This document shows, piece by piece, positions 1 to 45,403 of a stretch of 45,403 nucleotides of DNA. The stretch is from Myxosarcina sp. GA_180221_E-2-1-MAG-40_15. GTDB lineage: Bacteria; Cyanobacteriota; Cyanobacteriia; Cyanobacteriales; Xenococcaceae. The stretch is taken from positions 1 to 45,403 of the forward strand of contig JAIMKV010000039.1 in NCBI GenBank assembly GCA_020692205.1, in the 5' to 3' direction. A program made the position numbers and the translations under genes. Position 1 is the first letter of the stretch; the number at the start of each line of letters is the position of its first letter. The notes beneath the pieces were generated by a model, which saw only the letters and a program-made list of their open reading frames with translations, was not told where the DNA came from and ran no database searches.

Positions 1-53
1 CTCGCTTCCCTTTCATTCTGTCCTAACCTTTATACGTAATGCTATAATTTAGC

Positions 54-94
54 AAAAAAAGCGACCAGCTAGATGTTAAATCTAAGTGATCGCT
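54..94 (-). terminator. Rho-independent terminator of the HtrA-type gene
   Basis: Arms AGCGA (60-64) and TCGCT (90-94) enclose an inner pairing TAGAT (70-74) with ATCTA (80-84). Seven A's at 54-60 become a T-run after the hairpin on the minus strand. It lies about 45 bases past the stop of the protease gene, where its terminator is expected. Confidence 0.7.
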
Positions 95-136
95 TATGTG
101 GTGTGAGGAAAATAAAAAATCTAGATTAATCGAGAA

Positions 137-1342
137 TTAGCGATTAGCGGCTTGTTGAGGTTGAGGAAGTAAGCCAACTGTGACAGCCAAATCTAGCTGT
201 TTACCGTCGCGCTGTAGTCCAAGAGCTAGTTGTTCGCCCACTGTGGTTTTAGCTACCGCCTGCTGCACTTCCTCAGCATTGGTAACGTTTTGACCTTCAA
301 CTTGACTGATGACATCACCAGATCTTAATCCTGCTTGAGCTGCCGGAGAGTTAGGCACAACATCAATAATTAAGATGCCTTCGTCTGCACTTACATCTAA
401 GTTGGTTTGGCTTTTCAACTCTTGTTTTAATTCAGGGGTAATTTCTGCCATTTGAACACCTAAAAAGGGATGGTCAACTTTACCGTTAGCAATTAATTCT
501 TCGGCAATATCTCTGGCTGCATTAACAGGAATAGCAAAGCCTAATCCTTGCGCATTTTGAATAATCGCAGTGTTAATACCAATTACCTCGCCTTTGGCAT
601 TGAGTAAAGGACCTCCAGAGTTGCCTGGATTGATCGCTGCATCGGTTTGGATAAAGCTAACTCTTTTATCGGCTACGCCAACTTGGGCGCTGGTTCTGCC
701 TGTGGCACTAACAATACCTGTAGTTACAGTATTATCTAATCCTAAAGGATTGCCGATCGCGATCGCCCATTCTCCTGGCTGAAGCAACTCTGAATCAGCA
801 AAAGTAACCGCAGGCAGATCTTGTGCTTCAATTTTAATTACTGCCACATCAGTCAAAGAGTCTGTACCCATGACTTTTCCTTGGTGAGTGCTTCCGTCTT
901 TGAGAGTGACTTTAACTTGATCGCTACCTTCAACTACATGAGCATTAGTCAAAATTAAGCCATCAGAGCTAACTACAAAACCCGATCCCATGCCTCGCTG
1001 GATTTGTTCGTTGGGAATATTGGGCATCTGAGAACCGAAAAATTGCCGAAAAAAGGGATCTTCAAACATTACAGGAGTGTTTGTTGCCACGGTGCGAGAA
1101 GCATCAATCCGCACTACCGAATCTCCGACTCGGTTAACTACATCGCTAACATAGTTTTGCGGTACAGCGATCGCTACTTCTGAAGCAGGCGTTTCTGCTG
1201 CTGCGGTGGCATCTACTCTATCTTTGGCGAAACTTTCAGGGCTATTAATTAAATAGTTACCGCCAAGAGCGATTCCTCCACCGAGTAAAACCAAGGATAG
1301 AGAAGAAGTGGCTTTTTTCCAGATTGAAGATGGTACTTTCAT
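137..1342 (-). CDS. HtrA/Deg-family trypsin-like serine protease with PDZ domain
   Basis: A 401-residue periplasmic or thylakoid-lumen protease/chaperone of the DegP-HtrA-HhoA family, which degrades or refolds damaged exported proteins. A hydrophobic N-terminal segment (about residues 13-33) after a basic start acts as signal or anchor. The trypsin fold follows (about 60-290) with an intact triad: His135 in TNAHVV, Asp165 in SLTDVAV and Ser242 in NPGNSGGP. One PDZ domain occupies about 295-390 (starting FLGVQM). Length and single PDZ match cyanobacterial HtrA/HhoA/HhoB; which of the three it is cannot be told from motifs. It is monocistronic, with its own terminator downstream, and faces away from the next gene. 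The ATG start places the signal sequence correctly. The family is well established; lumen or periplasm location is inferred from the leader. Confidence 0.95.
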   Translation of the reverse strand: MKVPSSIWKKATSSLSLVLLGGGIALGGNYLINSPESFAKDRVDATAAAETPASEVAIAVPQNYVSDVVNRVGDSVVRIDASRTVATNTPVMFEDPFFRQFFGSQMPNIPNEQIQRGMGSGFVVSSDGLILTNAHVVEGSDQVKVTLKDGSTHQGKVMGTDSLTDVAVIKIEAQDLPAVTFADSELLQPGEWAIAIGNPLGLDNTVTTGIVSATGRTSAQVGVADKRVSFIQTDAAINPGNSGGPLLNAKGEVIGINTAIIQNAQGLGFAIPVNAARDIAEELIANGKVDHPFLGVQMAEITPELKQELKSQTNLDVSADEGILIIDVVPNSPAAQAGLRSGDVISQVEGQNVTNAEEVQQAVAKTTVGEQLALGLQRDGKQLDLAVTVGLLPQPQQAANR

Positions 1343-1952
1343 AAAATTAAATTTCTCTTTATTTCTATTTTGGATAAGAAGAAGTATGTTTTTTGAATAA
1401 ATTGAAAACTAGCCCAATCGGGCAGGATTTAAATAACTAGAACACTTCAGACATATTTTAGCTTTCGCTTTAGTCTGATGTTTTTAATTTAAACAAGTGA
1501 TGTGACTTTTTGGTGACAATATTTTGAACTTTCAGCAATATTTTAGATGACGCTTGAGACAAACAGTTCGGTTAGATGGAAAAAACCTTACCTAATCAGG
1601 GCTGGGGACAGCGATCGCTAGATTATCTAAGTGATCGTCTGTAACTTAAAGTTTATTGGTTAAGATAGCTTTGGCATCAATCGACCTAGCGCGATCGCTC
1701 TTCACCTAAATAACAATAACCGAATCAAAAAATATCATAGCAAAGCTATAATCTAACAAAATCAAAATTGATCAATTAAAACAACTAATTGAAGATTAAT
1801 GATTAATATTTTCGATGCAGGGCGTATGGTTTTGATCAAGCAGTTCACAAGAGCGATCGCATTTATCCCATGGTGAGTGCTAAGTGAACCTCTGTTCTGC
1901 CGAAAAGCAAGCTATCTTTGTTGAATCATCAAGTTTTGGAGGAGTTTTCTTC
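1343..1952. other. Intergenic region between divergent protease and methyltransferase genes
   Basis: About 600 bases without a convincing gene on either strand. It is AT-rich, with a few HIP1 sites (for example near 1612 and 1853), and must carry both divergent promoters, but I cannot assign -35/-10 boxes with confidence. An open frame runs in from 1884 to the methyltransferase, but I consider that part untranslated. Confidence 0.5.
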
Positions 1953-2720
1953 ATGGCACAAACCTGGAATGCTGAGACTTATGCCAAGAACGCTCGTTTC
2001 GTTTCCGACCTGGGGATGCCTGTTGTCGAATGGCTGAATCCTAAATTAGGAGAAAAAATCTTAGATTTGGGATGTGGAGATGGAGCTTTAACCGCGAAGT
2101 TACAAGAGTTTGGATGTGAAGTGATCGGCGTTGATTCCAGTCCAGACTTCATTCACTCCACTCAATCACTTGGCATAGATACACGTCTTATTGATGGTCA
2201 TCATCTTCCTTTTAACAATGAATTTGATGCTGTGTTTAGCAATGCCGCTTTGCACTGGATGAAACAGCCCGATCAAGTGATTGAAGGAGTATGGCAGTCA
2301 TTGAAATTGGGTGGAAGGTTTGTCGGTGAGTTTGGGGGCGATGGCAATGTCTCAACTATTCAGGCTGCCTTACACACTGCCTTGAGAAAGCGTAGTCTTG
2401 ATCCAGACAGAATTAATCCCTGGTACTTTCCTACGGTAGAAGATTATCAATCTCGATTGGAAGCGAGAGGATTTAGAGTTGATGAAATTATTTTAATCCC
2501 TCGTCCTACTGCACTTCCCACAGATATCAGAGGCTGGCTGGCAACATTTGCGAATCCATCATATACGGCTGCGATCGCACTTCCTGAGCGGGATGCTTTC
2601 TTGGAAGAAGTGATTGCTCTTCTGAAACCCACCTTGTGTGATGCTTCAGGTCACTGGTTCGCCGATTACGTAAGATTGAGATTTTCAGCCACTAAACCCC
2701 TCAATTTGCTCAAACATTAA
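1953..2720 (+). CDS. Class I SAM-dependent methyltransferase (trans-aconitate methyltransferase-like)
   Basis: A 255-residue methyltransferase. The glycine-rich SAM-binding motif I, LDLGCGDG, lies near residues 35-42. An acidic end of strand 2 (VIGVDSS) and a post-motif NAALHW segment near 95 resemble the trans-aconitate 2-methyltransferase/UbiE-like group. I chose the ATG at 1953 because GGAGGAG lies just upstream (1938-1944) and the protein then begins like relatives. An upstream in-frame start at 1884 would add 23 residues without family resemblance. The substrate is unknown. The next gene is 166 bases downstream on the same strand, so the two may be co-transcribed, but nothing else ties them together. 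Confidence 0.85.
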   Translation: MAQTWNAETYAKNARFVSDLGMPVVEWLNPKLGEKILDLGCGDGALTAKLQEFGCEVIGVDSSPDFIHSTQSLGIDTRLIDGHHLPFNNEFDAVFSNAALHWMKQPDQVIEGVWQSLKLGGRFVGEFGGDGNVSTIQAALHTALRKRSLDPDRINPWYFPTVEDYQSRLEARGFRVDEIILIPRPTALPTDIRGWLATFANPSYTAAIALPERDAFLEEVIALLKPTLCDASGHWFADYVRLRFSATKPLNLLKH

Positions 2721-2886
2721 GTTCAGCCGTCATTAAGCGACTGGGTATCGCTAGTTGAGGGATCGAAAGAAAGACAAAACTTCGCGAACACTTTTCTGTA
2801 GGCATCAAAGCTTCAAATCTTCGATGATCTTACTGCATCCGTAACAATCAAACAAACCTTGTTGAAGGAAGGGAGTTGCTCAAACT

Positions 2887-3567
2887 ATGAAAATTGGGAT
2901 TATTGGTAGTGGGAATATGGGACGCTCTTTGGGGGCGCTATGGGCAGAACAAGGTCATACAGTTTTCTTTGGTGCGCGGACAAAGGAAAAGAGACAGTCA
3001 GTAGCTGCATTTATTGAGCGTGAAACGCAGGGCGGCACAAACGATGAAGCAGCAGTTTTTGGTGATGTCCTGCTGTACACAGCGCGAGGTGTCAATCCTG
3101 CTGAGGTACTTACTTCGGTTGAAGTGCTATCTGGCAAAATCTTAATTGACTGCAATAACTTCGAGATTCCAGAGGGATTTGAGTTTTCCCCAATTGTGCA
3201 GTCACTTGCCGAAAAATTAGCTTCAGAAGTTCCGAATGCAAGGGTTGTAAAAGCTTTTAATACAATGGCTCAAGAAGTTTTTGAACTCGCGCCTAGTCCG
3301 CTCAAAGATCATCAAGTTTCCGTCTTTGTTTGTGCTGATGATATTGAAGCTCGTAAAACGGTCATGCAACTAGCCAATGATATCGGATTTGCTTCTGTTG
3401 ACTGTGGAGAGTTACGTCATGCTCGTTTGGTTGAGGGATTAGGTGACTTTATTCGATTCATGATTATTGGTCAGTTACAAAATCCTTACGCTACCATTTC
3501 TGTTAATGTTTTACCTCCTGCCTTAGAACAACGGTTAGGTGGACGACAATCATCTAACCTCTCATAG
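2887..3567 (+). CDS. NAD(P)-binding oxidoreductase of the F420-dependent NADP reductase-like family
   Basis: A 226-residue protein that starts directly with a Rossmann fold: GSGNMG at residues 7-12 after a beta strand (IGIIG). It resembles the family of predicted dinucleotide-binding enzymes related to F420:NADP oxidoreductase (PF03807), which in bacteria without F420 probably act on other small substrates. The segment VKAFNTM near residue 120 is another hallmark. A purine-rich GGAAGGGAG ribosome-binding site precedes the ATG. The C-terminus is slightly shorter than some relatives but ends cleanly. The family is clear; the substrate is not. Confidence 0.85.
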   Translation: MKIGIIGSGNMGRSLGALWAEQGHTVFFGARTKEKRQSVAAFIERETQGGTNDEAAVFGDVLLYTARGVNPAEVLTSVEVLSGKILIDCNNFEIPEGFEFSPIVQSLAEKLASEVPNARVVKAFNTMAQEVFELAPSPLKDHQVSVFVCADDIEARKTVMQLANDIGFASVDCGELRHARLVEGLGDFIRFMIIGQLQNPYATISVNVLPPALEQRLGGRQSSNLS

Positions 3568-3839
3568 ATGAGACGTATACGCTATATAACAATTCGCTTA
3601 GAATTGAGATCTAATTAAACTTTTAACTAAATTTTGTAAGTGTAATTTTCACTTGGCATAAAACATAAATAGTACAGAAAGAAATATAATTTATTAATTA
3701 CTAAAAATGAATCCTGAACCTAAAAATAGCTCTTTAGTCATAACGTTAAGCTCAATTAATTATGGCTCAAGAATGATTTCTAATTAACTGCAAATTTGCT
3801 TTTATTGGAATAAAGAATTAATCACTTAAATATTAAATT

Positions 3840-4139
3840 ATGACCTACCAACAATTAGAAGATTTACCTGCTGAAGTAACAGAAAAGTTACCCAAACATG
3901 GACAGCAATTGTTTATGGCTGCATATAATGCTGTGAGCGAAAATGGCATGGATGAAAAAAATGCTACTCAGGTAGCTTGGAACTCTGTCAAAAATAGTTA
4001 TCACCAAGATCAAGACGGTAACTGGGTTTCTCTTGAAAATTCCACCGTTAATCGCGGTAACATTATTGGTACAGATATTGAAACTAGCGATCCGATCGGC
4101 AATCGCGAAAACAACGCAGGAACAATGCGTGGTGGCTAA
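3840..4139 (+). CDS. ChaB family protein
   Basis: A 99-residue protein whose first 60 residues match the ChaB fold: a LPAEV...LPKHGQ start, then a helix ending in QVAWNSVKNSY. In E. coli ChaB is annotated as a regulator of the ChaA cation antiporter; in cyanobacteria such proteins are usually stress-associated and their true role is unproven. The C-terminal tail (about 60-99) is a polar extension not found in E. coli ChaB. It opens the stress-flavoured group that continues with chaperone genes. The next gene is 83 bases downstream on the same strand. Confidence 0.85.
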   Translation: MTYQQLEDLPAEVTEKLPKHGQQLFMAAYNAVSENGMDEKNATQVAWNSVKNSYHQDQDGNWVSLENSTVNRGNIIGTDIETSDPIGNRENNAGTMRGG

Positions 4140-4222
4140 ATATTCTGTGACTACGGACAGATGTTTGAGTCCCCAAAAAAATCTTAATCTGGTAAATAAC
4201 TAAGAAACGCAAAAACTAAATC

Positions 4223-4519
4223 ATGGAAAATGAAGTAAAAAAGGTAGTCGCTAGACACGAGCCTGAAGACGCAGAAGCAGGAAAAGGCTCGGCTGGTAAT
4301 CAGATTGGGGTACAGTTGGCTCAGTCTGTTGAGGTTAACGATCCCGAAGCCATCATTCCTTCTGGTGCAGATCCAGAGCAAGACATAGAGCAGATTAAAG
4401 CTGTAGAGGAACAGGAAGAAGGTACAGGCATGAGTACCACTGACGGTTATACTATTGATGAATCTGGTCGTCTAAACAACTTTGCGGTTGAACCAGAAAT
4501 ATATGTAGAAGATAAATAA
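4223..4519 (+). CDS. Small acidic protein of unknown function
   Basis: A 98-residue, strongly acidic, hydrophilic protein with many Glu and Asp and no cysteine, signal peptide or membrane segment, probably largely disordered. I do not recognise a domain. It lies between ChaB (83 bases upstream) and a clear terminator (70 bases downstream), so it is probably the second gene of a chaB operon. Composition and position suggest a stress-related hydrophilic protein; that is inference only. Confidence 0.7.
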   Translation: MENEVKKVVARHEPEDAEAGKGSAGNQIGVQLAQSVEVNDPEAIIPSGADPEQDIEQIKAVEEQEEGTGMSTTDGYTIDESGRLNNFAVEPEIYVEDK

Positions 4520-4588
4520 TATTTATCTGTATAGCGTTTGACGCGAGATGTTTTTGTTAATTTAATTAAAATTAATAATTAAATTATT

Positions 4589-4616
4589 TCGACCGCATTT
4601 CTACGGTCGATTTTTT
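4589..4616 (+). terminator. Rho-independent terminator after the ChaB / acidic-protein pair
   Basis: Perfect 7-bp stem TCGACCG (4589-4595) with CGGTCGA (4604-4610), an 8-base loop, then six T's (4611-4616). It marks the end of the unit begun by the ChaB gene. The rest of the gap to about 4840 is AT-rich and shows only a short degenerate heptamer tract near 4680-4700. Confidence 0.85.
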
Positions 4617-4840
4617 ATGTTTAAATACTTGCAATATTGAAATATTAGTTAATTCACAAGCTCGACAAATAAAAACCTCTTAAGAGCTAAGAGCCAATAG
4701 CTGAAAACCAAATTATTGCAACTTAAATTTATCAATTATCAAGCTTAAATTTTCGTACTAAAGGTAGAGTCTAAATAATCTTCAAACTTGCCAATATGAT
4801 TCATATAAACCAACATAAAAAAAATTCGGAGGCAAAATAT

Positions 4841-5131
4841 ATAGCATTAATCCACTGGCAACCTTTCCCCGAAATGAACTCTTTGCCAAGAGACATGAAT
4901 CGTCTGTTTAAAGCTCTTGCACCTATGGAACAAGAATCATCATCAATACAGCAATCTTTTATGCCTTTGGCAGAAATGGTAGAAACTGAAGATGCGATTA
5001 TCTTAGAGTAGGAATTCCTAGCATGGATGCAAAAAACTTGGACGTGCAAGTAACTAAAAAAGCGGTGATGATTAGCGGTGAACGTCAATCTTAATCGAAA
5101 TTAACCAAAAATGGTACGACTCGTATCACTC
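4841..5131 (+). pseudogene. Decayed small heat-shock protein (Hsp20/alpha-crystallin) gene
   Basis: The reading IALIHWQPF...MNRLFKAL matches the N-terminus of cyanobacterial HspA-type proteins (usually MALxRWxPF...MNRLF). The expected start codon is ATA (4841-4843), although GGAGG remains at 4828-4832. The frame reads to a TAG at 5009-5011. The homology then resumes in another frame at 5011 (PSMDAKNLDVQVT...ISGERQS) and hits TAA at 5092-5094. Weak similarity (TKNGTTR) continues to about 5131, and the rest of the alpha-crystallin domain is missing. Start loss, a nonsense codon, a frameshift and 3' loss together make a dead gene. It sits directly upstream of the intact CbpA/CbpM chaperone pair. 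Confidence 0.85.
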
Positions 5132-5240
5132 ATCGTCTTAGTCTTAAGCAGGCCAAGAAATTTATGACTGTGGCAGCAAGGGCAAATAAAGCATCAATTT
5201 TTCAGCTAAGTCACAATGAGTCAAGTAATCTAGAGGAAAA

Positions 5241-5516
5241 ATGTTTAAAAGCCCTAAAGGACTAGCTTCGCGTCGCGATCGCTCGATTATTTTCAAAGAA
5301 ACCTTACTTGATGCTTCGAGCCGAAATAAGTTCGGCTTCCAGGAAAAAGATATTTTACCCTTATTTAATAAATATCAGAGTAAACGACAAATTTTAATTA
5401 ATTTTGTCAGTTTTTTGACTTACGTTTTGCAGATGCCTACGCTGTTTTATTTACGCCGTTTGCGCCAAAGCAATACTATAAATATAAATATGGATTCAGA
5501 AAACAAAGATCTATAA
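5241..5516 (+). CDS. Hypothetical small protein with repeat-derived N-terminus
   Basis: A 91-codon frame whose first residues (about SPKGLASRR) are encoded by a dispersed intergenic-type repeat (5251-5276) that also occurs at 15450-15475. The remainder has a short hydrophobic stretch (about 52-68) and basic segments. I recognise no family. AGAGGAAAA just upstream could act as a ribosome-binding site. Repeat content and the neighbouring pseudogene suggest it may be debris rather than a working gene. Confidence 0.3.
   Translation: MFKSPKGLASRRDRSIIFKETLLDASSRNKFGFQEKDILPLFNKYQSKRQILINFVSFLTYVLQMPTLFYLRRLRQSNTININMDSENKDL
5251..5276 (+). repeat. Dispersed 26-bp repeat core (copy 1)
   Basis: This 26-base stretch starting GCCCTAAAGGA is the same as 15450-15475 apart from two C/T differences. 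In the second copy it forms the loop of a long palindrome. Here the flanking arms are absent and it is followed by a HIP1 site. Confidence 0.75.
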
Positions 5517-5570
5517 TTATTTTATGAGTTAAGATGACAAGCCTTAAAAGACAATTATCTATTAAAGATT

Positions 5571-6560
5571 ATGGCTGCAACCGACTTTAAAGATTATTAC
5601 CAGGTATTAGGCATTAGTAAAAATGCTTCTGCTGACGAGATTAAAAAAGCGTATCGTAAGCTGGCGCGGAAGTATCACCCCGATTTAAACCCAGGCGATA
5701 AACAAGCAGAAGCTCGCTTCAAAGAAATTAACGAAGCACAAGAAGTGCTGTCAGACCCCGAGAAACGGCAAAAATACGATCAATACGGTCAATATTGGGA
5801 ACAGGTGGGTCAAGGAGGGTCACGTTCTGGATCTAGCTCAGGTTTTGGTGGATTTAATAATGTAGACGTAGGGGGTTTTGATTTTAGTCAATACGGCAAT
5901 TTTGAAGATTTTATCAACGAAATTTTAGGTCGTGCTGGTGGTCAAAGTAGAAGTAGTAGCTATGGCTATCGTACCTCTACCTCGGCTCCTGGTGGCTTCG
6001 GCAGTGGCTATGGTGATATACCAGCCCAAGATAGTGAAGCAGCGATCGCTCTTACTTTCGCCGAAGCCTTCAACGGGACACAAAAACAGTTTCGCATTGG
6101 TAACGAAACAGTAAAAGTCCGCATTCCTGCTGGTGCCAAAACAGGTAGTCGGCTGCGTATTAAAGGCAAGGGGCAACCCAGTCCTTTTTCAGGGCAACGG
6201 GGGGATTTGTATCTAAACATTGAGCTGCAACCCCATCCTTTGTTTAAATTCACTGGAGACAATTTAGTCGTCGAACTGCCAATTACCCCCGAAGAAGCGG
6301 TTTTAGGGGCAGAAATTACCGTTCCCACCCCAGATGGGAAAGTAACGATGAAAGTTCCTCCTGGAGTAGATTCGGGACAGTCTTTGAGATTGAAGGGGAA
6401 AGGCTGGCGTCAACCAAACAAACAGCGCAGCGATTTGATGGTCAAATTAAAAATAGTTACGCCCAAAGAGCTTAGCCAAACCGAACGAGAATACTACCAA
6501 AAGCTGCAACAAGCCAGCAGCTACAATCCCCGTAAAAGTTTGGAGGATACCAGATTATGA
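5571..6560 (+). CDS. DnaJ-type co-chaperone lacking the zinc finger (CbpA-like)
   Basis: A 329-residue type II J-protein. The J-domain spans about 5-70 with the HPD motif at 36-38, needed to stimulate DnaK ATPase. A Gly/Phe/Ser-rich linker (about 80-150) follows, then two C-terminal substrate-binding beta domains (about 155-310), with no CxxCxGxG zinc-finger repeats. This is the layout of CbpA. The next gene, a CbpM-like MerR-fold protein, overlaps its stop by four bases, the cbpA-cbpM pairing of many bacteria. A role in stress protein folding with DnaK is established for the family; the particular stress is not visible here. Confidence 0.93.
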
Positions 6561-6850
6561 GCAGTTTATCCCGCACTGTAGTTGATCTACAGGGCGATAC
6601 CCTAATTAGTCTTGAGCATGTTGCTACGATCACTCAAACCTCTGTCAGCACCATTGACTGCTTTATTAGACTAGGAGTAATTGAACCAGAAGGCTCGATG
6701 CTAAAACTGGAAGATATTCAGCGTGTGATTAAAATTATGCGTTTACGTAAAGATTTAGGACTGAATCTCGTAGGTGCAGCGATGGTATTAGAACTCAGCG
6801 AGGAAAATTATCGACTGCGATCGCGATTAAATGCTTTGCGTCAGTCTTAA
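6557..6850 (+). CDS. CbpM-like chaperone modulator (MerR-type helix-turn-helix fold)
   Basis: A 97-residue protein with a MerR-like winged helix (about 17-65: [13 protein letters not shown]...[10 protein letters not shown]) and a C-terminal helix. In E. coli CbpM binds the J-domain of CbpA and inhibits it. The ATG overlaps the upstream stop (ATGA), which implies translational coupling and roughly matched production, as expected for an inhibitor partner. It could instead be a small DNA-binding regulator; the gene order favours CbpM. Confidence 0.8.
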
Positions 6851-7019
6851 GAAGTATCTCTAATCCTATTTGGTTCAAAGCTATACAGGGAAAAAGATAC
6901 GGCTATTTTGGCTCAAAAAAGATCTACCCTAAGATTAATATAAAATTTTCTAAAAATGACGAGAATAAGAGCATCACTTTGATCAATTAGATTGCTCTAA
7001 ATTTGAGCCAGGATGAAAT

Positions 7020-7493
7020 ATGACAGAACGTCAAAGAGCGATTGGTAGCTTTGACAATCCCTTAAATACGGAAGCTGCCTTGAAAGAACTGGATAATTCT
7101 CATTTTTCTCTAGACCGAGTTTTTGTAATTGCCCGTAATCCAGAGGCAGAAAACAAAATAGTTGGCACAGAATTATGCGAATCATTACGCGATCGCTTTG
7201 ATACAAGAATTAGCACTGTTGCTAAACATGATCTTGATCCGACCGGAGAACCAACGGCAATCAGCTTAACTCAAGCTCTGACTCAATTGGATCTTCCCGT
7301 GGATGCGGCACGCTCATACAATGACCTAATCGCCCAAGGCAAATATTTAGTCATGGTTGAAGGCAATCAAGACGATATATCTGGGGCCAAAGCCATTCTG
7401 AAGCGTTGTGGTATTCAAGATTGGACTGTTTACAAAGTTGTCCTAGAACATCCTGAAGTGATTATTGTCGATCATCGTGAAGCTCTTTCATAA
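7020..7493 (+). CDS. General stress protein 17M-like (YflT-type) domain protein
   Basis: A 157-residue soluble protein. The start (RAIGSFDNPLNTEAALKELDNSHFSLDRVFVIAR) fits the alpha/beta GSP17M/YflT domain known in Bacillus stress proteins and widespread in cyanobacteria. A second half (about 95-140, ARSYNDLIAQGKYLVMVEG) resembles the other half of the same fold. There is no membrane segment or catalytic motif. AGGA precedes the ATG. The molecular function of the family is unknown; a stress role is inferred from homologues and neighbours. Confidence 0.7.
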   Translation: MTERQRAIGSFDNPLNTEAALKELDNSHFSLDRVFVIARNPEAENKIVGTELCESLRDRFDTRISTVAKHDLDPTGEPTAISLTQALTQLDLPVDAARSYNDLIAQGKYLVMVEGNQDDISGAKAILKRCGIQDWTVYKVVLEHPEVIIVDHREALS

Positions 7494-7740
7494 AGTCATT
7501 TGGTTAGAAATATTATCTAATTCATCTTGGTGATTTTACAGCATTAATTTTAAACAAAATATCGATCTAGCTTCTGCTTAACTTTAAATCTCTATCAAGA
7601 TCACCGTTTTTGGTACAGGTAAACCTAAAGTAACGAGCAAGCCAAAGATCGACTATCTCAACCAAGTGTGAGGATGCCGTTTTAAATGGCACACAAACAC
7701 AATTAACAATTTACATAATTAAGCATGAGGAAAAATAATT

Positions 7741-8376
7741 ATGGCTTATACAGATCCAGACAGAAACCAAGTAATCGAAACATTTGCGATCGAAGACAAC
7801 AAAGATCGGATTAGGTGGGGACCAATTTTAGCTGGGATTTTTGTGGCGCTCGCCACTCAGTTAATTCTTGCTGCTTTGGGTGCGGCGATTGGTTTAACCG
7901 TTGGCGCATCAGGAGGTGCGATTGGCATTGGTATCTGGACAATTGTTAGTTTACTAATCGCTCTATTCCTCGGTAGCTGGGTAGCTGCGGCTGGCTGTAG
8001 CCCGATGAACAAAAAAACCGCCATGCTACACGGATTAATTCTGTGGGCAACAACTTTGGCTCTTAGTGCTTGGTTGCTAGCTAGCGGCGTAACAGGAGCT
8101 TTTGGGATAGCAGCCTCTAATGCAGGAGAAATCTTAAATCAGGCACAACAACAACCAGGTGGCGTTAATGTTCCTAATCAAGTACCTAATATACCGAATC
8201 AAAGGTTAGAGCAGATCGCAGGAGATTCGGCAAAAGCAGCCTGGTCGTTCGTTATTGGCTCATTGTTAGGGTTAGCTGCATCTTTAATTGGTGCTTCGGT
8301 TGGAGCGAAAAAACCTAGACCAGTTCGTACAGGAAGAGTTGCTGAACCTCAACCACCAGAAAACTTTGCTCGATAA
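7741..8376 (+). CDS. Small multi-pass membrane protein of unknown function
   Basis: A 211-residue protein with a short polar N-terminus, then glycine/alanine-rich membrane segments at about 28-52, 58-82, 95-125 and 165-190, a Pro/Asn/Gln-rich loop (about 135-160) and a basic tail. It resembles conserved cyanobacterial hypothetical membrane proteins found near stress genes. A GAGGAA ribosome-binding site lies upstream and a strong terminator 20 bases downstream, so it is expressed on its own or ends the unit. No function can be assigned. Confidence 0.7.
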   Translation: MAYTDPDRNQVIETFAIEDNKDRIRWGPILAGIFVALATQLILAALGAAIGLTVGASGGAIGIGIWTIVSLLIALFLGSWVAAAGCSPMNKKTAMLHGLILWATTLALSAWLLASGVTGAFGIAASNAGEILNQAQQQPGGVNVPNQVPNIPNQRLEQIAGDSAKAAWSFVIGSLLGLAASLIGASVGAKKPRPVRTGRVAEPQPPENFAR

Positions 8377-8396
8377 TAATTCAGGCTAAATCAATC

Positions 8397-8441
8397 AAAA
8401 AAAGGGACGAGAAAACTATAATATCTTCCTGTCCCTTTTTT
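8397..8441. terminator. Bidirectional terminator between convergent genes
   Basis: GGGAC (8404-8408) pairs with GTCCC (8431-8435). An A-run (8397-8403) on one side and a T-run (8436-8441) on the other let the hairpin terminate transcription from both directions: the membrane protein gene on plus and the histidine kinase gene on minus. Confidence 0.8.
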
Positions 8442-8540
8442 ATTGCTTGACCCAATCTATGGTCATTCCCATTAATTTCCATATGTTTTGGGAAATCGAC
8501 AACGAAGTGTATACCATATATCGCCGTAAAGCCTCTGACT

Positions 8541-9653
8541 TCATACTTCATAAGGAATAGTTACTGTAAAAGTAGTACCAACCTCTAACTCACTTTCTAC
8601 GGTGATGTCACCTTGATGTAGCTCAACATATTGCTTGGCGATCGCCAGACCCAAACCCGTACCCTGGAAACCTGCTGAGTTACTGGCGCGATAAAAAGAT
8701 TCAAATAGCTGAGGCAGATCGGCAGGGGGAATACCGATACCGCGATCGCGAATGATAAAAATTATGTTTGATTCTTGCTCGATAACTTCAAAATCAATTA
8801 CGCTATCCTTTGGCGAGTATTTGCAAGCATTGGATAACAAATTAGTCAGAATATGATGTAGCAGCTTGCGATCAAGATTAAATTCCCCTTGTTGTGCTTG
8901 ATAAACTAAGTTGATCGACTGCTTGCTCTGAAATACGGTTTGAACTTCATTCATTAAACTGTGACAGAAGCTTTCTAAGTTTAGGGAACTTGGTTCAAAC
9001 TCTTGTTTTCCCATCTCATTACGACTCATCATTAACACATCGTCCAATAAATTGGTCATTTTGGTAACGTTGCGCTGTAGCTGCTGGAGAACTTCGGCTT
9101 TTTTTTCCCTAGATAAACTATCGCCATAAGCCTGCAAAATTTGTGCCATACCTGAAATGCTGTTAAGAGGGTTGCGAAATTCGTGGGACACGGTAGAGAC
9201 GAAGCGAGATTTAAGCCGATTTAGTTCTTTTTCTTGAGATAGAGCTTGGTTTAATTCTGCTTTTGCTGCTTGAAGTTGTAATGAATAAGAACGCGATCGC
9301 AATAATACCCTTAATTTGGTTTGCAGTTCATTTTGCTGGGTAGGAAGATAGACTATATCATCAATCAATGGTTCAAGATGATCCGTAGAAAAACCAACAT
9401 TTTCTAAAGAAGTTAGAAACACAAATGGGAGAAACATAGGAGCGGAAGATGCTCTTTTCGCTAGCATTTTTTCTCTTAGCTGATGAATAGCAGCAAAGTC
9501 AATAAAGCATAAATCAAAATTTTCTAATAACAACTGTGCGCCAACATCGGCTAAATCTGCTTCAGAAGACAAAATCTCATATTGCTTGGTCAGCCACTTA
9601 GAAAGAATACGGCGATTTTGTTGATGTTCTAATAACAGGAGAATACGTTTCAT
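8541..9653 (-). CDS. Sensor histidine kinase with degenerate N-terminal receiver domain
   Basis: A 370-residue cytoplasmic kinase. Residues 1-120 have a receiver-like fold with the phospho-Asp position kept (Asp52 in LCFIDF). The acidic pair at the first strand is reduced to one Glu (Glu9) and the conserved Lys before Pro near 104 is missing, so it looks like a pseudo-receiver. A coiled linker (about 121-150) follows, then HisKA with H157 (VSHEFRNPL) and HATPase: N-box at 271-280, DRGIGIP at 303-309, GTGLGLAIAK at 331-340. It follows the KaiC-like gene on the same strand, separated by 181 bases holding a strong inverted repeat. KaiC paralogue plus kinase is a recurrent pairing, so the kinase probably signals with it. 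No partner response regulator is in the window. Confidence 0.9.
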   Translation of the reverse strand: MKRILLLLEHQQNRRILSKWLTKQYEILSSEADLADVGAQLLLENFDLCFIDFAAIHQLREKMLAKRASSAPMFLPFVFLTSLENVGFSTDHLEPLIDDIVYLPTQQNELQTKLRVLLRSRSYSLQLQAAKAELNQALSQEKELNRLKSRFVSTVSHEFRNPLNSISGMAQILQAYGDSLSREKKAEVLQQLQRNVTKMTNLLDDVLMMSRNEMGKQEFEPSSLNLESFCHSLMNEVQTVFQSKQSINLVYQAQQGEFNLDRKLLHHILTNLLSNACKYSPKDSVIDFEVIEQESNIIFIIRDRGIGIPPADLPQLFESFYRASNSAGFQGTGLGLAIAKQYVELHQGDITVESELEVGTTFTVTIPYEV

Positions 9654-9741
9654 GATGGCTTCCCTAGGATGCTATTACTAATTAATAACAGATTTTGAAC
9701 CACCACAGGTTGAATTAAAATGCTCTTGACTAATGATTAAA

Positions 9742-9787
9742 TTAAGCTTAAAGAATTAGCTTTTTTGCACCAATTCTTTAAGCTTAA
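9742..9787. repeat. Perfect 16-bp inverted repeat between the KaiC-like and kinase genes
   Basis: Arms at 9742-9757 and 9772-9787 are exact reverse complements around a 14-base spacer. It can form a long hairpin in either RNA. On the minus strand only a weak T tract follows, so it could be an attenuator, a partial terminator or a processing site. A second small hairpin (ACTGTT / AACAGT) lies next to it at about 9789-9805. Confidence 0.75.
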
Positions 9788-9834
9788 CAACTGTTATCTA
9801 ACAGTTTTGCCCCACTTAATGATTGATTAATTAT

Positions 9835-11283
9835 TTACTTTTGATTAATCCATGCTGGTGCGCCACTTAAAATCCCTCGTAGCTTGGTCAAAGGTTCTCC
9901 TGCTTTAATGCCATATTTGGTAATCTTAAATTCTCGTAGAGTACGCTCAAAATCTGATACTCTTTTTTTCAGCACTCCGATCGCCTTGCGTAACTCGCCA
10001 TCTAATTCTAAGTAACGGATAAAAATTAAATTATCCGCCAAATAAGAAAGTCCCGCTTCAGTAACCCGAAACTCACCACCCGTTATCGCTTCGGTTTCGT
10101 TAATTAAAATTACGGTTACACCCATATTTTTGAGATAGTTACACAAAGAGTGTAGGTGACGTACCAAATTGTCTCCTTGCATGGATAGCTTATAGCCAGA
10201 AGTACTGTCGATCATGACGATGCGGGCATTATTTTGTTCTACTTCCTGTTTTACCATATGGGCAAACTGGTCGGAACTGTACTGTAATGGTTCGACAGCA
10301 ACTACCCATAGCGTACCTCGTTCGATCATGATCCGAGCGGGAATATTAATCGCTTCGCAACGATGCAACAAAGTTTCGCGAGCTTCTTCAAAAACATAAA
10401 GCACCGATCGCTCGCCTCTGCCAGCGGCTTCTTTCATAAACTGAGTTCCCAAGGTGGACTTGCCTACTCCACTTGGCCCGCTAATAATCGTCACCGTACC
10501 TCGTTCGATCCCGCCGTGCATCAGTTCGTCGATTTCAGGAATACCAGAAGAAATAGTTTCTAAATTAAAGGCAAAATCTTGTTGCGCAAAATCGAGATTC
10601 AGATGGGGAAATACTTCCATGCCGCGATCGCTCAATTGTAGGTCATGAGAACCATTAATAAAGCCTGAACCTCGACACTTGGTAACTTGAATACTGCGTC
10701 TTTGCAAAGTGGTATTCAGTTGAATTACCCCATCGCTCATAAACTGGAGATCGTCATCAGGATGGCGATCGCTCCCCTCAGAAGTCAACAAAAGAGTTAT
10801 GTCGCGATCGCGCATAAACCGCAGAAAAGATTGAAATTGCTTACGAAACTGAAAGCCGTCTTGAGCGAGGTAGCGAAACTGATCGATGCCGTCTAAAAAG
10901 ACTCGCTGGGGTTTAATTTGCTCAATAGTAGCGATAATGTTGTCCATAATCGGAGCTTTTTCTACTTCTGCTGCGGAAAAAATATCATAGGTTTCGTTTT
11001 CGGTGAAAAAATCAGCTTTAGGACTTAGATCTAAAAATTCAACCTTGGCTAAATTTATATCCATCAGCTCAGCATTACGTCGCATTCTGGCTTCTGGCTC
11101 ACTAAAGCTAATACATAAGCTCCTTTCTCCCTGAGATATTCCCGCATTGAGAAAATGAAACCCTAAAGTGGTTTTACCGCTACCTGGTTGACCTTTAACT
11201 AAATAAGCCTGCTCGGCAATTAAACCTCCTGATAATATCTCATCTAAGCCAGAAACCCCGACGGACAAACGTTTTAAACTCAT
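9835..11283 (-). CDS. KaiC-family double-domain ATPase (non-canonical KaiC paralogue)
   Basis: A 482-residue protein with two RecA-like KaiC domains. Domain I has Walker A GQPGSGKTT (31-39) and a Walker B Asp near 131. Domain II has Walker A GPSGVGKST (269-277), the catalytic Glu pair E299-E300 and Walker B Asp359. In domain I only one Glu is seen at the equivalent position. The autophosphorylation segment reads TEAGLSYLAD (408-417). Aligned to KaiC, Thr426 and Ser431 are kept (T408, S413) but Thr432 is Tyr (Y414). No kaiA or kaiB is nearby, so this is not the core clock operon but a KaiC2/3-like signalling ATPase, probably working with the downstream histidine kinase. The ATG start sits just ahead of the conserved SGLDEIL region. 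Confidence 0.9.
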   Translation of the reverse strand: MSLKRLSVGVSGLDEILSGGLIAEQAYLVKGQPGSGKTTLGFHFLNAGISQGERSLCISFSEPEARMRRNAELMDINLAKVEFLDLSPKADFFTENETYDIFSAAEVEKAPIMDNIIATIEQIKPQRVFLDGIDQFRYLAQDGFQFRKQFQSFLRFMRDRDITLLLTSEGSDRHPDDDLQFMSDGVIQLNTTLQRRSIQVTKCRGSGFINGSHDLQLSDRGMEVFPHLNLDFAQQDFAFNLETISSGIPEIDELMHGGIERGTVTIISGPSGVGKSTLGTQFMKEAAGRGERSVLYVFEEARETLLHRCEAINIPARIMIERGTLWVVAVEPLQYSSDQFAHMVKQEVEQNNARIVMIDSTSGYKLSMQGDNLVRHLHSLCNYLKNMGVTVILINETEAITGGEFRVTEAGLSYLADNLIFIRYLELDGELRKAIGVLKKRVSDFERTLREFKITKYGIKAGEPLTKLRGILSGAPAWINQK

Positions 11284-11463
11284 TTAGATACTTTAGATAC
11301 TTGCAAGAATATTGTTTTAGCTAAATCACAAGTTTAAGACTATATTGGATTAGCTGAGATATTTTCTTAATTGCTAAATATCTTAATGCTACATAATGTA
11401 GCCATTTGAGCCATTTTTTGTCGATTTACAAGTCAAAAGTTGGTTTGAAGCCTCTTCTAATTG

Positions 11464-11582
11464 AGCTAAGAGCTAAAAGCTAAAAGCTAAAAGCTAAGAG
11501 CTAAAAGCTAAAAGCTAAAAGCTAAAAGCTAAAAGCTAAAAGCTAAGAGCTAAGAGCTAAGAGCTAAGAGCTAAAAGCTAAA
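11464..11582. repeat. Heptanucleotide tandem array, 17 units of AGCTAA(A/G)
   Basis: Seventeen uninterrupted 7-base units, variable only at the seventh base (A or G). Short tandemly repeated heptamers are typical of cyanobacterial genomes. The array overlaps the last codon of the DUF5895 gene: the TAG stop at 11578-11580 is formed by a repeat unit. Smaller relatives occur at 12586-12618 and 25361-25390. Confidence 0.95.
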
Positions 11583-12414
11583 ATCTAACAGGTTCAGGAG
11601 TTAAACCTGCTTCAATACCATTGGTCGATACTTCTGTCTCTGTCTCTTCTTGCTCCTCTAGTTTAGGTTCAACTACTTCAAATTTTAACCAAAGTTTGGT
11701 TGTCTCTATTAACTGTTTGATCTTATGGCTCAGTGGCGAACCATTTTTGATAATCATCGAGCTAAAATTAGCTGCTGTTGGTTCAATAAAGCTATTAGTC
11801 ATCACGGCAAAAGAACTTTGACCATTATGGGTTGAAGTGGCTTTTTGTCTGACTAGCTCAGGCTGATAAACTGCATGAGCATAGAAAATATCGTTTTTAT
11901 CGATCGCGCGATCGCCTGTAAGGGATTTATATACATTGAGGAACTTTTTACAAAAAGAACTAGGATTATTGTAGTAGCTATAATTCTTGAGAAAAGTCAA
12001 ACCAGCGTAACCAGAGCATTTTAATCTAAAAGGTAGCTGTGATAAAGGCTGATTGTTGTCATCGAGAAACCAAACTACAACATAGCTAAATGCTTTGAAC
12101 TCTCCTGCGGCGAAATCAACCTTGGAATAAGGCATAGTTTTGATTCCATCACTCATCAAAGGCTGTGAACGATTCAAAACTAGCAGTTTAGGCTGCTGTG
12201 ACACCAAAAGCATCTCATTTGTACCGTCACTAAATTCGTGTTCTACGGCTTTCCAGCTATCGACTGGTTTAAATCCTGCCAGTTCAGCATTAGAGGGGGT
12301 AATCGCCATACCATATTTTTGGCTGCTGGCATTGAGAAATTGACAATAGGGGACAGTGGTTATTTCCCCTTGAAACTCATCGCTGTTAAATCCAAAATCT
12401 TGATAGTTACTCAT
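11578..12414 (-). CDS. DUF5895 domain-containing protein
   Basis: A 278-residue protein. The start (FQGEITTVPYCQFLNASSQKYG, then GMAITPSNAELAGF) fits the cyanobacterial DUF5895 family as I remember it; members are often found on plasmids or in mobile regions and no function is known. There is no signal peptide or membrane helix. The C-terminal 40 residues are acidic and low-complexity (Glu/Thr-rich, about 238-260). The stop codon lies in the heptamer array, so the original 3' end may have been altered by repeat expansion. The gene stands alone, with tandem repeats on both sides, suggesting a mobile or recombination-prone locus. Confidence 0.7.
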   Translation of the reverse strand: MSNYQDFGFNSDEFQGEITTVPYCQFLNASSQKYGMAITPSNAELAGFKPVDSWKAVEHEFSDGTNEMLLVSQQPKLLVLNRSQPLMSDGIKTMPYSKVDFAAGEFKAFSYVVVWFLDDNNQPLSQLPFRLKCSGYAGLTFLKNYSYYNNPSSFCKKFLNVYKSLTGDRAIDKNDIFYAHAVYQPELVRQKATSTHNGQSSFAVMTNSFIEPTAANFSSMIIKNGSPLSHKIKQLIETTKLWLKFEVVEPKLEEQEETETEVSTNGIEAGLTPEPVRF

Positions 12415-12821
12415 AATTAATTATTGTTTTTAAATCGTTTTTAACTAGTACTATTATACTATTTGATCTCAGGTTCGGTTGAATAGTCTACTAAAGTAGG
12501 TATGAAGTATGAAGTTTACATCTTTTAAGATAAAGTCCTCAAAGCAGCAAAAATATGGTTTTAATCACAATTCGTTGTGATTGTCAGCTAAAAGCTAAGA
12601 GCTAAAAGCTAAAAGCTACCCAATAAGTGCGAGGCTTTGTAAACCGAAGCCCCGACGTTTGATAGATAAAACTAAAAAGACTTTAAAAACATCTACTAAT
12701 TTACATAGTATTTTTGCTCCAATCGAAAGGTTGAATTCCATCTTTATGAAGAAGTAAACCCAGCCTAAATTGGCAAAGATATAAATATCTCACTACATAC
12801 TTTACGTCTTTAAACAATTTG
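12415..12821. other. Intergenic region with small heptamer tract and hairpin
   Basis: No gene is visible. It holds nearly five heptamer units related to the main array at 12586-12618, and a hairpin-forming stretch 12631-12653 (GGCTT / AAGCC inner stem) with no matching upstream gene to terminate. Promoters of the two divergent neighbours must lie here but are not obvious. Confidence 0.5.
12586..12618. repeat. Short heptamer array (AGCTAAA family)
   Basis: Units begin at 12586, 12593, 12600, 12607 and 12614 (last one partial). Same unit and orientation as the 17-unit array about 1 kb to the left, on the other side of the DUF5895 gene, so the gene is bracketed by related arrays. Confidence 0.85.
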
Positions 12822-14117
12822 ATGTTGCCAATTACTTCAGTCAATCGACCTGCGGTAAAAGTAGGTCGAATCAACGATGATGCTCATTTAAAACCATTGG
12901 TCAGCCAATCGCCTCTGAAAAGCTGTGAAGTTTGCGTAATTGTTCCTGTGCGTAATGAAGGATTAAATCTAGAAGCAACGCTTTGGGCTTTAACCAATCA
13001 AATTGATCTAAAAGGTAAAGCGTTAGCTAAAAATTGTTATGAAATTATTGTTTTAGCTAATAACTGTACCGATAATTCAGCCGAAATTGCCAGACGTTTT
13101 GCGCAAAATCAGCCTAATTTAATGCTTCATGTTGTGGAGATGACTTTAAATAGCGATCGCGCTCATATTGGCTGGGTACGCAAGCTGTTAATGGATGAAG
13201 CCAGCAGAAGATTTAAATCTCTTGGACGCAATTTGGGCGTAATTGCCTCTACCGATGGAGATACAAGAGTTGCTTCTACCTGGATTGCCGCTACTTTAGC
13301 GGCAATAAACCATGGTGCTGATGCTGTCGGGGGTCGGATTATTACGGATAGCAGCGAAAGAAGCAAGTTAGATAGGCTTACTAGACTATATTATCTGCGC
13401 TACTCACGCTATGGCTATTTAACCTCACAGCTAGAGACTTATTTAGACCCATACTTTGAGTCACTGCCGCGACACCACCACCATTACGGTGCCAGCTTGG
13501 CTGTAACTGCACATATATACGATCAAGTTGGCGGACTACCACCTTTACGCTCTTCAGAAGATGTTGCTCTGTATGATGCTCTTAGGCGAGTTGATGCTCG
13601 TTTTCGTCATAGTCCGACGGTAAGAGTAATTACCAGTGCCAGAGCCATCGGCAGAGCCGAAGCAGGACTTTCAGATCGCTTGTCTCAGTTGAACGTGATG
13701 GCTCAAAAACACCAGCAAATCTTGGTCGAACCTGCCAAATTAGTTGAACTACGTCTTTGTCTGCGTCGTTGGTTACGCTATCTGTGGCAAAATATGCAAC
13801 AAGGGAATATTCCAGTCGAGCTGGCAGTTATTGCTCAAAAATTGGCTCTAAGCAGTGAGCTACTGGAAGAAACGATTTTGCGATCGCCTACTTTTGGTTT
13901 GCTAGTAGAGCGAATTGGGCAAGATCAGCAAGACAATCATGATTTGGATCGCAATTGGCAAAAAGTAACGATTCAAAAAGCAATTGCCGACCTACAAGCC
14001 ATCATTAATCGTGTTTCTTTTTTGAGTAACTATTCAACCTTAGAACCAGATAAATATTTATCCCTAGATGCGCTCGAACAAATCGAGCCGATATCGCTCT
14101 TGCCGCAATCCTTGTAA
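12822..14117 (+). CDS. Family 2 glycosyltransferase (GT-A fold)
   Basis: A 431-residue soluble enzyme. The nucleotide-sugar-binding start CVIVPVRNEGLNLEATLWAL (about 36-55) and the metal-site region with DGDTRV near 147 mark a GT2 enzyme. A GGLPPLRSSEDVAL segment near 246 supplies the acceptor-side acidic residues. No membrane helices are seen, unlike chitin or cellulose synthases. ATG at 12822 follows a TTG at 12819; I prefer the ATG. The last 54 bases overlap, tail to tail, the end of the NodS-like methyltransferase. Together with that gene, a PIG-L deacetylase and a flavoprotein it forms a compact cluster, probably making one modified sugar conjugate (inference). Donor and acceptor are unknown. 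Confidence 0.88.
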   Translation: MLPITSVNRPAVKVGRINDDAHLKPLVSQSPLKSCEVCVIVPVRNEGLNLEATLWALTNQIDLKGKALAKNCYEIIVLANNCTDNSAEIARRFAQNQPNLMLHVVEMTLNSDRAHIGWVRKLLMDEASRRFKSLGRNLGVIASTDGDTRVASTWIAATLAAINHGADAVGGRIITDSSERSKLDRLTRLYYLRYSRYGYLTSQLETYLDPYFESLPRHHHHYGASLAVTAHIYDQVGGLPPLRSSEDVALYDALRRVDARFRHSPTVRVITSARAIGRAEAGLSDRLSQLNVMAQKHQQILVEPAKLVELRLCLRRWLRYLWQNMQQGNIPVELAVIAQKLALSSELLEETILRSPTFGLLVERIGQDQQDNHDLDRNWQKVTIQKAIADLQAIINRVSFLSNYSTLEPDKYLSLDALEQIEPISLLPQSL

Positions 14118-14651
14118 ATGTTTGAGATCGGTAGCGGGGAGTTGTAAAAAAGAATCGTGAACTTCATCGCCTGTTAGGGGATAATCTTTGGCAAACAGTG
14201 TCCAGTGAACTAGCAACAGATGTCCCCCTTTCTCTAAGCGTTCGAGAATTAATTGTTGAGTCTTGTTTAAATCAGACCAACTTAAGTAATACCCTACTTC
14301 TGACAGCAAAGTTAGATCAAACATTTCATCGGGGTAAGCTTGCGGTATTTGAGCAATTCTAAAGCGTACCTGGGGCAAATCTTGACAACGAGCGATCGCC
14401 CGTTTTTGAGCAATTTCCGAAACATCGAGCGAAAGCAAAGAATCACAGCGTTGTGCCAATAAAGCCGTAAGTACCCCAATCGAACCACCTATTTCTAGCG
14501 CGTTAGTGTAACTAGGCTTTGGTAAAGTAGCAATGGTTGTTTGGTATTTTTGGGCTTCATACTCGCTAGTTTCAAAATCCCACGGATCGGGATTTGCTCG
14601 ATACATAGCTTCAAAATAACTCGGCGGTAAAGAATTTTTAGGCTGGTTCAT
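14064..14651 (-). CDS. NodS-family SAM-dependent methyltransferase
   Basis: A 195-residue class I methyltransferase. The opening YFEAMYRANPDPWDFETSEYE, then the SAM site ALEIGGSIGVLTALLA (about 51-66), fit the NodS family (PF05401), whose founder N-methylates the deacetylated amino sugar of rhizobial Nod factors. In motif I the usual Cys/Gly position is a Gly (EIGGSIG). Its start overlaps the stop of the PIG-L gene by four bases, so the two are translationally coupled: a deacetylase followed by an amino-group methyltransferase is chemically sensible. The C-terminal end overlaps the convergent GT2 gene by 54 bases. The actual substrate is unknown. Confidence 0.88.
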   Translation of the reverse strand: MNQPKNSLPPSYFEAMYRANPDPWDFETSEYEAQKYQTTIATLPKPSYTNALEIGGSIGVLTALLAQRCDSLLSLDVSEIAQKRAIARCQDLPQVRFRIAQIPQAYPDEMFDLTLLSEVGYYLSWSDLNKTQQLILERLEKGGHLLLVHWTLFAKDYPLTGDEVHDSFLQLPATDLKHLQGLRQERYRLDLFERI

Positions 14652-15409
14652 GATTCAACTTCTAAATATATTTCCCAAGGTTGCGTAAAATTTTGGAGCA
14701 TTTGAGGTGTGAGGCGAAACCCTTGCGGATCGTCTTTAATTAAATCACTGATTTGAGAACGATATTGTGCGATCGCCTGTCGTTTCAATTCAAGGACGCT
14801 ACTAATATCCAATCGCCAAGCCTTAACTGAGTCCCTAAAATCACCTCTTTGTTTGGTGTCCCAATCCCAAATTGGATATTCAATTAGGCGCGGGGGATTA
14901 GTTAAATTACCCATAGCTATAGTAAATAATTGCCAGCTAGCGCGATGATCTGGATGCGGATCTTTTCGCCAAGGTAGAAAAATTAGCGACGGTGCTAAAT
15001 TAGTTAGGTAATGGCGAATAGGCGCGATCGCTTTTTCTGATTCACTGCTAATATATACCTCACCGTCTGACATACCCAAAAAAGTAACTACTTCTGGTGC
15101 AACTCCCAAAATAGCTAAAGCAGCTAAACTTTCTTGTTCTCGTAATTTCTTGAGTGCTGGAGGTGGATAGACTTGGGAATTGCGATGCGATCCTGTTCCA
15201 TCGCTGACAATTAACACTTTTACAGCTATATTTAATTGACGTAATAAAGCGATCGCTCCACCACAGCCTAGAGTTTCATCATCGGGATGGGGAGCGACGA
15301 TTAGAATAGATTGAGCAGCAGATTGATTTACCAGAGTTTTAATGTCTAAAAATGGTAAAGACTCTGGGGAGTTAAAAAAGCGATCGCCTGTAGCAGCCAT
15401 TTGTGTCAA
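14648..15409 (-). CDS. PIG-L/LmbE family zinc-dependent N-deacetylase
   Basis: A 253-residue enzyme with the family signature APHPDDETLGCGG (about 39-51) and the second metal motif HPDHRA near 173. Together these supply the His/Asp zinc ligands and catalytic base used to remove acetyl groups from GlcNAc-type sugars (MshB, PIG-L, BshB). There is no signal peptide, so it acts in the cytoplasm on a precursor. It is the middle gene of a minus-strand unit: flavoprotein (75 bases upstream, gap filled mainly by a palindromic repeat), PIG-L, then NodS-like methyltransferase (4-base overlap). Deacetylation of a sugar made by the adjacent GT2 is a reasonable inference. Confidence 0.92.
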   Translation of the reverse strand: MTQMAATGDRFFNSPESLPFLDIKTLVNQSAAQSILIVAPHPDDETLGCGGAIALLRQLNIAVKVLIVSDGTGSHRNSQVYPPPALKKLREQESLAALAILGVAPEVVTFLGMSDGEVYISSESEKAIAPIRHYLTNLAPSLIFLPWRKDPHPDHRASWQLFTIAMGNLTNPPRLIEYPIWDWDTKQRGDFRDSVKAWRLDISSVLELKRQAIAQYRSQISDLIKDDPQGFRLTPQMLQNFTQPWEIYLEVES

Positions 15410-15437
15410 CTAATAATTTGCAGCAATTCCAATTCCC

Positions 15438-15488
15438 GTAGGGGCGAACGCCCTAAAGGATTAGCTTTGCGTCGCCGTTCGCCCCTAC
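15438..15488. repeat. 51-bp palindromic repeat (13-bp perfect arms)
   Basis: Arms GTAGGGGCGAACG (15438-15450) and CGTTCGCCCCTAC (15476-15488) are exact reverse complements; the loop is the dispersed repeat seen at 5251-5276. I remember GGGGCGAACG / CGTTCGCCCC elements as common in cyanobacterial genomes. It overlaps the 3' end of the flavoprotein gene and provides its TAG stop (15485-15487). It can form a stable hairpin in the mRNA between the flavoprotein and PIG-L genes. Confidence 0.9.
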
Positions 15489-16699
15489 AATGTCCAAAGC
15501 TGACTAGCATTCGCCGTTTCTGCCAAAACGCATTTTCCGACATCAGTAATAGCTAGATCGAAAGCAGGCTGACGCAGATATAAACTCAAATCTCTAATTA
15601 GACGTTCCATTGGTTCAGGTGGTAGTAAACCTAAAGTCCCAATCGAGCGTTGACTTAACTGAATTGTATCCAAACATATTTGTTCGATCGCCGTGCGCAC
15701 CATGTTGGCATAAGCGACTAATTTTGGGGCTTGTTCTGGGTTATCTTCGGGATAACCACCAAACACGGGGGCATAATCATCGACTACTTGCGCAGCACCC
15801 TTTAACCAAAGACTGCCACTTTCAATTGCGATCGCCATTTTGCCCAAACGTTCTTGCTGATGGGGATGTTCACAACGATTTTGCCTCTGGAGATATTGAC
15901 GAGTCGCATTAAATAAGGCTTCAGCACCGCCAAGCTGTACCGCAGCAAAGCGAATTACACCACCGCTCAACCAAGGCTGACGAAAATAGTCTCCAGGTTG
16001 AGCAATCAAAGACTGCTGTTCGATTTCTACCCCTGTAAAGTCTACTTTGTAGCTAACTGTAGCCCGCATTCCCGACGGTTGCCACCAGTCAGAGTCCACT
16101 ACTGTTTTAACTTCATCCATCGGCACAATACACATTTGCCAACTGCCATCGGGTAACTTACCGTTAACAAAAGGACGCTCTACATAACCACAGCCAGTGC
16201 AAAAGGTTTTACTACCTTCTAGTCGATATTTGCCATTTTTTTGAGGAATAATATTTACTCCATCTGCTGCTTCGGCATTCCAGACTCCAAATATTTTATG
16301 CTGTCTAGCATCGGCAGCATAGGTTTCTATTTGCTCTGGTGTACCAAAGGTTTGAACCAGTTGTAAAGCATTAACGTGACCTTCATAAATCCGTCCGACA
16401 ACTAGATTGCCGCGTCCAATTTCTTGGAGAAGGATTAACAACTCTTGAGTATGACCTGTTTCAAAGCCTAACCCCAGTCCACCTAAACGAGGGCTTAAAG
16501 GTGCAGTCAATAGACCTGCTGCTGCGATCTGCTGAAATTCTTCGGTAGGAAAAATCCCTTGTTTATCTAGCGAATCTGCATTAGCTGCGGCAAAATCAGC
16601 AATTTTAGGTGTTGCTTTGACGATGCCTTCGGCTAGCTTCGTAATTGCATCTAGTGATATCTGAGTTGAGGCTAGGTTAGGAAAAAGTTGACTAGTAAT
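15485..16699 (-). CDS. Acyl-CoA dehydrogenase-like flavoprotein, probable ATT start
   Basis: A 404-codon gene of the acyl-CoA dehydrogenase superfamily. The N-terminal helical domain runs to about 125, the flavin-binding beta domain follows (FGVWNAEAADG near 140, ATVSYKVDF near 225), then the C-terminal helices (QRSIGTLGLLPPEPMERLIRDLSLYLRQP). Coding similarity extends upstream of the first normal start (TTG 16510) for 63 more codons with no stop, giving a full-length domain. An excellent GGAGAAGG lies just before an ATT at 16699-16697, with no ATG, GTG or TTG in frame there. The C-terminal EGTxE-type catalytic Glu region of true dehydrogenases is absent (RQPAFD instead), so oxidase or monooxygenase chemistry is possible. 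It begins the unit with PIG-L and NodS-like genes. Confidence 0.8.
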   Translation of the reverse strand: MTSQLFPNLASTQISLDAITKLAEGIVKATPKIADFAAANADSLDKQGIFPTEEFQQIAAAGLLTAPLSPRLGGLGLGFETGHTQELLILLQEIGRGNLVVGRIYEGHVNALQLVQTFGTPEQIETYAADARQHKIFGVWNAEAADGVNIIPQKNGKYRLEGSKTFCTGCGYVERPFVNGKLPDGSWQMCIVPMDEVKTVVDSDWWQPSGMRATVSYKVDFTGVEIEQQSLIAQPGDYFRQPWLSGGVIRFAAVQLGGAEALFNATRQYLQRQNRCEHPHQQERLGKMAIAIESGSLWLKGAAQVVDDYAPVFGGYPEDNPEQAPKLVAYANMVRTAIEQICLDTIQLSQRSIGTLGLLPPEPMERLIRDLSLYLRQPAFDLAITDVGKCVLAETANASQLWTL

Positions 16700-16712
16700 A
16701 TTCCTTCTCCTT
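16697..16712 (-). promoter_or_regulatory. Ribosome-binding site with ATT as probable start codon
   Basis: On the minus strand AAGGAGAAGG is followed a few bases later by ATT, which is in frame with the flavoprotein. No conventional start exists in frame between an upstream TAG and TTG 16510. ATT is a known rare initiator (as in infC). A mutation of ATG to ATT, or a sequencing error, is the alternative. Confidence 0.5.
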
Positions 16713-16821
16713 AATTTGATGATTGAACCTAATGAAAATTGTCGCTATAAAGGTTGCGTTAGTGCTTCTATCTAAAGAGTTAAAAATCAAGAAAGGCGAT
16801 CGCATCAGCTATCAAATTTGA

Positions 16822-17016
16822 TTAAATAAAGTGACGATAAAAAGAGGCAGAAGACATATTGGCGTGTTCGGCAAGATTTTCAATCTGCATTGGTTTGGTA
16901 AAATCAGCCTTAATTAATTTGATTGCCTCAGCAATGCGTTGCATATTACTGCCAGATGTCGCAATTTGGCGATCAGATGCGGATCCGCTCGTGCTGTTTT
17001 GTATGCCGTCTCTCAG
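16822..17016 (-). pseudogene. Remnant of an AraC-family transcriptional regulator
   Basis: The minus-strand reading ASDRQIATSGSNMQRIAEAI, then FTKPMQIENLAEHANMSS and ASFYRHF, matches the linker and first helix-turn-helix of AraC-type regulators with an AraC_N domain. It ends at a TAA (16822-16824) in the middle of the first HTH, and an in-frame TGA (17017-17019) cuts it off upstream. Only about 65 codons of a roughly 300-codon gene remain, with no start and no second HTH. It lies upstream of the flavoprotein gene, so it may once have regulated a neighbour. Confidence 0.75.
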
Positions 17017-17117
17017 TCAGATGATGTCGATGTCAACGAAGTTATCGTCCGCCCAACGGCGAGTGCATTTTAATCATAGTCTGAGCTTAGTTTGCTCAAA
17101 AGTGCATAATGCTTTTA

Positions 17118-17384
17118 CTAAGCATTAATTTGGTCTGTTGAAGTTGCTGGTTTATCGACAAGAAAGCCATAGTAACCTGCGATCGCAGCTGTTAAACCAT
17201 TAAACCAAACGTTATTACCAAAAATTGGCATCAAGCCAAAGGTAGTCTGAGCGAAGGGTAATATACCCATAACGGCAATCAAAGCATAGCTAATCGCAAA
17301 ACCACGATTGTAAAGCTTCGCTTCGTATATTTTGACTGCCTGTAATCGTCCTTGGGATTCTGCCTGAACGTTAGAAAAGAAATA
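17118..17384 (-). pseudogene. C-terminal fragment of a DUF4383 membrane protein
   Basis: An open minus-strand frame of 88 codons with no start codon at its head: a TAA (17385-17387) lies immediately upstream. The reading AKLYNRGFAISYALIAVMGILP, then TTFGLMPIFGNNVWFNGLTAAIA, matches the last two membrane segments of cyanobacterial DUF4383 proteins, which normally have four. The N-terminal half is missing. It directly follows the PI-synthase-like gene on the same strand and precedes the AraC remnant, so this stretch is a small graveyard. The 100 bases between the two remnants show no further recognisable gene. Confidence 0.7.
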
Positions 17385-17446
17385 TTAATGATTTTGTAAA
17401 CTTTGTCTTGCTATTTAGTTTTGGTCTGAAAATACTTTGGCAAAGA

Positions 17447-18121
17447 TTATTCCTCAATCGCTGTTTGACACTTTTGACTCTCAATTAAATCTAGGTTAGC
17501 TATGGCTTGAGCCGAAGCTTGTAGCTGTAAAATGTTGGTTGCTTGTTTTAATAAATAAATAGGTAAGCAAAATATCAGCAATAATTGACCGAGATTTAAA
17601 TTCCAACCAGTTAAGTTAAAGTTCAGCCCAACAAAGTAAAAATTAAGATAGAGCAGCAGATAAAAAAGCTCATTACCTAAAATCAATAAATCCATAAATG
17701 GTTTACTGCCGTAATACAGTTTGATCAGTCTATTAGTTGACCACTCGGCAGAATCTTTATGACTAGCTTCCCCTAGTAGCCCTGTAGCGTAAATTAGATA
17801 ATAATGGCTGCTAAGATCAAGAGCGATCGCGCCAATAAAAGCTAATAAATAATTCGGGTATAGCTGCGCTAAAATTAAACATAAGCCCGCAGTAGCCGAG
17901 CGATCTGCCACCATATCTAAGGCTGCACCAAAATTACTGCTTTGGTTATAGGCACGGGCAGCACGACCATCAAATTCATCCAAAATAAAGGCGATCGCAT
18001 ATAGCCCAAGGCACAGTTGCCAGTTTCCTAGACTATGACTAATAAAGCTGGCAAAATAAAATCCGAATCTTAAATAACCAATAATATTTGGTACGTACAA
18101 AAATACCTGGTTGATCGACAT
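17447..18121 (-). CDS. CDP-alcohol phosphatidyltransferase resembling eukaryotic phosphatidylinositol synthase
   Basis: A 224-residue integral membrane enzyme. The full CDP-alcohol phosphotransferase motif is present: D48-xx-D51-G52-xx-A55-R56-x8-G65-xxx-D69-xxx-D73. Beyond the motif it follows, as remembered, eukaryotic PI synthase (CDIPT/Pis1): FLYVPNIIGYLR at the start, DGRAARAYNQ after the first Asp, a SHK near 139, GNELFYLLLYL near 168, and a C-terminal AxAxANLD. These match eukaryotic signatures rather than PgsA or PssA. The expected reaction is CDP-diacylglycerol plus myo-inositol to phosphatidylinositol plus CMP, unproven here. Six membrane helices are plausible. The start lies 9 bases after the S9 peptidase stop, so the genes are co-transcribed. 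Confidence 0.85.
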   Translation of the reverse strand: MSINQVFLYVPNIIGYLRFGFYFASFISHSLGNWQLCLGLYAIAFILDEFDGRAARAYNQSSNFGAALDMVADRSATAGLCLILAQLYPNYLLAFIGAIALDLSSHYYLIYATGLLGEASHKDSAEWSTNRLIKLYYGSKPFMDLLILGNELFYLLLYLNFYFVGLNFNLTGWNLNLGQLLLIFCLPIYLLKQATNILQLQASAQAIANLDLIESQKCQTAIEE

Positions 18122-18130
18122 ATTTCCAAT

Positions 18131-20059
18131 TTAAGCCAAATTAATAATTTCTATTGGTTCAATGGGATCTGCTGGCTCAAACCCAAAGATACGAGCATAA
18201 AAATAAAATTCACTATCAAGAGCCTTTTTGATATTGTCCGCAATTCTAAAGCCATGCGCTTCTTGCTCAAAAGAGATATAAGCCACGGGCAAACCTTTGT
18301 TTTTAATCGCTTGAAACATCATCTCTGCCTGATTGGGTGGAACTACCTTGTCCTTTAGACCTTGAAAGAAAATTACGGGACAGTTTAACTGTTGCGTAAA
18401 GTGAATTGGCGATCGCTGTTGATAAATAGCTTGATCTTCAGGATATTTGCCAACTAAGCCATCCAAGTAGCGAGATTCAAATTTGTGAGTATCTTTGGCT
18501 AAAATCTCTAAATCGCTTATGCCATAATAGCTTGCCCCTGCTTTAAAGGTATCGCGAAAAGTCAAGGCTGCCAGGGTAGTATAACCTCCCGCACTGCTGC
18601 CTGTAATTACTAAGCGATCGCCATCTACCCGCCCTTGATCAACTAGATATTGAGCCGCATTGACGCAATCATCCACATCCACAACACCCCACTGACCATT
18701 TAATCTCTGACGATACTTACGTCCATAACCAATACTGCCGCCATAATTAACGTCTAAATAGCCAAAACCCCTACTAGTCCAATACTGAATCCGCAGGTTT
18801 AAATCCACTGAGGCTGCTGCTGTCGGGCCACCATGACTTTTAACTATTAAAGGGGGCAGTTCTCCTGGCGGGGCAATATAGTCTTGATTTTGCGGGGGAT
18901 AATACCAAGCATAGGCAGTTAAATCATCTGTTGTGGGAAAGGCGATCGCTTCTGGCAGGCTAAGATAGCCAGGTTCAAGCTTCAGATCTTGGGTTCGCTT
19001 TAGTACTTGCTGGGTTTCCGTCTCCAAATTCAGCTTAACTACTGCTGCGGCTTCTGTAGGTGAACCGCCGATGAAGACGACAAAACCATTGCTACTACCT
19101 TGAAGATCGGAGATATTAGTAAATCTGGTTTTAATTTCTTTAAACTGCTTAGTTTTAAGGTCAATCATGCCTAAATGCCAGCAACCGTCGGCTGAATAAG
19201 CACACACTAGTCGATTGCCGACTAAAGTATAAGTAGATAGCCCAAATACCCAATGAGGATAGGCAAATTCTGCCGCTTTTTCGTGTAAAATTTCGTCCTT
19301 GCCATCTAAATTGCGTCGATAAATATTCCACCAGTTAGTGCGATCGCTAGAAAAATACAGTGTACCGTCGCTACCCCACTTTGGTTCGCAAATAGACTCA
19401 GCTTCTCCCCCAGCAATCAGCTTAGATTCAGAGATCAAGCCGTTTTCGTTGAGTTTTCCTAACCATAAATAAGTACTGTCCCAGGGCATATCAGGATGAT
19501 TCCAACTCAGCCAGGCTAGCTGTTGACCATCAGGACTTAGGCGAGGAGAAGAATAAAAATCACTGCCTGCGATTAAATTTTGAATTCTGCCAGTATCAAG
19601 ATCAATACTGACAATACTATTGTTGGCTTCAGCTTCAGCCTGGTGGTCTTCACAAACACAAACTAGGCGATTTCTGGCTTGGTCGACTATTATGTCCCCG
19701 TAGCGTTGATTTAATTCGTTAGTTAGGGGATTAGGCTGTTTGCCGATAATCTGTTGATAGATTTTACCGTCTTGGTAATTAGAAAAATAAATTGTCTTTT
19801 GTTCGACGACAAAAGCCCCCCCACCATATTCATGTATTTTGCTACGAACGCTCAACGAAGCAGAAGTGATATCTTGCTCACGTTGATTGAGATAGCCGAC
19901 AATGACATTTCTACCTTGTTCTTGGGGGCGGTTTTCCACCCAGTAAATCTCTTCGCGATCAACCGCGATACTACCGATCCCAATAGTTTTGGCAACGATT
20001 AAGTTTGAGGTTATGGGAGATTTCCAAGAACCAAAGGCAGCAACTTGAGGTGTTTTCAT
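18131..20059 (-). CDS. S9 family peptidase (prolyl oligopeptidase / acylaminoacyl-peptidase type)
   Basis: A 642-residue cytoplasmic serine peptidase. An N-terminal beta-propeller-like region (about 30-360) with repeated WSPDG/SSDR-type turns shields the active site. The alpha/beta hydrolase domain (about 380-630) carries the triad Ser489 in GSSAGG, Asp570 in GLKDKVVPP and His602 in EAHGF. A conserved SHGGPT forms the oxyanion region near 408. I chose the ATG at 20059 (with TTGGA before it) over a TTG nine bases upstream, which has no room for a ribosome-binding site. It releases short peptides or acylated amino acids. The lipid-synthesis gene follows after 9 bases; a functional link is not obvious. 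Confidence 0.92.
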   Translation of the reverse strand: MKTPQVAAFGSWKSPITSNLIVAKTIGIGSIAVDREEIYWVENRPQEQGRNVIVGYLNQREQDITSASLSVRSKIHEYGGGAFVVEQKTIYFSNYQDGKIYQQIIGKQPNPLTNELNQRYGDIIVDQARNRLVCVCEDHQAEAEANNSIVSIDLDTGRIQNLIAGSDFYSSPRLSPDGQQLAWLSWNHPDMPWDSTYLWLGKLNENGLISESKLIAGGEAESICEPKWGSDGTLYFSSDRTNWWNIYRRNLDGKDEILHEKAAEFAYPHWVFGLSTYTLVGNRLVCAYSADGCWHLGMIDLKTKQFKEIKTRFTNISDLQGSSNGFVVFIGGSPTEAAAVVKLNLETETQQVLKRTQDLKLEPGYLSLPEAIAFPTTDDLTAYAWYYPPQNQDYIAPPGELPPLIVKSHGGPTAAASVDLNLRIQYWTSRGFGYLDVNYGGSIGYGRKYRQRLNGQWGVVDVDDCVNAAQYLVDQGRVDGDRLVITGSSAGGYTTLAALTFRDTFKAGASYYGISDLEILAKDTHKFESRYLDGLVGKYPEDQAIYQQRSPIHFTQQLNCPVIFFQGLKDKVVPPNQAEMMFQAIKNKGLPVAYISFEQEAHGFRIADNIKKALDSEFYFYARIFGFEPADPIEPIEIINLA

Positions 20060-20923
20060 AAATTCCAATTCCCTTTAATCAGAGTTCTTGTCGCCTACGC
20101 TTAATTATTTTTACAGCTTTGTGAACCTAATTCATATAGTAATATTTTCAGTAGAGGAGTCTAATTCAACTTATAAATGAGTTGTCTTTAAACGACGGGC
20201 GATCGCTTTTCGATTCAAACCAGTTGAATCTCAAGTATTTTTGTTGACCAAACCAGTTAGCCTCAATTGACTAAGATTAATTAGAACTACCAACATTTTA
20301 GGCTCAAGTTTGTACCTAGATAAACCAAAAATTAATCGTATTTACGCTTGCAGTTTGTCAGGGTCAAAGTAGCGGTTGTTGGACGAATCACCGCCCTCAA
20401 GGGATCGGTGACTCTAGCTATTAGCTTTTAGCTAAAAAAGTTATCCTAGAAGGGCAAGGTGCATACTCCCAAAATTATTGGTAACGTTCCAATGATTTAA
20501 TCCTTTCTTTAAATTAATTGAAATACTTGCTCAGCTTTATTTTGTCATCAGTGTTGCATTTTGAATCGTGCCTTATCTGTATGATCTTTAATAGCCAACC
20601 TTGATCCTAAACTGAGCAAAATTGAGAATCAACTCGCATCTTTAATAAAAATTTACATAAGTTAATAAAAATAGTGTATTGTAAAGGCTAGAGAACAAAA
20701 TCAAAGAATTTAGTTTAATTCCATGAAAATGCTAAAGAAGGAGCTGTTATTGACCATTGGAGCTAAGATGTAAGAAGAGGGTTAAGTTACACCATAGCGT
20801 AACATTTTGAACTTGAGTTAATTTACCTTAACATAAGTAAACACAAAGCCTCATAAAACTCTAGGTTTTGACGACAACAGAATTTTCTTCTTACACAATC
20901 AACATCTCATAGCTAACCGCGTC
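20060..20923. other. Long intergenic region between the S9 peptidase and sigma factor genes
   Basis: About 860 bases with no credible gene. A good hairpin at 20388-20411 (TCACCG with CGGTGA, plus CCCT with AGGG inside) is followed by a degenerate heptamer tract (about 20413-20437). The right third is AT-rich and likely carries a long leader for the sigma factor gene; I cannot assign promoter boxes. Confidence 0.5.
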
Positions 20924-21880
20924 ATGAAAACAGCACAAAAATCTAACGACTTAGTTAGAAGCTATCTTAAAGAAATAGGTCGCGTCCCTTTATTAACTCA
21001 TGAGGAAGAAATTCTATATTCCAAAAGAGTTCAAAAAGCGATCGCTTTAACTAAGGTCAAAGAATCTCTAATAGAAGAGCTAGGTATAGAACCAACTGTT
21101 GAAGAATGGGCTAAAGCTGCCAAAACGACCCCAAATGAGCTACTCGTTGCCATGGAAGCAGGAGACTCAGCTAAACGCAAAATGGTCGAGGCAAATTTGC
21201 GTTTAGTCGTTTCCGTGGCCAAAAAGTACCTCAAGCGTAACCTTGATCTATTGGATTTGATCCAAGAGGGGACAATTGGGATGCAAAGAGGAGTAGAAAA
21301 ATTTGACCCCACTAAAGGATATCGTTTTAGTACCTATGCTTACTGGTGGATTCGTCAGGCAATCACCAGAGCGATCGCCGAAAAAGGTCGTACCATTCGC
21401 CTGCCAATTCACATTACCGAAAAGCTCAACAAAATCAAGAAAGCTCAAAGACAGCTTGCGCAACAAAAAGGTAGAACTGCTACTATTGGCGAGCTAGCGC
21501 GCGAGTTGGAGCTTACGCCCAAACAGGTGCGAGACTATCTCGAAAAATCTCGTCAGCCAATTTCTTTAGATGTTAGGGTTGGCGACAATAATGATACCGA
21601 ACTTGGGGATATGCTCGAAGATTCTGGGCAATCTCCTGAAGATTATGCCACGACTTCCTCGCTTAAAAGAGACTTAGAAAAGCTGATGGCAGATCTAACG
21701 CCTCAACAAAGAGAAGTAATTGGTCTAAGATTTGGTTTAGCTGATGGTAAGCCAATGACCTTGGCAAAAATAGGGGAATGCCTTAGTATCAGTCGTGAGC
21801 GAGTTAGGCAAATTGAACGAGAAGCTTTGTCTAAATTGCGTAAGCGGAAAATGGCAATTCGCGAGTATCTTGCTAGTTAG
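20924..21880 (+). CDS. Group 2 (non-essential primary-like) RNA polymerase sigma factor
   Basis: A 318-residue sigma-70. Region 1.2 ([22 protein letters not shown], about 8-29), region 2 with the core-binding DLIQEG (111-116) and the -10-recognising [13 protein letters not shown] (about 135-147), region 3 (about 160-235), and region 4 with a complete helix-turn-helix ([13 protein letters not shown], 290-302) are all present. It lacks the long N-terminus of SigA, which fits the SigB/C/D/E group of cyanobacteria, used in light, redox, heat or nutrient stress. Which member is not decided. The long upstream gap suggests complex regulation. Confidence 0.92.
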
Positions 21881-22114
21881 AATGAATGGTACTCTGCCCT
21901 AAACATGAGCTGGATGGATCAATAGAGCTAGTAAAAAGCGAACTAGGGGTAAATAGATCGGGAAACTCTAGGGTGCTAGTTCGGTTCTACGTAACGGTTA
22001 ATCAATCTCCAAATGGTTTAATTAACTAAGTAGTAATCTGTGACCGCTGACCGTTGATCGACCACAGTTCACAGCTCAATTAATTTCAGAATTCCAGTCA
22101 GGAGGGTAAATCAA

Positions 22115-22438
22115 GTGAAAAGCGAGAATATTTCCCATAACGCTTTTAAGCATAGCGAAGATAGTGATTCATTATGGCGTTATGTCCAATCTCTTAGTCC
22201 AGATACTATTGCTCAACTTTCCAAGCCAGAATCTCAAGAGGTTTTTCAAATTATTGAACACAACATTACTGGACTATTAGGGAATTTGCCTAGAGAAAAT
22301 TTTGATGTAGCGATCGAAACCAATCGCGAAAGCTTAGGGCGTTTGTTGGCATCGGCTATGATGAGTGGTTACTTTCTCCGCAATGCAGAACAGAGAATGA
22401 GCTTTGAACAATCTTTGTTAGGAATTGCCGAAAAATAA
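22115..22438 (+). CDS. DUF760 family protein
   Basis: A 107-residue protein matching DUF760, shared by cyanobacteria and chloroplasts. The diagnostic parts are the helix GLLGNLPRENFDV and the C-terminal LGRLLASAMMSGYFLRNAEQR. The function is unknown; plant members have been linked to plastid protein turnover. The start is GTG, supported by a strong AGGAGGG seven to ten bases upstream. It stands alone, with a hairpin 36 bases past its stop. Confidence 0.88.
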   Translation: MKSENISHNAFKHSEDSDSLWRYVQSLSPDTIAQLSKPESQEVFQIIEHNITGLLGNLPRENFDVAIETNRESLGRLLASAMMSGYFLRNAEQRMSFEQSLLGIAEK

Positions 22439-22473
22439 TTAAGCATCTTAGCTGCAAATTAAATTATTGATCT

Positions 22474-22509
22474 AAGCAACCTTCATCCAGCATAATATGG
22501 AGGTTGCTT
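22474..22509 (+). terminator. Terminator-like hairpin after the DUF760 gene
   Basis: AAGCAACCT (22474-22482) pairs with AGGTTGCTT (22501-22509), 9 bp around an 18-base loop. The T-run on the plus strand is short (three T's inside and after the stem), so termination may be partial. Confidence 0.65.
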
Positions 22510-22564
22510 TGCCGTAGCTATCAAGATAAATTATTCTCCAAAATAATCGAACCTAAAAATTTTG

Positions 22565-22987
22565 ATGCCATTAACATCATCTTCTATCGTGCATAAGAAA
22601 ATTGGAATAGCTGTGATTAACAATCAGCAAGGAAAAATTCTGATTGATCGTCGGAAATCTGAGGGAGAAATGGGAGGGCTTTGGGAGTTTCCTGGTGGCA
22701 AAATTGAAGCAGGAGAAACCATAGAAGAATGTATTAAGCGAGAGATCAAAGAAGAGCTAGATATAGAAATATCTGTAGGCGATCGCTTGACAACTATTAC
22801 TCATTCTTATAAAACATTTAACGTGACCATGTATGTTCACGATTGCCAGTATGTGAGTGGAGAACCACAGCCACTTGCATCTGAAGAAATTCACTGGGTA
22901 GAACCGATCCAAATGGAGCGATATCAATTTCCTCAAGCTAATACACAAATCGTCAATCTCCTCCAACAAAGGGGCATAAGCCAATGA
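22565..22987 (+). CDS. mutT: Nudix hydrolase, MutT-type 8-oxo-dGTP diphosphatase
   Basis: A 140-residue enzyme carrying a complete Nudix box: GGKIEAGETIEECIKREI then KEELDIEI (about residues 38-63), with the metal-binding REIKEE core. Opening GIAVINNQQGKILIDRR and RRKSEGEMGGLWEFPGG are typical of MutT, which removes oxidised dGTP. The ATG at 22565 directly follows a TTG that could also be used. Its stop overlaps the start of the PATAN-REC gene (ATGA), so the two are translationally coupled, which is an odd pairing of functions. Confidence 0.9.
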   Translation: MPLTSSSIVHKKIGIAVINNQQGKILIDRRKSEGEMGGLWEFPGGKIEAGETIEECIKREIKEELDIEISVGDRLTTITHSYKTFNVTMYVHDCQYVSGEPQPLASEEIHWVEPIQMERYQFPQANTQIVNLLQQRGISQ

Positions 22988-24156
22988 GTGCCAGCACTAC
23001 TTCTGACAACCTAATTATTAAAGAATTTACTGCCCCAAAGCAAATTAAGCTGTTTAACTGTTTACAACAGGCGCAGGCAAGCGGAAAGTTAACCTTGACC
23101 GATCCGATTCAAGGAGATGAATGGCATTTATATCTCTATTTAGGTGGCATTGTCTATGGTACGGGAGGAACACATCCAATTCGCCGTTGGCAAAGAAATT
23201 TAATCTCTAATTTGCCCCAAATCCCCTTTCAATTATCTAGTCTGCAAGAAGAACTCACCGAACGAAAAGCCGATCTTAGAGATAATATTTGGGAATACGA
23301 ACAAATATCTTACTGGGTAAAACAGCAGATCATCACTGCGCAACAGGGAAGAAATGCGATCGCCTTTGCTTTAGGAGAAATCTTATTTGATTTAACCCAG
23401 ACTGGACAAGTAATTTGTCGTCTCAATCAAGACAAGATCTTGCCGCCAACACTAGAGCCGATTGAACCTAAAGAATTAATTAGCCAGACTCAGCAAGTTT
23501 GGCAAAGTTGGTCAGAGGCTCAGATAGCCGATCAACTACCAAATAAAGCCCCGATAATCTTACAGCCCCAGCAACTTCAGCAAAAAACTTCAATTTCTGC
23601 CTATCAAAGCCTGTGTAAGCTACTTAATGCTAATCGAACTTTAAGAGATTTAGCGGTACAGTTAAGAACGTCACCTCGACAGGTAGTTTGCTCCCTTCTG
23701 CCGTATATTCAATCAGGAATTTTTGGTTTGGTTGATGTTCCTGATTTACTAGAGTTAATTACTACCTCTGATCCAGATTATGATCATCAAGATCGTCCTC
23801 TAGTTGCCTGTATCGATGATAGCTTAATGATTTCCCACATGATGGAGCAAATTATCAGCATGGCCGGCTATCGATTTATTGCCATCAACGATCCTTTGAC
23901 GGCTGTAGCTACCTTAGTTACTCGTCAACCCGACTTAATTTTCTTAGATGTTGTCATGCCAGAAATTAGTGGTTACGATCTCTGCGCCCAACTACGAAGG
24001 TATCCAGAATTTACTGACACACCAATTATTTTTTTAACCAGTAATTCAGGAATCATTGATCGCATTCGGGCAAAAATGGTTGGCTCATCCGACTTTCTTA
24101 AAAAGACAGTTGATGCCGATGAGCTACTGCAAAAAGTTGTGGAGTATTTACCCTAA
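22984..24156 (+). CDS. PatA/PixG-type response regulator (PATAN domain plus C-terminal receiver)
   Basis: A 390-residue regulator. An N-terminal PATAN (DUF4388-like) region of about 230 residues opens with SGKLTLTDPIQGDEWHLYLYLGG. The C-terminal receiver (about 268-390) carries acidic residues in CIDDS, the phospho-Asp in LIFLDVVMPEISGYD and the Lys near the end (FLKKTV). The architecture matches PixG, PilG and PatA, which relay signals from Pix/Pil chemotaxis kinases to type IV pili. No cheW, mcp or cheA-like partner is adjacent, so this is an orphan. Synechocystis PatA-type regulators control phototaxis; the same role here is inferred. Confidence 0.88.
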   Translation: MSASTTSDNLIIKEFTAPKQIKLFNCLQQAQASGKLTLTDPIQGDEWHLYLYLGGIVYGTGGTHPIRRWQRNLISNLPQIPFQLSSLQEELTERKADLRDNIWEYEQISYWVKQQIITAQQGRNAIAFALGEILFDLTQTGQVICRLNQDKILPPTLEPIEPKELISQTQQVWQSWSEAQIADQLPNKAPIILQPQQLQQKTSISAYQSLCKLLNANRTLRDLAVQLRTSPRQVVCSLLPYIQSGIFGLVDVPDLLELITTSDPDYDHQDRPLVACIDDSLMISHMMEQIISMAGYRFIAINDPLTAVATLVTRQPDLIFLDVVMPEISGYDLCAQLRRYPEFTDTPIIFLTSNSGIIDRIRAKMVGSSDFLKKTVDADELLQKVVEYLP

Positions 24157-24232
24157 AATAACGCTACTTTCGGGTTACGAACATTAGTCTGTTGAGATAG
24201 TTATTAGCTGTTAGCAAAGGTATTGATGCTGA

Positions 24233-25342
24233 CTAAAGTTCATCATCGAGCCAGTTAGCAAACTCAGTAACAAAAGTACCCTGTAAAATTGAGTCACGGA
24301 TTTGCTGAGTAAAACGAATTAATTCCGTAATGTTATGCAGAGATAACATAATATACCCCAACATTTCTTGCGATCGCACCATATGATTGAGATAAGCACG
24401 ACTAAAGTTTTGACAAGCATAACAAACACAGGTTTTGTCTAGAGGCTGATAGTCTCTTTTATACTGGGCATTTTTAAGGTTGATTCGTTTTCCCTGCACC
24501 AAAGCCGTACCATGACGACCAAAACGAGTCGGAATCACACAATCAAATAAATCTATGCCAGAGGCGATCGCTTGTGCCATTTCGCGATAAGTTCCCACAC
24601 CCATTAAATAACGAGGTTTATCAGCGGGTAACAATGGGGCAGTATGTTTCACCGTAGCGTTAATCAATTCTGGGGCTTCGCCCACACTTACCCCGCCGAT
24701 AGCATATCCCGGTAGGTTTAAGGCCGCTAATTGCTCTACAGCCCTTTGTCTAAGATCCAAATGGATTCCCCCCTGGACGATCCCAAACAAAGCCTGTTTA
24801 TTGGTGTTTTGGTGAGTCTCAATACATCTTTTTAACCAGCGATAACTGCGATCGGTAGCTGCTTGTACCTGATCTCTAGTTGCGTCGGCGGGAGGGCATT
24901 CGTCAAATGCCATGATCACGTCTGCACCCAAAGAGTTTTGAATTTGAATTGATCGCTCTGGAGTGATCTCAATCATGTTACCGTCGCGAGGAGATTTAAA
25001 CGTCACTCCCTCTTCCGTAATCTGGCGCATTTCACTCAGACTAAAAACCTGAAATCCACCTGAATCCGTCAAGATTGGCTGATTCCAAGCCATAAAACTG
25101 TGCAGTCCGCCAGCTTCCCTAACTATGTCTTCTCCTGGCTGTAAATGAAGATGATAAGTATTTGCCAAAATCATTTGAGCTTGGGCTGCTTCTAGCTGTT
25201 GTGGAATGATTCCTTTTACGGTTGCCAAAGTGCCAACGGGCATAAATCTGGGTGTCTGTACTATCCCATGAGGAGTATGAAAAACTCCAGCCCTCGCCTT
25301 AGTGTGGCTACAGCTTGCCTGACATTCAAATGAAAATCCCAC
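24233..25342 (-). CDS. tgt: Queuine tRNA-ribosyltransferase (tRNA-guanine transglycosylase)
   Basis: A 369-residue enzyme that exchanges guanine at the tRNA wobble position for the queuosine precursor. It has the base-binding [11 protein letters not shown] (about 91-101), GIVQGG near 190, GGVSVGE near 217, the nucleophile region LFDCVIPTR near 265 and the zinc site CVCYAC...NH near 305-322. Length is normal. The start codon is GTG, placed to match the family N-terminus. It runs convergent to the PATAN-REC gene; upstream lies a short heptamer tract and an unknown gene on the same strand. Confidence 0.95.
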
Positions 25343-25360
25343 TATTTATCTTTATCCTCG

Positions 25361-25390
25361 GCTAAGAGCTAATAGCTAATAGCTTACAGC
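25361..25390. repeat. Short degenerate heptamer tract between the Tgt gene and its upstream neighbour
   Basis: Four units: GCTAAGA, GCTAATA twice, GCTTACA, then GCTAT. Same family as the array at 11464-11582. It occupies most of the gap between the stop of the upstream gene (25395) and the Tgt start. Confidence 0.75.
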
Positions 25391-25394
25391 TATA

Positions 25395-25841
25395 TTAAAA
25401 ATCTTCATCATCAAACTGTACATCCAAACGTGCCGACAAAACCTCTGTGACCATGGCTTCTATAGCTTCGGCATCAATATTTTTAGCTATGCTTTGAGGC
25501 GTAATAGTGTGGGAGATGGGAATTAAACGTAGCTGACGATTATCTTGAACTAGGTCAAAATAGGTCTGGTCTTCCGTAGATTTACTGAGGCGCAGATAAT
25601 CAAAACTTTGGAGATTAAGATAAATTTTTTTATTGGCAATCAAAGTAGATTGATTGAAGTCGCTGAATATTTCTTGAATAAATCCTTTGCCTTCACTACT
25701 TATTTGTCCATCCATCGTATGAACGTAATAGACATGGGACAAATCAGCCAGTAAGCGTCTAATATCATCTTGGTTAATTACAATCCCCTCATCTACAATA
25801 CAGGGTGCGGGTAAAGACTCCATGCCGTGATGTTTACTCAT
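25395..25841 (-). CDS. Conserved-looking hypothetical protein
   Basis: A 148-residue soluble protein; I recognise no characterised domain. It has a well-formed ATG start, mixed alpha/beta character and an acidic C-terminus (LDVQFDDEDF). The middle (KKIYLNLQSFDYLRLSKS) looks like a beta-rich core. It resembles small cyanobacterial hypothetical proteins. It lies upstream of Tgt on the same strand, divergent from CobS. Confidence 0.65.
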   Translation of the reverse strand: MSKHHGMESLPAPCIVDEGIVINQDDIRRLLADLSHVYYVHTMDGQISSEGKGFIQEIFSDFNQSTLIANKKIYLNLQSFDYLRLSKSTEDQTYFDLVQDNRQLRLIPISHTITPQSIAKNIDAEAIEAMVTEVLSARLDVQFDDEDF

Positions 25842-25983
25842 AAAAAGTATATTTGAATTTTCAAATTACCTAGCTAAATATTTTTGTTGTTAGAAATATG
25901 CCGTAAAAATAAAGTAGCTTATGAAACAATATTAGCCCAACATTTCCCACATATTTAATCAAATTTTAATTAAGTGTTTGTCT

Positions 25984-26772
25984 GTGTCAAAAATACCGAT
26001 TAATTATCTTTGGTCATCGATTATTGAATCAATCAGCTCATTTAGCAGCAGTGTAGTATTTTATACTCTTTTACCTCTGCCTACGGCATGGAGCAATAAT
26101 TGGTCGCGTATTGCTCGCTGGTGTCCTGTAGTAGGTTTGTTGATTGGAGCATTACTAGCTGGGTGGGAAATATTACTAGGCGCTTGTGGAATGCCAAACT
26201 TAACCCGTAATGCGCTGGTGGTGACAGCCTGGATCACGATAACAGGAGGTTTACATTTAGATGGAGCAATGGATACTGCTGATGGATTGTCGGTTACCGA
26301 TCCTGAGCGTCGCCTAGAAGTAATGAAAGACAGTGCTACGGGGGCATTTGGAGCAATTGCAGCCCTAATAATTTTGTTACTAAAAACAGCATCTCTAAGT
26401 GAAATGTCTCTGCCTTTATGGTTAGTGTTGCTTTCGGCAACAGGTTGGGCTAGATGGGGACAGTTAGGCGCGATCGCCTTTTATCCTTATCTTCGAGAAA
26501 CAGGCAAAGGTTCATTTCATAAAGAAAATCTGCGTTTACCCCAGGATATTTTATTAGGTTTATTTTTTTTACTGTGTCAAAGTACTTTCTGGTTTACGGT
26601 GAGATATTTATCTTGGTGGCAAATGGGATTAATTGTTTTGGGTAATATGGCGATCGCGCTATTGACAGGATATTGGTTTTACATGCAACTTGGGGGACAT
26701 ACGGGGGATACTTATGGCGCGGTAGTAGAATGGAGTGAAGCTTTGATTTTGTGTTTTTTGACTGTGTTTTAG
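25984..26772 (+). CDS. cobS: Adenosylcobinamide-GDP ribazoletransferase (cobalamin synthase)
   Basis: A 262-residue membrane enzyme that joins the lower base to adenosylcobinamide-GDP, the last step of (pseudo)cobalamin assembly. Signature motifs are GGLHLDGAMDTADGL (about 89-103) and the C-terminal GGHTGDTYGAVVEWSEA. Multiple hydrophobic helices separate them. Start is GTG at 25984, or a TTG two codons earlier; neither has a strong ribosome-binding site. The gene is followed 34 bases later by recJ on the same strand. Confidence 0.95.
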   Translation: MSKIPINYLWSSIIESISSFSSSVVFYTLLPLPTAWSNNWSRIARWCPVVGLLIGALLAGWEILLGACGMPNLTRNALVVTAWITITGGLHLDGAMDTADGLSVTDPERRLEVMKDSATGAFGAIAALIILLLKTASLSEMSLPLWLVLLSATGWARWGQLGAIAFYPYLRETGKGSFHKENLRLPQDILLGLFFLLCQSTFWFTVRYLSWWQMGLIVLGNMAIALLTGYWFYMQLGGHTGDTYGAVVEWSEALILCFLTVF

Positions 26773-26806
26773 TATTTAATATCATGTTGATTGACTAGTC
26801 TGACTT

Positions 26807-29188
26807 ATGATAACTCCTCAAGCTAAGTGGCAGATTTTAGCGGCATCTTCATCAGCACCCCAGGAGTTTGTTGAGGGCGTACAGCAAATTACTGGTAGAG
26901 AGTCTAATTATTGCGCGCAGCTGTTATGGCAACGGGGGATGCAAGATTTAGCACAGTTACCTGGTTTTTTGAATCCAGCTTTATATCAGCCTGCTAGTCC
27001 TTTTGCTTTTGGCAGAGAAATGGAGTGGGCGATCGCTCGTTTGCAGCAGGCACGCGATCGCGCTGAAAAGGTAACTATCTGGGGCGATTTTGATGCAGAT
27101 GGAATCACCTCAACTAGCGTTCTCTGGGATGGCTTAGGGCAGTTTTTGCCGCAGCATTTGCAGCTAAATTATTATATTCCCAATCGTCTGACAGAATCTC
27201 ATGGTTTAAACAATTCTGGTATTGCCAGATTAGCCGCCGCAGGAACTAAGCTAATCGTTACCTGCGACACGGGTAGCACTAACTTAGCAGAGATTAGTTA
27301 TGCCCATGAGTTGGGCATTGAGATCATTGTTAGCGATCATCATACTCTACCTGAATCTCGCCCAGAAGTTACAGCAATTATCAACCCGCGTTACTTTGCC
27401 ACAGAACATCCTCTTTATCATCTCTCTGGGGTGGCAGTAGCCTATAAATTGGTTGAAGCACTATATGAAACCTTGCCCGATGTCCCAAACCAGCCCAGAG
27501 AGAATTTATTAGACTTGGTTGCTATTGGTCTAATTGCTGACTTAGTCGAATTAAAAGGCGACTGCCGTTATTTGGCACAGATAGGAATTAAACAGTTACA
27601 AAAACAGGTTAATCCCAAGACAATGACTCGTCCTGGGGTAGCAAAACTATTAGATCTCTGTCGACGAAACGGCGATCGCCCTACAGATATTTCCTTTGGT
27701 TTAGGCCCTAGAATTAACGCGGTTAGCCGAATTCATGGTGATGCTAGTTTTTGTGTAGAGTTGCTTACCAGTCGCGATGCTCAACGCTGTAGTCAGCTTG
27801 CCGAAGAAGCCGAATTGGCTAATACTCGTCGCAAGTCTTTGCAAAAAGACACGATTAAACAAGTCACGAAAAAACTACAGCTGCTAGATTTATCCACTAC
27901 CTCAGTAATAGTCTTAGAAGATCCTCAATGGCAAGGAGGTGTATTGGGCTTAGCTGCGGGACAAATTGCTCAAGAGTATGGTCGTCCCACGGTTTTGTTG
28001 AGTAGCGATCAAACAAATCAGGAAATTAGCCAGGATAATAATCCTCCTGAAATTATGGCCCGGGGATCTGCTAGATCGGTCAACGGCATCGATTTATATC
28101 AGCTAGTCAAATCTCAGTCTGACTTATTAGATCGCTTTGGCGGACATCCCTTTGCCGCGGGTTTAAGTTTACCCCTGTCTAATCTAAATTTGTTTCGAGA
28201 AAGAATTAATCAACAACTACGGCAACAAATTAATGTAGCCCAAATGATGCCCCAAGTAGATATTGATTTGGAGGTGACGGTAGCGGATCTGGGTCAAGAC
28301 TTGTTTGATGAGTTGAAACAGCTTGAACCCTATGGCATGGGTAATCCTATTCCCAAGTTATTGATTAAAGACTGTTGGTTTACAAACCCTGGGAATAAAA
28401 ATATTCAAGACAATCGCGGTCAAAAAGTTCAGTATATTAAAACTACTTTTAACATTTGGGATGATTCAACTGAGGCTGGATTTCCTGGTGTTTGGTGGGG
28501 ACATTATCAAGCTGAAATTCCCGTAACTGGAAAATGCGAAGCGATCGCTGAATTAGATTTTAATACCTTCTATAAACGCTATGAAATTAGATTAGTTGCG
28601 GTACGTCTAATGTCAAGCGTTCCCAGCCTGGCGCGGTCAGAAAGTTCCTGGTCAAATTCAGTCATAAATCAAACATATCCAGTGATTGATCGCCGTTTTT
28701 CCCTCGCTCAATTAGACGATCTAGAAGTCTCACCAGAACGCGCCAGCCTGCTACAACAATGCCCTAGTAACTGGAGTGAGATCCGCGGCGAATACCACCG
28801 CGCCGTCAAAAGCGATCGCTCTTTAGTCTTGGCATACCGTCCCGATGAATTAACTGAGGTCAACGAAATTTGGCAGCAGCTAGTCGGTGTGGCAAAATTT
28901 TTAAGTCGCACCCAAAAACAAGTCAGTAAAAATAAACTACAAGTAAAACTAAATTTAGGCGATCGCAGTTTTTATTTGGGATTACAAGCCTTAAAACAAG
29001 CTGGTTTTGAAGTTCAATCTACCGATAATTTATATAATTTTTGCTACAGGAAAACTACAATAAATCCAGAAATATCAATCTATATTGATTCTTTTTTGCT
29101 AGCGATTAAAGAAGAGTATTTTCAGCAACAATATTTCTATAAAGTTCCTTTGTCTACTATTAATAGACAACTGCTTACTGATTACTAA
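26807..29188 (+). CDS. recJ: Single-stranded-DNA-specific 5'-3' exonuclease RecJ
   Basis: A 793-residue DHH-family nuclease. Catalytic metal motifs are DFDADG (94-99), VTCDTGS with Asp154 and SDHHT (176-180). The DHHA1 domain has the GGHPFAAG motif (about 445-452) and an OB-fold follows. At about 215 residues longer than E. coli RecJ, it has a C-terminal extension (about 600-793) seen in cyanobacterial RecJ proteins, of unknown role. It follows CobS by 34 bases and precedes the diguanylate cyclase by 17 bases. Confidence 0.95.
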   Translation: MITPQAKWQILAASSSAPQEFVEGVQQITGRESNYCAQLLWQRGMQDLAQLPGFLNPALYQPASPFAFGREMEWAIARLQQARDRAEKVTIWGDFDADGITSTSVLWDGLGQFLPQHLQLNYYIPNRLTESHGLNNSGIARLAAAGTKLIVTCDTGSTNLAEISYAHELGIEIIVSDHHTLPESRPEVTAIINPRYFATEHPLYHLSGVAVAYKLVEALYETLPDVPNQPRENLLDLVAIGLIADLVELKGDCRYLAQIGIKQLQKQVNPKTMTRPGVAKLLDLCRRNGDRPTDISFGLGPRINAVSRIHGDASFCVELLTSRDAQRCSQLAEEAELANTRRKSLQKDTIKQVTKKLQLLDLSTTSVIVLEDPQWQGGVLGLAAGQIAQEYGRPTVLLSSDQTNQEISQDNNPPEIMARGSARSVNGIDLYQLVKSQSDLLDRFGGHPFAAGLSLPLSNLNLFRERINQQLRQQINVAQMMPQVDIDLEVTVADLGQDLFDELKQLEPYGMGNPIPKLLIKDCWFTNPGNKNIQDNRGQKVQYIKTTFNIWDDSTEAGFPGVWWGHYQAEIPVTGKCEAIAELDFNTFYKRYEIRLVAVRLMSSVPSLARSESSWSNSVINQTYPVIDRRFSLAQLDDLEVSPERASLLQQCPSNWSEIRGEYHRAVKSDRSLVLAYRPDELTEVNEIWQQLVGVAKFLSRTQKQVSKNKLQVKLNLGDRSFYLGLQALKQAGFEVQSTDNLYNFCYRKTTINPEISIYIDSFLLAIKEEYFQQQYFYKVPLSTINRQLLTDY

Positions 29189-29205
29189 TTACTAATTAAA
29201 GATTA

Positions 29206-31242
29206 GTGTTAATCATTAATTGTGGTATTTACTTATATCTGATGATAGTTGGCGATTGCTATTTACTTGGGCTACGTTTGATAGATTGTTTTCCCAGAAG
29301 TATCTACGATTGGCTACCGATGAATTTATTGCCACAACTGCTATTATTCGCTGCCCAATATATTCCTCATGGACACTGTTATTTGTGGCAAACACCTTTA
29401 GTCGGATTACATGTTGCCGCTGATGCTTTGATTGCGATCGCTTATTATTCAATTTCAATATTTTTAATCTATTTTGTACGTAAAGTAGAAGATTTACCTT
29501 TTAAAAACATCTTTATTCTTTTTGGGACATTTATCCTAGTTTATGGTACTATTCATGTCGTAGAAATTTGGACTCTTTGGCAGCCAAATTATTTAATTTA
29601 TGTACTGCTTAAAGCAATTAGTGCTTTAGTTTCTCTGTATACTGCTCTTTCTTTGATTCCTTTAATTCCCAAAGCTTTAAATCTTCCTTCACCTCAACAA
29701 TTAGCCAATTTAAATCAGCAACTAAACGAGCAAATCATTGCTAAAGAAACTGCTAGAGAAAAAGTAGTTTTACTCAATCAAGAATTAGAACAACGGGTGC
29801 AGGAAAAAACTACTGCTTTAACTAAAGCTAATCAAGACCTACGAGAAAGTACTGAATATAGAGAAAAAATTACCGATCTAATTCCCAATATTCTTTATAT
29901 CTATGATTTAGCCACCAATCGCAACGTTTACTGCAATCCTTTTATTACTGAGTTACTAGGCTACACTCCTCTGGAACTACAAAAATTTAGAGATGGCTTG
30001 ATCAATGAACTAATTCATCCTGAAGATTTAGCAACCTTAAAACAGCATTTCAATGAATGCCTTGTGCTTAGAAATGATAACTATTTAGAGATAGAATATC
30101 GGGTCAAAAATACTCAAGGTAAATGGTATTGGTTACATGACAAAATTACTATTTTTACTCGCGATGCGGATGGTAAACCAGAGCAAATTTTGGGGATAGC
30201 GCGGGATATCACTCAAACCAAAGAACTAAATCAAAAACTTGAAGAGCAAATCTTGGTCTTAGAAAAAACTAATCAAGCCAGAATCAAACTGGCAGAAATA
30301 AATGAATTTGTCCAAGCTTGTGTCAGCTTAGAGGAAGCACAAGTCATCATTGCCGATTTGCTCAAACCGTTATTTCCCAATACTCACGGTGCGGTTTATT
30401 TAATGAACAACAGCAAAAATTTGCTAGAGGCGATCTCAGCTTGGGGAATTGTGCATAGTGATAGTAACTTTGACCCTAAAGAATGTTGGGCAATACGACG
30501 AGGTAATCCTCATCAAGTTCATCCCCACACTTCAGGATTATACTGTTCCCACATAGACGCTAAAGCCACTTTAAAGCCAAGTCTTTGTTTACCTATGATT
30601 GCCGAGAGAGGAATTATCGGGCTGTTGTATCTGCGCTTCGATCATTCGGACGCAATTAGTCAATCAGCTCAAGATTTAGCGGAAACCGTTGCTCAAAATC
30701 TTGCTATCTCTTTTGCCAATCTAAAACTTCAGGAGAAACTAAGATTTCAAAGTCTGCGAGATCCACTTACAGGCTTATATAATCGTCGCTACCTACAAGA
30801 ATGTTTAACCAAAGAAATTAATCGCGCTCATCGCCAACAACAATTTGTCAGCGTTCTGATGATCGACGTGGACTATTTCAAACGCTTCAATGATAAATAT
30901 GGTCATAGTGCTGGAGATTTGGTTCTCAAACAAGTAGGAACTTATCTTTTATCACAAATCCGTCAATACGATATTGCTTGTCGTTATGGCGGAGAGGAAA
31001 TAATTATTGTCATGCCAAATGCTTCAATTGGTGACACAATGGTTCGGGCTGAAGAAATTAGAGTCGGAGTTAAAAAACTCAAGCTAGAACACGAAGGTGA
31101 ACAACTAGAGTCAATTAGCGTTTCGATTGGGGTTAGCTATTTTCCTGACGATAGCACTAACGCAAATGGATTAATTCAGGCTGCAGACAAAGCTTTGTAT
31201 CAAGCCAAACAAGAGGGTAGAGACATTGTAAGACGATGTTAG
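29206..31242 (+). CDS. Membrane diguanylate cyclase with ethylene-receptor-like sensor, PAS and GAF domains
   Basis: A 678-residue signalling protein. Three membrane helices (about 65-155) follow the pattern of the ETR1/SynEtr1 ethylene-binding domain: the Asp in AADALIAIAYYS (Asp73) and His117 are kept, but the copper-ligand Cys four residues before the His is Tyr113 (VYGTIH). A coiled coil (about 165-220), PAS/PAC (about 225-340), GAF (about 365-505) and GGDEF (about 515-675) follow. GGEEI (595-599) is a cyclase-competent A-site variant, with an RxxD inhibition site (586-589). It is expected to make c-di-GMP. Start is uncertain: GTG 29206, ATG 29242 or ATG 29320 (the last best matches the domain edge). 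It follows recJ by 17 bases. Confidence 0.88.
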   Translation: MLIINCGIYLYLMIVGDCYLLGLRLIDCFPRSIYDWLPMNLLPQLLLFAAQYIPHGHCYLWQTPLVGLHVAADALIAIAYYSISIFLIYFVRKVEDLPFKNIFILFGTFILVYGTIHVVEIWTLWQPNYLIYVLLKAISALVSLYTALSLIPLIPKALNLPSPQQLANLNQQLNEQIIAKETAREKVVLLNQELEQRVQEKTTALTKANQDLRESTEYREKITDLIPNILYIYDLATNRNVYCNPFITELLGYTPLELQKFRDGLINELIHPEDLATLKQHFNECLVLRNDNYLEIEYRVKNTQGKWYWLHDKITIFTRDADGKPEQILGIARDITQTKELNQKLEEQILVLEKTNQARIKLAEINEFVQACVSLEEAQVIIADLLKPLFPNTHGAVYLMNNSKNLLEAISAWGIVHSDSNFDPKECWAIRRGNPHQVHPHTSGLYCSHIDAKATLKPSLCLPMIAERGIIGLLYLRFDHSDAISQSAQDLAETVAQNLAISFANLKLQEKLRFQSLRDPLTGLYNRRYLQECLTKEINRAHRQQQFVSVLMIDVDYFKRFNDKYGHSAGDLVLKQVGTYLLSQIRQYDIACRYGGEEIIIVMPNASIGDTMVRAEEIRVGVKKLKLEHEGEQLESISVSIGVSYFPDDSTNANGLIQAADKALYQAKQEGRDIVRRC

Positions 31243-31697
31243 TTATCGCTGTTACGATATACTTCTTCAGCAACTCTTTTCAAGCGTCTCAATTGAACCT
31301 GCATATCTTTTTTAGTTAAATTAAGAGCAAAATGATTGAAGCCCCAGCTAACTATTGGATTAGGAATTTCAAATTCAAAGCGATTTAACAAAAAAGTGCC
31401 ATTTTTTGCAGGCTGGCATTCCCAGAGATCTCGCCCCTTAAAAAAGCCGTCAAACTGCCAAACAATTAGACCAGGTTCTCTTTGGACGACTACACTTCTA
31501 AGACTTGGTTGTAGTAAAGGAATTTTGAGCGTAAATCGGCTCAGACTACCAACTTGAGTACTCCAAGTACCAATGGGTTCGCACTGCAACATGGGGTTGA
31601 GCCAACGGTGCATGAGTTTTAAATCAGTTAAACATTCTTCAGTAATTACGGAACTTGCGGCGATCCGAATCGATTGTTCAAAAACTTGAGACGACAT
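31239..31697 (-). CDS. SRPBCC (START/polyketide-cyclase-like) superfamily protein
   Basis: A 152-residue single-domain protein with the helix-grip pattern: a short N-terminal strand, two helices (ECLTDLKLMHRWLNPM), an antiparallel sheet and a long C-terminal helix (about 125-148). Such proteins bind hydrophobic ligands or act in lipid or cofactor handling. No catalytic motif is recognisable. Its stop overlaps the stop of the convergent cyclase gene by four bases. Confidence 0.75.
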   Translation of the reverse strand: MSSQVFEQSIRIAASSVITEECLTDLKLMHRWLNPMLQCEPIGTWSTQVGSLSRFTLKIPLLQPSLRSVVVQREPGLIVWQFDGFFKGRDLWECQPAKNGTFLLNRFEFEIPNPIVSWGFNHFALNLTKKDMQVQLRRLKRVAEEVYRNSDN

Positions 31698-32036
31698 AAA
31701 ATTTATCGCAACTTGAGAGATTTAAAAATTAAAAACCTAAGGAGAAATATATATTTATATTACACAAAATTAATCTTCTCTTAACCCAAAAACCGTAGAT
31801 TATCCAGCTAAGCAACGTTCAGAGCAGGCTTTAACACCAAAAACAAATTCTTAAGTTTAAACTCCACACATATTTGCTCAAAAAAGCTAAGATCTTTAAC
31901 TTTTCAAGTATCTTTAATTTAATTTGTCATAATTATCGCAGAAAACATATTTGCTTGTAGAAGTAACAAAACATCTGGATGGTTTTTCGCTAATATTTAT
32001 GGCGGAAATGACTAGATGAATTAAAACTAAAGAAAC
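31698..32036. other. Divergent intergenic region
   Basis: About 340 AT-rich bases between the SRPBCC gene and the channel-like gene, which face away from each other. It must hold both promoters. I see no gene, repeat or clear hairpin. Confidence 0.5.
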
Positions 32037-33695
32037 ATGACACAAATACTTAATAATATCTCGTCACTCGATCCTTTGCTGTTGGCACAGACTGGAGCAG
32101 CAAACCAATTTTTCCAAACCCAATTAGGACTCAATCTAGGAGTTTCAGTATTGAGTGTAATTTCAGCGATTTTGATCTTCATCATCGGCTGGATTATTGC
32201 TGCCGTTCTTAAAGGGCTTACCAAAAAAATCCTTAACAGTACTGATATAGATAATCGGATTGCTGCTGCGGTTACTGGGCAAAGAGGCGGAGAAGCTATT
32301 CCGATTGAAAGTTGGATCGCCAACCTGGTCTTTTGGATCATTATGCTGTTTGTGATTATAGCTGCTTTAAATGCGCTAAATTTACAGGCGGTATCCTCGC
32401 CTTTAAACACCCTCTTAGATCAAATTGCTGGCTTTATCCCCAGGCTTTTAGGGGCGGCTTTTTTACTAGCTATTGCCTGGGGTGTAGCTACTATTGTCAA
32501 GACAGTAGTAACCAGAGGCTTAGGAGCATTAAACATTGAACAGCGTTTAGGCATAAGTTCGTCAGATACTGGGGATTTTTCCCTGACTGAAACTTTAGGA
32601 ACCGCTCTTTATTGGTTTATCTTTCTACTGTTCCTCCCAGCAATACTGAATGCCTTACAGCTAAGCGGAACTCTTGAACCTGTTCAAGGAATGCTCAATC
32701 AAATCTTGGCACTACTGCCTAATATTCTGGGCGCAATTATCATTGCTGCTGTATTTTGGTTTGTCGCAACTATTGTTAAGCGCATTGTTACTAATCTATT
32801 GGCTGCTAGTGGAGTAGACAATATTGGACGCAAGTTTGGGCTGGGACGAACCGCTGGAAGCCAATCATTATCTTCAATCATTGGTACTATCGTTTTTGTC
32901 TTGATTTTGATTCCAGGTATTATTTCGGCTTTAGAACAGCTACAAATAAATGCCATCTCCGCTCCAGCAACGGCTATGCTCAATCAGGTATTAGACTTTA
33001 TTCCCAAGCTATTCGCCGCTGGGGTAGTTTTAGCTTTCTTCTATGTTGCGGGACAGTTTGTCTCTGAGTTTGTCAGTAATATCTTGAGCAATGTTGGCTT
33101 TAACAACCTGTTTCAGTGGTTGGGTATCTCATCGGCGGCTACAGGTACTGACGTTCCTCCTCCTGGGGCGCGTCCTTTTCCAGAAGAACCAGTTGACTTG
33201 GGTATGGGAACAGAACAGCCCACGATGATTCAAACCGAACCCACAATGGGTTCAAAAACGCCTTCCGAGCTAGTTGGTTTGCTCTGTTTGGTGGGAATTA
33301 TGCTAGTTGCTAGTTTAACGGCAGTAGATATTTTGGGAATTCCTGCTTTAGAAGATGTCTTCCGAGTTATTTTGGCGATCGCAGGTCAAGTTTTGATCGG
33401 TCTAGTTGTGTTTGCCATTGGTTTATATCTAGCTAATTTAGCTTATAACCTGATCTTATCTTCAGGCACATCACAATCGCGCTTTTTGGCACAGTGCGCT
33501 CGCGTAGCCATAATTACCTTAGTTGGTGCGATGGCGCTTAATCGGATGGGAATTGCACCCAATATTGTTAATCTGGCATTTGGTCTGATTCTAGGCGGAA
33601 TTGCGGTGGCGATCGCTTTAGCCTTTGGTCTAGGTGGACGTGAAGTTGCCAGAGAAGAACTAAAATCTTGGGTTAGTTCCTTTAAAGGAAAATAA
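32037..33695 (+). CDS. Multi-pass membrane protein with three conserved TM-helix repeats (mechanosensitive-channel-like)
   Basis: A 552-residue protein built from repeated helix pairs. Units starting near 124, 218 and 313 share a (M/L)L(N/D)Q(I/V)...(I/L)P(N/K/R)(I/L) opening, a hydrophobic helix and a basic G(V/L)..(I/L)...GI end, the conserved TM helix of PF05552. A Pro-rich loop (about 372-405) separates a C-terminal helix block with FGLGGREVAREE (about 529-540). The MscS beta domain is absent. Databases usually call such proteins mechanosensitive ion channel family; the actual activity is not demonstrated. A strong terminator follows. Confidence 0.8.
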   Translation: MTQILNNISSLDPLLLAQTGAANQFFQTQLGLNLGVSVLSVISAILIFIIGWIIAAVLKGLTKKILNSTDIDNRIAAAVTGQRGGEAIPIESWIANLVFWIIMLFVIIAALNALNLQAVSSPLNTLLDQIAGFIPRLLGAAFLLAIAWGVATIVKTVVTRGLGALNIEQRLGISSSDTGDFSLTETLGTALYWFIFLLFLPAILNALQLSGTLEPVQGMLNQILALLPNILGAIIIAAVFWFVATIVKRIVTNLLAASGVDNIGRKFGLGRTAGSQSLSSIIGTIVFVLILIPGIISALEQLQINAISAPATAMLNQVLDFIPKLFAAGVVLAFFYVAGQFVSEFVSNILSNVGFNNLFQWLGISSAATGTDVPPPGARPFPEEPVDLGMGTEQPTMIQTEPTMGSKTPSELVGLLCLVGIMLVASLTAVDILGIPALEDVFRVILAIAGQVLIGLVVFAIGLYLANLAYNLILSSGTSQSRFLAQCARVAIITLVGAMALNRMGIAPNIVNLAFGLILGGIAVAIALAFGLGGREVAREELKSWVSSFKGK

Positions 33696-33741
33696 CGCCT
33701 TAAATTCAGCTTTATTTGCTAAATGGCGATTTGGGCAATTG

Positions 33742-33772
33742 CTCCTGGTACATCAAGTACTAGGAGTTTTTT
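33742..33772 (+). terminator. Rho-independent terminator after the channel-like gene
   Basis: CTCCTGGTAC (33742-33751) pairs with GTACTAGGAG (33757-33766) with one mismatch and a 5-base loop, followed by six T's. It insulates the olefin synthase gene from upstream transcription, so that gene needs its own promoter in 33773-34000. Confidence 0.85.
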
Positions 33773-33820
33773 AAATTTTTAAGCTCTGATCGATTAACTT
33801 GTTTTAACAGACTTAACTCC

Positions 33821-33862
33821 TGACTTCTGACTTCTGACTTCTGACTTCTGACTTCTGACTTC
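33821..33862. repeat. Heptamer tandem array, six units of TGACTTC
   Basis: Six identical 7-base units, a different heptamer family from the AGCTAAA arrays. It sits in the short region expected to hold the olefin synthase promoter, about 150 bases before the start codon, so copy-number change could affect expression (inference). Confidence 0.95.
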
Positions 33863-33996
33863 TGCCTCTTACTATATTTTTCTGCTTTTATCGGTTATTC
33901 TTTGTCTGAGATATTATTATCATTAGCGAGTATTTACAAACATACCTCGCTTTTGGATAAGCTAGATAAATACATCTAGCTTAGTGGGTGGCAAAG

Positions 33997-34010
33997 AGAG
34001 GAATCGATTG
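33997..34010 (+). promoter_or_regulatory. Ribosome-binding site with TTG start of the olefin synthase
   Basis: AGAGGA (33997-34002) is five bases before TTG at 34008. The alternative GTG at 33984 has no purine-rich sequence before it. The protein from TTG starts SKQITLIDRLQ, just ahead of the conserved region. Confidence 0.6.
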
Positions 34011-37000
34011 AGCAAGCAAATAACCCTAATAGACCGACTACAAGAACAAGCAAGTATTCAGCCTGATAAACGGGCATTTACTTTCTTGGCTGACGGTGAA
34101 ACTGAGATCGATAATCTCACGTATCAACAACTAAATGAGAAAGCGAAGGCGATCGCTTTTATCTTGCAAAATCAAAATGCTAGAGGAGAAAGGGCATTAC
34201 TGCTCTATCAGCCAGGGCTAGATTTTATTACAGCTTTCTTGGGTTGCTTGTATGCAGGAGTGGTAGCCGTTCCTGTATATCCACCCCGCTCCAATCGTTC
34301 TATTGAGAGGTTACTGGCGATCGTCGCTGATGCTGAAGCTAATTTTGCTTTAACGACAAAATCGATTCAAGAGCAGGTTGCCAGTCAGTTTACCGCTCAT
34401 AATGCTACCGAAAAAATTAAGTTTCTGCCCACTGATACTTTTGAACTAAGTTTAGCCACAGGTTGGCAGTACCCCGCGATCGCTTCAGACAGCTTGGCTT
34501 TTCTGCAATATACCAGTGGTTCAACAGGCAAGCCTAAAGGAGTGATGGTGAGCCATGGGAACTTAATGGCTAACACCAAGACTATTCAGCATTGCTTTGG
34601 CAACAAGCGAGAACATACCCTAGTATCTTGGCTTCCTCCTTATCATGATATGGGCTTAATTGGCTCGATCATCCAGCCTGCCTATGTTGGGTCGTCAATG
34701 TATCTGATGGCACCTGTAACCTTCCTCCAGCGACCTTATCGTTGGCTACAGGCAATATCTCGCTATGGGGGACAAACTAATGGCGGCCCTAATTTTGCCT
34801 ACGATCTTTGTGTAGATCGGGTCACTCCTGAACAGAAAGCAACTCTCAATTTAAGCTGCTGGGAGCTGGCTTTCTCTGGTGCAGAGCCAGTGCGAGCCGA
34901 AACCATAGAACGTTTTAGTGAATATTTTCGTGACTGTGGATTCGAGCGTCGAGCTTTCTATCCTTGCTATGGCATGGCGGAATCGACCCTGATGATTACA
35001 GGCAGCGTCAGAGGCAATGAACCTATTACTGCTAGCTTCGATCTCAAGCACCTAGAAGAGAATCGCGCTGTTGTCTCAAACGCTGAGGATAGTATTACCC
35101 TGGTCAGTAGTGGTCGTAATGCCCCAGAACAAAAACTTGTCATCGTTAATCCTGAAACTCTAAACCAATGTCCTAACGGCGAAGTCGGCGAAATTTGGGC
35201 GAAAAGCAAAAGTATTGCTCAAGGATATTGGCATCGTCCTGAGTTAAGTGTTTATAGCTTTGATGCGGTCTTAACTGATACCGAAGAAGCGGGGTGGTTA
35301 CGCACAGGAGATTTAGGGTTTTTACAAGGCGGAGAATTGTTTGTCACGGGACGGTTAAAAGATTTAATTATTATTCACGGACGCAATTATTATCCTCAAG
35401 ATATTGAACTAACCGTTGACAATGCTCATGAGGCAATACGGGCAGGGAACACGGCGGCTTTCGCTATCGAAGTTGCGGGGGAAGAACAGCTGGTAATCAC
35501 TCCTGAAATTAAGCGAACTCATCTACGTAAGCTGAATGTAAAAGAAGTTACCAAAGCGATCCGCAGTGCCGTAGCCCAAAATCATGAGCTACAAGTTCAC
35601 GCCATAGTTTTATTAAAAACAGGCAGCATTGCCAAAACATCTAGCGGTAAAATTCAGCGTCACGCTTGTAAAGCAGCATATTTGGCTGAGAATTTGAATG
35701 CCGTTGGGCAAGATGTTCGGCAGGAGCGAAATCAGACCACAGGCAACAGGCAACAGAAGCAACTTCAAGGCGAGCTAGTTAGTATTACGGGATTTGAGGC
35801 TCGACAGAATCAGATTCAAGCCTGGTTAATCGAAAATCTGGCTCAGCGTTTGGGTGTACCTACCTCAGAAATAGGCATCAACGAACCCTTTGCTAGTTTT
35901 GGTTTGAATTCAGTAGCTGCCGTTAATCTATCGGCAGATTTAGAAGACTGGCTGGAGATCAAGCTTTCTCCTACTGTGGTTTACGACTATCCGAATATTG
36001 TCGAACTTGCTGCTTATCTATCCCAATCAACAATCAGCGATCGCTTATCAACCGCTAACTATCAACTGTCAACCATTAACCGCCAAGAGACAGAAATAGC
36101 GATCATTGGCATCGGATGTCGTTTTCCTGGGGCAAATAATCCTGAGCAATTCTGGCAGCTATTACGAGAAGGTAAAGACGCAATTACCAAAAGCGATCGC
36201 TGGGATGGAGCGGACTGGGGTGGCTTTATCGATGATGTAGACCAATTTGACCCCCAGTTTTTTGGCATTACTCCCCGGGAAGCTCAAAGCATCGATCCAC
36301 AGCAAAGGCTATTACTAGAGGTTAGCTGGTCGGCTGTAGAAAATGCGGCGATCGCCAAGGAAATAGCTGGGAGCAATACTGGCGTATTTATCGGGATCAG
36401 CAGCAGCGACTACTCCCAGCTGAGATTCCACTATGGGGTCGAGGTAGATGCTTACCTAGGCACAGGTAATGCCCATAGTATCGCTGCCAATCGCCTTTCT
36501 TATCTTTTAGATCTAAAAGGTCCTTCCTTGGCAGTAGATACGGCTTGTTCTTCTTCTCTAGTGGCATTACATTTAGCCAGTCAGAGTTTGAAAACTGGAG
36601 AATGCAACTTAGCGATCGCTGGTGGAGTTAATTTGATGTTAACCCCCGAACTGACTCAAACTTTTTCCTTGGCGGGGATGATGGCGGAGGATGGACGCTG
36701 CAAGACTTTTGATGCTGATGCTGATGGATATGTCCGTGGTGAAGGCTGCGGTGTGGTTATTCTCAAACGGTTGAGCGATGCTCGACGGGATGGCGATCGC
36801 ATTTTGGCGGTTATTAAAGGTTCAGCAATCAATCAGGATGGGCGGAGCAATGGTTTGACCGCTCCCAATGGACTATCACAACAGGCGGTAATTCGTCAGG
36901 CTTTGGCTAATGCTAACGTCGCGCCAACAGAAATTAGCTACATTGAGTCCCACGGCACAGGAACATCTTTGGGTGATCCGATTGAAGTTAATTCTCTTCG

Positions 37001-40000
37001 ATCTGTTTTCGGTCAAGCAAGGGAAGAATCTTGTTATCTAGGTTCGCTTAAAACCAATATTGGACACCTAGAAGCAGCAGCAGGAATTGCTGGGTTGATT
37101 AAAACGGTGCTTTGTTTACAAAATCAAGCCATACCACCGAACCTACACTTTAAACAGCTAAATCCGCTAATCGATTTATCAGACACTAAAATTACTGTTC
37201 CTCAACAGCTACAGGCGTGGCAGGCAGAAATTAGATATGCCGGAGTTAGCTCCTTTGGATTTGGTGGCACCAATGCTCATGTCATCTTAGGAGACGAGGA
37301 GACAAAAAGACAGGGAGTAGAGCCTGAAATCTTCCTCGAACGCCCGTTTGAGCTATTAACTCTTTCAGCCAAAACTGAACCAGCGTTAAAGGATTTGGTC
37401 TTAAGCTACCAAGATTATTTAGCCAGTAATCCAGAGGCTAGCTTAGCTGATATTTGCTACACGGCTAGTGCTGGACGTACCCACTTTCAGCATCGTATGG
37501 CGATCGCCGTTAATTCTAAAGCTCAACTACAGCAAAAACTCGCAAGTTGGCTCGCGGCACAATCAGCTAAGGGAATTGTTTACGGCGAGGCTCAAAACAA
37601 CAACCAAATAGCGTTTCTGTTTACAGGACAGGGTTCGCAATACGTGAATATGGGTTATCAGCTATATCAAACCCAACCAGTCTTTAAACAGGCGCTGGAT
37701 CAATGTGCCGCCATCCTGGAATCATATTTAGACCAACCCCTGCTTCAAGTTTTATATCCCGATTCCTCATCCTTGATGCTTGATGCTTCATTTCTGCTTG
37801 ATAAAACTGTTTATACTCAGCCAGCGATTTTCGCCCTTGAATATGCGGTGGCGCAGATGTGGCTCAACTGGGGAATTAAACCCGCGGCATTGATCGGACA
37901 TAGTGTAGGGGAATACGTTGCGGCTACTTTAGCTGGGGTGTTTAGTTTAGCTGATGCTTTAAAGTTAGTGGCGACAAGAGGTAAGCTGATGCAAAGCTTA
38001 TCCCAAGCAGGAGATATGTTTGCGGTATTTGCCGATGAAGCTACTGTTATCTCCATAATTAAACCCTGGGGGGAGCAAATAGCGATCGCCGCAATCAACA
38101 GTCTTCAAAGCGTGGTAATTTCTGGGGAGCAAACTACAGTCCAAGAAGCAGTTAGTAAGTTTGATTCTCAGGGAATTAAAAGCAAACAACTAAAGGTTTC
38201 TCATGCTTTCCATTCTCCGCTGATGAAGCCGATCTTGAAGGAATTTCGGGCGGTTGCTGAGTCGGTTGAATATTTTCCGCCTCAAGTCAAGTTAATTTCT
38301 AACGTTACGGGAAATATAGCTACTGAAAAAATTGCTACGGCTGATTACTGGGTAAACCATGTGGTTGCTCCTGTACGTTTTGCTGATGGGATGAAAACTT
38401 TACAGCAAGAAGGTAATATCTTTTTGGAAATTGGCTCAAAACCAATACTGTTAGGGCTAGGACGTTCTACCCTAACTGGGAATAAGCTTGAGCCACTATG
38501 GCTGCCTAGTTTACGCCCCAGGAAAAAAGATTGGCAGCAAGTATTGCAAAGCCTTGGCTCTTTGTATGTCCGCGGGCTAGCTATTAATTGGCAAAATGTA
38601 GCCCAAGGCAATAGCAGGCAGAAAATTACCTTGCCTACCTATCCTTTCCAAAGACAAAGCTATTGGTTGACTAAAGCTGTGCAGGCAAACCGTAAGGTGG
38701 AGCTATATCTACCATCAGAGCATCAGTCTGAGACTCAACCCACTGATTTTTATCAGATTGAGTGGCAGATCTATCAACCAGAATTAAGCACCGAGTTACA
38801 GCCCGACGGTAGCTGGTTGATTTTTGCCGATGAGAGTGGCTTAGCTGGGCAGCTTGCCGCTAAATTAACCCAACAGCATTGTACTCTGATTCGCGATCGC
38901 CATCTCGATTCAGCCAAATTAACCGAAATATTGAGCAACCAGCAACACCTAGACAAAATTATTTATCTAACTGGCTTAGATCATCTTCAACCAGAAACTA
39001 TTACAGGAATATCTAACTATCAGCAGCAGCACTGTACGAATATCTTAAATCTGCTTCAGGCTTTGTCAGAGAATTCGATTAATGCTTCACTCTGGCTCGC
39101 TACTAGAGGAAATCAAGGTAACCAGAATCTAGGTAGTGATGCGATCGCTTCTAGCTGTCTCTGGGGATTAGCTAATGCGATCGCCATCGAACATCCTGAG
39201 TATTGGGGTGGCATTGTCGATCTGGCTCCCACCCCGACTCGTAATGAGGCAGATTGTCTGCTGGGAGTTATTGCTAATCACAGCCAAGAAGATCGCGTGG
39301 CAATAAGCCAAGAAAAATTATATGTACCCCGTTTGCAACAAGCATCAGGGATCAACTCCAATAAACCTCTGAAATTAAATCGCGATGCTGCTTATCTAAT
39401 TACAGGCGGATTAGGTTCATTAGGCTTGCAGGTTGCTCAGTGGTTGGTAGATCAAGGTGCCAAGCATCTCTTGCTACTGGGCAGAAGCCTACCTTCAGAA
39501 CACGTCCAACAAGCGATCGCTAAATTAGAACAGCAGGGCGTTATCGTTCGTACTATTCAGGTTGATGTTACCGACTATGAAGCGCTAAAAAATATCATCT
39601 CCTCATCGCCAATCAAGGGAATTATCCACGCTGCGGGAATATTAGATGATGGTTTGTTAGCAAGGCAAACCTGGACGAAATTCGAGGGAGTGATTGCACC
39701 TAAAGTTACTGGTGCGTGGAATTTACATTTATTAACCAAAGATATCGAGCTAGATTTCTTGGTGCTGTTTTCTTCCGTCGCTTCGATGATTGGTTCGCCA
39801 GGACAAAGTAACTACAATGTGGCTAATACAGGCTTGGATGCGATCGCTCGTTACCGCCGTAGTCTCAATTTACCTGCTTTAAGCATTAATTGGGGTGCTT
39901 GGAGTGATAGTGGGATGGCAATCAAACAGGGGTTTAACGTCAAAGGGTTGAATTTAATCACGCCCCAAAACGGTTTAGAAGCTCTAAAACAGTTGCTAAC

Positions 40001-42221
40001 CACTGAATCAGAGTCAACTCAGATAGGAGTAATTAGTGCAGACTGGAAACAGTTAAGTCAAAAGTTCCCTTATTTGCAACAGTCCAATTATTTCTCTCAG
40101 TTAGTTACCGCACCAGAAGACAAAAATAAGATCCGGATCTACCAAGAATTACTGGCAACTAATAGCGAAAAACGTCCAGAGTATCTGACTCAATATCTGC
40201 AAAAAGCGATCGCCGAAATACTTCAAATTCAGCCAGACAATTTAGCCCTCGACAGTAGTTTGCTAGATCTGGGTATGGATTCTTTAATGGTGATGGAAGC
40301 GATCAACCAGCTCAAAACCGATCTCCAGTTAATTATCTATCCTAGGGAGTTTTATGAACGTCCGCAAATCGACAACTTAGCGGCGTATTTAGCCACAGAA
40401 TTTACCAAAGCTCATCAAGCAAATAAATTAACCCAAAAATCGAATTACCAGCCAAAAGTAAATCTATTAAAGGATAAACTGCCACCTGCTGTCTTTATTC
40501 TCTCTAGTCCTCGTTCTGGTTCAACCTTGCTGCGAGTTATGTTAGCAGGACATCCTAGCTTATCTTCACCTCCCGAACTGCACCTGCTGCCTTTTGATAC
40601 TATGGCTCAGCGAGAAGAAGAATTGGGGGTTTCTCAGTTAGGAGAAGGTTTAAAACGGGCATTTATGGCGTTAAAAGGTATTAATGCAGCCCAAAGCCAG
40701 GAATTAATTGAAGAGTTAACGGCTGAAAATGCTTCGGTTGCCGAAGTTTACCATCAGCTACAACAGCTAGCAGGCGATCGCCTTTTAGTCGATAAATCTC
40801 CTACCTATGCTAGTAACCGGGAAACTTTAGCCAAAGCCGAAACTATCTTCAAAGGTGCTAAATACATTCACCTAGTGCGCCATCCTTACTCAGTAGTTGA
40901 ATCATTTGCGCGGATGCGCATGGACAAGCTAGTAGGTGGTAACTCCGATCCTTATCAGCTAGCCGAATTAATTTGGCGCGACAGCAACCAAAACATTCTC
41001 GACTTTGCTCGCGAAATTGACCCCGAACGCTATCATCTAGTTTATTATGAGGACTTGGTCAGCAAGCCCCAAAAAGTACTGACGGGTATCTGTGACTTTC
41101 TGGAAATTCCCTTTGATCCAGCAGTATTAACTCCCTATAAAGGCGATCGCATGACTGATGGTGTTAACAACACCGCAATGTCTTTAGGCGATCCCAATTT
41201 CCTTAATCATCAACAGATTGATGCTCGGCTAGCCGAAACTTGGAAAAATATTCAGCTTCCAGCTATTTTAGGCACCTATACGCAACAGTTGGCAAGGCAA
41301 CTTAAGTACGAACTACCCCACGAAGCCAACACCGATGTTGTCGATTTACTGATGGAAGAAACCTTAATTACCATCAGAGGTTTAAAAATCTGTTTGTGTA
41401 CCTGGGGGCCAGAAGAAGGACCTTTGGTACTCTGCTTACACGGCATTTTAGAACAGGGTGCAGCCTGGTCAGAAGTAGCAATTCGTTTAGCCCAAAAAGG
41501 TTATCGGGTGATTGCTCCAGATTTACGAGGACACGGTAGAAGCGATCGCGTCGGCAAAGGTGGTTCGTACAACCTGATCGACTTTTTGGGCGATATTGAT
41601 GCGATTGTCGAAAATCTGGCAGGAAAAGCCTTTATTTTAGTAGGACACTCATTGGGTTCGGTTCTAGGCGCAATCTTTGCTACGATTAGACCTCAAAGAA
41701 TTAAGAATATCGTCTTGGTCGAGACTATTCTACCGACTCTTAACGAAGATGAAGATCCGACAACTAGTTTGGCGAATCAGCTAGACTCGATGGCTGCGCC
41801 TCCAGAACATCCTGTATTTCCTAATGTAGAAGCAGCAGCAGAACGTCTATGCAAGGCTACTCCGGCAATTTCTCTTTCCTTAGCCATGATGTTAGCCGAA
41901 AGAATCACTGAACCCTGTGAAGGTGGCGTGAGATGGCGTTGGGAACCATTATTACGTACTAGGGCTGGTATTAGTCTCAATGGGATCGGGCGATCGCGCT
42001 ACTTAAAACTACTCAAGAAAATCAAAGTACCAATTACTTTGGTTTATGGAGACAAAAGCAACTTTAACCGGATCGAAGACTTAAATAAACAGTACGAAGC
42101 TATGCCCAATGCAACTAAGGTGGTTGTCTCTGGGGGACATAATTTACCTCTAGAAGCACCTTCAGCGTTAGCAAAAATTATTAGTGGTGCAGTGGCTTTG
42201 ACCAATAAGCTAATTCCCTAA
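34008..42221 (+). CDS. ols: Olefin synthase: type I modular polyketide synthase making terminal alkenes
   Basis: About 2737 residues. Domains: fatty acyl-AMP ligase (1-575, TSGSTGKPKG near 165); ACP1 (GLNS, Ser635); ketosynthase (about 696-1120; Cys847 in TACSSS, His982, His1020); acyltransferase (about 1190-1500; Ser1299 in GHSVGE, HAFH motif for malonyl-CoA); ketoreductase (about 1780-1970; GGLGSLG, Tyr1936, B-type LDD motif); ACP2 (MDSL, Ser2092); sulfotransferase (about 2155-2430; PRSGSTLLR for PAPS); thioesterase (about 2450-2737; Ser2548 in GHSLG, a Glu in VLVETI instead of Asp, late His in GGHNLP). This is the olefin synthase layout of Synechococcus 7002 and the CurM terminus. A fatty acid is loaded, extended by two carbons, reduced, sulfated, then released with decarboxylation as a 1-alkene. 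All active-site residues are present. Confidence 0.95.
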   Translation: MSKQITLIDRLQEQASIQPDKRAFTFLADGETEIDNLTYQQLNEKAKAIAFILQNQNARGERALLLYQPGLDFITAFLGCLYAGVVAVPVYPPRSNRSIERLLAIVADAEANFALTTKSIQEQVASQFTAHNATEKIKFLPTDTFELSLATGWQYPAIASDSLAFLQYTSGSTGKPKGVMVSHGNLMANTKTIQHCFGNKREHTLVSWLPPYHDMGLIGSIIQPAYVGSSMYLMAPVTFLQRPYRWLQAISRYGGQTNGGPNFAYDLCVDRVTPEQKATLNLSCWELAFSGAEPVRAETIERFSEYFRDCGFERRAFYPCYGMAESTLMITGSVRGNEPITASFDLKHLEENRAVVSNAEDSITLVSSGRNAPEQKLVIVNPETLNQCPNGEVGEIWAKSKSIAQGYWHRPELSVYSFDAVLTDTEEAGWLRTGDLGFLQGGELFVTGRLKDLIIIHGRNYYPQDIELTVDNAHEAIRAGNTAAFAIEVAGEEQLVITPEIKRTHLRKLNVKEVTKAIRSAVAQNHELQVHAIVLLKTGSIAKTSSGKIQRHACKAAYLAENLNAVGQDVRQERNQTTGNRQQKQLQGELVSITGFEARQNQIQAWLIENLAQRLGVPTSEIGINEPFASFGLNSVAAVNLSADLEDWLEIKLSPTVVYDYPNIVELAAYLSQSTISDRLSTANYQLSTINRQETEIAIIGIGCRFPGANNPEQFWQLLREGKDAITKSDRWDGADWGGFIDDVDQFDPQFFGITPREAQSIDPQQRLLLEVSWSAVENAAIAKEIAGSNTGVFIGISSSDYSQLRFHYGVEVDAYLGTGNAHSIAANRLSYLLDLKGPSLAVDTACSSSLVALHLASQSLKTGECNLAIAGGVNLMLTPELTQTFSLAGMMAEDGRCKTFDADADGYVRGEGCGVVILKRLSDARRDGDRILAVIKGSAINQDGRSNGLTAPNGLSQQAVIRQALANANVAPTEISYIESHGTGTSLGDPIEVNSLRSVFGQAREESCYLGSLKTNIGHLEAAAGIAGLIKTVLCLQNQAIPPNLHFKQLNPLIDLSDTKITVPQQLQAWQAEIRYAGVSSFGFGGTNAHVILGDEETKRQGVEPEIFLERPFELLTLSAKTEPALKDLVLSYQDYLASNPEASLADICYTASAGRTHFQHRMAIAVNSKAQLQQKLASWLAAQSAKGIVYGEAQNNNQIAFLFTGQGSQYVNMGYQLYQTQPVFKQALDQCAAILESYLDQPLLQVLYPDSSSLMLDASFLLDKTVYTQPAIFALEYAVAQMWLNWGIKPAALIGHSVGEYVAATLAGVFSLADALKLVATRGKLMQSLSQAGDMFAVFADEATVISIIKPWGEQIAIAAINSLQSVVISGEQTTVQEAVSKFDSQGIKSKQLKVSHAFHSPLMKPILKEFRAVAESVEYFPPQVKLISNVTGNIATEKIATADYWVNHVVAPVRFADGMKTLQQEGNIFLEIGSKPILLGLGRSTLTGNKLEPLWLPSLRPRKKDWQQVLQSLGSLYVRGLAINWQNVAQGNSRQKITLPTYPFQRQSYWLTKAVQANRKVELYLPSEHQSETQPTDFYQIEWQIYQPELSTELQPDGSWLIFADESGLAGQLAAKLTQQHCTLIRDRHLDSAKLTEILSNQQHLDKIIYLTGLDHLQPETITGISNYQQQHCTNILNLLQALSENSINASLWLATRGNQGNQNLGSDAIASSCLWGLANAIAIEHPEYWGGIVDLAPTPTRNEADCLLGVIANHSQEDRVAISQEKLYVPRLQQASGINSNKPLKLNRDAAYLITGGLGSLGLQVAQWLVDQGAKHLLLLGRSLPSEHVQQAIAKLEQQGVIVRTIQVDVTDYEALKNIISSSPIKGIIHAAGILDDGLLARQTWTKFEGVIAPKVTGAWNLHLLTKDIELDFLVLFSSVASMIGSPGQSNYNVANTGLDAIARYRRSLNLPALSINWGAWSDSGMAIKQGFNVKGLNLITPQNGLEALKQLLTTESESTQIGVISADWKQLSQKFPYLQQSNYFSQLVTAPEDKNKIRIYQELLATNSEKRPEYLTQYLQKAIAEILQIQPDNLALDSSLLDLGMDSLMVMEAINQLKTDLQLIIYPREFYERPQIDNLAAYLATEFTKAHQANKLTQKSNYQPKVNLLKDKLPPAVFILSSPRSGSTLLRVMLAGHPSLSSPPELHLLPFDTMAQREEELGVSQLGEGLKRAFMALKGINAAQSQELIEELTAENASVAEVYHQLQQLAGDRLLVDKSPTYASNRETLAKAETIFKGAKYIHLVRHPYSVVESFARMRMDKLVGGNSDPYQLAELIWRDSNQNILDFAREIDPERYHLVYYEDLVSKPQKVLTGICDFLEIPFDPAVLTPYKGDRMTDGVNNTAMSLGDPNFLNHQQIDARLAETWKNIQLPAILGTYTQQLARQLKYELPHEANTDVVDLLMEETLITIRGLKICLCTWGPEEGPLVLCLHGILEQGAAWSEVAIRLAQKGYRVIAPDLRGHGRSDRVGKGGSYNLIDFLGDIDAIVENLAGKAFILVGHSLGSVLGAIFATIRPQRIKNIVLVETILPTLNEDEDPTTSLANQLDSMAAPPEHPVFPNVEAAAERLCKATPAISLSLAMMLAERITEPCEGGVRWRWEPLLRTRAGISLNGIGRSRYLKLLKKIKVPITLVYGDKSNFNRIEDLNKQYEAMPNATKVVVSGGHNLPLEAPSALAKIISGAVALTNKLIP

Positions 42222-42256
42222 GCTGTAGCGGTAAAGTATACTGACCAATTAACCAA

Positions 42257-42922
42257 TTACCAATGAATTTGACTCAAAATGTAGCGCAGACGATCATAAT
42301 CATCTTTCAACAGAGTACTCAAGGTTCGACCAACATTAACTAACCAATCTCGATTTGCCTGACGCAGACGATAAACATCTCTGACTGATGCTGCAACTAA
42401 GGACTCAACTGGTATATCTTTAGCTTGTAACAGAGTTCTAAGGAAGTCTAATTTTTCGGTGAAGTGAACTACTTCTGCGGCATCACAATGATAAACCGAT
42501 TGGTGAATCTGAGGCGGACGAGGCGGTAAGTATTGATATACCTGACCTAAACTGGCACTGTTGCCATTCAATTTATGAGGAGCTTCAAAACCGACGATCG
42601 CTGCTTTAAATTCGGTTTTAAGCATGGCAAAAATCTGAGGCTGCTGTTCTCGTAATTCTTCAAGGGATAGACCTAAAGCCCTAGCACGATGGACTGAATC
42701 AATCGGGCTAGTGGTGACGTAGGTAACTACAGCAAAAATTTTATTACCAGATTCTTCATCAAAAGATTTAATCCAGCTACCAAATGGTGGCATTATAGGA
42801 AACTTCAGATCTTCTGGTTCGAGACATTGAGCTAAATATTGTGTTGTAGAAGTTTCGATCACCTCACCAATATGTTGGGGATGGCGATCGTCAACTGTAA
42901 ATTGAGGCAGGGGAAGACGCAT
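42257..42922 (-). CDS. HAS-barrel domain protein (conserved cyanobacterial)
   Basis: A 221-residue protein. The opening IGEVIETSTTQYLAQC and FAVVTYVTTSPID fit the HAS-barrel, the small beta-barrel seen at the N-terminus of HerA-type translocases. The later YLPPRPPQIHQSVY and C-terminal helices match stand-alone cyanobacterial proteins of this type. No ATPase domain follows, so it is not HerA itself. The function is unknown. It is downstream of the GT4 gene (114 bases) on the same strand and convergent with the olefin synthase (35 bases). Confidence 0.75.
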   Translation of the reverse strand: MRLPLPQFTVDDRHPQHIGEVIETSTTQYLAQCLEPEDLKFPIMPPFGSWIKSFDEESGNKIFAVVTYVTTSPIDSVHRARALGLSLEELREQQPQIFAMLKTEFKAAIVGFEAPHKLNGNSASLGQVYQYLPPRPPQIHQSVYHCDAAEVVHFTEKLDFLRTLLQAKDIPVESLVAASVRDVYRLRQANRDWLVNVGRTLSTLLKDDYDRLRYILSQIHW

Positions 42923-43036
42923 TTATTAAATGATCAAAGACGAGGGATAAGATAATAAGGATCCGAAAATAACTAGAGTAACATCTTCTTAATTTGCTGG
43001 ATTGATTGAGGAAGCCCGCATAAAAAGTTGTAAGGC

Positions 43037-44176
43037 TCAATCCTTTGATGCTTTTTGATACACAAGTTTGATTTTTTGCGCGATCGCCTGCCAATGGTAA
43101 TTCCCTTGAACATAGTTTAAACAAGCTTGACTGCTAGGTAAAATGCGATCGCCTGATAGAGCTTCCATAATTCCTCGCGCTAGTTGTTCTGGGTTATAGC
43201 CTGCAAAAACTAAATCCTCAGACAATGGTCGAAGTATTTCAGGAATACCACCAACAGGAGTTCCTAATACAGGGGTACCAGCAGCTAAAGATTCTACTAC
43301 AATCAACCCAAAACCTTCTAAGGCAACAGTGGGAACAACGGAAAAGTTAGCAGCACGATAACATAATGGTAGCTGTTCGTCGGGAATATAGCCTAGTAGT
43401 TTGACGTTATCGGTTAATTCTAATTCAGTAATTTGAGTTTGGAGGGTTTGGGCTAAAGCACCTTTCCCAGCCAGATAGAGCAAAATATCGGGATAGCGAT
43501 CGCGTACCTGTACCATTGCAGTAATCAGGTTTTCTAATCCCATGCGTTTAGCTAGACGACGGATACAGAAGATAATTGCTCTGTCTTGATGCCAATTGAG
43601 TTGGCTACGAGCTTCGGTGCGGGAGGGGCTAATATTAAAGTGATCAATGTCTACACCACCAGGGATAATGTGAATTTTTTCTAGAGGTACTTGATATTCT
43701 TGGTGAAGGATATCGCGGAAGGTTTGCGAAAGGACGATAAATTGAGAGGAACGACGATAAACGGCTTTTTCTATTTGTTTTTTGAGCCAAATTGCGATTG
43801 GCTTGGGCTTTTCTACATCGCTTTCTAAAGCCCAAGGACCATGAAAGTGTGTAACCAGGGGGATATTGGAAAGTTGGTTAAGAATAGGAAAGGTATAAAG
43901 GGCAAAGTGTGATACAAGCAGATCGTATTGATTATCTTGAAGATTTTGCCCAAAAGCGGTTCTCATTTTGAGCCAGCGTTGAGGGAGGGAGTCTGTAGGA
44001 GATGCAAAGGCTTGAACTTGTCCGTTGCTGTCTTGGCCCACTCGATCTGAACCGACTAATAAGCCTGTGATCTTGATATCTGCTGGAGGTAGATATTTAT
44101 AGCAGTCGTAGTAGTAGCGATCAAGTCCTCCAGGGCGATCGCCAAACCATTCCATTCCTATTTGTAGTGTTTTCAT
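43037..44176 (-). CDS. Family 4 glycosyltransferase (GT-B fold)
   Basis: A 379-residue cytoplasmic retaining glycosyltransferase. The N-terminal Rossmann half opens with GMEWFGDRPGGLDRYYY, whose Gly-Gly loop binds the acceptor. The C-terminal half has HIIPGGVDIDHF (about 169-180), the nucleotide-sugar motif EGFGLIVVE with the E-x7-E pair (287-295) and GTPVGGIPEI (305-314). These are GT4 hallmarks; the sugar cannot be told. It starts 15 bases after hepT. A broken copy of its first 65 bases lies upstream at 45005-45069. Confidence 0.92.
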   Translation of the reverse strand: MKTLQIGMEWFGDRPGGLDRYYYDCYKYLPPADIKITGLLVGSDRVGQDSNGQVQAFASPTDSLPQRWLKMRTAFGQNLQDNQYDLLVSHFALYTFPILNQLSNIPLVTHFHGPWALESDVEKPKPIAIWLKKQIEKAVYRRSSQFIVLSQTFRDILHQEYQVPLEKIHIIPGGVDIDHFNISPSRTEARSQLNWHQDRAIIFCIRRLAKRMGLENLITAMVQVRDRYPDILLYLAGKGALAQTLQTQITELELTDNVKLLGYIPDEQLPLCYRAANFSVVPTVALEGFGLIVVESLAAGTPVLGTPVGGIPEILRPLSEDLVFAGYNPEQLARGIMEALSGDRILPSSQACLNYVQGNYHWQAIAQKIKLVYQKASKD

Positions 44177-44191
44177 CTACCTTTTATATCG

Positions 44192-44656
44192 TTACTGCAA
44201 AGCTGCAAAAAACCGATCAAGATCTTGTTCGAGATAAGAATAGAGTTGTCGGGCTTTGTTAAGGTTAATTTGAAGTTGTTCGTAGTCAATGGGAACTCCA
44301 TAAGCGTGACGAAAAAAGTGTCGGAATCCACGTAGACTATTTAACAACAAGTAGCCTTCTTGAGCAAGAAAAGCGGGACGAATACCAGGGATTTCTTGAG
44401 ACATTCGCTGTAATAATAAGCTATGCCAGCGAGCAGTGTCGGCAATTTGATTTTCAAAATGGGCTGCTACTAGTTTCAGCAAATCTTCGATAGCGTTGTA
44501 GATATTATGGATTTGATAAGCTACGCTTTCTAATCGGACAAGATCGTCGGGTTTAAGTCCTCTAGCGCGTTCCCCTAAAGGCTCGGAAATTGCTTTAATG
44601 ACCGTCATTTGGGTATTTAAGTCGGTTTTTAAAACAATTAGAGCATTTTTGTCCAC
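44192..44656 (-). CDS. hepT: HepT-like HEPN ribonuclease toxin
   Basis: A 154-residue all-helical HEPN protein. The catalytic RX4HXY motif is intact: Arg112, His117, Tyr119 (read RHFFRHAY). In HepT of Shewanella this Tyr is the residue that the MntA antitoxin AMPylates to silence RNase activity. I chose the GTG start at 44656, which has GGAGGG seven bases upstream and overlaps the mntA stop by 19 bases; a farther start would lengthen it by 13 residues without support. The gene pair is mntA then hepT, translationally coupled. Some relatives of this length are called HepT-like only. Confidence 0.85.
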   Translation of the reverse strand: MDKNALIVLKTDLNTQMTVIKAISEPLGERARGLKPDDLVRLESVAYQIHNIYNAIEDLLKLVAAHFENQIADTARWHSLLLQRMSQEIPGIRPAFLAQEGYLLLNSLRGFRHFFRHAYGVPIDYEQLQINLNKARQLYSYLEQDLDRFFAALQ

Positions 44657-44994
44657 AAAATTCCCTCCTGACGAATCCGATGGGCAAACGGACATTTAGA
44701 CAACTCAATTAAATCTACCTCTCTTGCTGTTGCTTCGACTAGAGCAGTCATGGCTAAAAATAAACACTCTGGAGCGATCGATTCTACTGCTAAATCGATA
44801 TCTGATTGTGGCTTAAATTGATGGGGACGAGTCAAAGAACCAAACAAATAAGCGCGATCAATTCCATATTGATTTCCATTACATTCGAGCCACTGTTGCA
44901 CCTGTTTGAGTATTTTTTGGCGTTCCTGTTCTAAAGCTTCCTTGCGTTTGATTAAAGCTTCATCTAAAAGGTAAGTGTTAAATTGACTGTTCAT
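44638..44994 (-). CDS. mntA: MntA-type nucleotidyltransferase antitoxin
   Basis: A 118-residue minimal nucleotidyltransferase. FGSLTRP (51-57), then SDIDLAVE with Asp65 and Asp67, make the GSx(n)DxD core. The spacing is 11 residues where 10 is usual. The third acidic strand is VDLIEL near 93-98. An N-terminal helix of about 45 residues precedes the core. It is expected to AMPylate the adjacent HepT. On its minus-strand upstream side lies TATAAT (complement of 45001-45006), only seven bases before the ATG, so any promoter there would give an almost leaderless message. Confidence 0.85.
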   Translation of the reverse strand: MNSQFNTYLLDEALIKRKEALEQERQKILKQVQQWLECNGNQYGIDRAYLFGSLTRPHQFKPQSDIDLAVESIAPECLFLAMTALVEATAREVDLIELSKCPFAHRIRQEGILWTKML

Positions 44995-45004
44995 AGGAAC
45001 ATTA

Positions 45005-45069
45005 TAGTAGCGATAGCCTTGGAGGACTAGATCGCCAAACTATTCCATTCCTATTTGTAGTGTTTTCAT
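45005..45069 (-). pseudogene. Broken duplicate of the first 65 bases of the GT4 gene, with an internal inversion
   Basis: 45005-45069 aligns without gaps to 44112-44176, which encodes the N-terminus of the GT4 protein. The first 26 or so codon-positions agree apart from one change that turns the Trp10 codon into TAG. A 15-base block (45015-45029) does not match directly but its reverse complement does (shared core AGTCCTCCA). That block is bounded in the intact gene by GCGATC and GATCGC, an inverted pair. The MntA/HepT pair lies between intact gene and copy. Confidence 0.85.
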
Positions 45070-45403
45070 ATTAAATAAAAAACAATTTCTAATTCAATGA
45101 GTAATTCATGCTCAGTAATAAAATGATAATTAGTTGCTTTAAAGCATTCAAATTTAACGATTTTGGTGATAAATTGAAGCAGGCGGTTAGATAGTATTTT
45201 ATTAAATACTAATTTTTATAGCTTAAAGATCATGTTGTTTGTTACCATAAAACATAGCCTTTAGTCAATACCGAGCAAGAATTCAAGGTAATTGAGTTTC
45301 AATTTTTTCTTATCTATCAACTCTTTTTTTTATTAAATTGTCATAAATACTTTAGAAGAGATGCCATGAGCGTGCCGCTCACAACCCAGGGATGAAAATA
45401 TGG
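45070..45403. other. Right-edge region without an assignable gene
   Basis: AT-rich. On the minus strand a frame of about 40 codons (ending near 45073; reads FECFKATNY and HELLIELEIVF) looks protein-like but has no start and I do not recognise it. A second minus-strand frame enters from the right edge and stops near 45345 (reads HPWVVSGTLMASLLKYL); it could be the 3' end of a gene outside the window. Confidence 0.35.

Follow-up and report, generated by a model that had tools for sequence, protein, structure and literature searches.

Our results reveal that a group of Pleurocapsa-like cyanobacteria carries a conserved gene for what appears to be a phosphatidylinositol synthase (PIS) of the type found in animals, plants, and fungi, together with a bacterial-type inositol-phosphate synthase (MIPS) that could supply its substrate. 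We consider it likely (probability of about 0.85) that the protein belongs to the eukaryotic PIS/CDIPT family and uses free myo-inositol to make phosphatidylinositol (PI). The motif, the full-length similarity to PIS, the conservation of the gene, and its co-occurrence and partial adjacency with MIPS were observed directly, whereas the acceptor, the product, and the production of the lipid are inferred. We found no record that the lipid or the activity has been demonstrated.

The gene was identified in a 45,403-nucleotide stretch of DNA (here, the window) that corresponds to contig JAIMKV010000039.1 of Myxosarcina sp. GA_180221_E-2-1-MAG-40_15 (assembly GCA_020692205.1). A sequence-only reading had proposed, without giving a strand, that the open reading frame at 17447-18121 encodes a protein that carries the general CDP-alcohol motif and follows human and yeast PI synthase outside it. 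Our analysis confirms this observation. The open reading frame is real, lies on the minus strand, begins with ATG, and encodes 224 aa. The features of the locus are as follows.

17447..18121, minus strand: predicted phosphatidylinositol synthase (eukaryotic PIS/CDIPT type), 224 aa
17903..17980, minus strand: CDP-alcohol phosphotransferase motif, residues 48-73 (D48 D51 G52 A55 R56 N59 G65 L68 D69 D73)
18068..18103, minus strand: N-terminal PIS signature FLYVPNIIGYLR, residues 7-18, in which P11 N12 G15 Y16 R18 are invariant with the eukaryotic PIS references
17804..17809, minus strand: Ser105-His106, aligning with His114 of the yeast PIS1 reference
17756..17764, minus strand: SHK, residues 120-122
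17645..17677, minus strand: GNELFYLLLYL, residues 149-159, in which E151 Y154 L157 L159 are invariant with the eukaryotic PIS references
17534..17548, minus strand: KQATN, residues 192-196, in the C-terminal part
18131..20068, minus strand: prolyl oligopeptidase-family protein (PF00326), 9 bp upstream on the same strand, possibly cotranscribed but not thought to be part of the pathway

The protein is a CDP-alcohol phosphotransferase. It matches Pfam PF01066 at 59.5 bits, against a cutoff of 22, and the motif D-X2-D-G-X2-A-R-X2-N-X5-G-X2-L-D-X3-D (PMC8727905) is complete. Eight of its residues (D48 D51 G52 A55 R56 G65 D69 D73) are the only invariant columns when 44 family members, including PgsA-like proteins, are aligned. 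From the family, we infer that metal ions held by D48, D51, D69, and D73 activate CDP-diacylglycerol, that the hydroxyl of myo-inositol attacks the beta phosphorus, and that PI and CMP are released. An AlphaFold model built from 12 close rows was unusable (pLDDT 52.9), and a second model built from 44 rows (pLDDT 72.5) gave the family fold only weakly. The 25 best PDB matches to it, the first being the PgsA structure 7drk, were all family members, but at E values of 0.02-1.4 with none under 0.001, and the alignment used held other family members, which biases the model.

Outside the core motif, the protein resembles eukaryotic PIS over its whole length. The human CDIPT, Arabidopsis PIS1, and yeast PIS1 sequences used for comparison were not drawn from a database, which should be kept in mind wherever they serve as references. 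Against them, the protein is 39%, 37%, and 36% identical, respectively, over 215-222 aligned columns (E 7e-41, for human CDIPT, to 9e-39), while the three are 32-41% identical to one another. In an alignment of four cyanobacterial and the three eukaryotic sequences, 41 columns are invariant, of which 33 lie outside the eight core motif residues. The shared features include length, the full motif with NQ inside it, N-terminal PN-x-x-GY-x-R, SH, SHK, E-x-x-Y, and a C-terminal K. SHK is invariant in 7 of 7 rows and in 12 of 12 sequences from the genus, K192 is invariant in 7 of 7 rows, and K192 Q193 T195 N196 are invariant in the 12 genus sequences. Of the stretches highlighted by the sequence-only reading, VPNIIGYLR, NQ, SHK, and GNELFYLLLYL align with the eukaryotic references, but the terminal ANLD (208-211) is weaker because only A208 and D211 are invariant among the 12 genus sequences. 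As an internal check, residue 114 of the yeast reference is histidine, a position that may affect inositol affinity, and it aligns with His106 of the cyanobacterial protein. Finally, a profile built from the three eukaryotic sequences alone gave 182-207 bits to 13 cyanobacterial copies (182 to the window protein), 135 bits to a fourteenth, partial copy, at most 49 bits to 23 other prokaryotic family members, and at most 8.5 bits to 200 shuffles of the window protein.

An argument could be made that the protein is an ordinary bacterial PgsA, PssA, or PIP synthase with a chance resemblance to CDIPT, given that it shares the family motif and that Pfam names only the superfamily. We regard this as very improbable. 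Although no curated model names the protein, all 10 NCBIfam models listed score far under their cutoffs: archaetidylinositol-phosphate synthase (NF040950) at 32.2 bits (cutoff 180), PgsA at 29-30 (109, 304; TIGR00560 at 28.7 against 109), PssA at 28 (107), actinobacterial PIP synthase (NF045883) at 23.2 (170), the Bacteroides-type PIP synthase BT1523 model NF052561, which is itself titled hypothetical protein, at 20 (350), and four others. Similarity to PgsA is confined to the part around the core motif, and a separate PgsA-like gene lies in the same genome. The motif containing G-L-x-R-L-A that is described for PS synthase (PMC8727905) is absent. Furthermore, a maximum-likelihood tree of 22 rows placed all 11 cyanobacterial and eukaryotic PIS rows in one clade (95/92 support) apart from 11 prokaryotic family members, and not within bacterial PgsA or PIP synthases. 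Yet, 8 of the 19 inner branches are open, two prokaryotic rows exceed 5 changes per column, and holding cyanobacterial PIS together with two PgsA rows is rejected only narrowly (p-AU 0.043).

The gene is a resident of these genomes. In the window's family, 13 of 27 genomes have it, including 12 of 13 in its genus, 1 of 4 in a second genus, and 0 of 10 in the rest. Contigs of equal length tie some of these to named strains: Pleurocapsa sp. CCALA 161, Waterburya agarophytonicola KI4, Pleurocapsales LEGE 10410, Hyellaceae CSU_1_1, and Xenococcaceae MO_234.B1. Of 386 genomes spread over the phylum, 76 match at 1e-5, but only the window's own genome scores above 37 bits. Of 388 genomes of the order, 25 match a mixed profile at 1e-10; 12 genus members, the Xenococcaceae metagenome-assembled genome (MAG), and a genome of another family (G474) score 142 bits or more, while the other 11 are under 50 bits. 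Within the family of G474, 1 of 20 genomes has it. Many cyanobacterial cultures are not axenic, which raises the possibility of eukaryotic contamination. However, the evidence excludes it: the other 11 genus copies are 75-87% identical to that of the window, three carriers have the gene on contigs of 4.5 to 6.4 Mb, the open reading frame is uninterrupted, and bacterial genes surround it. The gene is also under purifying selection, with dN/dS of 0.10-0.16 against five relatives (a sixth comparison was saturated). One genome (G409) has, in addition to an intact copy, a decayed C-terminal second copy (C1:5226021-5226275). Searches for relatives in plasmids (none at 1e-5), phages (11 records, none covering 80% of the query), and viral contigs (none confirmed) led nowhere. 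A scan of 84,980 species genomes with six exact 8-residue peptides of the query gave 7 loci, all from Pleurocapsa-like or related cyanobacteria, and so says little about distant bacterial PIS.

The distribution of MIPS suggests a source of inositol. MIPS (PF01658) is present in exactly the same 13 of 27 family genomes and in 3 of 386 genomes across the phylum. In the order, 43 of 388 genomes have MIPS, and all 14 PIS-bearing genomes are among them (Fisher p 5e-15, which ignores shared ancestry and so overstates, since 12 of the 14 are one genus). MIPS is not a strict marker of PIS, however, because 29 of the 43 genomes lack this PIS. In the Xenococcaceae MO_234.B1 MAG, which belongs to a sister genus, MIPS (locus L009, 3546-4694) and PIS (4764-5429) sit in tandem, 69 bp apart, followed (5907-8898) by a B12-binding radical SAM protein and a diacylglycerol-kinase-family lipid kinase on the other strand. 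In G474, MIPS and a distant PIS (locus L105, 8961-9548, minus strand), about 36% identical to that of the window, lie convergently next to each other, but this PIS is frameshifted after about 31 codons and is an assembly error or a decaying gene. MIPS is bacterial in type (TIGR03450, 459 bits, cutoff 638; about 66% identical to a Sphingomonas plasmid MIPS), rather than the eukaryotic INO1. Cyanobacterial MIPS form a clade (100/100) against two alphaproteobacterial rows; PIS carriers sit in two places in the best tree, though one clade is not rejected (p-AU 0.21). In three genomes (G211, G439, and G519), MIPS genes are shortened or split into two frames (L091:8215-8748, L125:7675-8547, and L130:7601-8718), as if being lost or misassembled. 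Inositol would be made from glucose 6-phosphate by MIPS, followed by an inositol monophosphatase; the window's own genome has four genes of the inositol-monophosphatase family, although this family was detected in all 14 control genomes and is not specific.

In the genus loci read, PIS and MIPS lie apart. PIS is next to a prolyl oligopeptidase gene in 5 of the 10 PIS loci compared. At 7 of 7 genus MIPS loci read, MIPS is divergent from a fatty-acyl-AMP ligase (FAAL) gene, with a CarS-like gene (CDP-archaeol synthase family, PF01864, 41.5 bits, cutoff 22; for example, L062:3470-4021, minus strand) close by, and a GT4 glycosyltransferase is there in 3 of 7, in one of them split. Relatives of FAAL at 1e-200 or better occur in 26 of 27 family genomes, so only its place beside MIPS is notable. 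The CarS-like gene occurs in the 12 PIS-bearing genus members, was not found in the Xenococcaceae MAG (81% complete), and is a 39-aa fragment in one other genome. Given that CarS proteins make CDP-lipids (PMC9385802), this one might supply or vary the CDP-DAG, but that is a guess. Next to PIS in the window (12819-16510) are GT2 glycosyltransferase, NodS-like methyltransferase, PIG-L family deacetylase, and acyl-CoA dehydrogenase-like genes. The PIG-L gene (GlcNAc-PI de-N-acetylase family, 14648-15409) looked tempting, but these genes had no relative in the other 19 stretches compared. The window also encodes (33984-42221, plus strand) a 2745-aa protein that grouped with the FAAL genes and looks like a polyketide synthase; at another locus (L071), a 2743-aa relative lies directly after PIS.

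A second, prokaryotic-type route to inositol lipids may exist in the same order. In some cyanobacteria of another family (f17), MIPS lies one gene, a PfkB-like kinase, from a CDP-alcohol transferase that resembles archaetidylinositol-phosphate and PIP synthases (151 and 130 bits, nearer to but under the cutoffs of 180 and 170), as was the case in 3 of 6 f17 stretches read (L118:9932-10531, minus strand; L120:6178-6786, plus strand; L126:9160-9768, minus strand). A relative occurs in 10 of 310 order genomes. All 10 are on the MIPS list, one of them (G227) with a MIPS of another type on another contig, and none of the 12 genus PIS carriers has it. So the models do point to inositol-lipid synthases of prokaryotic type in this order, and the window protein is not one.

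The sequence-only reading had left open whether this lineage makes PI or a PI-like lipid, or whether a CDIPT-type enzyme has another alcohol substrate. The presence of MIPS beside or together with PIS favors inositol as the acceptor. Alternatively, the enzyme could have taken another acceptor, such as inositol 1-phosphate, which actinobacterial PIP synthase probably uses, or another polyol, so that the product is not ordinary PI. The acceptor cannot be read from the sequence, since we found no solved structure of a eukaryotic PIS in the PDB copy searched, and the CarS-like, FAAL, and, at some loci, GT4 genes near MIPS could point to an unusual lipid. Nevertheless, we consider this scenario unlikely given the 33 noncore positions kept unchanged with animal, fungal, and plant PIS, the low score to the PIP-synthase model, and the co-occurrence of MIPS. 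In our literature searches, no title reported PIS or PI in Pleurocapsa-like cyanobacteria, and the passages found in PMC7203096, PMC7018664, PMC4928187, and PMC9385802 mention no such enzyme in cyanobacteria.

With respect to origin, the more probable inference is an old transfer from a eukaryote into the ancestor of this Pleurocapsa-like group, with a separate acquisition in another cyanobacterial family, although the direction is unresolved and prokaryotes outside Cyanobacteria were barely searched. Such a transfer fits the narrow distribution and the epiphytic life of at least one carrier, as Waterburya was isolated from a red alga (PMC8580901, in which a text search found no mention of inositol). 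Trypanosomatid PIS and MIPS never grouped with bacterial orthologues in a 2015 study (PMC4424895). Alternatively, the bacterial lineage could be the older one, with eukaryotic PIS descending from a bacterial MIPS-PIS module of which cyanobacteria keep two divergent copies. This interpretation is consistent with the two cyanobacterial PIS types, both linked to bacterial-type MIPS, and with the observation that eukaryotes are not forced to be one clade (a eukaryotic clade is not rejected either, p-AU 0.31). Yet, it is doubtful given the patchy distribution of the gene, while PIS appears to be general in eukaryotes, and a single cyanobacterial clade is not rejected (p-AU 0.23). In its boldest and still improbable form, a mobile module of MIPS plus eukaryote-type PIS, existing outside eukaryotes in at least two divergent forms, could be the source of eukaryotic PI, the base of phosphoinositide signaling, rather than only a late gene gift from an alga.

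Our findings identify a new taxonomic home for a known enzyme. They offer a prokaryotic homologue of human CDIPT, of which the PDB copy searched holds no close relative, and a case for asking in which direction PI synthesis crossed between bacteria and eukaryotes. Cyanobacterial membranes are generally described as consisting of MGDG, DGDG, SQDG, and PG. A conserved eukaryote-type PI synthase with a matching inositol supply predicts an extra phospholipid, PI, in a defined group of cyanobacteria that includes named strains.
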